Assembly (NCBI RefSeq): GCF_014197755.1
Contig: NZ_JACIGE010000006.1
Span: forward strand, 124,001 to 188,000
Direction of reading: 5' to 3'
DNA: 64,000 nt
Source: Rhodocyclus tenuis
GTDB lineage: Bacteria; Pseudomonadota; Gammaproteobacteria; Burkholderiales; Rhodocyclaceae
In this document: positions 1-64,000 of the stretch, piece after piece
Position numbering within the stretch: position 1 is the stretch's first letter
Layout of the letters: every line of letters starts with the position of its first letter
Program-made: the position numbers and the translations under genes
Notes under the pieces: generated by a model
The model's input: the letters and a program-made list of their open reading frames with translations, nothing else
The model's database searches: none
Told to the model about the DNA's origin: nothing

Positions 1-522
1 GAGCGTCGCTGCCGCCTTGTCGAAGGGCTGCAATGCTGCGGCCAGCGCCGTCGCATAATCCTGGCGGGCACTTGCGCGCTGTTCGTCGCTGCCGGCGCGG
101 TTCGTCGCTTCGACCGCGGCCGTGATCCTTTGCTCGGCCACCTTCCAGCTGCCCCACTCAGCGACAAACCGCTGCCAGAGCGCCGCTTCCTCGGGGCTTT
201 GCGGCAGCGGCGCGTAAATTTGCCAGCCTTTGTCGATGCGCTGCCAGATCGCTTCCTTGCGCTGCAGGACGGCCCGCAACTCATCGAGTTCGCCGTACTG
301 ACCGATGGCGCCGCCGGCTCGCCGGTTTTCGGAACGGATTGCCGTCTGGCCTTCATCGATGATCGACAGGCCGATGATTGACTGCAGGCTCACGCCGCTA
401 AGCTCGGCGAGCATCGCCGCCGCATAGTTCAGGCTGAAGATGCCGGTGGCGGTCACCGCGGCCAGGGCAAGCAGTCCGGCGATGACCAGCAGGCGCAGAC
501 TCTTTCTTACCGTGGCAGCCAT
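1..522 (-). CDS. Methyl-accepting chemotaxis protein, N-terminal fragment cut by the window edge
   Basis: An open frame of 174 codons runs on the minus strand from an ATG at 522 off the left edge with no stop. The start is MAATVRKSLR followed by a hydrophobic segment (about residues 9-32). Then comes a Glu/Gln/Ala-rich, charged, helical stretch with Trp-rich spacing (about residues 35-174), which looks like a four-helix-bundle periplasmic ligand-binding domain of a chemoreceptor. The second membrane segment, HAMP and signalling domains would lie outside the window, so the family call rests on the N-terminal pattern only. A related but different receptor lies at 25850-27781. The gene diverges from the Hsp70-like gene at 796, leaving a 273-base gap in which I see no clear signal. 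Another sensor protein with the same input domain, such as a histidine kinase or GGDEF protein, cannot be excluded. Confidence 0.6.
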   Translation of the reverse strand, partial: MAATVRKSLRLLVIAGLLALAAVTATGIFSLNYAAAMLAELSGVSLQSIIGLSIIDEGQTAIRSENRRAGGAIGQYGELDELRAVLQRKEAIWQRIDKGWQIYAPLPQSPEEAALWQRFVAEWGSWKVAEQRITAAVEATNRAGSDEQRASARQDYATALAAALQPFDKAAATL

Positions 523-795
523 TGCGTTCCCCTTGCGATCCATTGACGGGCAAAGCAGCACGCCGCGCATCAAGGCAAGAACGCAGCATCGCCAGCAGGG
601 AAGCGGGGGTCTGTACTGTGGCGCACACAGGGGCAGGAACAAGCGCCCCCGTCGGCATCCGGCCCTTGGCAGTGACGACAGCAGCTTCGCCGCGAATGCC
701 GGCCCTCTGCCGCGCCGCTTGCCGATCATTTCTGGACATCATTTCGGGCGCGGCGTAGCATCGCTGCCCCCGCCCCTGCCGCTGCGCCCTGACCC

Positions 796-2061
796 ATGTC
801 TGAAGCATCACCCGCCCGCGCCTGCGGCATCGATTTCGGCACCTCCAACTCGACCGTCGGCCATTGGCGTCCAGGACAACCGACGCTGCTGCCGCTCGAA
901 GACGGCAAGGTGACCCTGCCTTCGGTCGTCTTCTTCAACGCCGAGGACGACAGCACGCACTTTGGCCGCGCCGGTCTTGCCGACTATCTGGCGGGCTACG
1001 AAGGACGCCTGATGCGCTCGCTGAAGAGCCTGCTCGGCAGCCGCCTGATCGACGGCAAGACCGAGGTGCATGGCCGTTCGCTGCTTTTCCGCGACCTGCT
1101 CGGCAGCTTCATCGGCGAGCTGAAACGGCGCGCCGACCTGCATGGCGGGCGCAACTTCGAGCAGGTGGTGATTGGCCGGCCAGTCTTCTTCGTCGACGAC
1201 GACGCCGCGGCCGATCAGGCCGCCGAGACGACGCTCGCCGAGATCGCCCGCGCTGTCGGCTTCAAGGACGTCAGCTTTCAGTTCGAGCCGATCGCGGCGG
1301 CCTTCCATTACGAAACGACGATTGCGCGCGAGGAACTGGTGCTGGTTGCCGATATCGGCGGCGGCACCTCGGACTTCTCGCTCGTTCGCCTGTCGCCGCA
1401 GCGCGCACGCCGCGCCGACCGGCACGACGATCTGCTCGCCAACGGCGGCGTGCACATCGGCGGCACCGATTTCGACCGCCTGCTCAACCTGGCAAGCGCG
1501 ATGCCGCTGCTCGGCTACCGCAGCCAGTTGCGCAACGGTCGCGAACTGCCCTCGGGCATCTACTTCAATCTCGCCACCTGGCACACCATCAACTCGGCCT
1601 ATACGCGCCAGGTGCTCGCCGAGCAGAAGCGCCTCGCCATCGACGCACAGGAACCGGAAAAGGCCGAACGCCTGCTGACGTTGATCGACAAGCGCGCCGG
1701 CCACTGGCTGGCCAACGAGATGGAGCACGCCAAGATTGCGCTCTCCGAACACGACCGCACACTGCTCGATCTCGACCTGCTGGAAAGCGGTCTGCAACTG
1801 GCGATCACGCGCCAGGAATTCGACGACGCCACGGCGCCGCTGGTCGACAAGGTCGAGACCACCGTCGCCACGCTGCTGCGCGACGCCGGCGTCAGCGCCG
1901 ACGGCATCGACACGGTGTTCTTCACCGGCGGTGCCAGCGGTGTGCCGCGCCTGCGCCAGCGCATCGCCGCGCTGCTGCCGCAGGCGCGCGCGGTCGAAGG
2001 CGATCTGTTCGGCAGCATCGGCAGCGGCCTTGCGGTCGAAGCAGCACGGCGTTACGGCTGA
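796..2061 (+). CDS. yegD: Hsp70-family chaperone-like protein, YegD type
   Basis: This 421-residue protein is an actin-fold Hsp70 relative without the C-terminal substrate-binding half of DnaK. Phosphate-1 loop GIDFGTSNS lies at residues 11-19, phosphate-2 ADIGGGTSDFS near 184-194, and the adenosine motif FTGGASGVPRL near 375-385. The length is close to the E. coli YegD class (about 450 residues) rather than DnaK (about 640). No signal peptide is present, so it should be cytoplasmic. ATP binding is expected; the client or partner of YegD proteins is not well defined. The start at 796 places the first nucleotide-binding loop at the normal distance from the N-terminus. It stands alone between a divergent chemoreceptor and an HDOD gene, with no DnaJ or GrpE partner nearby. 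Confidence 0.85.
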   Translation: MSEASPARACGIDFGTSNSTVGHWRPGQPTLLPLEDGKVTLPSVVFFNAEDDSTHFGRAGLADYLAGYEGRLMRSLKSLLGSRLIDGKTEVHGRSLLFRDLLGSFIGELKRRADLHGGRNFEQVVIGRPVFFVDDDAAADQAAETTLAEIARAVGFKDVSFQFEPIAAAFHYETTIAREELVLVADIGGGTSDFSLVRLSPQRARRADRHDDLLANGGVHIGGTDFDRLLNLASAMPLLGYRSQLRNGRELPSGIYFNLATWHTINSAYTRQVLAEQKRLAIDAQEPEKAERLLTLIDKRAGHWLANEMEHAKIALSEHDRTLLDLDLLESGLQLAITRQEFDDATAPLVDKVETTVATLLRDAGVSADGIDTVFFTGGASGVPRLRQRIAALLPQARAVEGDLFGSIGSGLAVEAARRYG

Positions 2062-2194
2062 AACTGCGGCAAGCACGGCAAACTGGCGGATAATTGCCGT
2101 CAGCATGAGTTCTTTCGCATAAGCACCGCGTCATTGGCGTATTGGCAGCCAGGCGGAACGGCAGCAGCGAACGAGAAACCTGACAAACCGAGTA

Positions 2195-3289
2195 ATGTCC
2201 GAGCTCCCGATCATCGCCATAGTGGTGCTAGCCGGTTTTGCGGCCTTCGCCATGCTGGCGCGACGCCCGAAGGCATCGCCGCCCTCTGCTGCGGCAAGGC
2301 TGGCGGCAAACGCCGCGCCGGCGGCACGACCTGATGCGGCGGGCATCGGCGCGCTGCCGGACCATGGCGGCGCATCCGCCGCATCCGCCGCATCCGCCGC
2401 CTGCCTCCGTCTGGCTTTCGGCGTCGTGCACGGCGACGAAACGCTCTCCGGCAAGCACTTGCGAGTGCTGCGGAGCGTTGCCGCAGCGCTTGAGCAGTCG
2501 GTGCAGGAGCGCGATTACTTCCCGCGCCGGCCGCTGCAACTGCCGAAGCTGCTGAAAACGCTAAACGACAGCGAAGCGACGCGCCGCGAACTGGCGCAGC
2601 TGATTGCAGAGGATCCGGCGCTGACCAGCGCCGTCCTGCAAGGCGCCAACAGTCCGGCGTACCGCGTCGCGCCAACGCCGGTCGAGAACATCGACGGCGC
2701 AGTGCTGCTGCTCGGCACCGAAGGCCTGCGCGGACTGCTGGCGACGACCATCCTGCAACCGGTGTTTCAGGTGCCACGTGGCTACTTCGACAACTTCGCC
2801 GCCATTACCTGGGAGCGGGCGGAACGCAGCTCGGCTGCTGCCGGGAAGTGCACAGAGCTGGTCGGCAGCGATGCTTTCGTCGCGCAGATTCTCGCGTTGC
2901 TCAAGATGCTCGCGCACATCGTGATCTTTCGCCTGACCATGGAAAAGTACCGCGAGCAGCCCGACACCCTGCCGCATGCCGGGGTTTTCATCGCGGCGAT
3001 CGAGCTGCATCGCGCACGCATGGCCAGGCTTATCGCCAGTTCGTGGAAACTCAGCCCGGCCTCGCTCGCCGCGCTGGCGGAACAGGAGTCAGGCTTGCCG
3101 CCGGCGCAGATGGGCGCGCTCGGCCGCATTACCCGCGTCTGTTCGCTGAGCGGCGCGCTGGCGACGCTTGCCGCGCATGGCGCGCAGAGCCATGCCGAGG
3201 CGCTGGCCCTGCTGCAGGGGCAAGGGCTGGAGCACGCGAGTGCGCTGATGCTGTGGCAGGCCAGCAGCGGCCTGCGCCAGGCGCACTGA
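2195..3289 (+). CDS. Membrane-anchored HDOD-domain protein
   Basis: This 364-residue protein has a hydrophobic N-terminal anchor (about residues 4-22, [16 protein letters not shown]). A low-complexity Ala/Pro/Ser linker follows, and then an HDOD domain from about residue 112, recognisable by the LPKLL...[18 protein letters not shown] core. HDOD domains are HD-related modules, usually without the full metal-binding HD signature, found in signalling proteins of motile Proteobacteria. No second output domain is seen. Inside the linker a 9-base unit is tandemly repeated (about 2364-2395), giving a repeating Ala-Ser-Ala pattern. The Shine-Dalgarno sequence before 2195 is weak. The gene is 176 bases upstream of the aminotransferase start and probably not functionally linked to it. 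Domain identity is fairly secure; the role is unknown. Confidence 0.7.
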
Positions 3290-3470
3290 CAGCCGATTGA
3301 CGGCAGAGGCGCCAGTCCGCGTGCGCCAGACAGTCATCCGCGGCGGCGGCACCTTTGCGCATTCCGGCCGTCTCGCCGACAATGCCTGCCTTCTGCGCCA
3401 GCGCTGGCGGCGGCTACCCGTTGTCGGCGCTGTGCTCACGTCTTTCGTTCAGTGCCCAAAGGAAAACTTC

Positions 3471-4667
3471 ATGTTCCAGCATGTCGACGCCTACCCCGGC
3501 GATCCGATCCTCACCCTCGTCGAAACCTTCCAGCACGACCCGCGCACACCGAAGGTCAATCTCGGCATCGGCCTTTACTACGACGAAGCCGGCCGCGTGC
3601 CGCTGCTCGACTCGGTCGCCGCCGCCGAAGCGGTCATTGCCGCCAAGCCGCTGCCGCGCACCTATCTGCCGATGGAAGGCGCCGCCGACTATCGTGCCGC
3701 CATTCAGCGCCTGCTCTTCGGTGCCGACAGCGCGGCACTGCGTGACGGGCGCGTCGCCACCATCCAGACGCTCGGCGGTTCGGGGGCACTGAAGGTTGGC
3801 GCCGACCTGCTCAAACGCTACTTCCCGCAAAGCGCGATCTGGGTCAGCGACCCGACCTGGGACAACCACCGCTCGATCTTCGAAGGTGCCGGCTTCGCGG
3901 TGCACGACTACCCCTATTACGACGCCGCGACCGGCGGCCTGCGCTTTGCCGACATGCTGGCAAAACTCGCCACGCTGCCGGCGGAGAGCATCGTCCTGCT
4001 GCATCCGTGCTGTCACAACCCGACCGGCATCGATCTCTCGCCCGAGCAATGGCGGCAGGTGATCGCTCTGCTCGGCGAACGCGAGCTGATTCCCTTCCTC
4101 GACATCGCCTACCAGGGTTTCGGCGACGGCCTCGAAGACGACGTCTTCGCCATCCGCGCGCTGGTCGATTCGGGAATCAGCTTCCTCGTCGGCAATTCGT
4201 TCTCGAAGAACCTGTCGTTCTACGGCGAACGCTGTGGCGGACTGTCGGTGGTATGCAAGGACGCCGACGAAGCCGCGCGTGTCCTCGGCCAGCTGAAATT
4301 CACCGTGCGCCGCAACTACTCGAGCCCACCGGTACACGGCGCGCGCGTCGCCACCACGGTAATGAACGACGCGACCTTCTTCCCGCAGTGGGTCGCTGAA
4401 GTCGCCGCCATGCGTTCGCGCATCAAGACGATGCGCCAGAAACTATTCGACGTATTGACTGCCAGAGTGCCGGGACGCGATTTTGGCTACTTCCTCCGCC
4501 AGCGCGGCATGTTCAGCTACACCGGGCTGACGCCGGCGCAGGTCGACCGGCTGCGCGAGGAGTTCGCCGTCTATCTGGTGCAATCGGGGCGCATGTGCGT
4601 CGCCGGCCTCAACCAGCACAACATCGACTACGTCGCCGGCGCCATGGCCAGCGTGCTGCAGGACTGA
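3471..4667 (+). CDS. tyrB: Aromatic-amino-acid/aspartate aminotransferase (class I, PLP-dependent)
   Basis: This 398-residue protein belongs to the AspC/TyrB family of fold-type I aminotransferases. It transfers the amino group between aromatic or dicarboxylic amino acids and 2-oxoglutarate in the cytoplasm. The start [13 protein letters not shown] and the phrase [11 protein letters not shown] are typical of the family. The substrate/cofactor loop contains HPCCHNPTG, and the Schiff-base Lys is K246 in the [15 protein letters not shown] motif. I chose the ATG at 3471 because the frame upstream to 3297 is non-homologous in character and an AAAGGAAAA Shine-Dalgarno lies just before 3471. The length matches the family (about 396-400). 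The MFS exporter starts 13 bases after the stop, so the two may be co-transcribed. TyrB versus AspC specificity cannot be settled by eye. Confidence 0.85.
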
Positions 4668-4680
4668 TCGACCGGAGCCA

Positions 4681-6096
4681 ATGCCACTTCCCTCACTGTC
4701 ACCCAGCCGCGAACAGTTGCGCGCCCGCTTCGGCGGCCGCTATCCGTGGCTGGCGCTGACGGTAGTGGCGCTCGGCACCGTTGCCGGCGTGCTGTCGACG
4801 ACCAGCTTCAACGTCGCCATCCCGGCGCTGATCGAACGCTTCGGTCTTGGCCAGGAACGCGTGCAGTGGGCGATCACCGGCTTCATGGGCGCGATGACGC
4901 TGGCCATGCTGCCGACGCCGTGGCTACTCGACCGCTTCGGTTTTCGCCGCTGTTTCCTGTTCGCGCTCGCGGTGCTGGCGGCGTCGAGCGTCGCCGGCAG
5001 TCTGGCCGAGAGTTTTCCCTTCGTCGTCGCCGCGCGCATCGTCCAGGGCGCTGCCGCCGGCATGCTGCAGCCGCTCGGCACCCTGACGGTGATGCGTCTG
5101 TTCCCCGCAGCCAGCCAGGGACGCGCTTCGGGAACGCTTGGTTTCGGCATCGTCCTCGCGCCGGCGGTCGCGCCGGCGCTCGGCGGCATGCTGCTCGACC
5201 ATTTCGGCTGGCAGGCGATCTTCCTGCTCAACCTGCCCTTCTGCCTGAGTGCCGGCGTCGCTGCGCTTTTTCTGTTGCCGAAAAGCGACGAGCGGCGCGA
5301 GAAGAACTTCGACTGGCTCGGCGTCGGACTGCTCGGACTGGCGACCCTGTGTACGGTCGAAGGCGTCGCCGCGCTGCACCACAGCGGGCTCATGCATGCC
5401 TGGACCTGGCTGCAGTTCGGCATCGCGCTGCTGGCGCTGGTGCTGTTCATCCGTCACGGCAGCCGTGCCAGCAGCCCGATCATCAGCCTGTCGCTGTTTC
5501 GCGACCGGCCGTTCGCGATGGGCACGCTGGTGTCGTTTTCCTACGGCTTCGGTCTCTATGCCTCGACCTATCTGATCCCGGTCTTTCTGCAGAGCGTGCT
5601 CGGTTATTCGGCGACCGACGCCGGTTTCGCGCTGATGCCGGCGGGCATCGCGCTGGCGCTGTGCATTCCGCTCGCCGGCCGTCTCGCCGACCGCTATCTG
5701 CCGCAGTGGATCGCCATCGTCGGACTGGTGTTGTTCGGCCTGTCTTTTCTGGCGCTGGCGATCATCGGCGGCCATATCGACTACGCCGGTCTGGTGGCGG
5801 CGACAATTCTCGGCCGCATCGGGCTGGCGCTGATCCTGCCTTCGCTGAGTATTGCCGCGCTGCGTGGCATGGAAATCCACCAGCTCGGCCAGTCATCGAT
5901 GGTGATCAGCTACGTCCGCCAGTTGGGCGGCGTGCTCGGCATCGCCTTTTCGGCGGTCTTCGTCGAATGGCGGCAAACGCTGCACGGCGCCGGCGGCATG
6001 GCACAGGCTTTCTCGGAGAGCTTCCTGCTGCTGGCGGTGGTCTTCGTCTTTGCCGTGCTCGCCGCGAGCCTGATGAAACGCAAGCCAGCGGATTAA
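4681..6096 (+). CDS. MFS transporter of the DHA2 (EmrB/QacA-like) drug:H+ antiporter type
   Basis: This 471-residue polytopic inner-membrane protein begins its first membrane span near residue 22. DHA2-type features include TTSFNVAIPALIERFG in the first segments, the WAITGFMGAMTLAMLPTPWLLDRFG loop (motif A region), and the GWQAIFLLNLPFCL phrase after the motif C region rich in Gly and Pro (ALGGMLLDHFG). A 12-14 helix topology is expected. No HlyD/EmrA-type membrane-fusion protein or TetR/MarR regulator lies beside it, so the export substrate is unknown. It starts 13 bases after the aminotransferase stop. A weak inverted repeat (about 6103-6127) separates it from the convergent gene that ends at 6138. 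Confidence 0.8.
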   Translation: MPLPSLSPSREQLRARFGGRYPWLALTVVALGTVAGVLSTTSFNVAIPALIERFGLGQERVQWAITGFMGAMTLAMLPTPWLLDRFGFRRCFLFALAVLAASSVAGSLAESFPFVVAARIVQGAAAGMLQPLGTLTVMRLFPAASQGRASGTLGFGIVLAPAVAPALGGMLLDHFGWQAIFLLNLPFCLSAGVAALFLLPKSDERREKNFDWLGVGLLGLATLCTVEGVAALHHSGLMHAWTWLQFGIALLALVLFIRHGSRASSPIISLSLFRDRPFAMGTLVSFSYGFGLYASTYLIPVFLQSVLGYSATDAGFALMPAGIALALCIPLAGRLADRYLPQWIAIVGLVLFGLSFLALAIIGGHIDYAGLVAATILGRIGLALILPSLSIAALRGMEIHQLGQSSMVISYVRQLGGVLGIAFSAVFVEWRQTLHGAGGMAQAFSESFLLLAVVFVFAVLAASLMKRKPAD

Positions 6097-6137
6097 GGCC
6101 ACCTGCCGGAGCAGGAAGACCCGGCAGCGAGGGTCGC

Positions 6138-6872
6138 TCAGTTTTCCTGACGCCCCTTCTTGCCCGTTTTCGGCCTTTTCGCCGGGGCGGCGAATTCGGC
6201 GAGGTGCAGCACCCGCGCCGAGGCCAGCGCCTGCGCCTTGGGCGAGAGGAAGAGCGGTGAAATCTGCCCGGCACTCTCACGCCGCGGCGAATTTTCGGGC
6301 AGCGCGGCGATGGCGATTTCGTCGAGCATCAGCTGCGCCGCTTCCAGCGCTTCGATCCACGGCAGCAGGGGGCCGGCGGAGAGCATGACGCGCTCATCAT
6401 CGGCCGGACTGACCGAGGTGGCGAGCCAGTCGTCGGCGAGTTCGGGCGGTTCGGTATCGGCGCTCTGCAGCACCAGCACCGCTGCCGACAGGGCGCCGGT
6501 GGCGACGGCGATGCTCGCCGGTTTGCAGGCAAAGCCGAGCGGCTCCTCGCTGTCGAGCAGATAGACGGGCAGCCAGCCCGCCAGCACGCTGCCCGCCGGC
6601 AGGCGTTTTGGCGGCATGAACACCACTTCGTCGCGCGTCGGCGAATCGTAGCGGAAGAGCAGCGGCGTTCCCCACAAGGGGCCGCCGAGCGGCCCGCCCA
6701 TCAGCAGCACATCGCGCAGCAGCGCGATCAGCGACGCGCGTTCGTCATCGTCGATGCGCGCCAGTTCGCGCGCCAGTTGTCCGTAACTCGTGCACTCCAG
6801 CCAGGAACGCGCGCTGTCGATGGCGTCCCAGTACTGGCCGGATTTCAGGTCTGCGCTGACGCGGCGATGCAT
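6138..6872 (-). CDS. Hypothetical cytoplasmic protein, function unknown
   Basis: This 244-residue protein is one I do not recognise. It is acidic and Leu/Ala-rich, has no signal peptide and no convincing membrane helix, and ends in a short basic tail (KRPKTGKKGRQEN). Visible landmarks are an N-terminal SGQYWDAIDSARSWLECTSY segment and a Gly/Pro-rich GGPLGGPLWGTPLL stretch near residues 58-72. Codon use and GC content resemble the neighbours, and no better frame covers the interval, which supports a real gene. It lies downstream of nnrS on the same strand (101 bases after the nnrS start-proximal region's neighbour gap), but nothing shows that it shares a function with NnrS. It converges with the MFS gene. 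Confidence 0.5.
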   Translation of the reverse strand: MHRRVSADLKSGQYWDAIDSARSWLECTSYGQLARELARIDDDERASLIALLRDVLLMGGPLGGPLWGTPLLFRYDSPTRDEVVFMPPKRLPAGSVLAGWLPVYLLDSEEPLGFACKPASIAVATGALSAAVLVLQSADTEPPELADDWLATSVSPADDERVMLSAGPLLPWIEALEAAQLMLDEIAIAALPENSPRRESAGQISPLFLSPKAQALASARVLHLAEFAAPAKRPKTGKKGRQEN

Positions 6873-6972
6873 GGTCGGAAAAACTCCCGGTTGCGAGGGC
6901 GCTTATGGTACGACGAGCCCGGCGCAAATGACAAAGGGGGGGCACGCCGGCGCCACGCGCGGCTTGCGCACA

Positions 6973-8172
6973 TCAGCCGGGCTTGCCGTCGAGCCGGGCG
7001 CGCGTCAGGAAAGGCCGGTAGCGCCAGAAATAAAGCAGGAAGGCAAGCGCCCACAGGGTCGCGGCGAGATGCACACCACCACTCGCCGCCGCCGGAATCG
7101 CCGCGATCGTCAGCACGCGCGTCAGCGCCGCCAGATGCACCAGCGCGTAGGCGATCGTTTCCACTGGCCCGGCGACCAGCCAGCGGCCGGTATGACCGAG
7201 CGCGGTGCGCGTGATCATGCCGATGATCAAGCCGCCGGTGGCGCCGATGGCCAGCGCGTGGATACCGGCCGAGCGCGGCAGCAGCTGCCACTGAGCCGCC
7301 GCGAGCAGCAGCAGACCGAGCGGAATCCACAGATGCGAGACGTGCAGCACCCACAGCAGCGGATTCTTCCGTGTGGCCCAGGTATTCCAGCCGAGGGTGC
7401 GCGCGATCTGCAGCAGTGCGGCAAGAACGGCGACGGCAGCCGCCCATGGCCCGGCGTCGCCGGCCCATAGCACCAGTGCCACTCCGGTGCAGGCGATGGC
7501 CGCGTAGTCGAAAGCCTTGTTGCGCCACTGCCGGACGCCACGAATGGCGCTGAGCGTGAACATCGGCACGACACGACCGGCGATGATCGTTTCCAGCAGC
7601 ACGATCAGGCAAAGCGCGAAGTGCAGAACGCTCAGCGGATCGACTGCCAGCACGTGCAGGCGTGCCAGGTGGAAACCGAGATTGAGCAGCCCGAGCACGC
7701 TGAGCAGGCCGCCGATGAAGTAATTGACCTTGTTCCTGGAGCGTACCAGCAAGCCGACGAAGATCGCCGCGCAGACAGGCAGGAAGGCGGCATCGACCAG
7801 CGCCACCCAGACGCCGTCGCCGAGTGCCATCGCCAGCCGACCGGCGATCCACAGTGCGGCCAGCGCCGCCAGCAGCTGGCCGGTCGGCGTCTGTTGCCCG
7901 GTCCATGCCTTGCCGGCGGTAAACAGGAAGCCGACGATGACCGCTGCGGCAAAACCGAAGATCATCTCGTGCGCGTGCCACCACAGACCCGGCAGGGGCG
8001 TGCTGACGACGCCGGCGAGCACCAGCGCCCACACCAGCGCCCACACCGGCACCGCCAGCGCGCCGAACAGCGCCGCGAGCAGGAAAAACGGCCGGAAACC
8101 GAGCGCAAACAGCGAGAAGGTCTCGGGCGGAATGCGCTTGGCGGTGAGTTCGTCGATCGAGATGAAAGCCAT
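6973..8172 (-). CDS. nnrS: NnrS family multi-spanning membrane protein (nitrosative stress/denitrification associated)
   Basis: This 399-residue protein has about 12 predicted membrane helices along its length. It carries NnrS hallmarks: FALGFRPFFLLAALFG near the N-terminus, LWWHAHEMIFGFAAAVIVGFLFTA in the second and third helices, and further conserved His residues in helices (for example LHVSHLWIP). NnrS proteins are copper/haem-associated inner-membrane proteins linked to protection from nitric oxide, often regulated by NnrR or NsrR. I see no clear regulator site in the 145 bases upstream. The start at 8172 has a G-rich sequence at suitable distance. It is downstream of the ATP-grasp gene, separated by 145 bases. 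No denitrification enzyme is in the window. Confidence 0.85.
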   Translation of the reverse strand: MAFISIDELTAKRIPPETFSLFALGFRPFFLLAALFGALAVPVWALVWALVLAGVVSTPLPGLWWHAHEMIFGFAAAVIVGFLFTAGKAWTGQQTPTGQLLAALAALWIAGRLAMALGDGVWVALVDAAFLPVCAAIFVGLLVRSRNKVNYFIGGLLSVLGLLNLGFHLARLHVLAVDPLSVLHFALCLIVLLETIIAGRVVPMFTLSAIRGVRQWRNKAFDYAAIACTGVALVLWAGDAGPWAAAVAVLAALLQIARTLGWNTWATRKNPLLWVLHVSHLWIPLGLLLLAAAQWQLLPRSAGIHALAIGATGGLIIGMITRTALGHTGRWLVAGPVETIAYALVHLAALTRVLTIAAIPAAASGGVHLAATLWALAFLLYFWRYRPFLTRARLDGKPG

Positions 8173-8317
8173 GCTGCGGACCCCCGCTTGCGGAAAAGTA
8201 TTCGCTGTCGCCAGCGAGCGACGACGGCAAGAGACCTTACGGGATCACAGCCGCGCTGCGGACAAGCTTGTCGGCGGCAGCCACAATCCGCAGCCGCGAG
8301 AAGCCGCCTGGCGCCGG

Positions 8318-9799
8318 CTAAGCGGGAACGACGTCGGCTTCGCCCGTCGCTGCGCTGGCAGCCATCGCCGCCGCGCAGAGAACTTCGATGACCGTGGCGA
8401 AACCGCCGCCATGCGTGCGGAAGTTGGTCGTCTGCCCCTGGTAGAGGCGCGCAGCGACCAACTGCACCTCGCCCGCGTAAACGTAGAGACGCAAGTCGAG
8501 CTTTAGTTCGCGTGCCTCGCCGTCGATGCGCACGCGGCGCAGCGACGGCGGCGCCACCTGCTGCGCGACGTAGCCACCGGCGGCGATTTCACCGAAGACG
8601 CGACGCGTCAGCTTGTCGCCGCGATATGCCGCCTTGCCGCCATAGCCGCCCCAGGGCTTGAAGAAGTACTGCCGGCGCTCGTTCCAGAAGGTGTCGGCGT
8701 TTTCCGGCGTCACCACCGCCGTGTGCGGAACGATTGCCGCCAGCCGCGCACGGTCGGCGGCATCGACACCGGCAGCAGCCAGCCAGGCGTCGTCGGAGAG
8801 CAGGCAGAGATTGCGCTTGTCGGCGTAGAGCGCGTGCGCCTGCGGGTGCGGCGTCAGCAGCACGGCGTCGGCAAGATAGGCGGCGCGCAGCGCGGCTTGC
8901 GCCGGCTCGTTGAGCGCGAAATCGGTCAGGCGGTTGTAGACGAGGTCGACCGGCTCGCCGCGACACGAGAGAACGCTGCCGTCGAAAGCGAGTTCGTCAG
9001 GATCGGCGATCAGCGCGGCAATGCCGTCGCTCTCGAACAAGCGGCGGAAGCACTCGAATTCGGCGGCGAGAAACTGCCCCGCTGGCGCCGCGTCGACGAT
9101 GGCGATGCGACGCAGCGGCCGCGCGCCACGCGCGCGCCGCCACTCTTCGCGGAACATGGCAAGAAAGCGCGTCGGCGCGCTCGCCGGGTCGCGGTAGGTC
9201 GTTGCCGGCGAGACCGCGTCGGTCACTGACGGCGTGGCAGCTGTAGCATCCGGCAACGGATGATCGGCAGTGCCGGCACTGGCGCTCGCGCTCAGTCCGA
9301 GCAGGGCACCGTGGTGCGCGCAGGCGGCGCGCGGCAGCGCCGCCACCAGCGCGTTGAGCAGCGCGCCGCCGGCGTTGGTATTGATCTCGATCAGGCGCGG
9401 CCCGTCGTCACCGAGGTGGAAGTCGTAACCGAGAAAGACGCCGGCGGCGGCCTGCGGTAGCTGCGCGATGGCCGGTGCCTGTGCCAGCGCCTGTTGGCGG
9501 AAAGCCGGCGTGGCGATGACGCGCTCGATCGCTTCGACCCCGGCGCGCATCGCCTGCAGATCGGCTTCGGCGACGTAGATGCTCGCCGGCGAGAAAAGAT
9601 GCGCGTGCGTCGCCAGTAGTCCCGGCAATGGATCTTCTACAGCGCTGCCGGCGGGCACCAAGGGCAGACGTGAGGCGAGTGCCTGCGGCAGCCGCTCGAG
9701 GTCGAGCGTCGGGCACAGGCATTCGTGGTTGAGCGTTGCCGCCGCGAGCAAACAGTCCTGGTCAGGAGCGATCTGCTTCGCCGGGAGGATTTGATTCAT
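8318..9799 (-). CDS. ATP-grasp-like protein of unknown substrate
   Basis: This 493-residue cytoplasmic protein has ATP-grasp-like features. GYDFHL...PRLIEINTNAGG resembles the substrate/metal segment. A Lys-rich FKPWGGYGGKAAYRGDKL region contains the Gly-rich loop and nucleotide-binding Lys. The C-terminal ELKLDLRLYVYAGEVQLVAARLYQGQTTNF region supplies acidic and Asn metal ligands. The order of these elements suggests a rearranged or circularly permuted ATP-grasp (Gly-rich loop after the N-terminal acidic element), as in some peptide-bond-forming enzymes. The start ATG overlaps the stop of the upstream dinG gene by four bases (ATGA), so the pair is translationally coupled. The substrate is unknown; a small-molecule amide or peptide ligase is the likeliest class. 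Confidence 0.55.
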   Translation of the reverse strand: MNQILPAKQIAPDQDCLLAAATLNHECLCPTLDLERLPQALASRLPLVPAGSAVEDPLPGLLATHAHLFSPASIYVAEADLQAMRAGVEAIERVIATPAFRQQALAQAPAIAQLPQAAAGVFLGYDFHLGDDGPRLIEINTNAGGALLNALVAALPRAACAHHGALLGLSASASAGTADHPLPDATAATPSVTDAVSPATTYRDPASAPTRFLAMFREEWRRARGARPLRRIAIVDAAPAGQFLAAEFECFRRLFESDGIAALIADPDELAFDGSVLSCRGEPVDLVYNRLTDFALNEPAQAALRAAYLADAVLLTPHPQAHALYADKRNLCLLSDDAWLAAAGVDAADRARLAAIVPHTAVVTPENADTFWNERRQYFFKPWGGYGGKAAYRGDKLTRRVFGEIAAGGYVAQQVAPPSLRRVRIDGEARELKLDLRLYVYAGEVQLVAARLYQGQTTNFRTHGGGFATVIEVLCAAAMAASAATGEADVVPA

Positions 9800-11733
9800 G
9801 TAGAGGTCGAGGAAGAAAAGAAGGCGACCGCGTCGGCCAGCTCGCGCGTGCGCCGCATCGGCGGCAGGCTGCGCCAGACGCGTTTGCCGTAGGGTTTGCT
9901 GAGCATGCGCGGGTCGCAGATGACGAGCACACCGCGATCGGTCTCGTCGCGGATCAGTCGGCCGGCGCCCTGCTTGACGCTGATCACCGCGCGCGGCAGC
10001 TGGTATTCCATGAAGGCGTTCTTGCCTTCGCCGCGCATCTTCTCGATGCGCGCCGAGAGCACCGGGTCGTCGGGTGGCGCGAAGGGCAGCTTGTCAATGA
10101 CCACCAGCGACAGCGCCTCGCCGCGCACGTCGACGCCTTCCCAGAAACTCTGGCTGCCGACCAGCACGGCGTTGCCGAGGCGGCGGAAGCGCTCGAGCAG
10201 TTCGGTCTTGCCACCCTCGCCCTGCAGCAGCAGCGGGCAGTCGAGACCGGCACGCTCGAGCCGTTCGGCGAGCAGCTCGTGCGTGCGGCGCATGGCGCGC
10301 AGCGAGGTACACAGGAAGAAAGCGCGACCGCCGGCCGCCTGCAGCACCGGGAAAACGGCTTCAACGATCGCCTCGGTATAGTCGCGGCTGTTCGGGTCAG
10401 GCAGATCGCGCGGCGCGTAAAGCAGCGCCTGCTGCGGGTAGTCGAAGGGGCTTTCCCAGCACGCCGCGTCGGCGTCGTCGAGGCCGAGTTCGCCGCAGTA
10501 ATGCGCGAAATCGCCCTGCACCGCCAGCGTCGCCGAAGTGAAGATCCAGGCGCGCGGATGACCGCTCATCTGCTTCTGCATGATGCCGGCGACGACCAAC
10601 GGCGTCGCGTTGAGCTGCAGCGCATGCGTATAGGTTTCTCCCCAGCGCACCACTTCGGCGTCGGCGCCGGCCTGCCAGCGACGCAGCGCGGCGAGCACCT
10701 CGCCAGCGCGCCGCCAGCAGTTCTCCAGCCCTTCGGCACGCCCGGCCTGCGTTTCGAGGATTTTCGCCGCGGCGTCGAGGCGGCGGCCGACTTCGGCCAG
10801 CGCCAGCTCGAAACCGTCGCGCGCCAGCAGCTGCGCGACAGCAAAGCGAGCCGGATCGACCGGCAGCGTCAGGCGCAGATCGCGCGTCGCCTTGTCCAGC
10901 GCGGCGAGTGCCGGCGGCAGGTCGAGGCAGTCGCGTGCCGCGGCGAGCGCTTCGTTCTTCGCATCGCGTACCAGATCGAGAATCTGCGAAGTCGAAATGC
11001 TGTCGCCGAAGAACAGGCTGGCGGTTTCCGGCAGCAGATGCGCCTCGTCGAAGACCACCGCGTTGCAGGCCGGCAGCAGCTCGCCGGCGCCTTCGTCGCG
11101 CAGCATCACGTCGGCGAAGAACAGGTGGTGGTTGACCACGACCAGATCGGCGGCGAGCGCGTCGCGGCGCGCGGCGAGCACGAAGCACTCCTTGTGGTTG
11201 GGGCAATCCTGGCCGAGGCAGTTGTCACGCGTCGACGTCACCAGCGGCCAGACGGTCGAGTTTTCCGGCACGTCGCTGCATTCGGCCTTGTCGCCGGTCT
11301 GCGTGCGCTTGGCAAAGCGCGCGATACGCTGCGCGTGCGCCGCATCCTCACGGCTGACGAAGCGTCCGTCGGCAAGCGCTCGCTCAAGATGGTAGTGGCA
11401 GACGTAGTTGGCGCGCCCCTTGAGCAGCGCCACCTGCGCCGGCGAGCCGAGCGCGTCGCGCACGGTCGGTATGTCGCGCGCGAAGAGCTGGTCCTGCAGC
11501 GTCTTGGTGCCGGTGGAGACGATCACCTTGCCGCCGGAAAGCAGCGCGGGAACGAGGTAGGCGTAGGTCTTGCCGGTGCCGGTGCCGGCCTCGGCGACAA
11601 AGACGCGATTACCCTCGATGGCGGCGGCAACGCGCGACGCCATCTCGACCTGCTGCGAACGCGGACGGTAACCGGCAATGCGGGCAGCCAGCGGCCCGCT
11701 CGCGGAGAAGACATCGGCAACGGAAAGGGACAT
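9796..11733 (-). CDS. dinG: ATP-dependent DNA helicase of the DinG/YoaA (XPD-like) family
   Basis: This 645-residue superfamily 2 FeS helicase is a 5'-3' DNA unwinding enzyme of the XPD/DinG group. Walker A is AGTGTGKT (residues 49-56), the DEAH box is FDEAHLLPE, and the late motif QGAGRLIRDETDRG matches motif VI. The iron-sulfur domain is marked by Cys residues in NYVCHYHLER and in CLGQDCPNHKEC, the expected four-ligand pattern. I use the ATG at 11733 (MSLSVADVF) rather than the frame's earlier start at 11850, because the upstream part is an Arg-rich, non-homologous stretch. The length fits YoaA (about 636) better than the longer DinG. It is coupled to the ATP-grasp gene by an ATGA overlap. 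Confidence 0.85.
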   Translation of the reverse strand: MSLSVADVFSASGPLAARIAGYRPRSQQVEMASRVAAAIEGNRVFVAEAGTGTGKTYAYLVPALLSGGKVIVSTGTKTLQDQLFARDIPTVRDALGSPAQVALLKGRANYVCHYHLERALADGRFVSREDAAHAQRIARFAKRTQTGDKAECSDVPENSTVWPLVTSTRDNCLGQDCPNHKECFVLAARRDALAADLVVVNHHLFFADVMLRDEGAGELLPACNAVVFDEAHLLPETASLFFGDSISTSQILDLVRDAKNEALAAARDCLDLPPALAALDKATRDLRLTLPVDPARFAVAQLLARDGFELALAEVGRRLDAAAKILETQAGRAEGLENCWRRAGEVLAALRRWQAGADAEVVRWGETYTHALQLNATPLVVAGIMQKQMSGHPRAWIFTSATLAVQGDFAHYCGELGLDDADAACWESPFDYPQQALLYAPRDLPDPNSRDYTEAIVEAVFPVLQAAGGRAFFLCTSLRAMRRTHELLAERLERAGLDCPLLLQGEGGKTELLERFRRLGNAVLVGSQSFWEGVDVRGEALSLVVIDKLPFAPPDDPVLSARIEKMRGEGKNAFMEYQLPRAVISVKQGAGRLIRDETDRGVLVICDPRMLSKPYGKRVWRSLPPMRRTRELADAVAFFSSSTST

Positions 11734-11780
11734 GCGCACTTCTTCGAAAATCAGCCCGCATGCTACCAGAAGCCGGCGCC

Positions 11781-11802
11781 GCCCGCGCCGACGGGCGCGG
11801 GC
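11781..11802. other. GC-rich inverted repeat between dinG and the Ala-rich gene
   Basis: A perfect 9-bp stem GCCCGCGCC pairs with GGCGCGGGC around a 4-base loop GACG. It lies 48 bases upstream of the dinG start and about 146 bases after the end of the Ala-rich gene, in a 214-base gap. No T-run follows on either strand, so it is not a textbook terminator. Confidence 0.3.
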
Positions 11803-11947
11803 AAGGAATGGCGCAAAGCGTCGAGTCCGCGCCGCGACCGCGAGGGGCAAAAGCCTGAGGGGACGGGCAGGAGAAACGCGCTACAGCCGCGAAACGACCA
11901 CCAAGCGCGGCCCGATCAGCGCCGAAGCGGCGCCGGAAAAGCAGGAC

Positions 11948-12490
11948 TCAGAGCGAGAAAACGCGCTGATAAGCGACGACACCCGCGGCGACCGCCGGGT
12001 TCGCCGTACTTGCCGCGCTCTTGGCCGCCGACGCTCTGCTCTCGTCATTGGCGGCAGCGGTCTGATTGCCACTGGCTTCGGCGGCGCGTGCGCTGGTGGC
12101 CCGCGCTTCGCTGCGCGACGCAGCCGCAGCCCCCGTATCGGCAGCCGGCGCGACGCCGTTGGCGGGTGACTGCGTGGTCGACGTCGCAGTGCCTGCCGCC
12201 GTCGTCGCACTGGCCGGCTGGGCGTCCGTTACAGTGCCGGCAGCGTTCGGTGCAGTGGCATCTGCCGACTGCGTCTCGGCGGCTGCGCGAGCAAGCGATT
12301 CGGCCGACAGGCTGACGCGCGTGCTCTGGTTGGTGGCGACCGGATTGTCCGTCGCCAGCGCCTGCTTGCTCTCGGTCGCAACGCCTTTTCCGGTGGCGCG
12401 CGTGCTGCTGCGATCGGCAGCCGTTTGCAGCAGCGATTCACGCGTGGCAAGCGGGTTGTTGGTGGCAGAACTGACGGCAGCTGTTTCCAT
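11948..12490 (-). CDS. Low-complexity Ala/Thr/Ser-rich protein, function unknown
   Basis: This 180-residue protein is built almost entirely of Ala, Thr, Ser, Asn and Glu, without Cys or Trp. It has no signal peptide or membrane segment and is predicted to be mostly disordered or helical. The start METAAVSSATNNPLATRES at 12490 is preceded by AAGAGGTG at good spacing, which is why I reject the longer frame from 12691. The central TRVSLSAESLARAAAE is the only stretch that looks folded. The C-terminus VVAYQRVFSL is hydrophobic and may be a recognition tag. The strong Shine-Dalgarno and divergence from bcp, with a 221-base shared upstream region, support a real gene. I recognise no family. Confidence 0.55.
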   Translation of the reverse strand: METAAVSSATNNPLATRESLLQTAADRSSTRATGKGVATESKQALATDNPVATNQSTRVSLSAESLARAAAETQSADATAPNAAGTVTDAQPASATTAAGTATSTTQSPANGVAPAADTGAAAASRSEARATSARAAEASGNQTAAANDESRASAAKSAASTANPAVAAGVVAYQRVFSL

Positions 12491-12711
12491 GATGCACCTC
12501 TTGCGATGAAGGTCCAGTATAGGCGCGACACGCGCGAAAGCAAGCCGGCGCTTGATACGACCGCATGCAGCGCCCGCAAGGAGCAGGCCACGACGCGTAA
12601 CCGCGCTTGCTTGACCGGCCGCCGCTTTGCCCCAACAATCAGACCGTCCTGGGCGCGCCCATCCCCGCACGATGGCGAACGCCGACAGCACTCATTCGAC
12701 AAGGAGAAGCC

Positions 12712-13167
12712 ATGATCGATCAAGCCGTCACCGACTTCAGCCGCCCGGCCACCGGCGGCCAGGAGTTCCGCCTGTCCGAACAACGCGGATCAGCGCTGGT
12801 GCTCTACTTCTACCCGAAGGACAGCACGCCGGGCTGCACCACCGAAGCCTCGGACTTTCGCGATCTGCACGACGAATTCGCCAGCGCTGGCTGCCGGATT
12901 GCCGGCGTCTCGCGCGACAGCCTGAAATCGCACGAGAACTTCAAGGCCAAGCTGGAACTCCCCTTCCCGCTGCTCTCCGACGTCGACGAGTCGCTGTGCG
13001 GCCAGTTTGATGTCATCAAGATGAAAAGCATGTACGGTAAAGCATGCCGTGGCATCGAGCGTAGTACCTTCGTCATCGACGCCGAGGGCGTCCTGCGGCG
13101 CGAGTGGCGCGGCGTGAAAACCGCCGGCCATGCGGCGCAAGTGCTCGATTTCGTGAAAAGCCTCTGA
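12712..13167 (+). CDS. bcp: Thioredoxin-dependent thiol peroxidase (Bcp/PrxQ-type peroxiredoxin), apparently lacking the usual resolving Cys
   Basis: This 151-residue peroxiredoxin reduces peroxides through a peroxidatic Cys in the cytoplasm. The active-site motif YPKDSTPGCTTEASDFRD places the peroxidatic Cys at C42. In two-Cys Bcp proteins such as E. coli Bcp a resolving Cys sits five residues later; here that position is Ser47, so the protein may act as a 1-Cys enzyme or use C61 or another Cys. The start at 12712 follows AAGGAGAAG at ideal spacing, so the longer frame from 12607 is rejected. Length equals that of the family (about 150-156). PhoH follows 66 bases downstream on the same strand, an arrangement I know from other Betaproteobacteria. 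Confidence 0.9.
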   Translation: MIDQAVTDFSRPATGGQEFRLSEQRGSALVLYFYPKDSTPGCTTEASDFRDLHDEFASAGCRIAGVSRDSLKSHENFKAKLELPFPLLSDVDESLCGQFDVIKMKSMYGKACRGIERSTFVIDAEGVLRREWRGVKTAGHAAQVLDFVKSL

Positions 13168-13233
13168 CCTGCCCGTAACCCGTCGCTGTCCGCTGCTGAC
13201 CCGCACCTGAGCCCACCCTGCCGGAGATACTGA

Positions 13234-14649
13234 ATGGCCCGCAAACGCGCCGCACGTTCCGAAGTCCCTGCCGTCAAGCTGTTCGTCCTCGACACCAACG
13301 TGCTGATGCACGATCCGACCAGCGTCTACCGCTTCGAGGAACACGATGTCTTCCTGCCGATCATGACGCTGGAAGAACTCGACAACAACAAGAAAGGCAT
13401 GTCGGAAATCGCGCGCAATGCTCGCCAGATCACGCGCACGCTCGACGAAATCGTCAGCAGCACCGCAGAGGGTATCGAACTCGGCATTCCGCTCGCAGGC
13501 CCTTCGCGCGGGCTGGCCAGCGGCAGATTGTTCGTGCAGACCGAAGCCATCGCCGGCGAGCTGCCGGCGGGCCTGCCGACGGCCAAAGCCGACAACCAGA
13601 TCCTCGCCGTCGTCATCCACTTGCAGCAGCGTCATCCCGGGCGCCCGGTGATCCTGGTGTCCAAGGACATCAACATGCGCATCAAGGCACGCGCGCTCGG
13701 CCTTGAGGCACAGGACTATTTCAACGACAAGGTGCTCGAGGACACCGACCTGCTGTACACCGGCATGCGCGAGCTGCCCGTCGATTTCTGGGAAGCGCAC
13801 GGCCCGGAGATGGAGTCGTGGAAAAAGGATGGACACACGCTGTACCGGCTGAAAGGTCCGCTCTGTTCGCAACTGCTGGTCAACGAATTCGTCTTCCAGG
13901 AAGGTTCACATCCGCTCTACGCGATCGTGCGCGAGGTGGTGGGCAAGAGTGCGCTGCTCGAAACGCTGACCGATTACACGCATCCGAAGAACAACGTCTG
14001 GGGAATCACCTCGCGCAACCGCGAGCAGAATTTCGCGCTCAACCTGCTGATGAACCCGGAAGTCGATTTCGTCACCCTGCTCGGCCAGGCCGGTACCGGC
14101 AAGACCTTGCTGACGCTCGCCGCCGGCCTGACGCAGGTGCTCGAAAGCAAGCTCTACTCGGAAATCATCATGACGCGGGTGACGGTCCCGGTCGGCGAGG
14201 ACATCGGTTTTCTGCCCGGCACCGAGGAAGAAAAGATGGGGCCGTGGATGGGCGCGCTCGAAGACAATCTCGACGTGCTCAACAAGACCGATGACGAAGC
14301 CGGCGACTGGGGGCGTGCGGCGACGCGCGACCTGATTCGCAGCCGGATCAAGATCAAGTCGCTCAACTTCATGCGCGGGCGCACCTTCCTCAACAAGTTC
14401 CTGATCATCGACGAGGCGCAGAACCTGACGCCGAAGCAGATGAAAACGCTGATCACGCGCGCCGGTCCCGGCACCAAGGTGGTCTGTCTCGGCAACATCG
14501 CGCAGATCGACACGCCTTACCTCACCGAAGGCAGCTCCGGCCTGACCTACGTCGTCGATCGCTTCAAGGGCTGGGAGCATTCGGGCCATATCACGCTGCA
14601 ACGCGGCGAGCGTTCCCGCCTCGCCGACCGCGCTGCCGAAGTGCTATGA
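13234..14649 (+). CDS. PIN domain-PhoH ATPase fusion protein (PhoH2/YlaK-like)
   Basis: This 471-residue protein combines an N-terminal PIN nuclease-like domain (about residues 14-160) and a C-terminal PhoH ATPase. The PIN part carries conserved acidic residues: FVLDTNVLMHD (D20 region), EELDNNKKG and ILVSKDINMRIKA. The PhoH part has Walker A GQAGTGKTLL near residues 283-292 and Walker B FLIIDEAQNLTP near 388-399. Proteins of this PhoH2-like type couple RNA unwinding to PIN ribonuclease activity in the cases studied; the natural RNA target here is unknown. No antitoxin-like gene precedes it, unlike the mycobacterial PhoAT-PhoH2 pair. The start is supported by GGAGATACTG before the ATG. A strong GC hairpin begins six bases after the stop. 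Confidence 0.88.
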   Translation: MARKRAARSEVPAVKLFVLDTNVLMHDPTSVYRFEEHDVFLPIMTLEELDNNKKGMSEIARNARQITRTLDEIVSSTAEGIELGIPLAGPSRGLASGRLFVQTEAIAGELPAGLPTAKADNQILAVVIHLQQRHPGRPVILVSKDINMRIKARALGLEAQDYFNDKVLEDTDLLYTGMRELPVDFWEAHGPEMESWKKDGHTLYRLKGPLCSQLLVNEFVFQEGSHPLYAIVREVVGKSALLETLTDYTHPKNNVWGITSRNREQNFALNLLMNPEVDFVTLLGQAGTGKTLLTLAAGLTQVLESKLYSEIIMTRVTVPVGEDIGFLPGTEEEKMGPWMGALEDNLDVLNKTDDEAGDWGRAATRDLIRSRIKIKSLNFMRGRTFLNKFLIIDEAQNLTPKQMKTLITRAGPGTKVVCLGNIAQIDTPYLTEGSSGLTYVVDRFKGWEHSGHITLQRGERSRLADRAAEVL

Positions 14650-14654
14650 TCCGG

Positions 14655-14677
14655 GCCGGCCGGTTCCCCCGGCCGGC
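14655..14677. other. GC-rich perfect inverted repeat just after phoH
   Basis: Arms GCCGGCCGG and CCGGCCGGC (9 bp) flank the loop TTCCC. It lies immediately downstream of the phoH-like stop. No T-run follows, so intrinsic termination would be atypical; it could stabilise the mRNA 3' end. Confidence 0.35.
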
Positions 14678-14838
14678 AATCGCGAACGACTGCCCACCAC
14701 GCTTTTTGCCAGGTTTTCTGCCACGCTTTCCGCTTCAGCTTCTGCCACGCCGAACGCCGCACCTGCCGGCGCTGAACGTGCGCAAGGTGTCGCCAGCAGC
14801 GGCCGGTACGGGTGGTCGTGACGCTCGCTGGAGTGCTG

Positions 14839-16089
14839 ATGAAACGACGCAGATTCCTCGCCGCAACGGCGATTTTCTCGCTGCTGGCCTCGACGCCGGC
14901 AGTCGCTGTCAACAAGGTAGCAGCCAGGAAACCCGCAGTACGCACCGCGCCAAAGACGACTGCCCGCCCCGGGCAGAAGCTTGCCTACAAGAACAACGCG
15001 CGCAAGTCACCGGCCAAGCCGCTTGCCGCCGGCAGTGAAGCGCAGCCCGTACGTACCGCGCTGACGCTGCCCGAAGAGCCACCCGAGCAGTGGCGAACTT
15101 ACGAAATCACTTCGCAGATCAGCGTGCAGAAAGTGCGCGGACGCGTGCGCGTCTGGCTGCCGCTCGCGCAGTACAAGGATTCGGTCTGGCAGCGCTCGCT
15201 CGGCCACCGCTGGGACGGCAACTTCGAGACGGCCGGCATCTACCGCGACCCGACCGCGGAAATGGAAGTCTTCGTCGCCGAATGGAAAGAAGGCGTCGCC
15301 AACCCGCAGTTGCGCATGGTCAGCCAGGTAGCAACGCAGGACCGGCATTTCGACATCACGCGGCGCAACGTCGCTGCCGAACGCACCGCGGTGCTGCGCA
15401 GCTGTCTGCAGCCACTCAACGGCGTCAGCGAGGAAGCGCTGCGCCACCTCGCCGAGCGCGCCGTCGGCCGCGTCAAGGATCCGGTGGCGCAAGGCAAGGC
15501 GATCTACGACTGGGTCGTCGACAACACGGTGCGCGATCCGCTGGGCAGTGGCTGTGGCTCCGGCAACGTCGCGGCGATGATCGAAGGTGGCCGCTTCTCC
15601 GGCCGCAGCGCCGATATTGCACTGCTCTTCGTCGGCCTGTGTCGCTCGATCGGCATGCCGGCGCGGCCGGTCTTCGGCTTGCGGGTGGACAGTTCGCGGC
15701 TGTTTTCCAGTCTCGGCCGCAACGGCGAACTGGCGCAGGCACAGCACTGCCGCGCCGAGTTCTACGCACCGGGCTACGGCTGGATTCCGGTCGACCCGTC
15801 CGACGTGCGTACGGCGATCGCCGAGGAACACCTCGGCCCGGCCGACGCCAAGCTGGCAGTGCTGCGCAAGCTGCTTTTCGGCTTCTGGGAAATGAACTGG
15901 ATCGGCTTCAACGCCGCACAGGACGTCAGCCTGCGCGATGCCTTCGGTGACACACCGCTGCCGCGCGGTGCCGGCGCCTCACTGCCCTTCCTCGTCTACC
16001 CGCAGGCCGAATCGGCCGACGGGCGCTTCTCCAGCCTCGATGGTGATCGCCTCGGCTACCGCGTCGCGACGCGCCGGATCAACGGTTAG
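14839..16089 (+). CDS. Exported transglutaminase-like domain protein with Ser in place of the expected catalytic Cys
   Basis: This 416-residue protein has a cleavable signal peptide (MKRRRFLAATAIFSLLASTPAVAV), a Lys/Ala-rich linker (about residues 25-80) and a transglutaminase/protease-like core. The core is recognised by the GRSADIALLFVGLCRSIGMPAR segment, where homologues have a catalytic Cys after Gly-x, followed by a His in QHCRAEFY and an Asp in WIPVDPSD. At the nucleophile position this protein has Ser257, so it may be catalytically inactive or use Ser; the nearest Cys are in GCGSG and GLCRS. I chose 14839 because it gives a clean signal peptide, though the frame opens at 14812. It is probably periplasmic. 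It converges with dnaB, with a GC hairpin between them. Confidence 0.7.
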   Translation: MKRRRFLAATAIFSLLASTPAVAVNKVAARKPAVRTAPKTTARPGQKLAYKNNARKSPAKPLAAGSEAQPVRTALTLPEEPPEQWRTYEITSQISVQKVRGRVRVWLPLAQYKDSVWQRSLGHRWDGNFETAGIYRDPTAEMEVFVAEWKEGVANPQLRMVSQVATQDRHFDITRRNVAAERTAVLRSCLQPLNGVSEEALRHLAERAVGRVKDPVAQGKAIYDWVVDNTVRDPLGSGCGSGNVAAMIEGGRFSGRSADIALLFVGLCRSIGMPARPVFGLRVDSSRLFSSLGRNGELAQAQHCRAEFYAPGYGWIPVDPSDVRTAIAEEHLGPADAKLAVLRKLLFGFWEMNWIGFNAAQDVSLRDAFGDTPLPRGAGASLPFLVYPQAESADGRFSSLDGDRLGYRVATRRING

Positions 16090-16100
16090 GAACTGCAACC

Positions 16101-16141
16101 CGCAGCCGGGCGCTTGCGGCGTTCGCCTCGCGCCGGCTGCG
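16101..16141. other. Inverted repeat between convergent transglutaminase-like and dnaB genes
   Basis: The left arm CGCAGCCGGGCGC pairs with GCGCCGGCTGCG, with one bulged G, around a 16-base loop. It occupies most of the 57-base gap between two convergent stops, so it could act on transcripts from both sides. There is no adjacent T-run. Confidence 0.35.
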
Positions 16142-16146
16142 ACGCA

Positions 16147-17556
16147 CTAGTAGCCGCCCTGATGGGCGAGGTTCTCGAAGCGCGTGTACTCGCCAAGGAA
16201 GGCGAGATTGACGGTGCCGATCGGGCCATTCCGCTGCTTGGCGATGATGATCTCGGCGATGCCCTTGTCCGGCGTGTCCTGGTTGTACACCTCGTCGCGG
16301 TAGATGAACATGATCACGTCGGCATCCTGCTCGATGGCGCCGGACTCGCGCAGGTCCGACATCACTGGCCGCTTGTTCGGGCGCTGTTCGAGTGAGCGGT
16401 TGAGCTGCGACAGCGCGATCACCGGTACCGAAAGCTCCTTGGCCAGGCCTTTCAGCGAACGCGAAATTTCGGAAATTTCGGTGGCGCGATTCTCGCCGGC
16501 CGAGGTAGACGACATCAGCTGCAGGTAGTCGATGACGATCAGGCCGAGGCTGCCGCACTGGCGGTGCAGGCGGCGCGCGCGCGCGCGCAGGTCGATCGGG
16601 TTCAAGGCTGGCGTCTCGTCGATGTACAGCGGCGCTTCGTGCATCTTGCCGATGGCCAGTGACAGGCGCGACCACTCGTCGTCATTCAGCCGCCCGGTAC
16701 GCACGCGATGCGAATCGAGACGACCGACCGAGGCAAGCATGCGCATGGCCAGCTGCGCGCCGCCCATTTCCATCGAGAAGACCGCGACTGGCAGGCCGAC
16801 CTCGATCGCCACGTGCTCGGCCATGTTCAGCGCCAGCGAAGTCTTGCCCATCGACGGCCGGCCGGCGACGATCAACAGATCGCCAGGCTGCAGGCCCGAG
16901 GTCTTGCCGTCGAGATCGTGGTAGCCGGTCGGCACGCCGGTGATATCGGAGGCGTTGTCGCGGTCGTGCAGTTCCTGGATGCGCTCGACCACCTGCGTCA
17001 GCAGCGGATTGATGTGCTGGAAGCCGCTCTGGTGGCGGAAGCCGCTCTCGGCAATGGCAAACACCTTGGCCTCGGCCTCGTCGAGCAGGGTCTTCGGGTC
17101 GCGGCCGAGCGGATTGAGCGCACTGCCGGCGATCTCGTCACCGGCAGTGACCAGTTGACGCAGGATGGCGCGCTCGCGAACGATTTCGGCGTAGCGGCGG
17201 ATGTTCGACGCCGACGGCGTGTTCGCCGCCAGTTCGCCAAGGTAGGCGAGACCGCCGGTCTGCTCACCCTGACCGGCGGTCTCGAGTGCTTCGGCAACGG
17301 TCACCGCGTCGACCGGCTTGCCGCGCTCGAACAGCTTGCTGATCTGCCGCCAGATGCGGCGGTGCTCGTCGCGGTAGAAATCGCCTTCGGAAAGCAGGTC
17401 GGCGATGCGGTCCCACGCCGAATTGTCGAGCAGCAGGCCGCCGAGCACCGACTGCTCGGCCTCGAGCGAGTGCGGCGGCACGCGCAACTGGGCGATGGCA
17501 GGGTCTACAGCCGCATCCCGCGACTGCGCATTGAAGGACTTGAACGACTTGGCCAT
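16147..17556 (-). CDS. dnaB: Replicative DNA helicase DnaB
   Basis: This 469-residue hexameric helicase unwinds DNA 5'-3' at the replication fork. The N-terminal DnaG-interacting domain starts with VPPHSLEAEQSVLGGLLLD (about residues 27-44). The RecA-like C-terminal half has Walker A GRPSMGKTS (232-240), Walker B-like LIVIDYLQLM, and the ALSQLNRSLEQRPNKRPVMSDLRESGAIEQ region. No intein is present. The start MAKSFKSFN at 17556 is preferred over MLM at 17562. The gene follows rplI, as in many Beta- and Gammaproteobacteria, but a perfect intrinsic terminator separates it from the ribosomal cluster, so it likely has its own promoter in the 17557-17663 interval. Confidence 0.95.
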   Translation of the reverse strand: MAKSFKSFNAQSRDAAVDPAIAQLRVPPHSLEAEQSVLGGLLLDNSAWDRIADLLSEGDFYRDEHRRIWRQISKLFERGKPVDAVTVAEALETAGQGEQTGGLAYLGELAANTPSASNIRRYAEIVRERAILRQLVTAGDEIAGSALNPLGRDPKTLLDEAEAKVFAIAESGFRHQSGFQHINPLLTQVVERIQELHDRDNASDITGVPTGYHDLDGKTSGLQPGDLLIVAGRPSMGKTSLALNMAEHVAIEVGLPVAVFSMEMGGAQLAMRMLASVGRLDSHRVRTGRLNDDEWSRLSLAIGKMHEAPLYIDETPALNPIDLRARARRLHRQCGSLGLIVIDYLQLMSSTSAGENRATEISEISRSLKGLAKELSVPVIALSQLNRSLEQRPNKRPVMSDLRESGAIEQDADVIMFIYRDEVYNQDTPDKGIAEIIIAKQRNGPIGTVNLAFLGEYTRFENLAHQGGY

Positions 17557-17663
17557 GAGCATCCGGACAGAAAAACGCCAGTGCCGGGCGCAGCGGGCGC
17601 AACGGCAGCGAAGATTGAAAAGCGCAGTTTAACGTGCGCTGCCGGCGCTGGCAGCAGGCAATG

Positions 17664-17691
17664 AAAAAGCCCTGCCGAAGCAGGGCTTTTT
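17664..17691 (-). terminator. Intrinsic terminator of the rpsF-priB-rpsR-rplI operon
   Basis: A perfect 12-bp stem (AAAAAGCCCTGC / GCAGGGCTTTTT) has a 4-base loop that reads TTCG on the minus strand. It is followed there by the T-run of the stem's 3' arm. It lies 36 bases past the rplI stop and before dnaB. Its symmetry lets it act on the plus strand as well. Confidence 0.9.
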
Positions 17692-17726
17692 CTGGCGTTC
17701 AGTACGCTGGGTACCGAAAGCGCGAC

Positions 17727-18173
17727 TTACTCGGCGACGACAGCAACCGTGACGGTGGCGATCACGTCGGTATGCAGCGAGACTTCCAGTTGCGTTTCGC
17801 TGACCGTCTTGATCGGGCCGGCCGGCATGCGGATCGCCGACTTTTCGACGGTGAAGCCGAGCACCTTCAGGCCATCGGCGACGTCGTAGTTGGTCACCGA
17901 GCCGAACAGACGGCCATCGACACCGGCCTTACGGGCGATGCGGACGATGGCGCCTTCGAGCTTCTCGCCTTCGGCCTGGGCCGCAGCCAGCTTTTCGCCA
18001 GCCAGACGCTCGAGTTCAGCGCGGCGGACTTCAAACTCGGCAAGCGCCTTCGGCGTCGCGCGGCGGGCCTTGCCCGTCGGAATCAGGAAATTACGGGCGT
18101 AGCCATCCTTGACCTTGACCAGATCGCCAAAGGCGCCGAGGTTGACGACCTTCTCCAGCAGAATAATTTGCAT
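17727..18173 (-). CDS. rplI: 50S ribosomal protein L9
   Basis: This 148-residue protein has the L9 layout: an N-terminal RNA-binding domain beginning [36 protein letters not shown], a long connecting helix rich in Ala, Glu and Lys (about residues 45-75), and a C-terminal domain ending in an Ala/Val/Thr-rich strand. L9 binds 23S rRNA near the L1 stalk and helps maintain reading frame. Length matches E. coli L9 (149). A GGGGGAAAG Shine-Dalgarno precedes the ATG. It is the last gene of the rpsF-priB-rpsR-rplI operon, starting 14 bases after the rpsR stop, and is followed by a strong terminator. Confidence 0.97.
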
Positions 18174-18187
18174 CGTCTTTCCCCCTG

Positions 18188-18463
18188 TTACTGATGGTTG
18201 TCGGTGTAGGGCAGCAGCGCCAGGAAGCGCGCACGCTTGATCGCCACCGACAGCTGACGCTGGTAGCCGGCCTTGGTGCCGGTCAGACGTGCAGGCATGA
18301 TCTTGGCGTTTTCGGCGATGTATTCCTTGAACTGGTCAACATCCTTGTAGTCGATTTCCTCGACCTTCTCTGCGGTGAAGCGGCAGAACTTGCGGCGCTT
18401 GAACAGACCGCCGCCACGCTTCTTGCCGTTTTTGTCATCCTTCTTCTTGAAGAACCTGGCCAT
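18188..18463 (-). CDS. rpsR: 30S ribosomal protein S18
   Basis: This 91-residue basic protein has the S18 core [50 protein letters not shown]. Its N-terminal extension [19 protein letters not shown] is longer and more basic than in E. coli S18 (75 residues), a pattern common in Betaproteobacteria. The segment [13 protein letters not shown] carries the single Cys. The protein binds 16S rRNA together with S6. The start at 18463 lies inside the 3' end of priB (29-base overlap), with AGAAGGAAAG as the ribosome-binding site within the priB coding sequence. Translational coupling to priB is therefore likely. Confidence 0.97.
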
Positions 18464-18764
18464 TTTGCTTTCCTTCTACAAATTCGATCGTGTGTATGTG
18501 CAATCTCAACTGCTTGCCGTTGGCGCTGCGTGCGGCGAGAAATCCGCTCAGGCGGACCGTCGCTCCCGTTGGCGCCGCCTGTATCCAGCGCGCTACGGGC
18601 CCCAGGCCGATGGCCTGGACTTCACACTCGACACGCCGTGGCACGTCCGCTTCGATCTGCTCCGACTGATGCCTGATCAGGCACTCACTCACCGGCACAC
18701 CGGCCGGGGTGAAGCGGAGGGCCTTGCGTTCGACGAGAACGCCGGCCAGATCGACGCGATTCAG
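18435..18764 (-). CDS. priB: Primosomal replication protein N (PriB), apparent CTG start
   Basis: A 109-residue OB-fold protein sits between rpsF and rpsR, the conserved place of priB. The residues read (L/M)[23 protein letters not shown] at the N-terminus and end [17 protein letters not shown], matching the single-strand-binding PriB pattern. PriB acts in replication restart with PriA and DnaT. No in-frame ATG, GTG or TTG exists at a sensible position: the frame upstream runs on into rpsF. The best start is CTG at 18764-18762, preceded by GGGAG five bases upstream. The start lies 14 bases after the rpsF stop. Gene finders restricted to the three common starts would miss it or extend it wrongly. 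The 3' end overlaps rpsR by 29 bases. Confidence 0.85.
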
Positions 18765-18778
18765 CGAGTCTCCCGAGT

Positions 18779-19165
18779 TCAGGCTGCCGGTTGCTCGGTG
18801 GCTTCCACCTTGGCCTCGGCCTTCGGTTCGAGCAGCGAGCGCGCCTTTTCTTCCTTCATCATCGGCGAAGGCGTGCTGATGGCCTTCTTCGTCTTGATGG
18901 TGAGGTGGCGGAGAACGGCGTCGTTGAACTTGAAGGCATGCTCGAGTTCGGCCAGCGTTTCGCCGTCGCACTCGATGTTCATCAGCACGTAGTGCGCCTT
19001 GTGCAGCTTCTGGATCGGGTAGGCCAGTTGACGACGGCCCCAGTCTTCCAGGCGGTGGATCTGGCCGTTGCGAGTGGTGACGAGCGAGCGATAACGCTCG
19101 ACCATCGCCGGGACCTGCTCGCTCTGGTCCGGATGCACGATGAAAACGATTTCGTAATGACGCAT
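18779..19165 (-). CDS. rpsF: 30S ribosomal protein S6
   Basis: This 128-residue protein begins [21 protein letters not shown] and contains the S6 hallmark [28 protein letters not shown]. Its C-terminal tail rich in Lys, Glu and Ala corresponds to the region that is glutamylated in some bacteria, though no poly-Glu end is present. S6 binds the 30S platform as a heterodimer with S18. I start it at the ATG at 19165, five bases after an AAGGAG; the longer frame begins at a GTG inside the leader. It is the first gene of the operon, under a good sigma-70 promoter and behind a leader hairpin that may mediate S6:S18 autoregulation. Confidence 0.97.
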
Positions 19166-19188
19166 GAACACTCCTTATGGCAAAAACC

Positions 19189-19210
19189 CCCCGCCATGCG
19201 AACGGTGGGG
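19189..19210 (-). promoter_or_regulatory. Leader hairpin upstream of rpsF, possible S6:S18 autoregulatory element
   Basis: On the minus strand CCCCACC pairs with GGCGGGG (one non-Watson-Crick position) around the 8-base loop GTTCGCAT, and a GG-TTTTT run follows. It lies 24 bases before the rpsF start and downstream of the predicted transcription start. Leader RNAs with a CCG-containing stem that bind S6:S18 are known in many bacteria, and CCG occurs at the stem-loop junction here. An attenuator is an alternative, because the T-run resembles a terminator. Confidence 0.45.
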
Positions 19211-19229
19211 CAAGGTGGAAAAGCCGGCG

Positions 19230-19259
19230 ATTATAGCGGTTTACCGCGCCCTTGTTCAA
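19230..19259 (-). promoter_or_regulatory. Sigma-70-type promoter of the rpsF operon
   Basis: On the minus strand TTGAAC (-35, 19259-19254) and TATAAT (-10, 19235-19230) are separated by 18 bases. The -10 is a perfect consensus match. Transcription would start near 19223, giving a leader of about 57 bases before rpsF. Confidence 0.75.
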
Positions 19260-19317
19260 CAAAGTGCGCGGCAAGTCTGCTGGGCGTAGCGCAAACCTCT
19301 GGCAAACAGCGAAAAAG

Positions 19318-20259
19318 CTACAGCTGGTACTCTTCGCCGCCGCCGGCCATCGCCATGTCGACCGCGTGCCGTGGCAGGTGCGGTGCAAACAGCTCGATGA
19401 AATCATAGTCATAGCGGCGCAGGCGGACACCACGACGCAAGCCGAGACGCGTGGTATTGGCGCCGAACAGGTGTTCGGCGTCGAGCGCGCCGATTCCAGC
19501 ATCGCGCACCGGGTCATAAGCCATGCTGGCGATGATGCCGATACCGAGGCCAAGACCGACGTAGGTCTTGATCACGTCGGCGTCGATCGCCGTCAGCATG
19601 ATCGTCGGCGTCAGTTGCATGCGCTCAAAAGCCTGGTTGATGCGCGAACGACCGGAGAAGGCCGGATCGTAGGTGATCAGCGGCCAGCGCGCCAGCGACG
19701 CCAGCGTCAGGCTGCCCTCGGCGAGCAGCGGGTGGCCGGACGGGGCGATCACGCAGTGCGACCACTGATGGCAGGGCAAGCCAACCAGCTGCGGATAATG
19801 GTCAAGTGCTTCGGTAGCGATGGCGATGTCGGCCTCGCCCTTTTCGGTCCATTCGGCGATCTGCGTCGGGCTACCCTGGCGCATCGACAGGCGCACTGAG
19901 GGATGCCGGTCGACGAACTGCTTGACCACCAGCGGCAAGGCATAGCGCGCCTGCGTATGCGTCGTCGCCACGACCAGGCTGCCGCTGCCGCCGCCGGTAT
20001 ATTCCTCGCCGACGCGCTTGATGTTCTCGGCTTCGCGCAGCATGCGGCCGGCAATCTCGACGACCTCACGTCCAGGCTCGGTAATCCCGGTCAGACGCTT
20101 GCCGCTGCGCTCGAAAATGATGATGCCCAGTTCGTCCTCAAGTAGCTTGATCTGCTTGGAAACGCCCGGCTGCGAGGTATAGAGTGCCTCGGCAGCTTCC
20201 GAAACATGCAGCCCGCGACGGGCGACTTCGACGAGGTAACGCAATTGTTGAAGTTTCAT
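19318..20259 (-). CDS. cysB: LysR-family transcriptional regulator CysB
   Basis: This 313-residue LysR-type regulator has the CysB signature MKLQQLRYLVEVARRGLHVSEAAEALYTSQPGVSKQI at the helix-turn-helix (about residues 18-40). The effector domain contains TTHTQARYALP (about residues 99-110), the segment that binds sulfate or N-acetylserine in CysB/Cbl proteins, and DADVIKTYVGLGLGIGIIA. It activates cysteine biosynthesis genes when reduced sulfur is short. Length (E. coli 324) is right. It diverges from cysI, and the 233-base interval between them is AT-rich compared with the rest of the window, as expected for a shared control region. It is almost certainly the regulator of the adjacent operon. 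Confidence 0.93.
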   Translation of the reverse strand: MKLQQLRYLVEVARRGLHVSEAAEALYTSQPGVSKQIKLLEDELGIIIFERSGKRLTGITEPGREVVEIAGRMLREAENIKRVGEEYTGGGSGSLVVATTHTQARYALPLVVKQFVDRHPSVRLSMRQGSPTQIAEWTEKGEADIAIATEALDHYPQLVGLPCHQWSHCVIAPSGHPLLAEGSLTLASLARWPLITYDPAFSGRSRINQAFERMQLTPTIMLTAIDADVIKTYVGLGLGIGIIASMAYDPVRDAGIGALDAEHLFGANTTRLGLRRGVRLRRYDYDFIELFAPHLPRHAVDMAMAGGGEEYQL

Positions 20260-20492
20260 CGGTGCACCTGGGCAGAGGCCAAACGGCGAAGCGGCGGAAA
20301 TCCGGCGAATTAATAACAGAGAGTTATAACAATCTAACTGAACAGTCTTTTTGGATCAATAGTGCACTGCTACGATGCCGCCAGTTCGGAGCTTGCCGTA
20401 AGTTTCGCCTTCCCGTCACACCTTACACTCCGGCCGTCGCCCGCACAGAAGATCGTGCCGGCAGCGACTCCGGCCGAAACGGAAAACCCACG
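20260..20492. promoter_or_regulatory. cysB/cysI divergent control region
   Basis: This 233-base interval contains an unusually AT-rich core (about 20309-20360) with the palindrome GTTATAAC at 20323-20330 and adjacent TAATAACA and AATCTAAC half-site-like words. CysB sites are long and poorly conserved, so I infer that the core binds CysB. A -10-like TACGAT lies near 20371, but no well-spaced -35 is evident. Confidence 0.45.
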
Positions 20493-22208
20493 ATGTATCG
20501 CTACGATACCAAGGACCAGCGCCTGATCGACGAGCGCGCCGCCCAGTTTGCCGACCAGATGGCGCGCCATGCCGCCGGCGAACTGTCGGCCGACGAGCTG
20601 CGCCCGCTGCGCCTGCAGAACGGCCTGTATATCCAGCGCCACGGACCGATGCTGCGCATCGCCATCCCGTACGGCTTGCTGTCGGCGGCGCAGCTGCGCA
20701 AGCTCGCCGACATCACGCGCCGCTACGATCGCGGCTACGGCCACTTCACGACGCGGCAGAACCTGCAGCTCAATTGGCCGAAATTCGAGGAGACGCCGGC
20801 GATTATCGGCGAACTGGCCGGCGTGCAGATGCACGCCATCCAGACCTCGGGCAACTGCGTGCGCAACGTCACCTCAGATCACTTTGCCGGCATCGCGCCG
20901 GACGAGATCGCCGACCCGCGCCCCTACTGCGAGATCATCCGCCAGTGGTCGACCATCCACCCGGAGTTCGCCTTCCTGCCGCGCAAGTTCAAGATTGCCG
21001 TCAACGCCGCCGGCACCGACCGGGCGCTGATCCGCGCGCACGACATCGGTCTTGAAGTGGTTCGCGGCGAAGATGGCGAGTTCGGCCTGCGCGTTTTCGT
21101 CGGCGGCGGCCTCGGGCGGACACCGATCATCGGCAAACTGCTCGTTGATTTCCTGCCGCGCCGGCACCTGCTTTCGTACCTCGACGCGGTGCTGCGCGTC
21201 TATAACCGCCACGGCCGCCGCGACAACATGTACAAGGCGCGCATCAAGATTCTCGTGCAGGCGCTGGGTGTCGACGAATTCCGCCGTCAGGTCGAAGACG
21301 AATGGGCGCTGTACCGCGACGGGCCATTGACGCTGACCGACGAGGAATTCGCGCGCGTCGCCGCCGACTTTGCGCCGCCGGCCTATGCCATGGTCAGCGA
21401 TGTCGCTGGCGAACGCGCCGCGCTCGACCGGCTCGCCGCCAGCGAACCCGGTTTCGCACGCTGGTTGTCGCGTAACGTGCATGCGCACAAGGTTGCCGGC
21501 TACGCCGCCGTCACCCTGTCGTTGAAGAAGACCGGTGTCGCCCCCGGCGACATCACGGCCGAGCAGATGGATGCCGTCGCCGATCTCGCCGAGCGTTTCA
21601 GCTTCGGCGAACTGCGCAGCAGCCACGAACAGAATCTGGTTCTCGCCGACGTGCGCCTGAGCGATCTGCCCGAAGTCTGGCGGATCAGCGCCGCCGCCGG
21701 GCTGGCGACGCCGAACATCGGCCTGCTCACCGACATCATCTGCTGCCCCGGCGGCGACCTCTGCTCGCTCGCCAACGCGCGCTCGGTGCCGGTTGCCGAG
21801 GCAGTGCAGCAGCGCTTTGCCGATGCCGACGCGCTCGACAAGCTCGGCAAGCTGTCGCTCAACATCTCCGGCTGCATGAACTCCTGCGGCCATCACCACC
21901 TTGCCGACATCGGCATCCTCGGCGTCGACAAAAACGGCGAGGAGTGGTACCAGATCACGCTCGGTGGCCGCCAGGGCAATGCGGCGACGATCGGCAGCGT
22001 CATCGGCCCGTCCTTCCGCGCCGACGAGGTGCCGGAAGTGGTCGAGGCGCTGGTCGCGGTGCACCAGGAAAACGCGGCCCCTGGTGAGCTTTTCGCCGAC
22101 AGCCTCGCGCGCATCGGTAGCACCCCCTTCCGCGAGCGCGCCTACGCCGGGCGCGGTCGCCACATCCCAGAGAAAAGGAAAGCCGCCGATGGCGCGGATC
22201 ATTCGTAA
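20493..22208 (+). CDS. cysI: Assimilatory sulfite reductase, sirohaem/[4Fe-4S] subunit (nitrite/sulfite reductase family)
   Basis: This 571-residue enzyme reduces sulfite to sulfide with six electrons. It has the duplicated ferredoxin-like/sirohaem fold: substrate-side GHFTTRQNLQLNWP near residue 85, IQTSGNCVRNVTSDHFAG near 120, and the FeS-sirohaem Cys ligands in IICCPGGDLC and NISGCMNSCGHHH. The start MYRYDTKDQR at 20493 is chosen over the frame opening at 20184, because the latter overlaps the control region and cysB. There is no flavoprotein cysJ in the window, so the electron donor is probably ferredoxin or another protein. The stop overlaps the start of the DUF934 gene by 20 bases. Confidence 0.92.
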   Translation: MYRYDTKDQRLIDERAAQFADQMARHAAGELSADELRPLRLQNGLYIQRHGPMLRIAIPYGLLSAAQLRKLADITRRYDRGYGHFTTRQNLQLNWPKFEETPAIIGELAGVQMHAIQTSGNCVRNVTSDHFAGIAPDEIADPRPYCEIIRQWSTIHPEFAFLPRKFKIAVNAAGTDRALIRAHDIGLEVVRGEDGEFGLRVFVGGGLGRTPIIGKLLVDFLPRRHLLSYLDAVLRVYNRHGRRDNMYKARIKILVQALGVDEFRRQVEDEWALYRDGPLTLTDEEFARVAADFAPPAYAMVSDVAGERAALDRLAASEPGFARWLSRNVHAHKVAGYAAVTLSLKKTGVAPGDITAEQMDAVADLAERFSFGELRSSHEQNLVLADVRLSDLPEVWRISAAAGLATPNIGLLTDIICCPGGDLCSLANARSVPVAEAVQQRFADADALDKLGKLSLNISGCMNSCGHHHLADIGILGVDKNGEEWYQITLGGRQGNAATIGSVIGPSFRADEVPEVVEALVAVHQENAAPGELFADSLARIGSTPFRERAYAGRGRHIPEKRKAADGADHS

Positions 22209-22716
22209 TTCCCGCGTCGAGGACGACGCCTGGACACTGCTGCCCAAGATCGACGCCGCTGCCGACGCAGCGCAAACGCCGCCCGCCGGCCCGCTGCTGC
22301 TACCGCTTGACGTATGGCTGGCGCAACGCGAACAACTGCTGGCGCGTGGGGAAGCGCTCGGCGTCTGGCTCGACGCCGCTGACGACCCGGCGGCAATCGC
22401 CGCCGACCTCGAACACTTCACACTCCTCGCGGTGAACTTCCCGAAATTCACCGACGGCCGCGGCTACAGCATCGCGCGCACGCTGCGCGAACGTTACGGC
22501 TATCGGGGCGAACTGCGCGCCATCGGCGACGTGTTGCACGACCAGCTGTACCTGCTGCGTCGCTGCGGCTTCGACGCTTTCGCCTTGCGTGCCGACAAGG
22601 ATGCCGAGCGCGCGCTGGCAGGCCTGACGGCCTTCAGCGACAGCTATCAGGGCGCCGTCGAGCAGCCGCTGCCGCTGTTCCGCCGCCGCCCGGCGCAACC
22701 GGGAGAAGCGGTATGA
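22189..22716 (+). CDS. DUF934 family protein, sulfite-reduction associated
   Basis: This 175-residue protein of the DUF934 family is found almost always beside cysI/cysH in Proteobacteria. Recognisable segments are FTLLAVNFPKFTDGRGYSIARTLRERYGYRGELRAIGDVLHDQLYLLRRCGFDAF. The gene starts at ATG 22189 with AAAAGGAAAG seven bases upstream, within the end of cysI (20-base overlap), and ends overlapping cysH by four bases. Tight coupling implies stoichiometric production with sulfite reductase and APS reductase. An accessory role in electron delivery or assembly of the sulfite reductase is often suspected, but the biochemical function is not established. It is soluble, without Cys motifs for metal binding (a single Cys is seen near RRCGFDAF). 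Confidence 0.9.
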   Translation: MARIIRNSRVEDDAWTLLPKIDAAADAAQTPPAGPLLLPLDVWLAQREQLLARGEALGVWLDAADDPAAIAADLEHFTLLAVNFPKFTDGRGYSIARTLRERYGYRGELRAIGDVLHDQLYLLRRCGFDAFALRADKDAERALAGLTAFSDSYQGAVEQPLPLFRRRPAQPGEAV

Positions 22717-23486
22717 AGCGTCCCGACTATCGCGGCGACGCCGAACTCGTCGCCCGCGTCGACCAGCGCAGTGCCGAAGCGCTCGCGCTGCTGCGCGAGA
22801 TCGCGCATGACTTCGCCCCTGCCGTCTTCGCCAGCAGCCTCGGCGTCGAGGACATGGTGCTGACCGACCTGATCGCGCGCGAGCAACTGCCGATCGGCAT
22901 CTTCACGCTCGACACCGGCCGCCTGCCCGAGGAAACCTACACCCTGCTCGACACCACGCGCCGCCATTTCGGCCTGCCGGTGGCGGTGCATTTCCCGCAG
23001 CGCGAGGCACTCGAAGCCTGGGTCGACGAGCATGGCATCAACGCCTTCTACGACTCGGTCGAGCAGCGCCGCGCCTGCTGCCGGCTGCGCAAGGTCGAAC
23101 CGCTCGGCCGCGCGCTCGCCGGCGCCAAGGCGTGGATCACTGGCCAGCGCGCCGAACAGTCGGTAACGCGCGCCGGACTCGCGCTGCGTGAGGAAGACGC
23201 CGCGCACGGCATCGCCAAGTTCAACCCGCTCACCGCGTGGAGCGAGCGCGAGGTGTGGGCCTACGTGCAGCTGCACGAAGTGCCGTACAACGCGCTGCAC
23301 GACCGCTTTTACCCGAGCATCGGCTGTGCGCCATGCACGCGCGCCGTCAGCGCCGGCGAGGACGTTCGCGCCGGCCGCTGGTGGTGGGAAAATGCCGAGG
23401 TGCGCGAGTGCGGACTGCACCCCGGCTCGCATGCAGCCAGCTCAGCCGACGTCTCCCCGATCAGCCCAGGAAACAAGACCCGATGA
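22713..23486 (+). CDS. cysH: Assimilatory adenylyl-sulfate (APS) reductase
   Basis: This 257-residue enzyme reduces APS to sulfite and AMP with thioredoxin. The P-loop-like PAPS reductase fold is seen in FASSLGVEDMVLTDL and FTLDTGRLPEETY. The paired Cys motif RRACCRLRK and GCAPCTR mark the [4Fe-4S] cluster of the APS-type (plant/Pseudomonas-like) enzyme, absent from E. coli PAPS reductase. The catalytic Cys is in VRECGLHPG near the C-terminus. The presence of this APS-specific form agrees with the absence of cysC (APS kinase) in the operon. The start overlaps the DUF934 stop (ATGA) and its stop overlaps the cysD start (ATGA). Confidence 0.93.
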   Translation: MKRPDYRGDAELVARVDQRSAEALALLREIAHDFAPAVFASSLGVEDMVLTDLIAREQLPIGIFTLDTGRLPEETYTLLDTTRRHFGLPVAVHFPQREALEAWVDEHGINAFYDSVEQRRACCRLRKVEPLGRALAGAKAWITGQRAEQSVTRAGLALREEDAAHGIAKFNPLTAWSEREVWAYVQLHEVPYNALHDRFYPSIGCAPCTRAVSAGEDVRAGRWWWENAEVRECGLHPGSHAASSADVSPISPGNKTR

Positions 23487-24415
23487 ATTCCCCTGTATCG
23501 CCCACCGCGGCCGCCGGCAGCGAGCTGTCGCACCTCGACTGGCTCGAAGCCGAAGCCATCCACATCATGCGTGAGGTTGCCGGCCAGTGCAGCCGGCCGG
23601 CGCTGCTCTTCTCCGGCGGCAAGGACTCGATCTGCCTGTTGCGCCTCGCCGAAAAGGCGTTCCGCCCCGGCCGCTTTCCCTTCCCGCTGCTGCATATCGA
23701 CACCGGCCACAACTATCCCGAGGTGATCGACTTTCGCGACCGCCGCGCCGCCGAGATCGGCGAACGGCTGATCGTGCGTTCTGTCGAGGATTCGATGGCG
23801 CGCGGTACCGTCGTGCTGCGCACACCAGGCGAATCGCGCAACAAGCACCAGTCGGTGACGCTGCTCGAAGCGATCGAGGAGCACGGCTTCGACGCCTGCA
23901 TCGGCGGCGCGCGGCGCGACGAGGAAAAGGCGCGCGCCAAGGAGCGCATCTTTTCCTTCCGCGACGAATTCGGTCAGTGGGATCCGAAGAACCAGCGCCC
24001 GGAACTATGGAACCTGTACAACGCGCGTATCACCCGCGGCGAGAACATGCGCGTCTTCCCGATCTCGAACTGGACAGAGCTCGACGTCTGGCAGTACATC
24101 GAACGCGAAGGCCTTGAGCTGCCTTCGATCTACTTCGCGCACCGCCGCCCGGTGGTGCGCCGCAACGGCCTGCTGGCGCCGGTGACACCGGTGACGCCGG
24201 TGCAGCCCGGCGACGTCGTCGAGGACCTGCAGGTGCGTTTCCGCACCGTCGGCGACATCACCTGCACGGCGCCGGTCGAATCGGCTGCCGTCAGCATCGC
24301 CGAGATCATCGAGGAAACGGCGATCACCACGGTCAGCGAACGCGGCGCAACGCGCCTTGACGATCAGACCTCGGAAGCGTCGATGGAACAACGCAAGAAG
24401 GAAGGTTATTTCTGA
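23483..24415 (+). CDS. cysD: Sulfate adenylyltransferase subunit 2 (ATP sulfurylase small subunit)
   Basis: This 310-residue protein catalyses adenylation of sulfate to APS in complex with the GTPase CysN. The PP-loop ATP-pyrophosphatase motif FSGGKDSICLL lies near residues 43-53. Further CysD markers are LHIDTGHNYPEVIDFRDR, GARRDEEKARAKERIFSFRD and FPISNWTELDVWQYI. The start MNSPVSPTAAAG at 23483 overlaps the cysH stop by four bases (ATGA), so I reject the much longer frame opening at 23237. Length matches E. coli CysD (302). The stop shares one base with the cysN start (TGATG). A short tandem duplication gives TPVTPVQPG in the loop near residue 235. Confidence 0.95.
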   Translation: MNSPVSPTAAAGSELSHLDWLEAEAIHIMREVAGQCSRPALLFSGGKDSICLLRLAEKAFRPGRFPFPLLHIDTGHNYPEVIDFRDRRAAEIGERLIVRSVEDSMARGTVVLRTPGESRNKHQSVTLLEAIEEHGFDACIGGARRDEEKARAKERIFSFRDEFGQWDPKNQRPELWNLYNARITRGENMRVFPISNWTELDVWQYIEREGLELPSIYFAHRRPVVRRNGLLAPVTPVTPVQPGDVVEDLQVRFRTVGDITCTAPVESAAVSIAEIIEETAITTVSERGATRLDDQTSEASMEQRKKEGYF

Positions 24416-25743
24416 TGTCAGCGATCGAACATCTGCCTACGGCCGGCACGCCCGCGGCGCCCGAAGACCACGGCCTGCTGCGCTTTCTCACCTGCGGCAG
24501 CGTCGATGACGGCAAGAGCACGCTGATCGGCCGCCTGCTCTACGACTCGCGCACCATCCTCGCCGACACGCTGCACGCGATCGAGCGCACCTCGCAGAAG
24601 CGCGGACTGTCGGCCGTCGACCTGTCGCTGCTTACCGACGGCCTGCAGGCCGAGCGCGAACAGGGAATCACCATCGACGTCGCCTACCGCTACTTCAGCA
24701 CCGGCACGCGCAAGTACATCATCGCCGACGCGCCGGGGCACGAGCAGTACACGCGCAACATGGTCACCGCCGCGTCGACCGCCGATCTGGCGATCATCCT
24801 CATCGACGCGCGTCGTGGCGTGCTGACGCAGACGCGCCGGCATTCGTATCTGGCCAAGCTGATGAACATTCCGCGGCTGGTCGTCGCGGTGAACAAGATG
24901 GACCTCGTCGATCACGCGCAGGCGCGCTTCGACGAGATCCGCGCTGACTACGAGGCTTTCGCCAGCCAGCTCGACATCGAAGTGCGCTTCATCCCGATCT
25001 CGGCGCTGAACGGCGACATGATCGTCGACCGCGGCGATAATCTCGGCTGGTACGAAGGTCCGACGCTGCTCGAACTGCTCGAAGCCGCGCCCGCCGCCGG
25101 CGCCCTGCGGCGCGACCGCGAGAACGCAGCGCTACGCTTCCCGGTGCAGTATGTGTGCCGGCCGCAGGACTCGGCCAACCCCGAACTGCACGATTTCCGC
25201 GGCTTCATGGGACGCATCGAAGCCGGCCGCGTCGCCGTCGGCGACCGGGTGGTGGTGCTGCCGTCGGAGCGCGAAACGCGGGTCCGCGAAATCCGCCTGC
25301 ACGAGTCCGGCCCGGCCGGCGACGGCAAGCTGCCATTCGCGGTGACCGGCCAGTCGGTGACGCTGCTGCTCGAAGACGACATCGACGTCTCGCGCGGTGA
25401 CAGCATCGTCGGCAGCGAACAATTGCCGACCGTCACCCGGCGCATCGAAGCAATGCTCTGCTGGCTGTCGGAATCGCCGCTCGATCCGCGACGCAAGTAC
25501 CTGATCCGGCACACCACGCGCGAAAGCAAGGCGCTGCTCGACGGCATCGACTACCGCGTCGACATCAACAGCCTCGAACACCAGCCGGCCGAACAGCTGG
25601 CGATGAACGACATCGCGCGCGTCGCCTTCCGCCTGGCGCAGCCGCTGGCGGTCGACGCCTACGCCGACGAGCGTGCCACCGGCGCTTTCATCGTCATTGA
25701 CGAAGCCAGCAACAACACCGTCGGCGCCGGCATGATCGTCTGA
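24415..25743 (+). CDS. cysN: Sulfate adenylyltransferase subunit 1 (regulatory GTPase)
   Basis: This 442-residue EF-Tu-like GTPase drives APS synthesis by CysD. G1 is GSVDDGKST, G2 region EREQGITIDVAYRYF, G3 DAPGHEQYTRNM and G4 NKMDLVD. Domains 2 and 3 (beta barrels) follow from about residue 240. There is no C-terminal APS kinase (CysC) fusion: the protein ends at VGAGMIV, so sulfur flows from APS directly to the APS reductase encoded upstream. It is the last gene of the cysI-DUF934-cysH-cysD-cysN operon; a strong intrinsic terminator begins 43 bases after the stop. Confidence 0.95.
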   Translation: MSAIEHLPTAGTPAAPEDHGLLRFLTCGSVDDGKSTLIGRLLYDSRTILADTLHAIERTSQKRGLSAVDLSLLTDGLQAEREQGITIDVAYRYFSTGTRKYIIADAPGHEQYTRNMVTAASTADLAIILIDARRGVLTQTRRHSYLAKLMNIPRLVVAVNKMDLVDHAQARFDEIRADYEAFASQLDIEVRFIPISALNGDMIVDRGDNLGWYEGPTLLELLEAAPAAGALRRDRENAALRFPVQYVCRPQDSANPELHDFRGFMGRIEAGRVAVGDRVVVLPSERETRVREIRLHESGPAGDGKLPFAVTGQSVTLLLEDDIDVSRGDSIVGSEQLPTVTRRIEAMLCWLSESPLDPRRKYLIRHTTRESKALLDGIDYRVDINSLEHQPAEQLAMNDIARVAFRLAQPLAVDAYADERATGAFIVIDEASNNTVGAGMIV

Positions 25744-25785
25744 CGGCCGCCCAGACAGTCGCCAAGCCGCCCTGCAAACTGAAAC

Positions 25786-25817
25786 GCCCTCCCGGCTGCC
25801 GGCCGGGAGGGCTTTTT
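25786..25817 (+). terminator. Intrinsic terminator of the cys operon
   Basis: An 11-bp perfect stem GCCCTCCCGGC / GCCGGGAGGGC with a 5-base loop is followed by TTTTT (25813-25817). It is placed between cysN and the convergent chemoreceptor gene. The minus strand has no T-run, so it serves the plus strand. Confidence 0.93.
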
Positions 25818-25849
25818 CCTTGCGCCGCGGGATACGCGCAGCTTGCCCC

Positions 25850-27781
25850 CTAGACGCGGAAAGTATCAGCGGCGACGCGCAGTTCGCCCGCCAGTTCATG
25901 CAGGCGACGCACTTCCTCGGTGACGCCGTGCACGGCCGCGGTGTTTTCGTCGTTCATGTTCGCCACCTGTTCGACGCTGCGCGCGATCAGTTCGGCCGCC
26001 ATGCTCTGTTCCTTGAGCGAGCTCGAAATCTCGCCGACCGCATGCACGACCGATTCGGTCGCCTCGCGAATGCGCGTCATGCCGACGCCAGCGGCTTCCG
26101 CGCGCTCGACGCTGCTGTTGACGCGAACCGCACCGTCTTCGATACCGACGATCGCCGCCTGCGTATTGCGCTGGATGTCGCTGATCATGCCGGCGATCTC
26201 CTGCGTCGATAGTGCCGTGCGCTCGGCCAGTTTGCGCACTTCGTCGGCAACGACGGCAAAACCGCGCCCCTGTTCGCCGGCACGCGCCGCTTCGATGGCC
26301 GCGTTGAGCGCGAGCAGATTGGTCTGGTCGGCGATTTCCTTGATCACCTGAACGATCTCGGTGACGCGTTGCGAATCGCGGCCGAGTTGCTCGACGGTCT
26401 TTGCCGACTGATTGACGACCTCGGCACTCTGCCGCATCTCGCGCACTGCCTCGCCGACGATGACGTCGCCTTCGCCGGCCAGCGTGCCGGCGCTGCCGGC
26501 CATCTGATCGACCGTATTCGCACCGTCGGAAACCTGGCGGATGCTGACGGTGATTTCTTCAAGGGTGGCCGCGATCGTCGACGTCGCGTCGTTCTGCTGC
26601 GCGCTGCCCTGCGACACGCGCTCGGCCATCTGCACCAGCGCTTCGGCAGCGTCGTCGAGCGCGCCGACGCTGCCGTGAATGCTGCCGACGATGCCGCGCA
26701 GGCTGTCCTGCATGCGTGCAATTGCCGCCATCATGCTGCTGGCGTCGCCGCGCTGCAGCGGAATCGCCTCGCGCAAGTCGCCGGCAGCGATGCGCGCCGC
26801 CGCCGCGCTCGCCGCATCGGGCTCGCCACCGAGCGGCTTGAGCACCAGTCGGCGCAGCAGGAAGATCAGCAGGCCGATCAGCAACAGACAGGCGGCGACA
26901 CCGACGCCGATGATCGCGAACATGCGACCGTTGGCAATCCGCGCCACTTCGGCCTCGGGATACGCCGCGACGATGACGAATCCCCATGCCGCGAATTCGG
27001 TTTTTTCTACAACCCAGCCGGCGCCGTCCTTGAGCAGGGCTTCGACCGATTCGTCGGTGACATGGCCTGAACGGAAGCGAACCTTGCCCTTGCCGTCGAT
27101 GATCGCGATGAAGCCGGTTTCGAGCAGCCGACCGCTTTCGACCACCGCTTTCAGCGGCGCCAGATCGAGCTTGTAACCGACGTACCAGATGCCGATCGTC
27201 TGCCCGGCAGCATCGCGGATCGGCTCGTAGCCGGTCAGGTAGGGATTGCCGAGGATGTCGACCTCGCCGTAGAAAGCCTTGCCTTCGCGGATCGCCGCCA
27301 TGGCCTTGCCTTTCGGGTCGAGCACCGTACCGGTGGCGCGCTCGTTGTCCTTCTTGACGTTGGTCGAGATGCGTACGAAATCTTCGCCACTCCTGACGAA
27401 GAGCGTCGCCGTGCCGCCGCCGATGGCGGTGACGCCGTCAACCAGTTCGAAGCGGTTGGCCTGGCCACGTCCGCCGAGCAGCAGATCGGGAACCGTCTTC
27501 TCGCCGACGCGCACCTCGCCGCCGAGCGACGGCGCACCCAAGGCCTGCCCGCGCTCGATCAGCAGGCGCATCGAGCTGCGCGTGCGGTCCATCACCAGCG
27601 CGTCGGTGACATCGAGCAACTGACTGACGCTGCGGCTTTGCTGCATCGCCTTGGCGGCGACGTCGCCTTCGATGCGCGAACGCTCGATGACCGAGAAAAC
27701 AAAAGCGCTGCCGAGTACAGCCACCCCGACAAAAACCGAAACGGGTACGGCAAAGCGGGCCTGCAGGGTCTTCAGCCACAT
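25850..27781 (-). CDS. Methyl-accepting chemotaxis protein with a Cache-type periplasmic domain
   Basis: This 643-residue receptor has a first membrane helix at about residues 10-31 and a large periplasmic sensor to about residue 285. The sensor contains the [39 protein letters not shown] segment typical of single Cache (Cache_2/Cache_3) ligand domains. A second membrane helix (about 289-312), a HAMP linker and a cytoplasmic signalling coiled coil follow. The hairpin tip [41 protein letters not shown] is canonical for CheA/CheW contact. There is no C-terminal CheR/CheB-tethering pentapeptide. Ligands of such sensors are commonly organic acids or amino acids, but none can be named here. It converges with cysN. 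The upstream A/T-rich stretch around 27810-27835 probably holds its promoter. Confidence 0.92.
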
Positions 27782-27871
27782 GATTCTCGGCCTCTCTTAC
27801 ACGGAATCGGCTATTTTCTCACATTTAACTTTTTTTGAGCCAAAGCAAGCGAGACTGATTCCTTGCTCAAT

Positions 27872-28606
27872 TCAGCTGCGCCGGCGCCGCGCCTCGTAAA
27901 GACAGACACCGGCAGCAACCGAGACGTTGAGACTCGCCACCGAGCCGAGCAGCGGGATCGACACCAGCTGGTCGCAATTCTCGCGCGTCAGACGGCGCAT
28001 GCCGTCGGCTTCGGCACCCAGCACCCAGGCCGTCGCCACCGGCCACTCGGCCGTGTAAAGGTCCTGCGTCGCCGCGGCGTCGGTGCCGATGACACAGATG
28101 TCGCGCTCCTTCAGCTCGCGCAGCGTGCGCGCGAGATTGGTGACGGCGATGTAGGGGACGGTTTCGGCGGCGCCGCTGGCGACCTTGATCGCCGTCTGCG
28201 TCAGACCGACAGCGCGGTCCTTCGGCGCGATCACCGCGTGCGCGCCGACGGCGTCGGCGACGCGCAGGCAGGCGCCGAGGTTGTGCGGATCCTGGATGCC
28301 GTCGAGCACCAGCAACAGCGGCGGCTCTTCCAGCGTGTCGAGCACATCATCGAGCGTCACATAGGGTGTGGCGGCGTCGACGTGGGCGACGACGCCCTGA
28401 TGGCTGGCACCCGGCGCCATCGCCGCCAGCCGCGCGGCATCGACCGGCAGCAGGCGTACGCCAGCCACCTCGGCACGACGGATCAGGTCGCGCGCCCGCG
28501 CGTCAGCCCGGCCGGCGTCAAGATAGATTTCGCGGATCGAATCCGGCGCGTGGCGAAGCTTGGCAAGGATGGCGTGAAAGCCGTGGATCGGGCGAAACTG
28601 CGACAT
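27872..28606 (-). CDS. rlmB: 23S rRNA (guanosine-2251-2'-O)-methyltransferase RlmB
   Basis: This 244-residue SPOUT-class methyltransferase modifies G2251 in the ribosomal P-loop. The N-terminal substrate-binding domain ([29 protein letters not shown]) precedes the trefoil-knot catalytic domain with [47 protein letters not shown] and [23 protein letters not shown]. Length matches the family (243-251). It follows rnr on the same strand, the conserved rnr-rlmB order, but a 138-base gap with a strong GC hairpin lies between them. Its Shine-Dalgarno is GAAGGGG upstream of 28606. Confidence 0.95.
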
Positions 28607-28703
28607 GAGCGAAACCCCTTCTGCGGAAAGGCCGCGAGTTTAACAGCGGAGACGCGCAGCGCGGCGGACGCGGCATCCGACACCGCATCCGCCGCCACGA
28701 CCA

Positions 28704-28740
28704 GCGCGTCTTCCTGCCGGCCGACAGCAGGAAGACGCGC
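28704..28740. other. 14-bp perfect inverted repeat between rnr and rlmB
   Basis: Arms GCGCGTCTTCCTGC and GCAGGAAGACGCGC flank a 9-base loop. It begins five bases beyond the rnr stop on the minus strand. No T-run follows, so it is more likely a 3'-end stabiliser or processing site than a classical terminator, or it permits partial read-through into rlmB. Confidence 0.45.
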
Positions 28741-28744
28741 GCAA

Positions 28745-31021
28745 TCAGCTGCGCGCGCGTCTCGGCTTCCTCGCCTTCGTCTCGGCGCCAGCCTCGGCCG
28801 CAGCCGGCGTCTGCGCAACGGCCAGCGGTGTCGTGCCGAGAACGAAATCGATACGCCCGGTTTCAAGGTCGGCGCGCACCAGCTTGACGCGCAGGCGATC
28901 GCCGAGACGGTAACGACGCGCCGTGCGCTCGCCGAGCATCTGGTGGCGCTGCGCATCAAAGCGGAAGTAGTCCTCACCGAGCTCGGAGACGTGAACCAGG
29001 CCTTCGACATACACCTGATCGAGTGCGACGAAGACGCCAAAGGCGGTAACGCTGGCAATGGTGCCGTCGAACTCCTCGCCAATGCGCCCCTTCATGTAGT
29101 AACACTTCAGCCAGTTGCTGACATCGCGTGTCGCCTCGTCGGCACGGCGTTCGGTCATCGAACAGTGCAGGCCGATATCGTCCCAGCCATTGGCCGGCAG
29201 ACGCTCACCGGCCAGCGTCGCCTTGATCGCGCGGTGCACCAGCAGATCGGGATAGCGGCGGATCGGCGAGGTGAAGTGCGTGTAGCGCTCGTAGGCAAGG
29301 CCGAAATGGCCGACGTTGTCCGGGCTGTACATCGCCTGGCGCAGCGAGCGCAGCATCACCGTCTGCAACAGTTGCGCGTCCGGGCGCTGCTTGATCTGTT
29401 CGAGCAGCGTCGCGTAGTCACTGGCGGAGGGCTTGTCGCCACCGCCAAGACCGAGACCGAATTCCTTGAGGAAATTGCGCAGGCCTTCGAGCTTTTCCGG
29501 CGTCGGCCCTTCATGCACGCGGTAGAGGCAGGGCTGCTTGTGGCTTTCGAGGTAAGCCGAGGCACAGACGTTGGCCGCCAGCATGCATTCCTCGATCAGG
29601 CGATGCGCCTCGTTGCGATGCACCGGAACGATATTGGCGATCTTGCCCTGATCGTCGAACAGCATCATCGTCTCGATCGTCTCGAAATCGATCGCACCGC
29701 GTTCGGTACGCGCCTGCGCCAGCGCGCGGTAGAGCGACTCCAGATTGCGCAGATGCGGCAGCAGCGCGGCCTGCGCGTTGTCCTCGGGGAATGACTCGCC
29801 GGACAGCCAGTTCCACACCTGCGTGTAAGTGAGGCGCGCCTGCGAGCGAAACACCGCCGGGTAGAAACGGTAGTCCTCGATCGCACCATTGGCGCCGATC
29901 TGCATGTCGCAGACCATCGCCAGACGCTCGACCTCTGGATTCAGCGAGCAGAGGCCGTTGGACAGCTTCTCCGGCAGCATCGGGATGACGCGGCGCGGGA
30001 AATAGACCGAATTGCCGCGTTCCTTGGCTTCGGCATCGAGCGCCGAACCCGGCCGCACGTAATGTGAAACGTCGGCGATGGCAACGACCAGCCGCCAGCC
30101 GGCGTTCTTGCCCTCGCCGCGCCGTTCGGCATAGACGGCGTCGTCGAAATCCTTCGCCGTCTCGCCGTCGATGGTCACCAGCGGCAAGGCGCGCAGATCG
30201 ACGCGACCGACGTGGTCACTTTTCTTCACCTTGGCTGGCAACTCCTTGGCCTCGGCCAGCGAAGCCTTGTCGAACTCGCAGGGCATCTCGTGCTTGCGCA
30301 GCGCGATTTCGATTTCCATTCCCGGATCGGCGTAGTTGCCGAGTACTTCGACGATACGGCCGATCGGCTTGGCGTGCCGCCCCGGCTGCTCGATGATTTC
30401 GACCATCACCACCTGCCCCGACTGCGGCTTCGCCTTCTTGTCCGGCGCAACGAGGATGTCCTGGCTGATGCGACGATTTTCCGGAACGACGACGGTGATG
30501 CCGTGCTCGACCAGCACGCGGCCGACGACCTTGTGGTTGGCGCGTTCGAGCACCTCGACGATCGTCCCCTCGCTACGCCCCTTGCGGTCGACGCCGGTGA
30601 CGCGCGCCAGTGCGCGGTCGCCGTGCAGCACCTTGCTCATCTGCCGCGAGTCGAGGAACAGATCGGCACCGTCGCCATCGGGAATCAGGAAGCCGTAGCC
30701 ATCGGGATGGCCTTCGACGCGGCCGGCGATCAGGCTGGCGCGCTCGGGAACGATGTAGGCGCCCTTGCGGTTGCGCATCAGCTGCGCTTCGCGCTCCATC
30801 GCGCCAAGACGGCGCTGGAAGGAATCGAGCTCCTCCGCGCGGATATCGAGCATTTCACACAAACGCTCGAAGCCGGCGGGCTTTCCCTCCTCTTCGAGCA
30901 ACTGCAGGATGTACTCGCGTGAGGGCAGCGGATTCTCGTAGCGCTCCATCTCGCGAGCGAGTTGCGGATCATTCTTTCGTATTTTCGACAATTTCTTTAT
31001 TGACATCGTAAAAGTTTCCAT
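28745..31021 (-). CDS. rnr: Ribonuclease R
   Basis: This 3'-5' exoribonuclease of about 758 residues degrades structured RNA and takes part in rRNA/tRNA quality control. Order of domains: N-terminal winged-helix-like segment (about 25-90), cold-shock OB folds (about 90-250), RNB catalytic domain with TIDGETAKDFDDAVYAERR (about 275-295) and the ERGNSVYFPRRVIPMLPEKLSNGLCSLNP substrate channel segment, S1 domain near 650-730, and a basic tail RKPRRARS. The catalytic Asp cluster is intact. The frame allows ATG at 31021 or at 31006 (MSIKKLSK); the internal one has a GGAA at moderate spacing and I cannot decide between them. The 5' end faces the tRNA-Leu gene, whose promoter overlaps the rnr start region on the other strand. 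Confidence 0.95.
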   Translation of the reverse strand: METFTMSIKKLSKIRKNDPQLAREMERYENPLPSREYILQLLEEEGKPAGFERLCEMLDIRAEELDSFQRRLGAMEREAQLMRNRKGAYIVPERASLIAGRVEGHPDGYGFLIPDGDGADLFLDSRQMSKVLHGDRALARVTGVDRKGRSEGTIVEVLERANHKVVGRVLVEHGITVVVPENRRISQDILVAPDKKAKPQSGQVVMVEIIEQPGRHAKPIGRIVEVLGNYADPGMEIEIALRKHEMPCEFDKASLAEAKELPAKVKKSDHVGRVDLRALPLVTIDGETAKDFDDAVYAERRGEGKNAGWRLVVAIADVSHYVRPGSALDAEAKERGNSVYFPRRVIPMLPEKLSNGLCSLNPEVERLAMVCDMQIGANGAIEDYRFYPAVFRSQARLTYTQVWNWLSGESFPEDNAQAALLPHLRNLESLYRALAQARTERGAIDFETIETMMLFDDQGKIANIVPVHRNEAHRLIEECMLAANVCASAYLESHKQPCLYRVHEGPTPEKLEGLRNFLKEFGLGLGGGDKPSASDYATLLEQIKQRPDAQLLQTVMLRSLRQAMYSPDNVGHFGLAYERYTHFTSPIRRYPDLLVHRAIKATLAGERLPANGWDDIGLHCSMTERRADEATRDVSNWLKCYYMKGRIGEEFDGTIASVTAFGVFVALDQVYVEGLVHVSELGEDYFRFDAQRHQMLGERTARRYRLGDRLRVKLVRADLETGRIDFVLGTTPLAVAQTPAAAEAGAETKARKPRRARS

Positions 31022-31027
31022 TAAAAT
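31000..31027 (+). promoter_or_regulatory. Sigma-70 promoter of tRNA-Leu
   Basis: TTGACA (31000-31005, perfect -35) and TAAAAT (31022-31027) are spaced by 16 bases. A start near 31034 would put the tRNA 5' end about 12 bases downstream. The hexamers overlap the 5' end of rnr on the opposite strand. Confidence 0.8.
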
Positions 31028-31045
31028 TCGGCCTTCTTCGCGCTT

Positions 31046-31132
31046 GCCCAGGTGGCGAAATTGGTAGACGCGCCAGGTTCAGGTCCTGGTGGTGGCAACA
31101 CTGTGGAGGTTCGAGTCCTCTCCTGGGCACCA
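31046..31132 (+). tRNA. tRNA-Leu (anticodon CAG)
   Basis: The 87-base gene forms a full class II cloverleaf. Acceptor stem GCCCAGG pairs with CCTGGGC, the discriminator is A, and CCA is encoded (31130-31132). The anticodon stem CCAGG/CCTGG encloses the loop TTCAGGT with anticodon CAG at 31080-31082, which reads CUG, the main Leu codon of this GC-rich genome. A long variable arm (GGTGGCAACACTGTGG region) and the T-loop TTCGAGTC are present. It has a consensus-like promoter upstream and a UUCG terminator 15 bases downstream, so it is a single-gene unit. Confidence 0.97.
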
Positions 31133-31146
31133 AGCAACAGATTCAG

Positions 31147-31175
31147 AAAAAGCCGGCTTTCGAGCCGGCTTTTTT
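31147..31175 (+). terminator. Intrinsic terminator of tRNA-Leu
   Basis: The perfect stem AGCCGGCT / AGCCGGCT with a TTCG tetraloop is flanked by AAAA upstream and TTTTT downstream (31171-31175). It lies 15 bases after the CCA end. The A-run before the stem lets it work in both directions. Confidence 0.95.
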
Positions 31176-31802
31176 ATTTGCTGCGAATCCTGCCACGAAT
31201 CCGCCCGAAATCCGCCCGAAATCCGCCCGCATTGTGCCCGAATTGCCGAAGCCGCCGCATTCCGGCGACTTTCCTGCGACCATCTGTCGCCCGGCACAGC
31301 GCAATCAACAAGCGCGGCATGCTCCAGCCCGCGCTGATAACGGCGGGACGCCGCGCAGCGCTGCAAGTCGGCACAAGAGCAGGCCGCGACACCCCGACCA
31401 GCAAAGCGCCCGGAACCAATGCCGCGCATTTCCGGCAAGCCGGCGCGACGAACGCACAAACTCGACGATCAAGCGCGAGAATTCCGGGTGCCGCCGCCCC
31501 GCCCGGGCGCCAGATTCATTGCGCCGATGTGCGGGAACGGTTTTCATCATACCACCCGTCCGCTGATGTTCGTGGCGCGCAGGCTGACCGCCCCGCCAAA
31601 ACGGGCCAGGCCAGAACTACTTCTGCCGCAGCGGCCTTCGCCGCCCCAGCGGCATGGCGGCGCGCCAATGCACGCGAACAGCAGGCGCGTAAGGGATGCA
31701 ACCTATTGCAGGGCTTGCGAGTAAAATCCCACGAGCTGATGCCGCACAACAATTATTCACCGCGGCGGAATTGAAGCAGTGCCTTGAGGGGAGAAGTGCA
31801 TC
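31176..31802. other. 627-base gene-poor interval after tRNA-Leu
   Basis: Frames here are short, lack ribosome-binding sites and show no recognisable protein, so I call no gene. The left end holds three tandem 11-base units (31197-31229). The right end contains the Shine-Dalgarno GAGGGGAGAAG for the CheB/CheR gene. No duplicate of the tRNA 3' end, integrase fragment or insertion sequence end was seen, although a gene-less stretch beside a tRNA can mark an old integration site. Confidence 0.5.
31197..31229. repeat. Three tandem copies of an 11-bp unit
   Basis: The unit is AAATCCGCCCG; the second and third copies are identical and the first differs at one base. A degenerate fourth copy (CATTGTGCCCG) follows. 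It lies 22 bases beyond the tRNA-Leu terminator in non-coding DNA. Confidence 0.7.
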
Positions 31803-34800
31803 GTGCGGGATAACGGGACAGCAGGCGAGCAGGCCGGGCAGCAGCAGACGTTTTCGCCACCGGCCGACGGGGATGCAGACGCCGCTGCTTACCTGGAGTT
31901 GTTCGACGCGCCGGCACAGGAAGCCGCACCAAACGCGACAACGGCGGCGAGTGAGATTGAGTTCCCCGGCTACGTCATCGGCGTCGGCGCCTCGGCCGGC
32001 GGTCTGGAAGCGCTTGAACGCATGTTCGAGCCGATGCCCACCGATCTCGATGCTGCCTTCGTCGTCGTCCAGCACCTCTCGCCCGACCACAAGAGCCTGA
32101 TGGCCAGTCTGCTGGCGCGGCATACGCGCATGCCGGTGACCATGGTCGAGGACGACATGCGCATCGTCGCCGGTAATGTCTACCTGATCCCGCCCGGCGC
32201 GATGATGACTGCGGCAAAGGGGCGCTTGCGCCTGATGCCGAAAAGCCCGCACGGGTTGTCGTTGCCGATCGACCTCTTCTTTTCCTCGCTGGCGGCCAGC
32301 TTCGGCGCGCGCGCCATCGGCGTCATCCTTTCCGGCACCGGTTCTGACGGCGCGCGCGGATCGGTGGCGATCAACGATGCCGGCGGCCTGCTGCTGGCGC
32401 AGTCGCCAGAGAGCGCCAAGTTCGACGGCATGCCGCGCTCGGTCATCGCCACCGGTCTGGTCGACGAAATCCTCGCCGCCGAGGAGATGGGCCAGCGCAT
32501 TCTCGAACACATCCGCCAGCCGCTGTCGCCGAGTTCGCGCGACAGCGCACGCGTGCCGCCGCCGGCCGAGCGCGGCAACTCCCTCGAGGAAATCCTGCAC
32601 CTGCTGCGCAATTTCGGCGGCATCAACTTCCACGAATACAAGCCGGCGACCGTGTTGCGGCGCATCGAACGGCGCATGCAGGTGCGCCATACGCCGGATT
32701 TCGAGCAATACCTCCACCTGCTTGAGGGCGAGCGCGGCGAGGCGGCGTTGCTGCAACGGGAAATCCTCATCCCGGTGACCAGCTTCTTCCGCGACCCGGA
32801 GTCTTTCGAGGAGCTTGCCCGCACCGCCGTGGCGCGCATCGTCGCCGACCACGCCGACACACAAGCGATCCGCATCTGGGTCGCCGGTGTATCCACCGGC
32901 GAAGAGGCCTACTCGATCGCCATCCTCTTCGCCGAGGAATTCGAGCGCGTGCGCCGCTGGCCGAACTTCAAGATTTTCGCCACCGACGTCGCCCAGCAGA
33001 ATATCGACGCCGCCAGCGCTGGCGTTTTCTCGGAAGCGATCATCGCCGAAGTGTCGCCGCAGCGTCTCGAGCGCTTCTTCACCAAGAAGGGCGGACACTT
33101 CGCGGTCAATCCCGAAATCCGCCAGAACATCGTCTTCGCCCGGCACAACCTGCTCGAGGATCCGCCGTTCACGCGCATGGATCTGATCACCTGCCGCAAC
33201 ATGCTGATCTACTTCCTGCCCTCGGCGCAGGAACGCGCCTTGCGGCGCATGCACTATGCGCTGGCGCCGGGCGGTTTCCTGTTCCTTGGCAGCAGCGAGT
33301 CGCTGTCGGCACTCAATCAGGACTTCACGGCAACGTCGAGCAAGCACAAGCTGTTCTGCGTGCTGCGTCACGCCAGCCTGCCGATCGAACTGGGCGATGT
33401 CGGCACGCGCGGACGGCATAACGCCGACGCGGCCAACCTGCGTCGGCCGCTGCTCGGCATACCGGGGCGGTCAAGTGACTCGCAGGCGATCGACGCCGCG
33501 CAGAACCTGCTGCTCAGCGCGCACGCGCCGCCCAGCCTGCTGCTCTCGGAAAAGCGCGAACTGACGCACATCTTCGGCGGCGCGCAACGTTATCTGCAAT
33601 TTCCGCAGGGACAGGTCTCGCTCGACGCCTTGCGCCTGTTGCCGGCGCAGCTGGTACCGGTAGCGCAGGCGCTGGTGCATCGCGCGCAGAAGGACGGCAA
33701 GAGCATCTGCTCCGAGCCCGCCAACTTCAGCCTCGCCGACGACAGCGTCGAGCGCTTGCGTCTGCTGGTGCGCCCCTTGCCGCGTGAAAACGGGCTCGGC
33801 CCCTACCTGCTGCTGTCCTTCGAAGTCGTCCCGGTGAGCCCGGCGCCCGGCTCGGCCGAGGGCATGCGCGCGCTCGATCTCGACGTCGAAACTGTCGAGC
33901 GCGTCAGCGCCATGGAACGCGAACTGGCGGCGACGCGCGAAGGCCTGCAGGCAGCAATCGAGGAACTGGAAACCTCGAACGAGGAACTGCAGGCAACCAA
34001 CGAGGAGCTGATGGCCTCGAACGAGGAATTGCAGAGTTCAAACGAGGAACTGCAGTCGCTCAACGAGGAGCTGTACACGGTCAATGCCGAGAACCAGGAG
34101 AAGATCCAGATTCTCAACCGCCTTAACGCCGACCTCGACAGCATGGCGATGGCCGGCGGCATTCCGACCGTTTTCCTCGACGACGAGCGCAAGATCACAC
34201 GCTTCACGCCGCAGGTGAAGAACATCTTCAACATCCGCGACGGCGACATCGGCCGGCCGCTGGCCGATTTCACGCACACACTCGACTACCCGACACTGGC
34301 CAGCGACCTGCATACCTGCGTCGCCAGCGCCCGCACCCTCGAAAAGGAAGTCCGCGGCGGCGGCGGCAAGCTCTATCTGGTCAAGATCGTTCCCTACGCA
34401 GCGCTGGCGCCGCGCAGCCGCGGCGCCGTGATCGCCTTCATCGACGTTACCTCGCTGCACGACATGCGCCGTCTGCAGGCAATCCTCGACGCGCTGCCGC
34501 AGCAGGTGGCGGTAGTCGACCGCGACGGCATGATTCGCCTGATTAACAGTTCGTGGCGTGACTTTGCCAAGCACAATGGCGACCCGCGTCTGCTCCGCTC
34601 GGGTCCGGGTTCGCGCTACCCGGCGTCCTTGCGTGCCAGCCGCGATGCGGACAGCGCCACCGGCGAACGTATTGCCGCCGGCCTCGACTCGGTTCTCGCC
34701 GGCGAACTGCCAAGGTTCTCGCTCGAATACACCGCGCCCGGCGGTAACAGCCGCTTCCTGATGCAGGCGGTGCCACTTGACAGCCCGGAAGGCGGCGCGA

Positions 34801-34847
34801 TTGTCAGCCATATCGACGTCTCCACCTGGGGCCCATGCAATGGCTGA
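31803..34847 (+). CDS. CheB-CheR hybrid with coiled coil and PAS domains
   Basis: This 1014-residue cytoplasmic signalling protein combines chemotaxis methylesterase and methyltransferase modules. CheB-like (about 53-235): catalytic Ser in [12 protein letters not shown], His in [11 protein letters not shown], Asp in [11 protein letters not shown], with no receiver domain. CheR-like (about 255-520): SFFRDPESF, the SAM-binding [15 protein letters not shown], and [12 protein letters not shown]. Then a linker region, a coiled coil with repeated S/T-N-E-E-L units (about 700-779), and two PAS-like domains (about 785-875 and 885-1010). All catalytic residues I can check are present. The start is GTG at 31803 after GAGGGGAGAAG. 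The next gene, a GGDEF-EAL protein, starts eight bases before the stop. The targets of the methyl module may not be classical chemoreceptors. Confidence 0.93.
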
Positions 34848-37800
34848 CAGCAAGGACGAAACTCTCGCCCACTTTGGCGAAGACGAGCGGCGCCGGGCCT
34901 TCGCCGCACTGCGTCGCGGCGACTTCGCGCTAGCCGAGCGGATTCTCGAACGCGGCGACTTCACCCTCGGCGAACTGGTCGAAAACCTGCGTATCTACCA
35001 GGCCGAGCTGATCATCCAGAACGAGGAGCTGGGGCGATCGCAGCACGCGGCCGAGATCGCACTGGCGCGCTTTTCGACGCTCTTTGCCAATGTCCCGATG
35101 GCGCTGATGACCGTCGACCGGCACGGTCTGATCATCCACACCAACGATCAGGCCGAGCTGATGTTCGGCCTTGACCGTGGCCATCTGCGTCAGCACTTCT
35201 TTCGCCGCCTGGTCGACGAGCATCATCAGGCGGCAGCGCTGGGCGCCTTCTCATCGGCGGAAACGACGCCGCAGGTTCTGCGCGAACTGGATTTCCGCGG
35301 TGCCGCCGGCCGCGATTTCGTCGGCGACCTGCATCTGGCGCGCTTTCCCGAGGGGGATGCCGATGAACGCTGGCACTTCGTCGCCGCCATCGTCGATCAA
35401 AGCCAGCTGGTCGAACAAAGGCGCCGCCTCATCTCTTCCGAGGCGGAAAACAGGCGGCTGTCGGAGGAACTGAAAGAGCGCGTCAAGGAACTGAGTTGCC
35501 TCTTCGCGCTATCGACACTGATCCAGGGAACGCGCGCCTTGTCGGCCGAATTCGTCGAGGACGTCGCCCGGCTGCTGCCAAGCGGGTGGCAAAAGCCCGA
35601 CAGAACGCGCGCACGCGTCCGTGTCAGGGACTTGAGCTTTACCACACCCGGCTACCGCAGCGGCACGAACTACCTTCTCGAGACGCTCAGGGTCGCCGGT
35701 GAAGTGATCGGCGAGATCGAGATCGTCAACCTCGACGGTGACCCTGCCGCAGCCACTGCCGATCCGTTCATCGACGAGGAGCGGACCCTGCTGCACACCG
35801 CAGCGGAAATGCTCAGCGAGGCCATCGAGCGCTGGCGTGCCGAAGACGAACGCGACCAGTTTTTCAACGAATCGCTCGACCTCATCGGCATTGCCAACCT
35901 GGACGGCCAGCTGACGCAGGTCAATCCGGCGTGGACGCGCTGCCTCGGCTGGAGCGCGGAAGAGCTGTGCACCCGCCCCTGGCTTGACTTCGTGCACCCC
36001 GACGATGTCGCCGCGACGATCGAGTGCGGCGCACAATTGCTTACCGGCGAGCCGGTAATCGACTTCCGCAACCGCTACCGCACCAATCAGGACGAATGGC
36101 GCTGGCTGTCGTGGACCTCGTATGCCGATCTGGCATCGCGCCGGATTTTCGCCGTCGTTCGTGACGTCAGCGACGTCATTGCCAACGAGTTGCAGTTGCG
36201 CCTCGCCGCCAAGGTCTTCGAAGTCAGCCGCGAGTCGATGCTGGTCACCGACCTCGATGGCCGCATCCTCGCCGTCAATCAGGCTTTCGTCGAACTGAAC
36301 GGCTACGCCGAAAGCGAGCTGATCGGCGCCAACCCGAGGATCCTCAAGTCGGGACTACAGGACAACGCGTTCTATGTCCGTGTCTGGCAGTCCTTGAGTC
36401 GCTACGGTTTCTGGCAGGGCGAATTCAGCAACCGGCGCAAGGACGGATCCGTCTACCCCTTCCTGGTGACGATCAGCTCCGTCCGCGATGCCCGCGGCAA
36501 GACAACGCATTACATCGGCGTCGGCCAGGACATCAGCGAGCGCAAGGAGGCCGAGGCGGCGATCCAGCAACTCGCCTATTTCGACGCACTGACCGCCCTG
36601 CCCAACCGGCTGATGCTCAAGGACCGTGCGCATCAATGTCTGGCTGCCGCCTACCGCAGCCAGGGCGAGGTGGCAGTGATCATGCTCGATCTTGACCATT
36701 TCAAGACGGTCAACGATTCGCTCGGTCACGAGGTCGGTGACCGTCTGCTGCGCGAAATCGGCAACCGCCTGCGCAGCACGCTACGCGAAACCGACACCGT
36801 CGCCCGGCTTGGCGGCGACGAGTTCGTGCTGCTGCTCGGCGAAACCGGCGCCGACGGCGCCGCGCGCATCGCTGAAAAAGTCATCGAACACCTCGCGCAG
36901 CCGATGACGATCGACGGCCACACGCTTCATGTTTCGGCCAGTCTGGGCCTGAGCATGTACCCCCGCGACAGCGAAAGCTTCGATATCCTGCTGCGTTGCG
37001 CCGACGCCGCATTGTTCCGCGCCAAAGCGGAAGGCCGCAACGGCTTCCAGTTTTTTGAAGCGACGATGCACGAAGCGGCCAAGGAAAAACTGTTCCTCGA
37101 AGCCGCCTTGCGCGACGCACTCAGCGACAACCAGTTCACCCTGTACTATCAGCCGCAGGTGGACCTCGCCAGCGGCCGGCTGATCGGACTCGAAGCCCTG
37201 CTGCGCTGGCAGCATCCGCAGTTCGGCAATATCCCGCCATCGCGATTCATCCCGATCGCCGAAGGCTGCGGCCTGATCACCGACATCGGTGAATGGGTGT
37301 TGCGTGAAGCTTGTCGGCAGAATCGCGCCTGGATGGACGCCGGCATCGCCGTCACCCCGGTCGCGGTCAATGTCTCGGCGATCCAGCTGCACCACGGCAA
37401 CCTGCAGCCAGCGGTCGAAGCGGCGCTGGCCAGCAGCGGGCTGCCGCCCAGCCTGCTCGAGCTTGAAGTGACCGAGAGCCTGTTCATCGATGCCTCACCA
37501 CGCACGCTCGAACAGATGAGCGCCTTGCGCCTGCTCGGCATCAGCTTCTCGCTCGACGATTTCGGCACCGGCTATTCCAGCCTCAAATACCTCAAGCAGT
37601 TCCCGATCGACAAGCTGAAGATCGACCAGTCCTTCGTTCGCGATCTGTTCGAGGACGACGACGATCTTGCCATCGCCGACGCCATCGTCAGCATGGGCCG
37701 TCGCCTACGCCTGAAGGTCATCGCCGAAGGCATCGAGGACGCCCAGCAGCTGGCACTGCTCAGCGAGATTGGCTGCGAGTTCGGCCAGGGATTCTTCTTT

Positions 37801-37866
37801 GCCCTGCCGATGTCGGCAGACGAACTCGTACACTGGCGCGCGACACGCGAAACAATGGACAATTGA
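34840..37866 (+). CDS. PAS-GGDEF-EAL protein (cyclic-di-GMP synthesis/degradation)
   Basis: This 1008-residue protein has an N-terminal helical region, then PAS-like segments near residues 70-170, 335-440 and 450-570. A GGDEF domain spans about 575-740 with intact RLGGDEF at about 655-661. An EAL domain spans about 750-1000 with GLEALLRWQHP, the conserved VEVTESLF-like LEVTESLFID, DDFGTGYSSL and KIDQSFV. Both catalytic signatures look complete, so it could make and break cyclic-di-GMP, with PAS inputs deciding the balance. No membrane span is seen. The start [15 protein letters not shown] at 34840 overlaps the CheB-CheR hybrid by eight bases, which implies coupled translation and a shared signal path. 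The frame opening at 34777 is rejected as overlap. Confidence 0.93.
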   Translation: MADSKDETLAHFGEDERRRAFAALRRGDFALAERILERGDFTLGELVENLRIYQAELIIQNEELGRSQHAAEIALARFSTLFANVPMALMTVDRHGLIIHTNDQAELMFGLDRGHLRQHFFRRLVDEHHQAAALGAFSSAETTPQVLRELDFRGAAGRDFVGDLHLARFPEGDADERWHFVAAIVDQSQLVEQRRRLISSEAENRRLSEELKERVKELSCLFALSTLIQGTRALSAEFVEDVARLLPSGWQKPDRTRARVRVRDLSFTTPGYRSGTNYLLETLRVAGEVIGEIEIVNLDGDPAAATADPFIDEERTLLHTAAEMLSEAIERWRAEDERDQFFNESLDLIGIANLDGQLTQVNPAWTRCLGWSAEELCTRPWLDFVHPDDVAATIECGAQLLTGEPVIDFRNRYRTNQDEWRWLSWTSYADLASRRIFAVVRDVSDVIANELQLRLAAKVFEVSRESMLVTDLDGRILAVNQAFVELNGYAESELIGANPRILKSGLQDNAFYVRVWQSLSRYGFWQGEFSNRRKDGSVYPFLVTISSVRDARGKTTHYIGVGQDISERKEAEAAIQQLAYFDALTALPNRLMLKDRAHQCLAAAYRSQGEVAVIMLDLDHFKTVNDSLGHEVGDRLLREIGNRLRSTLRETDTVARLGGDEFVLLLGETGADGAARIAEKVIEHLAQPMTIDGHTLHVSASLGLSMYPRDSESFDILLRCADAALFRAKAEGRNGFQFFEATMHEAAKEKLFLEAALRDALSDNQFTLYYQPQVDLASGRLIGLEALLRWQHPQFGNIPPSRFIPIAEGCGLITDIGEWVLREACRQNRAWMDAGIAVTPVAVNVSAIQLHHGNLQPAVEAALASSGLPPSLLELEVTESLFIDASPRTLEQMSALRLLGISFSLDDFGTGYSSLKYLKQFPIDKLKIDQSFVRDLFEDDDDLAIADAIVSMGRRLRLKVIAEGIEDAQQLALLSEIGCEFGQGFFFALPMSADELVHWRATRETMDN

Positions 37867-37937
37867 CGGGATTACCCTGATCACGCAACTTTTCCCGGTT
37901 GCCCACTATTTACTGAAACCCCAGGAGTCGCAGGACA

Positions 37938-38210
37938 ATGGAACCCAACCCCAGCCCATCCGTCACACAGCAAGCCAACTCGATCGTTCTGGCGTTCGCC
38001 GTCGGCACCGTCTGCGCCGTAGCCGTCGGCTGGTTATGGTTGAACTGGATGCTGCCGGCACTACTCGTATCGGCCTTCGTCATTCTCGGCGGTGGCCGCT
38101 TTCTGCCGAAAACGCCGCTGTGGAGCATGATCAACAGCGGGATATTTTTCGGCACCTCGGTTGGCGTCGTCGTCGCCTTACCGATCAACCTGCTCTACGG
38201 CAACCACTAG
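37938..38210 (+). CDS. Small two-helix membrane protein, unknown function
   Basis: This 90-residue protein begins [15 protein letters not shown] and has hydrophobic segments at about residues 16-36 ([20 protein letters not shown]) and 38-51, then another near 66-84. I see two or three membrane spans with a short polar C-terminus (LLYGNH). CAGGAC/AGGAG stands just before the ATG. It is 71 bases downstream of the GGDEF-EAL gene and may share its transcript. I do not recognise a family. The convergent ygiQ gene ends 15 bases away. Confidence 0.6.
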
Positions 38211-38225
38211 CCTCGCAGGCTGCCG

Positions 38226-40355
<2,130 letters not shown>

Positions 40356-40464
40356 TGGGCTGCGATTTTACCGCCTGCCGCCCACCGCTGCCGGGGATTG
40401 TCGGTGACGCTGCTAAACTGAGCCCCCTATGAATGCAGCGGCGGACCACACCGCAACCGGCCGC

Positions 40465-40539
40465 GCTTGGCCTGGTCACGCTTGGCCTGGTCACGCTTGG
40501 CCTGGTCACGCTTGGCCTGGTCACGCTTCGCCGAGTCCC
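40465..40539. repeat. 15-bp tandem repeat upstream of the 40591 gene
   Basis: Four perfect copies of CTTGGCCTGGTCACG (40465-40524) are followed by a diverged copy CTTCGCCGAGTCCCG and a partial one. The unit is a multiple of three, and several frames stay open through it; in the frame of the downstream gene it would read as repeated Ala-Trp-Pro-Gly-His. It lies between divergent genes. Confidence 0.9.
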
Positions 40540-40590
40540 GCTTCGCTTGGCCGGATTTCGCCGCGCCGGATCTGTTGCCGCAGGAAAGCG

Positions 40591-41868
40591 ATGAAACGCC
40601 TGTTCATTATTCTGTTCGTCCTCGTCGGCGTCGTCTCCCCGCTGGCGCTCATCGCGGCGGCGGCTCTTGTCTGCGAAGACGCGCCGCGGGTGCAGCGCGA
40701 GATCGAATTCACTGCCGACGACATCGCGCGCGCCAGGAACATCCTCGCCTTGAACGACCCGCGGCAGTTTCAGGGCTACGGCGTGCCGGTGGACGGCTTG
40801 CATACGATCGTCCTCTCGGCCGCTGACGTCGATCTGGCGGTCAATTACGCGCTGCACCGCCTCGGGCGCGGCAGTTCGCGGCTGGCGCTGGCGCAGGGAG
40901 AGCTGACGCTCGATGCCAGCCTGCGCCTACCGCAGAACCCGTTCGGCGATTTCGTCAATGTGCACGCGCTGCTGCGCGACGCTCCCGGTTTTCCGCAAAT
41001 CGAGTCGCTGCAGCTAGGGCAGCTGCCCGTTCCGGCGGCGCTGGCGCATGTTGTCCTGGCACTGGCGCGGGAAGCGCTCGGAAACAAAGCCGAATACCGG
41101 CTGCTCGCCGACACCATCCGCAGCGTCAGCATCGCCGACGACCGTGTGTCGATCGGCTATCGCTGGGATGAGCAACTGCCCGATCGCCTGCGTGCGGCAA
41201 CGTTGCCGGCGGCCGAACGCGAACGCCTGCGCGCCTACCACGAGCGCCTAGCCTTGCTCAGCGCAGCGCCGGAGCTGACGCACAGCGTTTCGCTGTCGCG
41301 CCTGCTGGCACCGCTGCTGCGGCTCGCCCACGAGCGTTCGGCGGCGGGTGCCGATGCGCAGGCCGAGCAGCGCGCGCTGCTTGCCGTGCTAGCGTTCTAC
41401 GTCAATGGCAGGAACTGGGCGACGCTGATCCCCGAAGCGCGCAACTGGCCGCCGCTGACGCTGCATCAGGTGACGCTGCGCGGGCGCACTGACCTTGCCC
41501 AGCATTTCATCGTCTCGGCGGCAATCGCCGCTTTCGCCGGTACGCCGCTGGCTGACGCCATCGGCCTGTACAAGGAGCTCGACGACGCGCGCGGCGGCAG
41601 CGGCTTCAGTTTCGTCGACCTCGCTGCCGACCGTTCGGGGACGCTTTTCGGACAGCTGGGCAGTGGCGATCGCGTCGCCGATCTGCAGCGCCGCGGCGCC
41701 GCACTCGCCGGTGAAAGCGCGATCATTCCCGACATCGCCGGTCTGCCGGAAGACATGGCCGAAGCCGAGTTCAAGCGCCGTTTCGGTGGTGTCGGCGCGC
41801 CCCCTTACCAGGCGATGCTTGCCGAGATCGAGCGGCGCATCGCCGCCTGCACGCTCTATCGACCGTAA
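40591..41868 (+). CDS. Signal-anchored hypothetical protein, function unknown
   Basis: This 425-residue protein begins MKRLFIILFVLVGVVSPLALIAAAALVCED, a signal peptide or membrane anchor, and is probably periplasmic. After it come an acidic, Ala/Leu-rich region with FTADDIARARNILALNDPRQFQGYGVPVDG, and a C-terminal half with LHQVTLRGRTDLAQHFIVSAAIAAFAGTPLADAIGLYKELDDARGGSGFSF. The last phrase is a conserved-looking block that may be the functional core. No known domain is recognised. I chose the ATG at 40591, which follows CAGGAAAGCG, over 40429, whose frame runs through the 15-bp repeat. It converges with hydE (27-base gap) but its function has no visible link to hydrogenase. Confidence 0.6.
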   Translation: MKRLFIILFVLVGVVSPLALIAAAALVCEDAPRVQREIEFTADDIARARNILALNDPRQFQGYGVPVDGLHTIVLSAADVDLAVNYALHRLGRGSSRLALAQGELTLDASLRLPQNPFGDFVNVHALLRDAPGFPQIESLQLGQLPVPAALAHVVLALAREALGNKAEYRLLADTIRSVSIADDRVSIGYRWDEQLPDRLRAATLPAAERERLRAYHERLALLSAAPELTHSVSLSRLLAPLLRLAHERSAAGADAQAEQRALLAVLAFYVNGRNWATLIPEARNWPPLTLHQVTLRGRTDLAQHFIVSAAIAAFAGTPLADAIGLYKELDDARGGSGFSFVDLAADRSGTLFGQLGSGDRVADLQRRGAALAGESAIIPDIAGLPEDMAEAEFKRRFGGVGAPPYQAMLAEIERRIAACTLYRP

Positions 41869-41895
41869 GCGCGGCGAGCAGCCGCCGCCGGCCGG

Positions 41896-43008
41896 CTAGG
41901 CGTCGCTGTGGCGGGCGAAGTGGCGCGAGTGTGGCGAATCGCCCCAGTCGTTCCAGCCGACCTGGCGGCCAGTGCTGCTGATGCGATTGGCCAGACACGA
42001 ACGGCAATCGTCGCGCGCTTCGTCGAGACAGGGCTTGCCTTCGTACAGCTGGTAATTCTTGCGCACCTCGCGCGGCGTCAGGCTGGGCATGACGACGTTG
42101 GCGCCGAAAGTGACGCCACGCTCGCGGCCGTCGGCAACGAGCGCCTGCAGTGCCGTCGTCGCGGCGATATTGACGTCGCGCAGGACGAGGCGCGTCACCG
42201 CGATCATCTTCAGCGCCAGTTGCAGCAGCTCGTCGCTGGCCAGTGCCCCCGCCGCCGGCATGGCGTTGCCCGGTGCCGGCAGGTACGGCCCCATGCCGAT
42301 CATGTCGATGTCGCGATCGGCGAAAGCGAGGATGTCGGCGGCGAGGTCGACGAGCGTCTGTCCGGGCAGGCCGATCATGACGCCGGTGCCGACCTGGAAA
42401 CCGGCGTCGCGCAGGTCGGCGAGCGCCTGCCAGCGTGTCTCGATGCGCTGCGTCGGCGGATGGATGCGCGCGAAGAGTTCCGGGTTGCTCGTCTCGATGC
42501 GTAGCAGATAGCGGTGCGCGCCGGCCGCGCGCCAGCGGCGGAAGGTCTCGGCGCTCTGCTCGCCGAGCGAGAGCGTGATGCCGAGCCCTTGCGGCAAAGA
42601 CGCGGACTGCGAGCGTTGCCGGATCTCGTGAACGCAGTCCTCGATGAGGCTGATGAAACCTTCGTCGCGCCGTTCACCCGCCTGCAGCACGCAGGAGCCG
42701 TAGCCGGCGCGCGCAGCCCACAGAGCGGCGTCGATCACCTGCTCGCGGCTCAGCGTATAACGCTCGACCGCGCGGTTGCCCTTGCGGATGCCGCAGTAGT
42801 GGCAGTCGAGCACGCAGACGTTGGAGATTTCGACCAGTCCGCGGTAGTGCACGCGGTCGCCGACTTCGCGCGTCGTCAGCGCGAAGGCGGCGCGGCGCAG
42901 GCATTCGATGTCGGCGGCGGCCGAGAGTCCGAGCAGCGCGACGATGTCGGCGTCGGAAAACTCGCGCTGCGCGAGCAGCGCTGCCAGCGCCGGCGACGGC
43001 TGGCTCAC
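41896..43008 (-). CDS. hydE: [FeFe]-hydrogenase maturase HydE (radical SAM)
   Basis: This 370-residue radical SAM enzyme takes part in building the 2Fe subcluster of the H-cluster. The [4Fe-4S]/SAM motif is NVCVLDCHYCGIRKGN (CX3CX2C). A second Cys group near the C-terminus, PCLDEARDDCRSC, has the CX7CX2C spacing of the auxiliary cluster in several HydE proteins. HydE-like features include LQAGERRDE, RIETSNPELFARIHPP, GVMIGLPGQTLVDLAADI, and GPYLPAPGNAMP. The start is GTG at 43008, sharing GTGA with the hydF stop and preceded by AAAGGAG, so the two are translationally coupled. An 889-codon frame that covers both genes is an artefact of frame alignment. It is the last gene of the hydrogenase island. 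Confidence 0.93.
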   Translation of the reverse strand: MSQPSPALAALLAQREFSDADIVALLGLSAAADIECLRRAAFALTTREVGDRVHYRGLVEISNVCVLDCHYCGIRKGNRAVERYTLSREQVIDAALWAARAGYGSCVLQAGERRDEGFISLIEDCVHEIRQRSQSASLPQGLGITLSLGEQSAETFRRWRAAGAHRYLLRIETSNPELFARIHPPTQRIETRWQALADLRDAGFQVGTGVMIGLPGQTLVDLAADILAFADRDIDMIGMGPYLPAPGNAMPAAGALASDELLQLALKMIAVTRLVLRDVNIAATTALQALVADGRERGVTFGANVVMPSLTPREVRKNYQLYEGKPCLDEARDDCRSCLANRISSTGRQVGWNDWGDSPHSRHFARHSDA

Positions 43009-44330
43009 GCCATCTCCTTTCCCGTTAATTCCTTCCCCTTCGCTTCCCCCGTCGCTTCGCCCACCACTCGCCCGGCCCTGCCCTGCTCGCGCCGCGCCTC
43101 GACGTAGGCCGCCAGCGCCGCCGGGAAGGGCTGCAGCGCGCGCTCGAAGATGCCGAGGCTGAAAGCGATGGTCAGACCGTAGTTGGTGATCGGCACGCCG
43201 GCGGCTTTCGCCTTGAGGATGCGGTTGAGCATTTCCTTGCGGTTGAAGGTGCAGCCGCCGCAATGGACGATCAGCTTGAACGGCGACAGATCCTCGGGAT
43301 AGTCGCGGCCGGCGACGATGGTGAACTCGAGCTTGCCGCCGACGTACTGCGTCAGCCAGCGCGGAATCTTGACGCGGCCGATGTCCTCGGCGATCGGATG
43401 GTGCGCGCAGGCTTCGGCGATGAGCACGCGGTCGCCGGCCTTGAGGGTGTCGATCGCCAGCGCGCCGAGCGTCTGGCTGACCAGATCGCCCTTGAAGCGC
43501 GAGAAGAGGATCGAGAAGCTGGTCAGCGGCACTTCCGGCGGCGTGTCGGCGGCGACCTTGAGGAAGGCCTGCGAATCGGTGACGACGAGCTTCGGCGGCC
43601 GCTTCAGCTGATCGAGCGCAGTACGCAGCTCGCGTTCCTTGACCACCATGCACCAGGCGTCGTTGTCGAGCAGGTCGCGGATCGACTGCACCTGCGGCAG
43701 GATCAGCCGGCCTTTCGGCGCCTCCTTGTCGATCGGCACCACCAGCACGGCCATCTGTCCGGGCCCGACGAGGTCGGCGACGATGTCCGGGTTGCTGATG
43801 AAGTCTTCCGGCGCGTGGTCGACGATGGCGTGGCGCAGGTCGAGAATGCCGTCGCCGAGCGGGTCGTCCCGCTTCGCCGCCGCGGTGCGCACGCTCGGCA
43901 GGCGCAGTTCGGCGAGCCGCGCCAGCGTCGCTTCCGGCGGCGCGCCGAGGTCGCTCTTGTTGAGGACGACGATCACCGGCGTCTGGCGCTCGGCCAGTGC
44001 GGCGGCGATCGATTCCTCGTAAGCACCCCATTCGCCGTCGCTGACGATGATGCCAAGATCGGTGCGCTCGAACACCTCCCGCGTCTTGGCGACGCGCAGA
44101 TCGCCGACGACGCCGCTGTCGTCGATGCCGGCGGTGTCGATGAACAGCACCGGCCCGACCGGCAGCAGCTCCATCGGCTTCTCGACCGGGTCGGTGGTGG
44201 TGCCGGCGAGTGCGGAGACGATCGCCACCTGCTGCCGCGTGATCGCGTTTAGCAGGCTCGATTTGCCGACGTTGCGCCGGCCGAAGATGCCGATGTGCAA
44301 GCGCAGCGCGCGTGGGGTGTTCTGGTTCAT
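43005..44330 (-). CDS. hydF: [FeFe]-hydrogenase maturation GTPase HydF
   Basis: This 441-residue scaffold protein receives the 2Fe precursor and delivers it to the hydrogenase. The N-terminal GTPase domain has GRRNVGKSSLLNAI (G1), DTAGIDDSG (G3) and LNKSD (G4). The dimerisation domain follows, then the [4Fe-4S] domain with ACAHHP and IVHCGGC, the expected (C/H)xH...HCxxC ligand set. The start MNQNTPRALRLHIG at 44330 overlaps the aspA stop by four bases (ATGA), so the longer start at 44360 is rejected. Its stop overlaps hydE. It belongs to the coupled hydG-aspA-hydF-hydE set. Confidence 0.95.
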   Translation of the reverse strand: MNQNTPRALRLHIGIFGRRNVGKSSLLNAITRQQVAIVSALAGTTTDPVEKPMELLPVGPVLFIDTAGIDDSGVVGDLRVAKTREVFERTDLGIIVSDGEWGAYEESIAAALAERQTPVIVVLNKSDLGAPPEATLARLAELRLPSVRTAAAKRDDPLGDGILDLRHAIVDHAPEDFISNPDIVADLVGPGQMAVLVVPIDKEAPKGRLILPQVQSIRDLLDNDAWCMVVKERELRTALDQLKRPPKLVVTDSQAFLKVAADTPPEVPLTSFSILFSRFKGDLVSQTLGALAIDTLKAGDRVLIAEACAHHPIAEDIGRVKIPRWLTQYVGGKLEFTIVAGRDYPEDLSPFKLIVHCGGCTFNRKEMLNRILKAKAAGVPITNYGLTIAFSLGIFERALQPFPAALAAYVEARREQGRAGRVVGEATGEAKGKELTGKEMA

Positions 44331-45769
44331 GGCGTGATGTCGGGAGAGCCGAGGCGGCACACCGCTTCGGGCGAGATGAGCGAATCGTAGGCTTCGCCGG
44401 AAACGAGTCCTGAGGCGATGGCGACGTCGCGCAGGCTGCGTCCGCTCGCGCTGGCAGCGGCAGCAAGCTCGCCGGCAGCGGTGTAGCCGACGAGCGGCAG
44501 CAGCGCGGTGGCGCTCGCCGTCGCGCCAAGAACGCTCTGCCGGCAGCGCTCGGCATCGGCGTCAATGCCGTCGACGCACAGGCGCGCCAGCATGTCGCAG
44601 GCGCTGGCGAGCAGGTCGATGCTGCCGAGCAGGCAGTCGGCGATCAGCGGCAGGAAGGGGTTGAGTTCGAGCGATCCCATCGCCGCGGCGCTGGTAATCG
44701 CCTGATCATTGGCGCAGACCTGCAGCGCCGCCTGCGTCACCGCCTCGGGAATCACCGGATTGACCTTCCCCGGCATGATGCTCGACCCGGCCTGCCGCGC
44801 CGGCAGGCGGATCTCGCCAAAGCCGGCGTCGGGGCCCGAGCTGAGCAGGCGCAGGTCGCCGCAGATCTTGAGCAGATTGACCGCGCCGGCCTTGAGGATT
44901 CCCGAAACCTCGACGAAGGCGTCGGCGTTCTGCGTCGCCTCGACCAGATTGTCGGCGCGCGCCAGGCCAATTCCCGACAGCTCACGCAAGGTATCGACGA
45001 CACGGAAGATGTAGGCGCGCGGCGTGCCAAGGCCGGTGCCGATGGCGGTGCCGCCGAGATTGACGGTGCGCAGGCGCTCGACGCATTTGGCGACGCGCCA
45101 GCGGTCGCGCGAAATCGCTTCGGCGTAGGCGCCCATCTCGCGCCCGAGCGTGATCAGCACCGCGTCCTGCAACTGCGTACGGCCGACCTTGACCACCGGC
45201 TCGAGGCGTTTTTCCTGCGCCTGAAAGCTCTCCTGCAGGCGTACCAGCGCGTTCTCGAGGCGGCCGATCTCGCGGATCGCCGCCAGCCGCAACGCCGTTG
45301 GAAAAGTGTCGTTGGTCGACTGCCAGCGATTGACGTCGTCAAGCGGCGAAATCAGCGCGTAGTCGCCGGGCGCGGCGCCGACGAGCTGCAGCGCGCGGTT
45401 GGCGATCACTTCGTTGACGTTCATGTTCAGGCTGGTACCGGCGCCGCCCTGCAGCGCATCGACCGGAACGTGTTCATCGAGCAGGCCGGCGGCGAGTTCG
45501 TGGCAGGCGCGTTCGATCGCGTCGGCACGCTCGGAAGTCTCGCGCCAGCCGTCGAGCGCGCCGATCGTGCGCACGGCGGCGAGCTTGACCAGACCGTAGG
45601 CATGCACCAGCGGCCGACGTACCGGGCGGCCGGCGAGCGCGAAGTTCTCCAGCGCGCGCAGCGTGTGGATGCCGTAGAGGCAGTCGGCAGGAAGCAGGCG
45701 GCTGCCGAGCGCGTCGCTCTCGCGGCGCTGCCCGGCAGGCACGGCTGTCGCGTCAGCGATAGACGTCAC
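44327..45769 (-). CDS. aspA: Aspartate ammonia-lyase within the hydrogenase maturation operon
   Basis: This 480-residue protein of the aspartase/fumarase superfamily converts L-aspartate to fumarate and ammonia. The signature loop GSSIMPGKVNPVIPE favours aspartase over fumarase. Other marks are LQGGAGTSLNMNVNEVIANRAL, DVNRWQSTNDTFPTALR, KVGRTQLQDAV and GTGLGTP. The start is a GTG at 45769 after AGGG, inside the hydG 3' end (17-base overlap), and the stop overlaps hydF, so it is embedded in the maturation operon. Possible roles: local ammonium for building the H-cluster's bridging ligand, or supply of fumarate as electron sink. These are inferences. No other aspartate-metabolism gene is adjacent. 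Confidence 0.93.
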   Translation of the reverse strand: MTSIADATAVPAGQRRESDALGSRLLPADCLYGIHTLRALENFALAGRPVRRPLVHAYGLVKLAAVRTIGALDGWRETSERADAIERACHELAAGLLDEHVPVDALQGGAGTSLNMNVNEVIANRALQLVGAAPGDYALISPLDDVNRWQSTNDTFPTALRLAAIREIGRLENALVRLQESFQAQEKRLEPVVKVGRTQLQDAVLITLGREMGAYAEAISRDRWRVAKCVERLRTVNLGGTAIGTGLGTPRAYIFRVVDTLRELSGIGLARADNLVEATQNADAFVEVSGILKAGAVNLLKICGDLRLLSSGPDAGFGEIRLPARQAGSSIMPGKVNPVIPEAVTQAALQVCANDQAITSAAAMGSLELNPFLPLIADCLLGSIDLLASACDMLARLCVDGIDADAERCRQSVLGATASATALLPLVGYTAAGELAAAASASGRSLRDVAIASGLVSGEAYDSLISPEAVCRLGSPDITP

Positions 45770-47156
45770 GCTTGCCCTGCCTGACCTTGTCGACCATCAC
45801 GCGCGAGTAGCGCGCCGGCGTCGGCTCCATGCCGTCGATGAAGGCGGCGATCGCCTGCTCGCCGAGCGCGCGCGCCTCGGGCGAGGCGTAGTCGGAGAGG
45901 TATTCCTGGAAGGTCGACGCGGCGTTCGGGTCGCAGTGCTGCTTGATCTCGCCGGGGCGCGCGATGTCCATGAAGTCGGCGCCGGTGCGTCCGAGGCGGT
46001 AGCAGCCGGTGCAGAACGAGGGGATGTAGCCGAGCCGGGCGACGTCCTGCACCACCTCGTCGAGCGTGCGGTGGTCGCCGAGCGAGAACTGGCTCATGTC
46101 CTCGCGCGCCGCTTCGGCGTAACCGCCGGGGTTGGTGCGGCTGCCGCCGGAAATCTGCGAGACGCCGAGCGCGAAGGTTTCGCGGCGCATCTCGGCGTTT
46201 TCACGCGTCGACATGATGATGCCGGTGTAGGGAACGGCGATGCGCAGGATGGCGACGATCTTGCGAAAGTCCTCGTCGCTGACCGCGTGCGGCGGCAGCG
46301 TCGCGAAAGACGAACCGGTCGCCGGTTCGATGCGCGGCACGCTGATGGTGTGCGGGCCGACGCCGAAAGTCGCCTCGAGGTGGCCAATGTGCTGCATCAG
46401 CGCGAGCAGGTCGAAGCGCCAGTCGGCAAGCCCGAAGAGCACGCCGACGCCGCAGTCGTCGATGCCGGCGCTCATCGCGCGGTCGATCGCCTGCAGGCGC
46501 CACTGGTAATTGGTCTTGGCACCGCTGGTATGCACCTGGCGGTAGGTTTCGTGGTGGTAGGTTTCCTGGAAGATCTGGTAGGTGCCGATCTTCGCTTCCT
46601 TCAGGCGCGCGAATTCCTCGACCGAGAGCGGCGCGATATTGACGTTCACGCGGCGGATTTCGCCCTTGCCATGCTTGACCGAATAGACGGTGTCGATGGC
46701 GTCGAGAATGTAGTCGAGGCCGCGCGTCGGATAGGACTCGCCGGCGACGAGCAGGATGCGCTTGTGCCCCTGGTCGATCAGCATGCGCGTTTCGCGTGCG
46801 ATCTCGTCCTGGTCGAGCGCACGGCGAACGACTTCCTTGTTGCGCTTGCGGAAGGCGCAGTAACTGCACTCGTTGGCGCACAGGTTGGAGACGTAGAGCG
46901 GCGCGAAGATCACCAGCCGCTTGCCGTAGATGGCGTCCTTGACGAAACGCGCGCTGGCGAACAGTTCGTCGATGAGTTCGGGGTCACGCAGGTTCATCAG
47001 CGGCACGATCTCGTCGGCGCTGATGCCTTTCAGTTCGCGTGCTTTGGCCAGTATCTCGCGCACCTGCGCGGAGCCAGGCGCAGCACTGGCTGCGCCGGCG
47101 GCGAGGCTCGCCAGAATCGGCGTCTCGTCGATATCGAAGTTGCTGCTAGCGGTCAT
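45753..47156 (-). CDS. hydG: [FeFe]-hydrogenase maturase HydG (tyrosine lyase, radical SAM)
   Basis: This 467-residue radical SAM enzyme cleaves tyrosine to provide CO and CN- ligands of the H-cluster. The N-terminal SAM cluster motif is NLCANECSYCAFRKRN (CX3CX2C). The C-terminal auxiliary cluster ligands are FCTGCYRLGRTGADF and KQHCDPNA (CX2C...C), which set HydG apart from ThiH. Other marks: PLYVSNLC, EIARETRMLIDQGHKRILLVAGE, TYQIFQETYHHETYR and GSRTNPGGY. The start MTASSNFDIDET at 47156 is chosen over 47228 because upstream residues are Pro-rich and unlike HydG; the ribosome-binding site is weak. A 90-base gap separates it from the hydrogenase gene. Confidence 0.95.
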   Translation of the reverse strand: MTASSNFDIDETPILASLAAGAASAAPGSAQVREILAKARELKGISADEIVPLMNLRDPELIDELFASARFVKDAIYGKRLVIFAPLYVSNLCANECSYCAFRKRNKEVVRRALDQDEIARETRMLIDQGHKRILLVAGESYPTRGLDYILDAIDTVYSVKHGKGEIRRVNVNIAPLSVEEFARLKEAKIGTYQIFQETYHHETYRQVHTSGAKTNYQWRLQAIDRAMSAGIDDCGVGVLFGLADWRFDLLALMQHIGHLEATFGVGPHTISVPRIEPATGSSFATLPPHAVSDEDFRKIVAILRIAVPYTGIIMSTRENAEMRRETFALGVSQISGGSRTNPGGYAEAAREDMSQFSLGDHRTLDEVVQDVARLGYIPSFCTGCYRLGRTGADFMDIARPGEIKQHCDPNAASTFQEYLSDYASPEARALGEQAIAAFIDGMEPTPARYSRVMVDKVRQGKRDVYR

Positions 47157-47246
47157 TGGCGGCTTTTCGGGCAGGTGAACACGCTGCCGCCCCGCAACAG
47201 GCGGGATCGGCAGCGCCGGAAGCTCCAAGCGTGAGTGGCCGGGGTG

Positions 47247-49160
47247 TCAGGAGATGAACTTGCCGCGCGGAGTATACGTCGTGTGCAGCAGTTCGTGCGC
47301 CTTGTGCCCGCCCGGCCCTTCCTTCAGGAATTCCTGATAGATCCTGGCGATCTGCGGGTTCTCGTGCGACTTCCGGACCTCGTAGCTGGCGTCCTCGCCG
47401 TAGATGGCGCGCGCGCGCGCGGCGCGGATTTCCGGGCTGGTCGGAATCGGCTGGCCGCCGCCACCGAGACAGCCGCCGGGGCAGGCCATCACCTCGATGA
47501 AGTGGCAGGTGCTGAACACGCCGCCCTGCTTGATGTCGTCCATCACCTTCCTGGCGTTGGCCGTGCCGTGCGCGACGCCGACGCGCAGCGTCGCACCGCG
47601 CAACCATTCGAAGTCGTCGAACAGGTGGCGGAGGAGATCGGGGACCGGGCCGACTTCAGGGATCGGCAGTTCGATCAGGCGCACGCCTTCGATGCCGCGT
47701 ACCGGAACGATGTTGGCGTTCTCGTAGAAGTCCTCGACCTTGCGCCCGGTAACCAGCTCGATCACGGTACGCAGCGCCGCTTCCATGACGCCGCCGGTGG
47801 CGCCGAAGATGACGCCGGAACCGGTCGGCGTTTCGAAGGGATCGTCGAAATCGCTCTGCGGCAGGTGCGGCAGGTCGATGCCGGCCTCGCGCACCATCTT
47901 CGCCAGCTCGCGTGCGGTCAGCGCGAAGTCGACGTCCTTGTGGCCGCTGTCAGCCATCTCCGGGCGGTCGCATTCGAACTTCTTGGCGGTACAGGGCATC
48001 AGCGCCACCGAAACGATGTCCTTGGCGTCGATGCCGTGCTGCTCGGCGTAGTAGGTCTTGATCACCGAGCCGAACATCTGCTGCGGGCTCTTCGCCGACG
48101 AGAGCAGGCCGAGCTGGTCGGGGTAGAAGTGCTCGATGTACTTGATCCAGCCCGGCGAGCAGCTGGTCAGCTGCGGCAGCCTGACTTCGGGGTCCTGGCG
48201 CACCAGCGCACCGTGCAGCCGCTGCAGCAGCTCGGTGCCTTCCTCGATGATCGTCAGGTCGGCCGAGAAATTGGTGTCGAACACCGCGTCGAAACCGATG
48301 CGCTTGATCGCCGTGTTCATCTCGAAAGTCAGCGCGGTGCCCGGCGGCAGACCGAAGCACTCGCCGATCGCCGCACGCGGCGACGGCGCCGTCTGGATGA
48401 CGACGTGCTTCGACGGGTCGTCGAGCATCGCCCAGATTTCGTCGGTCTGGTCGGCCTCACTGAGCGCGCCGGTCGGGCAGCGGTTGATGCACTGACCACA
48501 GCTGATGCAGACGACCGACGCCAGCGGCTTGTCGCCGAAGGTGGTGATGTGCGACTTGGCACCGCGACCTTCGATCGCCAGACAGCCGACGTCCTGCAGT
48601 TCGTTGCAGGTGCGCACGCAGCGGCGACAGAGCACGCACTTGTTCATGTCGCGCACGATCGACGCGCTGGTGTGGTCAATCGCGTGGCGCGGCGCTGCCG
48701 GCTGGCCGAAGCGGAAAGCATCGACGCCGTACTCGCGCGCCAGCGACTGCAGCTCGCAGTTGCGGTTGCGCGAGCAGGTGTTGCACTCGCCGTAGTGATT
48801 GGCGAGCAGCAGGTCAATGACGTGACGACGCGCCTTGCGCACCGACGGACTGCTGGTCACCACCTTCAAGCCCGGCGTCGCCGGATAGGTGCAGGCGGCG
48901 TGCAGGCCGCGCTGACCGACGATTTCGACGACGCAGACGCGGCAGTGGCCACCGGCACGCAGGTCCGGGTGGTTGCACAGGGTCGGAATGCGCAGGCCGG
49001 CGACGCTCGCCGCCTGCAGGATGGTGCTGCCCTCGGGGACGGCAACCGGAATGTCGTCGATGGTGAGATTGATCGGGTTGGCGACGGCTGCACCGGCGGC
49101 ATGCGCAGGGTCCTGCGCCTGACGGCACAGGCTGTCGACTTGGGCGGAGCTTTTGGGCAT
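47247..49160 (-). CDS. hydA: [FeFe]-hydrogenase catalytic subunit, NAD(P)H-linked (HndD/HydA type)
   Basis: This 637-residue catalytic subunit has four accessory FeS centres and the H-domain. N-terminal [2Fe-2S]: C62, C73, C76, C90. His-ligated cluster: H122, C126, C129, C135. Two ferredoxin-like [4Fe-4S] groups: C175-C178-C181 and C218-C221-C224-C228. H-domain: L1 LTSCSPGW (332-338), L2 VALMPCTAKK with C390, and L3 EVMACPGGCLGGGGQP with C560 and C564. Note the L1 motif reads CSP, not CCP. The absence of a signal peptide implies a cytoplasmic enzyme. The diaphorase gene is 41 bases upstream. The start at 49160 has AGGAAAAG before it. H2 evolution or uptake linked to NADH is predicted. Confidence 0.95.
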   Translation of the reverse strand: MPKSSAQVDSLCRQAQDPAHAAGAAVANPINLTIDDIPVAVPEGSTILQAASVAGLRIPTLCNHPDLRAGGHCRVCVVEIVGQRGLHAACTYPATPGLKVVTSSPSVRKARRHVIDLLLANHYGECNTCSRNRNCELQSLAREYGVDAFRFGQPAAPRHAIDHTSASIVRDMNKCVLCRRCVRTCNELQDVGCLAIEGRGAKSHITTFGDKPLASVVCISCGQCINRCPTGALSEADQTDEIWAMLDDPSKHVVIQTAPSPRAAIGECFGLPPGTALTFEMNTAIKRIGFDAVFDTNFSADLTIIEEGTELLQRLHGALVRQDPEVRLPQLTSCSPGWIKYIEHFYPDQLGLLSSAKSPQQMFGSVIKTYYAEQHGIDAKDIVSVALMPCTAKKFECDRPEMADSGHKDVDFALTARELAKMVREAGIDLPHLPQSDFDDPFETPTGSGVIFGATGGVMEAALRTVIELVTGRKVEDFYENANIVPVRGIEGVRLIELPIPEVGPVPDLLRHLFDDFEWLRGATLRVGVAHGTANARKVMDDIKQGGVFSTCHFIEVMACPGGCLGGGGQPIPTSPEIRAARARAIYGEDASYEVRKSHENPQIARIYQEFLKEGPGGHKAHELLHTTYTPRGKFIS

Positions 49161-49201
49161 TTTTCTTTTCCTAGCGGGAAGCACGGCGTCTGCGTGCCGG
49201 A

Positions 49202-50902
49202 TCAGTGGCTCGCCGCAATGGGGCGCGCCATGATCTCGTCCTTGAAATGTTCGTTGACCGCCAGCAGCACCTTCGGACTCGATTGTCCGAGGCCGCACTT
49301 GGAGGCCACCTGGATCGTCTTCGACAGGCTGATCAGCTCGTTCAGATGGCGCGACGAGCAACGGCCGCCGAGCAGCGTGCGCACGCCTTCGAGCAGCTTG
49401 ACGTTGCCGTCGCGGCAGGGCGTGCATTGGCCGCAGGACTCCTCGACGAAGAACTCGAGATAGTTCTCGGCAACTTCGAGCAGGTCGCGCTGCGCGCCAT
49501 AGACGATCACCGAACCGCCCATGCCGAGATCCTCGTAGGCCAGCTTGCGGTTGAATTCGCTGGCCGGCAGCAGCGCACCGGAGTAACCGCCGACCTGCAC
49601 CGCCTTGGCATCCTCACCGCCGACCAGATCAAGCAGCTCATTCACCGTCGTTCCCCAGGGCAACTCGTACACGCCTGGCCGGCTGCAGTCGCCGGAAACG
49701 CTGAACAGTTTGAAACCCTTGGAACGCTCGGTACCGATGCTGGCAAACCACTTGGCGCCGCGGTCGAGGATGACGCTGACCGAGGCCAGCGTCTCGACGT
49801 TGTTCACCACCGTCGGCTTGCCATGAAAGCCCGAAACGACGGGATACGGCGGCCGGTTGCGCGGCTCGCCGCGGTGCCCTTCGAGCGACTCGATCAGCGC
49901 CGTTTCCTCACCGCAGACGTAGGCGCCGGCGCCCATGTGGATGCGGATGTCGAAATCGAAGCCTTCCTTGCCGAAAATCGCGCTACCCAACTGCTTCTCG
50001 GTACGCCGCCCGCGCAGGATTTCCTCGAGCAGCATCTTGATGTAGGTGTATTCGGCGCGCAGATAGACGATGCCTTCGCGCGCGCCGACCGCGTAGGCGG
50101 CGATGGTCATGCCTTCGAACAGCAGGTTGGCGTACTGCGTCAGGATGATGCGGTCCTTGAAGGTGCCGGGCTCGCCTTCGTCGGCGTTGCAGATGATGTA
50201 CTTGACGTCGCTCGCCGCCTCGGCGGCCAGCTTCCATTTGACGCCGGTCGGGAAACCGGCGCCGCCACGACCGCGGATGCCGGAGGCGATTACCTCGTTG
50301 ATCAGCTCTGATGGACTCATCGCCAGCGCCTTCTTCAAGCCGGCGTCGTCCTGGTGTTCGGTGTAGGTCAGCTCGTTGGTGAAGGTCGAACCGACGCGGC
50401 TGGTCGCCGGGCGGCGCGAACGCAGGCCCTCGCGACATTCCTCGAGGATCAGGTGCACGCGCTGCGGCGTCAGGCTCGAGTAGATCTCGTTGTTCACCAG
50501 CATTGCCGGCGCGTGGTAGTTCATGCCGATGCAGCTGGTCCAGCCGAGCGTGAACATGCCGTCGGGCGTCGTTTCGCCGAACTTGATGCCGAGATCGTTC
50601 TCCAGCTGCCGGGCAATGACCTTGGCGCCCTTCATGATCGACGACATGTCGCGGCTCAGCCGGATGATGAACTTGCCCTTCGGCTTGGTATTGAAGAAGT
50701 GATAGAAGGTGGCGACGCTATAGACCTGCGCCGCGTGCACGCCGAGCAGGTCGCCGACGTACTGCATGGCGAATTCCGAGACGTAGCTGTATTCGTCCTG
50801 GATCGCGCGGAGAATCGGGATCAGCGCCGAGCGCTGGTTGTCATGCTTTTTTGCCAAGCGGGAGACGAACTCCCGGACCTTTTCCTGTTCGGTCAACAAC
50901 AT
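49202..50902 (-). CDS. HoxF-like diaphorase subunit: NuoE-like domain fused to NuoF
   Basis: This 566-residue NADH-oxidising subunit pairs with the [FeFe]-hydrogenase. Residues 1-160 resemble NuoE (thioredoxin-like fold), but the [2Fe-2S] ligand set is degenerate: S83 and S88 stand where two Cys are expected, C124 remains and N128 replaces the fourth. Residues about 175-566 are NuoF: FMN/NADH-binding SGIRGRGGAGFPTG (208-220), CNADEGEPGTFKD, GAGAYVCGEETALIESLEG, and the [4Fe-4S] ligands ESCGQCTPCRDG near 488-494 plus a Cys near the C-terminus (ASKCGLGQ). There is no HndC-like ferredoxin extension. The same fusion occurs in HoxF of NAD-reducing [NiFe]-hydrogenases. It is the first gene of the island, start ATG at 50902. 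Confidence 0.9.
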   Translation of the reverse strand: MLLTEQEKVREFVSRLAKKHDNQRSALIPILRAIQDEYSYVSEFAMQYVGDLLGVHAAQVYSVATFYHFFNTKPKGKFIIRLSRDMSSIMKGAKVIARQLENDLGIKFGETTPDGMFTLGWTSCIGMNYHAPAMLVNNEIYSSLTPQRVHLILEECREGLRSRRPATSRVGSTFTNELTYTEHQDDAGLKKALAMSPSELINEVIASGIRGRGGAGFPTGVKWKLAAEAASDVKYIICNADEGEPGTFKDRIILTQYANLLFEGMTIAAYAVGAREGIVYLRAEYTYIKMLLEEILRGRRTEKQLGSAIFGKEGFDFDIRIHMGAGAYVCGEETALIESLEGHRGEPRNRPPYPVVSGFHGKPTVVNNVETLASVSVILDRGAKWFASIGTERSKGFKLFSVSGDCSRPGVYELPWGTTVNELLDLVGGEDAKAVQVGGYSGALLPASEFNRKLAYEDLGMGGSVIVYGAQRDLLEVAENYLEFFVEESCGQCTPCRDGNVKLLEGVRTLLGGRCSSRHLNELISLSKTIQVASKCGLGQSSPKVLLAVNEHFKDEIMARPIAASH

Positions 50903-51424
50903 GCGTGTTTGCCCTCATCGCGCCCGTTGCTGCACGCCTGATTCTTCTTCTTGAACGCGTGCGCACGAGCTTTGTGAATGCTGCAAAGGAGACGACTTTC
51001 CGGCGAAAGTGCCTGCAAGATGGCACTGGCGCTGCGTGCGAAGAGCAAAAACCATACCGCGAACGTGGTAATGGCATGGTCCTGACCAGGAGGGCACTGC
51101 CAGATCCGGCAACGGCCTTTCCCGGCGATGGAAAACAGCGCTGCTTTTGCCGCTGCCGATGACGCATCAAGAGTAATGGCGGGAAAGCCGGCGAAGCGCT
51201 GCGCGCCGGTGGCCAATGCCCGGGCATGGCCGGTGGAGCGGCGGATGGCCTGCTCCTGGCGCCCGGGCAAGATGACATGCGACATTCAATCGACAACAAA
51301 GCCGACAGAAGCCGTGGAATTTGTCGTGAAAGCGACAGCGGTACTGCGCGGCGCCCGCCTGGCGCCGCGCAGTACCGCCAGCGACGAAAGAAACGCCGGC
51401 CGGCGGCCGCCGCGCCGCCTTCGC
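50903..51424. other. 522-base interval upstream of the hydrogenase island
   Basis: No convincing gene is visible here. It must hold the promoter of the hydrogenase operon (minus strand), yet I find no near-consensus sigma-70 pair, FNR-type TTGAT-N4-ATCAA site or sigma-54 site on the correct strand. Its main structure is an 18-bp perfect hairpin (51338-51378) close to the end of the ABC permease gene. Confidence 0.5.
51338..51378. other. 18-bp perfect inverted repeat after the ABC permease gene
   Basis: Left arm GCGGTACTGCGCGGCGCC (51338-51355) and its exact reverse complement (51361-51378) flank the loop CGCCT. On the minus strand it lies 46 bases beyond the permease stop. No T-run follows, so standard intrinsic termination is not supported. 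It is the longest perfect hairpin I found in the window. Confidence 0.8.
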
Positions 51425-54001
51425 TCAGACGCCAGCGCGCAGCGCCAGCATCGGCGGTGTGCGCAGCAGGCGCGACGCGGCCAGCCAGCCGGCGGCGCTG
51501 ACCAGCAGCGCGCCGCCAGCGGTCGCCAGCAGCGGCAGCCAGGGATCGAGCGGCAGCGCAACGCGGAACACCTTGTCGGCGAGCACCTGACCGATGGCCA
51601 TCGCGCCGGCGCTGGCGATCAGCCCGGCGAGACCGCCGATCGCCGCGTATTCGCCGAGCAGCGCCGCGGACAGCTGCGCCCGGCGCGCGCCGAGCGCACG
51701 CAACAGCGCCAGTTCGTAGCGCCGCTCGTCGATTGCCGAGACCAGCGCCGCCCAGAGCACGACCAGCCCGGCGGCGAGCGTGAACAGGAAGACGAACTCG
51801 ATGGCGCCGGCGACCAGATCGAGGATCGACTGCAGCTGGCGCAGAATCGCGCCGACGTCAATCACCGTCAGGTTGGGAAACTCGCCGACCAGCCGGTTGA
51901 CGAAAGCCGCGTCGCCCGGCGGCAGGTAGAAAGCGGTGATCCAGCTCGCCGGGTACGGCTCGAGTACGCCCGAAGGCGCCAGCACGAAGAAATTGACGCG
52001 CATCGAATCCCAGTCGAGCTTGCGCAGCGCGATCACTTCGACGCTCAGCGCCTCGCCGGCGACGTCGAAAACGAGCTTGTCGCCGAGCGCCAGGCCGAGC
52101 GTCTTGGCCAACCCGGCCTCGACCGAGACGACGCCACGGCCGCGATCGGCATCGGCAAACCAGCGGCCGGCAGCAAGCGTGTTGCCGGCCGGCGGCGCAT
52201 CGCGCCAGGAAAGATTGAACTCGCGGTCGATCAGCCGGCGCGCCTGCTCGTCGACAAAGCTGTCGGCGCTGACCGCACGCTCGTTGATCTGCGTCAGGCG
52301 GCCACGCACCATCGGCGCAAGCTCGGGCCGGTAACCTGCGGCAGCGAAGAAATCGCGTACCGGCGCCAGCTGTTCCGGCTGGATGTTGATGACGAAGCGG
52401 TTGGGCGCGTCGGGCGGTGCCGAGCCGCGCCAGGCAGCGATCAGGTCGCCGCGGATGGCGGTAAGCAACAGGAGCGCCATCAGGCCGATCGCCAGCGCGC
52501 TGATCTGCACGACGCTGCCGGCGGCACGACGCTCCAGACCAGCGACACCATGCCGCCAGCCGTGGTTGTTGCCGGCGCGCGCCGGCCAGCGCCGCACCAG
52601 CGCGGCGGCCGCGCGTACCGCCAGACGCGCGACCAGTGCAAAGGCGGCGAGCGCGACGGCAAAGCCACCGACCACCCACAGGCCGAGACGCAGGTCGCCG
52701 GCGATCCACAGCATCAGCCCGGCCAGCGCCGCCGCGCCAACGACGAAGCCGCCGATCTGGCCGGCGCCCGGCGGGCCGAGTTCGCGGCGTAACACGCGCA
52801 GCGTCGGCACCTGCCGCAGCTGCAGCAGCGGCGGCGCGGCAAAGGCGAAGAGCAGCACCAGCCCGACGGCGAAACCCTGCGCAGCCGGTCGCCAGCCCGG
52901 TTGCGGCAAGGGCGTCGTCACCAGCTGCGCGATGACGCCGTGCAGCACGAAATGCGCGGCGTAACCGAGCGCGCAGCCAGCCGCCGAGGCCGCCAGACCG
53001 AGCAGCAGGAACTGGCCGCCGTAGAGGCGCAGCAGCGCGCCCTGCGTCGCGCCGAGGCAGCGCATCACCGCGCAGGCATCGAGATGGCGCTGCACGAAGC
53101 GGCGCGCGGCAAGCGCGACGGCAACGGCGGCGACGATGGCGGTGAGCAGCGCGGCGAGGCCGAGGAAGCTGCCGGCGCGGTCGAGCGCCGCGCGGATTTC
53201 CGGGCGCGCGCCCTGCGTGTCCTCGAAACGCTGGCCGCGTTCGAGCAGCGGCGCCACCGTCGCGCGGAAGCCTGCGAGCGCCGCCTCGTCGCCGGCGAGC
53301 AGCAGGCGCCAGCCGATGCGCGCGCCGGGCTGGACGAGGCCGGTGGCGTCGAGGTCGGCGAGGTTCATCAGCAGGCGCGGCGCCACCGAGAAGAAGCTGA
53401 CGCCGCGATCAGGTTCCTGCGTCAGGATGGCGCCGACGACGAGCGTGCTGCGGCCGACGGCGATGCGTTCGCCGGGGGCGGCGGCGAGCGCCACCGCCAG
53501 CCGTTCGTCGAGCCAGACGCTGCCTGGCGGCGGCCCGCCGACGACCGGCGCGTCGGGCGCATTGAGCGCCGGCGCGGTACGCAGGCTGCCGCGCAAGGGA
53601 TAGCCGACGCTCACCGCCTTGATGTCGGCCAGACTCGAATGCGCTTCGCCAGCGGCGCGCGTGACCATGCTCGGAAAGACCAGCGTCTGCGCGCTGCGCA
53701 GGCCGTCGCGCTCACTGGCGGCGACGATGTCGGCCGCCGGCGGATGATCGGAAACCAGCAGCAGATCGGCGGCGAGCAGCTGCCGCGCCTCACCTTCGAG
53801 CGCCAGACGCACGCGGTCGGCAGAGAAACCGACCGCCGACAGCGCGGCGACGGCGATGGCCAGCGCCAGTGCCAGCAAGCGCAGCTCGCCGCCGCGCGCG
53901 TCGCGCCACACCATGCGCCAGGCCAGGCGCAGCGAGTTCGCCGCTGCCGGCGAGCGCCCTGCCGAAGCTGCCGCCGCGCTCACCACCGCGTTGCCCCACA
54001 T
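51425..54001 (-). CDS. ABC transporter permease of the YbbP/FtsX (MacB-like) type
   Basis: This large (about 858 residues from the ATG at 54001) inner-membrane protein has two FtsX-type halves. An N-terminal helix LRLLALALAIAVAALSAVGF is followed by a periplasmic domain, then helix clusters near the middle (AALLTAIVAAVAVALAARRF; QFLLLGLAASAAGCALGYAAHF). A second periplasmic domain ends with three helices at the C-terminus. This is the layout of YbbP, whose ATPase YbbA is normally encoded just upstream; here none is adjacent. Starts at TTG 54037, ATG 54001 and GTG 53983 are all possible. The GTG overlaps the stop of a 12-codon open frame (54018-53980) that has the better Shine-Dalgarno (GGGAG). 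Substrate unknown; envelope lipid or lipoprotein handling is plausible. Confidence 0.8.
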   Translation of the reverse strand: MWGNAVVSAAAASAGRSPAAANSLRLAWRMVWRDARGGELRLLALALAIAVAALSAVGFSADRVRLALEGEARQLLAADLLLVSDHPPAADIVAASERDGLRSAQTLVFPSMVTRAAGEAHSSLADIKAVSVGYPLRGSLRTAPALNAPDAPVVGGPPPGSVWLDERLAVALAAAPGERIAVGRSTLVVGAILTQEPDRGVSFFSVAPRLLMNLADLDATGLVQPGARIGWRLLLAGDEAALAGFRATVAPLLERGQRFEDTQGARPEIRAALDRAGSFLGLAALLTAIVAAVAVALAARRFVQRHLDACAVMRCLGATQGALLRLYGGQFLLLGLAASAAGCALGYAAHFVLHGVIAQLVTTPLPQPGWRPAAQGFAVGLVLLFAFAAPPLLQLRQVPTLRVLRRELGPPGAGQIGGFVVGAAALAGLMLWIAGDLRLGLWVVGGFAVALAAFALVARLAVRAAAALVRRWPARAGNNHGWRHGVAGLERRAAGSVVQISALAIGLMALLLLTAIRGDLIAAWRGSAPPDAPNRFVINIQPEQLAPVRDFFAAAGYRPELAPMVRGRLTQINERAVSADSFVDEQARRLIDREFNLSWRDAPPAGNTLAAGRWFADADRGRGVVSVEAGLAKTLGLALGDKLVFDVAGEALSVEVIALRKLDWDSMRVNFFVLAPSGVLEPYPASWITAFYLPPGDAAFVNRLVGEFPNLTVIDVGAILRQLQSILDLVAGAIEFVFLFTLAAGLVVLWAALVSAIDERRYELALLRALGARRAQLSAALLGEYAAIGGLAGLIASAGAMAIGQVLADKVFRVALPLDPWLPLLATAGGALLVSAAGWLAASRLLRTPPMLALRAGV

Positions 54002-54181
54002 ACCACGCGAAAACTCATGCCGTCTCCCAAGCTGCAACTGACCATTCCGGGCTGAAGAGTTCGCCCGCTATCGTTCGGACCGGCCGGGGCCGCAAACGAT
54101 CCATCAAGCGCCAAACAAGACAGCCAAGGACAGCGCAGGCGCCAGACTCGCAGCGGGCGTTCCGTCGTCAGCGCGCGCCGC

Positions 54182-55546
54182 TCAGTCGAGATCGCGCAAG
54201 CGCGCCACGGCTTCCTCGACGCGCGCGACGGCGATCGTCTCCATTCCCTCGATCGGCTGCTTCGGCGCGTTCGCCGCCGGAATCAGTGCGCGCGTGAAGC
54301 CGAGCTTGGCCGCTTCGCGCAAGCGCTCCTGACCGCGCGGCGCCGGGCGGATTTCGCCGGTCAGGCCGATTTCGCCGAAGACGACGAGCTTCTGCGGCAG
54401 CGGCCGGTTGGCGAGCGAGGAGACGATCGCCAGCGTCACCGCGAGGTCAGCCGCCGGTTCGATGATGCGCACGCCGCCGACGGCATTGACGAAAACGTCC
54501 TGGTCGAAGCAGACGACGCCGGCGTGGCGGTGCAGCACGGCGAGCAGCATGGCCAGACGCTGCGCGTCGAGACCGACGGTAAGCCGGCGCGGATTGCCGT
54601 GCGCCGGGTCGACCAGCGCCTGGATTTCGACGAGCAAGGGGCGTGTTCCCTCCTGCGCGACGAGCACCGCAGCACCCGGTGCCGCCTGCGAGCGCGACGG
54701 CAGGAACAGCGCCGACGGGTTGGAAACGCCCTTCAGCCCGCGCTCGGTCATGGCGAAGACGCCGATCTCGTTGACCGCACCGAAACGGTTCTTCACCGCG
54801 CGAATGAGGCGGAAAGCCGAGTGCGTGTCGCCCTCGAAATAGAGCACGGTGTCGACGATGTGTTCGAGCACGCGCGGCCCGGCGAGCGCACCTTCCTTGG
54901 TGACATGGCCGACGAGCAGGATGCTGATGCCGGTCTGTTTGGCCAGCCGGGTGAGCTGCGCCGCGCACTCGCGCACCTGCGCCACCGACCCCGGCGCCGA
55001 GGCGAGCGCGTCGCTCCACAGGGTCTGGATCGAGTCGATCACCGCCACGTCGGGGCGCTCGCGCGCCAGCACGGCGAGGATCTGTTCGAGGTTGATCTCG
55101 GCGAACAAGGGCAGCGCGCGCGTTTCCAGCGCCAGCCGGCGTGCGCGCATCGCCACCTGCTCGCCCGACTCCTCGCCCGACACATAAAGCACACGCCGCG
55201 TCGCCGACAGGCCGGCGAGCGCCTGCAGCAGCAGCGTGCTCTTGCCGATGCCGGGGTCGCCACCGATCAGCGTGACGCCACCGGCGACCAGACCGCCGCC
55301 GAGCGCGCGGTCGAATTCGCCGACGCCGGTCGGCACGCGGTCGGCCTCGCGCGCCTCGATGTCAGCGAGCACACGCGGCGCCGACGTTGGCGCCAGACCG
55401 GCAAAGCGCGGCGCACCGGGGCCGCTGCCGACGGCACGCGTCTCGGTCAGCGTGTTCCACGCGCCGCAGCCGGGGCACTGGCCCTGCCACTTCGGCGACG
55501 TGGCGCCGCACTCGCCGCAGCTATAGACGGTCTTGTCGCGCGCCAC
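54182..55546 (-). CDS. radA: DNA repair protein RadA (Sms)
   Basis: This 454-residue RecA-like branch-migration protein has an N-terminal zinc finger YSCGECGATSPKWQGQCPGCGAWNT (CX2C...CX2C). The ATPase has Walker A GGDPGIGKSTLLLQ (about residues 96-109), the RadA-specific KNRFGAVNEIGVF motif, and a C-terminal Lon-protease-like domain (VFVNAVGGVRIIEPAADLAV...GEIGLTGEIRP). It processes recombination intermediates. Start: GTG at 55546, which gives VARDKTVYSC close to other RadA N-termini and sits two bases after the alr stop; the longer frame is a read-through of alr sequence in another frame. Co-transcription with alr is likely, an arrangement seen in other Betaproteobacteria. Confidence 0.95.
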   Translation of the reverse strand: MARDKTVYSCGECGATSPKWQGQCPGCGAWNTLTETRAVGSGPGAPRFAGLAPTSAPRVLADIEAREADRVPTGVGEFDRALGGGLVAGGVTLIGGDPGIGKSTLLLQALAGLSATRRVLYVSGEESGEQVAMRARRLALETRALPLFAEINLEQILAVLARERPDVAVIDSIQTLWSDALASAPGSVAQVRECAAQLTRLAKQTGISILLVGHVTKEGALAGPRVLEHIVDTVLYFEGDTHSAFRLIRAVKNRFGAVNEIGVFAMTERGLKGVSNPSALFLPSRSQAAPGAAVLVAQEGTRPLLVEIQALVDPAHGNPRRLTVGLDAQRLAMLLAVLHRHAGVVCFDQDVFVNAVGGVRIIEPAADLAVTLAIVSSLANRPLPQKLVVFGEIGLTGEIRPAPRGQERLREAAKLGFTRALIPAANAPKQPIEGMETIAVARVEEAVARLRDLD

Positions 55547-55548
55547 GC

Positions 55549-56721
55549 TCAGGCCCCGCCGGCGGAATCGCTGCCAACATCGCTGACCGGCACGCGCCGC
55601 GCCAGCGCGCAGAACAACTCGTAGCTGATGGTGCCGGCCGCCGCCGCCACCTCGTCGGCGGGCAGGCCTTCGCCCCACAGCGTCACCGTGCTGCCGATGC
55701 CGGCGCCGGGCAGCGCGCTGAGGTCGCAGGCGAGCATGTCCATCGACACGCGGCCGAGCGTCGCCGTGCGCACGCCATCGACGAGGATTGGCGTACCACC
55801 GGGCGCGTGGCGCGGATAACCGTCGGCGTAGCCGCAGGCGACGACGCCGACGCGCGTCGGCCGCGTCGCCTCGAACAGGCCGCCGTAACCGACGCGTTCG
55901 CCGGCACCGATCTGTTGCACGCCGATGATGCGGCTCGTCAGCGTCATCGCCGGGCGCAGGTCGAAACTCGCCGCGCTGGCATCACTGAACGGGCTGCCGC
56001 CGTAAAGCATGATTCCCGGCCGCACCCAGTCGTGCGCGGCCTTGGTGTGGCGCAGGATCGCCGCCGAGTTGGCGAAGGAAATCTCGCCGGGGAAGCCGGC
56101 AACCAGCGGCGCCAGCCGCTCTAGCTGCCAGTCGACGCCGCGCGCGTCGTCAGCGTTGGCGAAGTGGCTCATCAGCATCACCGACGCCACCGCCGGCAGC
56201 GACTGTAGTTCGGCGAGCACCGCTGGCGCTTCGGCCGGCAGGAAACCCAGACGGTTCATGCCGCTGTTGATCTTCAGGCCGACCGCCAGGCGCACGCCCG
56301 GCGGCGCCGCGCGCAGCATGGCAATCTGCTCGCGGCAGTGGATCGCCGGGCGCAGATCGTAATCGGCGCAGACGGCAACGTCGCCGGGCGCAAACAGACC
56401 TTCGAGCAGGACGATCGGCTGCCTGATGCCGGCGTCGCGCAGGGTGATGGCTTCGCCGAGGTCGAGCAGCGCGAAGCCGTCGGCGACCGGGCCGAGCGCG
56501 CGCGCGGCGCGCTGCAGGCCGTGGCCGTAGGCGTCGGCCTTGACGACGGCGAAAGCGCGCGCCGCCGGCGCATGGCGCTTGGCAACGAGGTAGTTATGAC
56601 GCAGCGCCGCGAGATCGATGCGCGCGTGGATGGGACGGGAGTTCGAGACGAGACGGGAAACAGCGACGGGTGAGGCGGTGGCGGGTGAAGCGGCGATGGA
56701 TGAAACAGGCGAGGCGGACAT
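55549..56721 (-). CDS. alr: Alanine racemase
   Basis: This 390-residue PLP enzyme of fold type III interconverts L- and D-alanine for peptidoglycan. PLP Lys is in AVVKADAYGHGL; the catalytic Tyr is in ERVGYGGLFEA; other marks are GLKINSGMNRLGF, HFANADDARG, FANSAAIL, and RPGIMLYGGSPF. The N-terminus has an extra 28-residue Ser/Ala/Val-rich extension (MSASPVSSIAASPATASP...) before ARIDLAALRHNYL; it arises from a simple repeat-like DNA stretch, and the true start could be further in. AAGGAAAG is 12 bases before the annotated ATG. It is followed immediately by radA (two bases). Whether it is the catabolic or the biosynthetic racemase cannot be seen. Confidence 0.93.
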   Translation of the reverse strand: MSASPVSSIAASPATASPVAVSRLVSNSRPIHARIDLAALRHNYLVAKRHAPAARAFAVVKADAYGHGLQRAARALGPVADGFALLDLGEAITLRDAGIRQPIVLLEGLFAPGDVAVCADYDLRPAIHCREQIAMLRAAPPGVRLAVGLKINSGMNRLGFLPAEAPAVLAELQSLPAVASVMLMSHFANADDARGVDWQLERLAPLVAGFPGEISFANSAAILRHTKAAHDWVRPGIMLYGGSPFSDASAASFDLRPAMTLTSRIIGVQQIGAGERVGYGGLFEATRPTRVGVVACGYADGYPRHAPGGTPILVDGVRTATLGRVSMDMLACDLSALPGAGIGSTVTLWGEGLPADEVAAAAGTISYELFCALARRVPVSDVGSDSAGGA

Positions 56722-57182
56722 CAGAAATGGCTTTCCTTGAGTGGCAAAACCGCAAGATCGGCGCCGAAAGAATGCGGGTCAGCCACCACCGGCCGCGACC
56801 GGCATTGCGCAGCCTGAGCCGGCAGTCTGCGCGGGTGAAACCGGTAGCAGTGACGACGGCCAAAGACCTGCAGACGGCGATCGGCCTGGGCTGGCCTCCG
56901 CTATTGCGCGAGGCAGTATTCAAGCACAAATCCCCCGCCGCCGACAGCGCGGGCGCGGCTGCCGGCCCGTCTACGGTGCCCGATGGCAGCTGCGCCCGCC
57001 TTGGCGCGAAGCTGCATTTTCGCGGCTGTTTCGCCGCACTTCGCGCTCATGCCAATGCGCTGGCAAGAGCCGGAAAGCCCCGCCGGACGGGCTTTACCGG
57101 CAATCGACAGGGGCCGCGGCGGCTAACAAGTTAAAGGCATTCATGGTATAAACCGGCGACACAAAAGGGAGTCCCCCTCCTG
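56722..57182. other. 461-base interval between divergent alr and lplT-like genes
   Basis: Short open frames here overlap one another on the same strand and lack ribosome-binding sites or familiar residues, so I call no gene. The right end holds the lplT-side promoter candidate. A control region for alr is expected at the left, but I see no clear hexamer pair there. Confidence 0.5.
57123..57152 (+). promoter_or_regulatory. Candidate extended -10 promoter for the lplT-like gene
   Basis: TATAAA (57147-57152) is preceded by TGG, an extended -10 pattern (TGnTATAAT-like). A weak -35, CTAACA, stands 18 bases upstream (57123-57128). A start near 57159 leaves a short leader with GGGAGT before the ATG at 57183. 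Confidence 0.45.
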
Positions 57183-58448
57183 ATGCCTTTCGGCTTCTAC
57201 ATCATCATGGCCGCGCAGTTTTTTTCCGCGCTGGCCGACAATGCCCTGCTCATCGCCGCCATCGCCGCCCTGCGTGAAATGCAAGCGCCGAGCGAGTATG
57301 AGCCATTGCTGAAGACCTTCTTCACGGTCTCCTACGTCGTCCTCGCCGCCTTCGTCGGCGCCTTCGCCGACTCGATGCCGAAGTGGCGGGTGATGTTCAT
57401 CAGCAACACGATCAAGATCATTGGCTGTTCAATGATGTTCTTCGGTGCGCACCCGCTCGTTGCCTACGCCATCGTCGGCCTCGGCGCCGCCGCGTATTCG
57501 CCGGCCAAATACGGCATCCTCACCGAATACCTGCCGCACCGCCTGCTCGTCGTCGCCAACGGCTGGATCGAGGGGCTGACCGTCGGCGCCATCATCCTCG
57601 GCGTCGTCATTGGCGGCACGCTGATCAAGCCCGACGTCGCCGCGACGATGCTCAGTTTCGACTTTCCGCTGATCGATACCGGCGTCGATACCGCCGGCGA
57701 AATGGCGGTCTGCGTCGTCGCCGTCTTCTATCTGCTGGCGTCGCTGTTCAATCTCTACATTCCCGATACCGGCGTCGACCACAAGCCGGTCAGGCGCAAT
57801 CCGCTCTACCTGATCCATGAATTCAACCACTGCCTGGCGCTGCTCTGGCGCGACAAGCTCGGGCAGGTTTCGCTGGCGGTGACGACGCTGTTCTGGGGCG
57901 CCGGCGCGACGCTGCAGTTCATCGTCATCAAGTGGGCGGAAGCTGCGCTGGCGCTCGATCTTTCGCATTCGAGCATGTTGCAGGGAGTGGTCGCCGTCGG
58001 CGTCGCCATCGGCGCGGCGGCAGCGGCGAAGATGATCACCTTGCGCAAGTCGGTGCGCGTCATTCCGCTTGGCATCGCCATGGGCATCATCGTGCTGGTG
58101 ATGAATTTCGTGCACGAGGTCTGGCTGGCGGTGCCGCTGCTCATCCTGATCGGCGGTCTCTCGGGCTTCTTCGTCGTGCCGATGAATGCGCTGCTGCAGC
58201 ACCGCGGCCACATCCTGATGGGCGCCGGCCATTCGATCGCCGTGCAGAACTTCAACGAGAACCTGTCGATCCTGATCATGACCGGTCTCTACTACGCGAT
58301 GGTCAAGGCTGACCTGTCGGTTTACTGGGTACTGACGCTGTTCGGTCTGTTTGTCAGCAGCGCCATGTATCTGGTCAAGCGCAGACATGACGCCAATCAG
58401 CGCGAACACGACGACGTGATCCACCTCGACGACGGCGGACTGCACTGA
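57183..58448 (+). CDS. lplT: LplT-like MFS transporter (lysophospholipid transporter family)
   Basis: This 421-residue inner-membrane MFS protein has about 12 helices. It begins MPFGFYIIMAAQFFSALADNALLIAAIAAL, and the FSALADNALLIAAIA segment and the GAAAYSPAKYGILTEYLP loop match LplT, the flippase that returns lysophospholipids to the inner leaflet. In E. coli LplT is partnered by the acyltransferase Aas; no aas gene is adjacent here. GLSGFFVVPMNALLQHRG and HSIAVQNFNENLSILI are also typical. GGGAG precedes the start. It diverges from alr and converges with the TPM-domain gene eight bases away. Confidence 0.88.
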   Translation: MPFGFYIIMAAQFFSALADNALLIAAIAALREMQAPSEYEPLLKTFFTVSYVVLAAFVGAFADSMPKWRVMFISNTIKIIGCSMMFFGAHPLVAYAIVGLGAAAYSPAKYGILTEYLPHRLLVVANGWIEGLTVGAIILGVVIGGTLIKPDVAATMLSFDFPLIDTGVDTAGEMAVCVVAVFYLLASLFNLYIPDTGVDHKPVRRNPLYLIHEFNHCLALLWRDKLGQVSLAVTTLFWGAGATLQFIVIKWAEAALALDLSHSSMLQGVVAVGVAIGAAAAAKMITLRKSVRVIPLGIAMGIIVLVMNFVHEVWLAVPLLILIGGLSGFFVVPMNALLQHRGHILMGAGHSIAVQNFNENLSILIMTGLYYAMVKADLSVYWVLTLFGLFVSSAMYLVKRRHDANQREHDDVIHLDDGGLH

Positions 58449-58455
58449 GCGCAGA

Positions 58456-58953
58456 TCAGAGCAGCAGCGGCCGATCCGGCAACTCGTTCGGATTGTCGCC
58501 GAGCGGCGGGTAGTGGCGCGCCAGTTCGGCGCTGATTTCGGCGATCGCCGCCAGCGCCCCGGACTGGAAGTCGCCGCTGGCAAAAGCCGCTTCCATGCGT
58601 CGGCAGACGGCCTGCCAGAAAGCCTCGCCGAGACGGGCGTCTACACCGCGGTCGGCGACGATCTCGACGCGCCGGTCGACCAGTTGCACGTAGATCAGCA
58701 CGCCACTGTTGTCCTGTGTATCCCAGACGCCGAGTTGCGCAAAGAGAGCGAGCGCCCGCCGGCGCGGCATCACGCCCTGCAGCAGCTCAGCGACCGGCAA
58801 ACCGCCTTCGACAACAAAGCGCAGCTCGCCGCGATGGCTCCGCTCGGAAGCGGCGATCGCCTCGCGCACCGCCTCCTGTGCCGCCGGCGGAAATGCGCGC
58901 TGTGTCCACCAGTGCGGCTGCGCGCTGTGCCGGAAAAACCTTGACCAGTCCAT
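58456..58953 (-). CDS. TPM-domain (DUF477-type) cytoplasmic protein
   Basis: This 165-residue protein without signal peptide begins MDWSRFFRHSAQPHWW. Its core ELRFVVEGGLP...LFAQLGVWDTQDNSGVLIYVQLVDRRVEIVADRGVDARLGEAFWQAVCRRMEAAF is the TPM fold (Psb32/MOLO-1-like). The start at 58953 follows GGGGCGAGG and overlaps the stop region of the upstream TPM gene (13 bases beyond 58965 on the other side of a frame shift), so the longer start is unnecessary. It lies downstream of another TPM protein and LemA, an arrangement common in Proteobacteria. The function of the trio is not established; a membrane-linked quality-control or stress role has been proposed for TPM proteins. Confidence 0.85.
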   Translation of the reverse strand: MDWSRFFRHSAQPHWWTQRAFPPAAQEAVREAIAASERSHRGELRFVVEGGLPVAELLQGVMPRRRALALFAQLGVWDTQDNSGVLIYVQLVDRRVEIVADRGVDARLGEAFWQAVCRRMEAAFASGDFQSGALAAIAEISAELARHYPPLGDNPNELPDRPLLL

Positions 58954-58964
58954 TGCCTCGCCCC

Positions 58965-59909
58965 TCACCAGCTGCCCGATGCGCCGCCGCCGCCGAAGCC
59001 GCCACCGCCGCCCGAGAAGCCGCCACCACCGCCAAAGCCACCGCCGCCACCGCCAAAACCACCTCCGGGAAAACCGCCTGAACGGAAACCGGCAACGCCG
59101 ACGACGAGCGAAACAATGAAGGCGAGCACGCCGGCAGCGGCAGCGACCAGCAGCGCACCGACAAGAAACCAGGCGAGCACGGCAGCGGCGCCGCCGATCA
59201 GCAGCGAAGCGAGCAGACGGCCGAACAGCGCGCGCAAGATGCCGCCGACAAAGAAGACGAGGATGAAGCCGACGAAGATCAGCGTCTGCCAGGAACCATC
59301 ATCGCTCGCCGCCGGCTTGGCCGTCGGGCGCCGGCTCGGCGCCGGCAGCTGCTCGCCGGAGGCAGCGGCGATCATCGCACTGACGCCGGCGTCGACGGCG
59401 CCGTAGACATCACCGTTTTTCAGGCGCGGCGCCATCACGTCGCCGATGATGCGGCGCGAGACGACGTCGCTGAGCGATCCCTCCAGTCCGTAGCCGACCT
59501 CGATGCGCAGCTTGCGGTCTTGCAAGGCAATGAGCAGCAGGGCGCCGTCGTCGACGCCCTTGCGGCCGAGGCGCCAGGCTTCGGCGACGCGCAGCGCGTA
59601 CTGCTCGATCGACTCGGGCTGCACCGTGTCGGTGATCAGTACGGCGATCTGTGTGCCACGCTCCTGCTCGAAGGCGGCGAGACGCTGTTCGAGCGTCGCG
59701 CGCTGTTCGGCGCTGAGCGCGCCGACGCGGTCGGTAACGCGCGCGCTCAGCGTCGGCAGCGGCTGCAGGCTTTGCGCGTAGACCGTTGCTGCACTCAGGC
59801 CGAGTACGACCGCCAGCAAGATGCCGGCAAACTGGCGCAGCAGCGAAGGCAGCAGCACCAGCGACGCCATGCCGCCTGCCGGTGCCGTCAGGAGTTTCAG
59901 ACCAGCCAT
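58965..59909 (-). CDS. Exported TPM-domain protein with Gly-rich C-terminus
   Basis: This 314-residue protein has an N-terminal signal sequence or anchor (LLRQFAGILLAVVLGLSAATVYA). A periplasmic TPM domain (ALSAEQRATLEQRLAAFEQERGTQIAVLITDTVQPESIEQYALRVAEAWRLGRKGVDDGALLLIA) follows at about residues 55-190. Then come two or three membrane helices (about 210-275) and a Gly/Phe/Ser-rich tail (FPGGGFGGGGGG...). The layout matches YgcG-family proteins. The start could be ATG 59909 or 59870. It stands between LemA and the cytoplasmic TPM gene, probably in one operon, with a 31-base spacing from lemA. Confidence 0.88.
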   Translation of the reverse strand: MAGLKLLTAPAGGMASLVLLPSLLRQFAGILLAVVLGLSAATVYAQSLQPLPTLSARVTDRVGALSAEQRATLEQRLAAFEQERGTQIAVLITDTVQPESIEQYALRVAEAWRLGRKGVDDGALLLIALQDRKLRIEVGYGLEGSLSDVVSRRIIGDVMAPRLKNGDVYGAVDAGVSAMIAAASGEQLPAPSRRPTAKPAASDDGSWQTLIFVGFILVFFVGGILRALFGRLLASLLIGGAAAVLAWFLVGALLVAAAAGVLAFIVSLVVGVAGFRSGGFPGGGFGGGGGGFGGGGGFSGGGGGFGGGGASGSW

Positions 59910-59940
59910 GGCGGCTGTACTTTTCGGGCGCTATGCCAAC

Positions 59941-60573
59941 TCAGCGCGAAGCTTCGGCGGGAGTAGCAGAATTGGCGGCAGGGGCGCTACCGAAATCGAC
60001 CTTCGGCGGTTTGGCGATGGCGGCTTCGTTGTCGACCGTGAATACCGGCTTGACCTCGTAGCCGAAGGCCTTGGCCGTCAGGTTGTTGGGGAAGCTGCGC
60101 ACCGAAACATTGTAGGCCTCGACCGCCTTGATGTAGCGGTTGCGCGCCACGGCGATGCGGTTCTCGGTGCCCTCGAGCTGCGCCTGCAGGTCGCGGAATG
60201 CGGTGTCGGCCTTCAGCTGCGGATAGTTTTCGGCAACGACCAGCAGGCGCGACAGCGCGCTCGTAAGTCCGGCCTGCGCCTGCTGGAAGCGGGCAAAGGC
60301 GGCCGGGTCGTTGAGCAGCTCGGGCGTCGCCTGGATGCCGCCGACGCTGGCGCGTGCCTGCGTCACCGCGGTCAGCACCTCCTTCTCGTGGCTGGCGTAG
60401 CCCTGCACGGTGCTGACCAGATTGGGCACCAGATCGGCGCGCCGCTGGTACTGGTTGATCACCTCCGACCAGGCGGCCTTGGCGGCTTCGTCGCCGCTCT
60501 GGAACTGGTTGTAGCCGCAGCCCGAGAGCAGGCTGGCGACGAAGGCGAGGACGATAACGAGGCGACTGCGCAT
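59941..60573 (-). CDS. lemA: LemA family lipoprotein
   Basis: This 210-residue protein has a lipoprotein signal peptide, MRSRLVIVLAFVASLLSGCGYN, with lipobox LLSGC (Cys at residue 18). The LemA helical bundle follows: NQYQRRADLVPNLVSTVQGYASHEKEVLTAVTQARA, LLVVAENYPQLKADTAFRDLQAQLEGTENRIAVARNRYI, and the ending SFPNNLTAKAFGYEVKP. LemA is associated with TPM proteins and membrane signalling, but its action is unknown. ATG 60573 is preceded by GGGAGAAAC; the longer start at 60630 is rejected because it would break the signal peptide. First gene of the lemA-TPM-TPM set. Confidence 0.93.
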   Translation of the reverse strand: MRSRLVIVLAFVASLLSGCGYNQFQSGDEAAKAAWSEVINQYQRRADLVPNLVSTVQGYASHEKEVLTAVTQARASVGGIQATPELLNDPAAFARFQQAQAGLTSALSRLLVVAENYPQLKADTAFRDLQAQLEGTENRIAVARNRYIKAVEAYNVSVRSFPNNLTAKAFGYEVKPVFTVDNEAAIAKPPKVDFGSAPAANSATPAEASR

Positions 60574-60629
60574 GCTGTTTCTCCCGGGAAGACCAAGATT
60601 GAGCGGTCCGGCGACGACGCCGTGGCACA

Positions 60630-61508
60630 TCAGTTGGGGGCGGTGCTCGCGTTGTCAAGAGCGGCGGCTTTGGCCGCGCGCATCAGCGCCCGCGCGCGGC
60701 ACAGGTCTTCCCAGGCACGCGCCTTGTCGAGCGGCGTGCGCAGCAGGTAAGCCGGATGGTAGGTGACGATCACCGGGATGCTCCGGCCACCGACCTCCCA
60801 CGCATGCGCGCGGCCGCGCAGGCTGGCCAGCGAGCCATCGAGACCGAGCGTTGCCTGCACCGCGGCACGGCCGAGCAGAACGATCAGGCGCGGCCGCAGC
60901 AGCGCCACCTGCCGCTCGAGGTAGGGCCGGCAGGCGGCAATCTCGCCGGCTTCCGGCGTACGGTTGTTCGGTGGCCGGCATTTGACGGCGTTGGCGATAT
61001 AGACGTCGTCGCCGCGCTGCAGGTCGATCGCCGCCAGCATCGCGTCGAGCAGCTTGCCGGCGGCGCCGACGAAAGGTTCGCCGCGCGCATCCTCCTCGGC
61101 GCCGGGGCCTTCGCCGATGAACAGCCAGTCGGCCGACTGATCACCAACACCGGGCACAGCCTGCTGCCGTTGCGCGCAGAGCGCGCACGCGCGGCAGTCG
61201 ATGATCTGCCGGTTGAGTGCTGCCCACTCGCCGGCAACGGCGGGGTCGCTGGCAGCCGGCGCAACGGCGGCCGGTGCAGAGTGTGCTGGCGTAGCGCGCA
61301 CTGCTTCAGCCGCCGGCATGGGCGACACACCACGCGGCGCATCAGACAGCTGCCGCGCGGATTCCGTAGCCGGCGTGTCGGCTGGCGCTGAAGCCCTTTG
61401 CGTCGCGGCGTCGGCCGCAGGCGCGCCAGCGGCGGTGCCGGCACCACGCAGCTTCCACAGCGGCCCGAGGCCCATTTCGAGCAGCATTTCCTCGCGCGAC
61501 AGATTCAC
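60630..61508 (-). CDS. Uracil-DNA glycosylase, FeS family 4-type
   Basis: This 292-residue protein has a C-terminal glycosylase domain of about 195 residues. Its active-site motifs are GEGPGAEEDARGEPFVGAAGKLLD (residues 133-155) and VTYHPAYLLR near 250. The [4Fe-4S] ligands fit C108, C111, C177 and C193 (the last pair spaced CX15C). The N-terminal ~95 residues (MNLSREEMLLEMGLGPLWKLRG followed by an Ala/Pro/Thr-rich linker) are a region not needed for catalysis, but a similar MGL..W motif is seen in other betaproteobacterial homologues. It removes uracil from DNA. Its start overlaps the rimI stop (ATGA), giving a tsaB-rimI-udg order common in Betaproteobacteria. Confidence 0.92.
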   Translation of the reverse strand: MNLSREEMLLEMGLGPLWKLRGAGTAAGAPAADAATQRASAPADTPATESARQLSDAPRGVSPMPAAEAVRATPAHSAPAAVAPAASDPAVAGEWAALNRQIIDCRACALCAQRQQAVPGVGDQSADWLFIGEGPGAEEDARGEPFVGAAGKLLDAMLAAIDLQRGDDVYIANAVKCRPPNNRTPEAGEIAACRPYLERQVALLRPRLIVLLGRAAVQATLGLDGSLASLRGRAHAWEVGGRSIPVIVTYHPAYLLRTPLDKARAWEDLCRARALMRAAKAAALDNASTAPN

Positions 61509-61981
61509 GCCGACACCTCGCCGAGCGCATGCGTCAACACCAGCGCATCCTCTCGCCCGACATGCGCCGGGTAGTAGCCACGGCGCACGCCGATCTGCTG
61601 GAAGCCGAAGGCCTTGTACAGGCCGACCGCCTTGACGTTCGACGGACGCACTTCGAGCAGCAAGGTCGTCGCGCCGAGTTCACGGCCGACCTGCATCGCA
61701 TGGGCGAGCAGACGCGCGCCGAAACCCCGGCCCTGGCGGCGCGCGGCGACGCTGACGTTGAGCAGATGCGCGTCGTCGACGGCGTGCATGATCACCGCGT
61801 AGCCGACCAGTTCGCCGGCGCTGCGGCACACCCAGCAGCTGTAGCCGGCGTTGATCGAATCGAGGAAATTGCCGCGGCTCCAGGGAAAGGCGTAGACGTC
61901 GATCTCGATGCGCAGCACCTCGTCGAGGTCGTGCTCGTTCATCGGCAGCAGTTCGACTGCCGGCATCAGGCAGGCGCTCAC
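61505..61981 (-). CDS. rimI: [Ribosomal protein S18]-alanine N-acetyltransferase RimI
   Basis: This 158-residue GNAT acetyltransferase has RimI-like EHDLDEVLRIEIDVYAFPWSRGNFLDSINAGYSCWV at the N-terminus and the acetyl-CoA loop LLNVSVAARRQGRGFGARLL (R/Q-x-x-G-x-G/A), with NVKAVGLYKAFGFQQIGVRRGYY at the C-terminus. RimI acetylates the N-terminus of S18 in E. coli. I place the start at GTG 61981 because GGGAG lies 8 bases upstream, 25 bases after the tsaB stop; ATG 61966 is the alternative, and the longer frame from 62041 overlaps tsaB. Its stop overlaps the uracil-DNA glycosylase start by four bases. Confidence 0.9.
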   Translation of the reverse strand: MSACLMPAVELLPMNEHDLDEVLRIEIDVYAFPWSRGNFLDSINAGYSCWVCRSAGELVGYAVIMHAVDDAHLLNVSVAARRQGRGFGARLLAHAMQVGRELGATTLLLEVRPSNVKAVGLYKAFGFQQIGVRRGYYPAHVGREDALVLTHALGEVSA

Positions 61982-62006
61982 GCGCAAACTCCCGGCCTGC
62001 GCCCGT

Positions 62007-62696
62007 TCATGCGCGGCCGCCCTGCGCCAGGCGTTCGGCAACGGTCAGCGCCACCGTGTCGCGCACATAGACGGGAACGGCGTCGGCGGCGGCGACGTTC
62101 TCGCCGCGCAACAGGCGCGGCGCGGCAAGACGGGCAACCGCCGCCGCTGACGGCATCAGCTGCGGCAGCTGCTTGACCACCCTGCCCTGCAGGCGCTCCG
62201 CCAGCTGCGGGTAGGCGGCCAGCGCATTGCCGCAGGCGAGCCAGTCATTGCCGGCCGGCAGCACGATATCCTCGGGCGGCAGCACGACGACCGGCGACTG
62301 CGCGACGCCGTCGACATAGGTGCCGAAGTACACCTCGCCCATGCGTGCATCGAGCGCGACGAGAACGCGTTCGCCACCGCTGGCCAGCGCCATCGCTTCC
62401 AGCGTGGCGACCGGGAAGAGCGGCAGAGAATGCGCGAAAGCCAGCCCCTGCGCGACAGCACAGGCGACGCGCAGGCCGGTGAACGCACCCGGGCCGGCGG
62501 CGAAGGCGATGCCATCGAGATCGGCGAAACCGAGCCCGCTCTGGTCGAGCAGAGCGCGCACCTGTGGCAGCAGGGTCTGCGAATGCGTTGTACCAACCGG
62601 ATCACCCGACGGACAGGCGAGTTCGCTGACTTCGCCGTCGCGCCACAGCGCGACCGAGCCGGCGTCGGTTGAAGTTTCCAGGGCGAGCAGGTTCAT
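62007..62696 (-). CDS. tsaB: tRNA threonylcarbamoyladenosine biosynthesis protein TsaB
   Basis: This 229-residue ASKHA-fold protein works with TsaD and TsaE to make t6A37 in tRNAs that read ANN codons. It begins MNLLALETSTDAGSVALWRDGE and has the TsaB hallmark DGIAFAAGPGAFTGLRVACAVAQGLAFAHSLPLFPVATLEAMA. ALDARMGEVYFGTY near residue 115 is also typical. Length matches E. coli YeaZ (231). It is the first gene of the tsaB-rimI-udg set, and the rimI start lies 25 bases downstream. A GC-rich hairpin lies 48 bases upstream of its start, at the end of purA. Confidence 0.95.
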   Translation of the reverse strand: MNLLALETSTDAGSVALWRDGEVSELACPSGDPVGTTHSQTLLPQVRALLDQSGLGFADLDGIAFAAGPGAFTGLRVACAVAQGLAFAHSLPLFPVATLEAMALASGGERVLVALDARMGEVYFGTYVDGVAQSPVVVLPPEDIVLPAGNDWLACGNALAAYPQLAERLQGRVVKQLPQLMPSAAAVARLAAPRLLRGENVAAADAVPVYVRDTVALTVAERLAQGGRA

Positions 62697-62743
62697 GCGC
62701 CGATTCTACCCGGAAGGATCTGTTGCGGACTGCTGCAACGCAG

Positions 62744-62765
62744 CGTGGCGCCTTGCGGCGCCACG
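62744..62765. other. GC-rich inverted repeat between purA and tsaB
   Basis: Perfect 9-bp stem CGTGGCGCC / GGCGCCACG with loop TTGC. It lies 31 bases after the purA stop on the minus strand and has no T-run; a second weaker repeat GTTGC/GCAAC lies just beyond. It may end purA transcripts inefficiently or stabilise them. Confidence 0.4.
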
Positions 62766-62796
62766 ACACTGATCAAAACCGCAATCAAATCAGGGT

Positions 62797-64000
62797 TTAC
62801 AGAAACGGATGGCGGCGCAGGATGGTTTCGTCGCGTTCCGGACCGGTCGAAATGATGTCGATCGGCGTTTCGACGATCTGCTCGATGCGCGCGAGGTAAG
62901 CGCGCGCCGCCGCCGGCAGGCCTTCGAGCGTACGCACACCGTAGGTGCTCTCGCTCCAGCCCGGCAGCGTTTCGAGGATCGGCTCGCAGCCGGCAACTTC
63001 TTCGGCGCTGAGCGGCAGCAGGTCGACGACGCGGCCGTCGATCCTGTAGCCGGTGCAGATGTGCAATTCGGACAGCTTGTCGAGAACGTCGAGCTTGGTG
63101 ATGCACAGGCCGGTAACGCCGTTGATCTGGATCGAACGCTTCAGCGCGGCGGCATCGAACCAGCCGCAGCGACGCTTGCGGCCGGTGACCGTGCCGAACT
63201 CGCGGCCCTTCTGCGACATCTGCGTACCGGGCAGGCCTTCGCCCTCGATGTCGAGTTCGCTCGGGAAGGGGCCGCCGCCGACGCGCGTGCAGTAGGCCTT
63301 GGTGATGCCGAGAACGTAGTGCAGCATTCCCGGACCGACGCCGGCACCCGCCGCCGCCTGACCGGCGACGCAGTTCGACGAGGTGACGAAGGGATAGGTA
63401 CCGTGGTCGATGTCGAGCAGCGCGCCTTGCGCGCCTTCGAAGAGCAGATTGCCGCCGGCGCGATTGACCGCGTGCAGTGTCGCCGAGACGTCCACCACCA
63501 GCGGCAGCACTTCCTTGGCATCGGCCAGCACCTGCGCCAGCGTCGCGTCGTAATCGACCGCTTCGGCGCCGAGATACTGGGTGAGCACGAAGTTGTGGTA
63601 CTCCATGTTCTCGCGCAGCTTTTCGGCGAAGCGTTCGGGATGGAAGAGGTCATAGACGCGCAGCGCACGCCGCGCCACCTTGTCTTCGTAGCTCGGGCCG
63701 ATTCCCTTGCCCGTGGTACCGATGCGCGTATCGGCGCAGCGCTTCGCTTCGCGCGCGCGGTCAAGCGCCGAGTGATAGGGCAGGATCAACGGACAGCCGG
63801 GGCTCACCTTCAGGCGCGAGCGCACTTCGATGCCGCCGGCTTCGAGACCGCGGATCTCGGTGAGCAGGTGATGAATGTCGAGGACGACGCCGTTGCCGAT
63901 ATAGCAATTGACGCCGCGGCGGACGATTCCCGAAGGAACGAGGTTGAGCTTGTATTCGGTTTCACCGATGACCAGCGTATGCCCGGCATTGTGTCCGCCC
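62797..64000 (-). CDS. purA: Adenylosuccinate synthetase, missing the first ~30 residues at the window edge
   Basis: This minus-strand frame reaches the right edge without a start, giving 401 codons of the enzyme that condenses IMP and aspartate with GTP in AMP synthesis. The visible N-terminal end is [24 protein letters not shown], residues about 33-56 in the family. Other motifs: [55 protein letters not shown], and the C-terminal [23 protein letters not shown]. The family length is about 430, so only the IMP/GTP P-loop start is absent. The C-terminus is complete (stop at 62797). Neighbouring genes upstream are outside the window. Confidence 0.96.

Follow-up and report, generated by a model that had tools for sequence, protein, structure and literature searches.

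Six genes on the minus strand, at positions 41896-50902 of the window (the whole 64,000-nucleotide stretch of DNA that was analysed), very probably encode a non-bifurcating, NADH-linked, two-subunit [FeFe]-hydrogenase together with its own cofactor assembly line, a reading that best explains the island as a whole on the basis of its sequence and its likeness to a characterised enzyme. [FeFe]-hydrogenases that exchange electrons between NADH and H2 are known from anaerobes, and the enzyme type is not new; its nearest characterised counterpart in architecture is HydAB of Syntrophus aciditrophicus, from which it differs in variant features. Features read from the sequences that are new here include the loss of the NuoE [2Fe-2S] ligands in a fused [FeFe] beta subunit, the mosaic ancestry of the operon, the 11 kb that separate two genes adjacent in one congener, a second [FeFe]-hydrogenase with no maturase genes close by, and the lack of a histidine kinase gene that four relatives have. 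H2 exchange with NADH would be an unexpected fermentative option for the group to which this organism belongs.

All six genes run in one direction and the last four overlap, as the first-pass annotation had described and as the coordinates and above-cut-off NCBIfam scores bear out. Counted from the likely start codons of all six genes, the diaphorase (beta) subunit (50902-49205, 566 amino acids) is followed by HydA (49160-47250, 637 amino acids; TIGR02512, 472 bits against a cut-off of 406). Behind them lie the radical SAM maturase and tyrosine lyase HydG (47156-45756, 467 amino acids; TIGR03955, 535 against 312 bits), the aspartate ammonia-lyase AspA (45769-44330, 480 amino acids; NF008909, 586 against 510 bits), the GTPase scaffold HydF (44330-43008, 441 amino acids; TIGR03918, 538 against 326 bits) and the radical SAM maturase HydE (43008-41899, 370 amino acids; TIGR03956, 297 against 255 bits), with overlaps of 17, 4 and 4 nucleotides. 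A leader on the same strand (50903-51424) separates ybbP from the first hyd gene, and the accessory segment, bounded by the alignments of ygiQ and ybbP, spans 11 kb (40381-51424, with no strand assigned). No sigma-70 consensus promoter is present in 41700-51500 (0.8 expected) and no exact FNR-type palindrome TTGA-N6-TCAA in the window (0.33 expected); the single Rfam match at gathering thresholds in the window is a tRNA outside the island.

The fused beta subunit and its hydrogenase partner

The diaphorase had been annotated as HoxF-like. HoxF chains are its first matches in both Foldseek and phmmer searches, but the Pfam domains correct the assignment to a NuoE-NuoF fusion in one open reading frame, with 2Fe-2S_thioredx at 15-156, Complex1_51K at 206-376 and NADH_4Fe-4S at 476-559. 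The NuoE-like part is a thioredoxin fold, the NuoF part holds the FMN/NADH site and one [4Fe-4S] domain, and the Pfam search found no C-terminal 2x[4Fe-4S] dicluster domain. The AlphaFold model (mean pLDDT 78.5) has as its top Foldseek matches the HoxF chains 5xfa and 5xf9, the latter from Hydrogenophilus; chains of bifurcating HydB/NfnB score close behind, and the fold ranking therefore discriminates weakly between HoxF and HydB.

A comparison of cysteines across 13 rows reveals that the NuoE domain has lost Cys at three of the four [2Fe-2S] ligand positions. The same loss is seen in two of the 12 relatives, G136, a genome of the same family, and Magnetospirillum fulvum, while the other 10 of the 13 rows keep all four cysteines. 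The fused NuoE domain probably plays a purely structural part, like its counterpart in HoxF: the NAD-linked HoxF of R. eutropha is described in PMC3189943 as an Nqo1-Nqo2 fusion without N1a, a NuoE-NuoF-type architecture that the window subunit shares. The partners differ, HoxF being joined to a [NiFe] catalytic subunit and the window diaphorase to an [FeFe] HydA. The resemblance to HoxF is probably convergent, since the seven nearest NuoF relatives by identity (61-73%) are [FeFe] beta subunits; the NuoF tree contains no HoxF rows. With its ligands lost, the NuoE domain would leave an enzyme that should not react with ferredoxin. In complex I, mutations of the N1a ligands destabilise the complex (PMC3898324), so that cluster loss in the window NuoE would need compensation. 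Whether the NuoE/HydC [2Fe-2S] cluster serves NADH chemistry, ferredoxin contact or bifurcation is still debated, and three natural beta subunits without the ligands, set against relatives that keep them (NuoF 61-66% identical), offer a testable contrast.

HydA is of the M3 type, consisting of a 2Fe-2S domain, a NuoG-type 4Fe-4S domain, a 2x 4Fe-4S domain, the H-domain and an SSU domain (Pfam Fe_hyd_lg_C, Fe_hyd_SSU, Fer2_4 and NADH-G_4Fe-4S_3), and it passes the NCBIfam model NF040763, "NADH-dependent, group A6", with 785 bits against a cut-off of 765. The first-pass annotation credited it with all three H-cluster motifs; L2 (MPCTAKKFE) and L3 (EVMACPGGCLGGGGQP) are canonical, but L1 reads TSCSPGW where the canonical form is TSCCPxW. 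In canonical TSCCP the second Cys ligates the cubane of the H-cluster, and its replacement makes the predicted ligation of the cubane unusual. The variant also occurs in 18 of the 42 other HydA rows of the alignment, and the same L1 letters are found in HydA1 of A. woodii, an enzyme of solved structure. A sensory or inactive HydA was considered and rejected, as motifs and maturases are intact.

Electron donor and direction of the reaction

The closest architecture is that of a hydrogenase biochemically proven to be NADH-dependent, which supports by analogy the NADH-linked function originally proposed. As described in PMC7311640, HydAB of S. aciditrophicus depends on NADH, works independently of ferredoxin and does not bifurcate; the recombinant enzyme reduces NAD+ with H2 at 4.8 U/mg, changes little with ferredoxin (3.8 U/mg) and does not use NADP+. 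Compared by published description, it shares with the window enzyme two subunits and a NuoE fused N-terminally to NuoF; it is predicted to carry two [2Fe-2S] clusters, in contrast with the depleted NuoE site of the window.

The rival reading is an electron-bifurcating enzyme of the HydABC/Bfu type that needs ferredoxin and NADH together. The subunits are homologous, HydB of T. maritima, A. woodii and T. kivui and HydA1 of A. woodii are among the best PDB matches, and a NifJ-like pyruvate:ferredoxin oxidoreductase encoded in the genome (named by eye) makes a ferredoxin-linked hydrogenase physiologically possible. Losey 2020 characterises non-bifurcating enzymes by T/S at position 232 and K/S/A at position 234 of T. 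maritima HydB (A/E and M, respectively, in bifurcating enzymes), Tyr at 367, no GGPSG and fewer Fe-S domains. Read from alignments to HydB of A. woodii and other bifurcating B subunits rather than to T. maritima HydB itself, the window diaphorase agrees with this description: it has T247, K249, a Tyr in PPYP and GGYSG in place of GGPSG, and it lacks any additional Fe-S domain. The F/Y position does not discriminate here, Tyr being present in four of the 12 rows of the window clade and four of the 11 rows of the bifurcating-like clade. All bifurcating Bfu enzymes have five clusters in B (including B2-B5) and one in C (C1), according to PMC9304861; the absence of the C-terminal dicluster and the missing NuoE ligands set the window diaphorase outside that pattern. 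It also carries GTFKDR and GGYSG against GAFMDR and GGPSG, and the NuoF tree places it within 12 GTFKDR rows, apart from 11 GAFM rows, with 100/100 support. Taken together, these differences render bifurcation highly improbable.

In the preferred, NADH-dependent enzyme, electrons from NADH (or from H2, in reverse) would travel by way of FMN, the single [4Fe-4S] cluster in the beta subunit and HydA's four accessory clusters before reaching the H-cluster. Under anoxia the enzyme would most likely serve as a valve between NADH and H2 that works in both directions, with H2 formed only at low H2 pressure. [FeFe]-hydrogenases are usually biased to H2 production, and a [NiFe]-hydrogenase of apparent uptake type is encoded in the same genome; both points argue against the alternative that the enzyme mainly takes up H2 to make NADH, as a functional stand-in for HoxFUYH rather than an H2 producer. 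That alternative draws on the HoxF-like beta subunit and on the S. aciditrophicus homologue, in which the NAD+-reducing direction is far faster than the opposite one (4.8 vs 0.03 U/mg; PMC7311640), and it is a real possibility, albeit a somewhat doubtful one.

Mosaic ancestry and the ygiQ-ybbP site

Phylogenies of the Hyd proteins and the diaphorase, suggested in the first-pass annotation as a check, recover not one transferred block but genes of differing ancestry. By sequence the operon is a mosaic: M. fulvum and G136 are the companions of the window hydrogenase, diaphorase and HydE in the trees, and HydF and AspA (HydG more weakly) fall among Planctomycetota-like lineages. AU tests reject a clade of the window, G136 and M. 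fulvum in the case of HydF (p 0.00012) and of AspA (p 0.0005) but not of HydG (p 0.066), which makes HydF and AspA the basis of the mosaic claim; the groups were picked after viewing the similarity table, and the p values are therefore not strictly a priori. HydE falls with proteobacterial copies: the same trio is recovered at a support of only 86, and a topology that moves the HydE of the window and of G136 into the Planctomycetota-like set is rejected (p 2e-77). Besides the rows of the window, the trees contain 86 (HydG), 72 (HydF), 60 (HydE), 51 (AspA), 41 (HydA), 22 (NuoF) and 12 (NuoE) rows; matches covering <60% of the query length or scoring <100 bits, the short duplicates L039-L042, the class matches L127-L129 and the split HydF of G052 are left out. 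The trees for HydG, HydF, AspA, HydA and HydE come from quick searches and carry no bootstrap values; several have long branches.

The locus of G136 (L035) shares with the window the fused beta subunit with lost ligands, the A6-like HydA and an identical order of the six genes. The hyd locus of M. fulvum DSM 13234 (L114) has the same fused subunit and A6-like HydA and differs in gene order and in its HydF and AspA lineages. In G136 a GAF histidine kinase gene lies between hydA and hydG, a position also occupied by a histidine kinase gene in L047, L050 and L056 and by none in the window. A kinase common to all relatives was rejected, as hydA directly precedes hydG in L043, L048 and L060; the gene may have been lost from the lineage of the window.

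[FeFe]-hydrogenases had been described as uncommon in Betaproteobacteria, and the counts agree. With the window genome included, the [FeFe]-hydrogenase domain is present in five of 150 family genomes, and HydF is present in 12 of 399 order genomes (eight of the 12 in one other family), four of 369 class genomes and one of three genus genomes, the two congeners examined lacking both HydA and HydF. One congener has ygiQ next to ybbP, where the window has 11 kb between them, and in the second the site holds unrelated other genes; on this sequence comparison, the accessory segment came or went within the genus. The first-pass view that any transfer was "not recent or not element-borne" stands insofar as no element is seen at the edges, but the site reveals gain or loss within the genus. 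The lack of a composition break is confirmed by GC content (0.667 for the island against 0.665 for the part of the window beyond 40381-51425) and by codon usage, the island genes correlating at 0.91-0.945 with ten window genes that each correlate at 0.86-0.945 with the other nine. Exact direct repeats of 9-20 nt are absent between the junction regions (270 and 250 nt). A plasmid origin found no support: with an E limit of 1e-50, a tblastn search with HydA in 72,556 plasmid records returned 15 records, all <60% identical and none betaproteobacterial by name.

An ordinary, vertically inherited betaproteobacterial operon is very unlikely. Operons ordered HydA-HydG-AspA-HydF do exist in two other members of the Rhodocyclaceae, Uliginosibacterium and Propionivibrio, and in Paludibacterium. 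These operons, however, belong to another hydrogenase type, with a GltD-like flavoprotein and HydA2; their proteins exclude the window HydA, HydG, HydF and AspA in the trees, and the two congeners lack HydA and HydF, with an empty site in one. Presence in the ancestor of the genus followed by two losses, rather than one gain by the window lineage, carries more weight and is nevertheless unlikely. Host-like codon usage and GC and edges without an element are compatible with it, and the trees cannot separate gain from loss; the rarity of the domain in the family, the membership of G136, the sole same-family relative found with the same operon, in another genus, and the unrelated genes at ygiQ-ybbP in the second congener, as expected of an insertion-prone site, speak against it. 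Among the papers listed for [FeFe]-hydrogenases in Rhodocyclaceae, Propionivibrio, Accumulibacter, Uliginosibacterium, Magnetospirillum or Betaproteobacteria, in a literature set with few subscription journals, no report of this operon was recognised.

Maturation genes and the second hydrogenase

HydE, HydF, HydG and an adjacent ammonia-lyase are all encoded, the composition of a HydEFG-with-AspA system. The HydG cysteines 93, 97, 100 and 382, 385, 408 are invariant in six aligned sequences, and HydF, with Pfam HydF_dimer and HydF_tetramer domains, is the sole HydF_dimer match in the genome. AspA misses the stricter aspA equivalog model TIGR00839 (462 vs 681 bits), and its substrate is therefore assigned at subfamily level only. 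All three maturases are thus in place, but the earlier statement that they suffice needs amending: according to PMC11736057, maturation in a defined in vitro system draws in addition on proteins of glycine cleavage and on ammonium, for which AspA can be the source; ammonia-lyases can provide the bridgehead nitrogen of the H-cluster, and aspA is associated with hyd operons. In the operons described there, the ammonia-lyase gene adjoins hydF among the maturase genes, as in the window, which differs in the mosaic ancestry of its four maturation genes. Since that in vitro system uses ammonium, AspA is probably a functional part of the set, an ammonium source for the bridging dithiomethylamine ligand. 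HydG would make Fe(CO)2(CN) units, HydE would convert them and HydF would carry the diiron cluster; AspA would free ammonium from aspartate for the bridging amine, aided by cellular glycine-cleavage proteins, of which the genome encodes the H-protein.

A second [FeFe]-hydrogenase (HydA2) is encoded elsewhere in the genome beside a GltD-like flavoprotein. No maturase genes lie near it and the genome has one HydF, so the window HydEFG may also mature HydA2. A broader reading, held tentatively and at somewhat short of even confidence, is that the HoxF design evolved independently in a proteobacterial [FeFe] branch: NuoE and NuoF would have fused and the [2Fe-2S] cluster been discarded, giving a strictly NAD(H)-wired, ferredoxin-blind enzyme on a movable operon of two or more ancestries; the only HydEFG set of that operon would mature the second, NAD(P)H-flavoprotein-linked [FeFe]-hydrogenase as well. 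If true, the sharing of a single maturase set by two HydAs with different wiring provides a natural test of maturase generality. A clean empty site for the second hydrogenase was not found, the congener stretches matching the IcmF side and not the side of hydA2 and chemotaxis genes. In the HydA tree, HydA2 groups with the GltD-like-type hydrogenases of Uliginosibacterium, Propionivibrio and Paludibacterium with a support of 100.

Gene content and electron partner of the hydrogenase

The hyd operon of the window is well-formed, rare and probably acquired and encodes a known enzyme type; its distinctive trait, as read from the sequence, is a HoxF-like beta subunit whose NuoE cluster ligands are lost. 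The six ORFs named in the first-pass annotation (diaphorase, HydA, HydG, AspA, HydF and HydE; minus strand, 41896-50902) are real and correctly placed. Five of the six pass NCBIfam curated cut-offs; the diaphorase passes none, and its NuoE and NuoF domains lie above Pfam cut-offs. HydA has the M3 layout, consisting of a [2Fe-2S] domain, a NuoG-type [4Fe-4S] domain, two [4Fe-4S] clusters, the H-domain and a small-subunit domain, and harbors the motifs L1 TSCSPGW, L2 MPCTAKKFE and L3 EVMACPGGCLGGGGQP. This L1 form is common to the 11 other rows of the 12-row clade of the window HydA, is carried by A. woodii HydA1, and is recorded as an L1 variant in a Melainabacteria paper (PMC3787301).

The diaphorase comprises 566 residues, in which the NuoE domain is fused to NuoF and the C-terminus follows the NuoF-type [4Fe-4S] domain (Pfam). 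The beta subunit of S. aciditrophicus HydAB is the same kind of fusion. That enzyme is reported to catalyse a ferredoxin-independent reduction of NAD+ by H2 at 4.8 U/mg, to leave NADP+ unused and to form H2 from NADH slowly, at 0.03 U/mg (Losey et al., PMC7311640). The non-bifurcating criteria of Losey et al. are all found in the window diaphorase (T247, K249, PPYP, GGYSG); the Tyr criterion is no separator among the aligned rows, being present in 4 of 12 window-clade and 4 of 11 other-clade rows. In bifurcating members the B subunit is described as retaining five clusters and the C subunit one, and non-bifurcating homologues are described as lacking clusters B2-B5 (Schut et al., PMC9304861).

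Loss of the NuoE cluster ligands

The window NuoE domain has one of the four cluster ligands left, with RLSRDMSS in place of, for example, RLCRTISC and CIGMN in place of CLGMC in relatives. This loss is confined to 3 of 13 rows, namely the window, the same-family genome G136 and Magnetospirillum fulvum. The other 10 rows have all four Cys and include the fused proteins of loci L060 and L109 as well as free-standing NuoE subunits from the nearest listed Hydrogenedentota, Myxococcales and Acidobacteria loci. R. eutropha HoxF is likewise described as an Nqo1-Nqo2 fusion without N1a (PMC3189943). The predicted diaphorase model (mean pLDDT 78.5, pTM 0.66) has the HoxF chains 5xfa and 5xf9 as its first structural matches, with loose domain placement (rmsd 12 A) and with bifurcating B subunits nearly equal to HoxF in match score. 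In cyanobacterial Hox, the [2Fe-2S] subunit HoxE is tied to ferredoxin reactivity (PMC11647496), and by this analogy the NuoE cluster loss predicts that the window hydrogenase would be purely NAD(H)-linked.

Mosaic ancestry and genomic site

Trees contained up to 86 locus rows, drawn from the best 80 of at least 579 HydG relatives and from loci of further genomes. The trees are divided: HydA (support 100), NuoF (100/99) and HydE (86, within a 7-row set at 99) unite the window, G136 and M. fulvum, and HydG, HydF and AspA pair only the window with G136 (99 each). The latter three proteins of this pair are placed amid Planctomycetota, Krumholzibacteria and other lineages, where inner support is weak; those of M. 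fulvum side with other Proteobacteria and Desulfovibrio relatives. Forcing the trio into one clade was rejected for HydF and AspA and not for HydG. A constraint placing HydE of the window and G136 within the Planctomycetota-like set was rejected.

A histidine kinase gene, possibly a redox or H2 sensor, lies between hydA and hydG in G136 (L035:10399-11688) and three close loci (L047:7268-8617, L050:3699-4994, L056:8596-9912). These kinases share 42-50% identity between loci, and those of L035 and L047 have the Pfam architecture GAF-HisKA-HATPase. The hydA-hydG gap of the window is 90 nt and holds no kinase gene, which is also missing from L043, L048 and L060. One possible history is a cassette of the NADH-dependent group A6, hydA-(kinase)-hydG-aspA-hydF-hydE plus diaphorase, in which a proteobacterial copy took the place of hydE and, before or after that, the window lineage lost the kinase.

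Counting the window genome, 5 of 150 family genomes have an [FeFe]-hydrogenase domain, which is absent from the other genomes of the genus (0/2). HydF is present in 1 of 3 genus, 12 of 399 order (8 of the 12 in one other family) and 4 of 369 class genomes. Between the alignments of ygiQ and ybbP lie 43 nt in congener G059 and about 1.9 kb in congener G109 (L125), where the interval holds a gene resembling cytochrome c peroxidase and a MazE/MazF-like pair (both identified by eye). Since other genes occupy the same site in G109, it looks prone to insertions. In the window, 11 kb separate ygiQ and ybbP, harboring the hyd genes and an orphan ORF (40429-41868; 479 aa, tandem AWPGH repeats near its start) with no match in Pfam (E 0.001) or NCBIfam (E 1e-10). 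A flanking direct repeat of this segment was looked for and not found, and the reported lack of mobile elements holds for the genes in and beside it. A long inverted repeat at about 51338-51377, seen by eye just downstream of ybbP, may be a terminator between ybbP and the hyd genes. Elsewhere in the window, 20184-22208 encodes a 674-aa nitrite/sulfite reductase-like protein below all NCBIfam cut-offs.

Maturation and a second hydrogenase

AspA is no stray gene in the operon, because the bridgehead nitrogen in defined maturation is reported to come from ammonia-lyases and aspA is frequently near hydF (PMC11736057). The window genome also encodes a glycine-cleavage H-protein. It has one HydF versus two HydAs; the second, HydA2 (L003:8824-10662), is preceded by a flavoprotein gene (L003:6695-8824) combining a NuoF-type [4Fe-4S] domain (NuoF C-terminal) with a GltD-like NAD(P)H flavoprotein part. 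No maturase genes were seen around HydA2 in the 20 kb stretch L003, and HydA2 would presumably depend on the maturases encoded in the window. In the HydA tree, HydA2 forms a clade (support 100) with betaproteobacterial HydA2 rows, from Propionivibrio, Uliginosibacterium and Paludibacterium and from further genomes of the same order; in the three named genera the flavoprotein-HydA2 pair adjoins its own HydG-AspA-HydF. G136 also has a second, distant [FeFe]-hydrogenase (L034). Two further loci of the window genome, named by eye from family matches, harbor [NiFe]-hydrogenase genes with an uptake-type look (L144) and the gene of a NifJ-like pyruvate:ferredoxin oxidoreductase of 1648 aa, extended at its C-terminus (L143).
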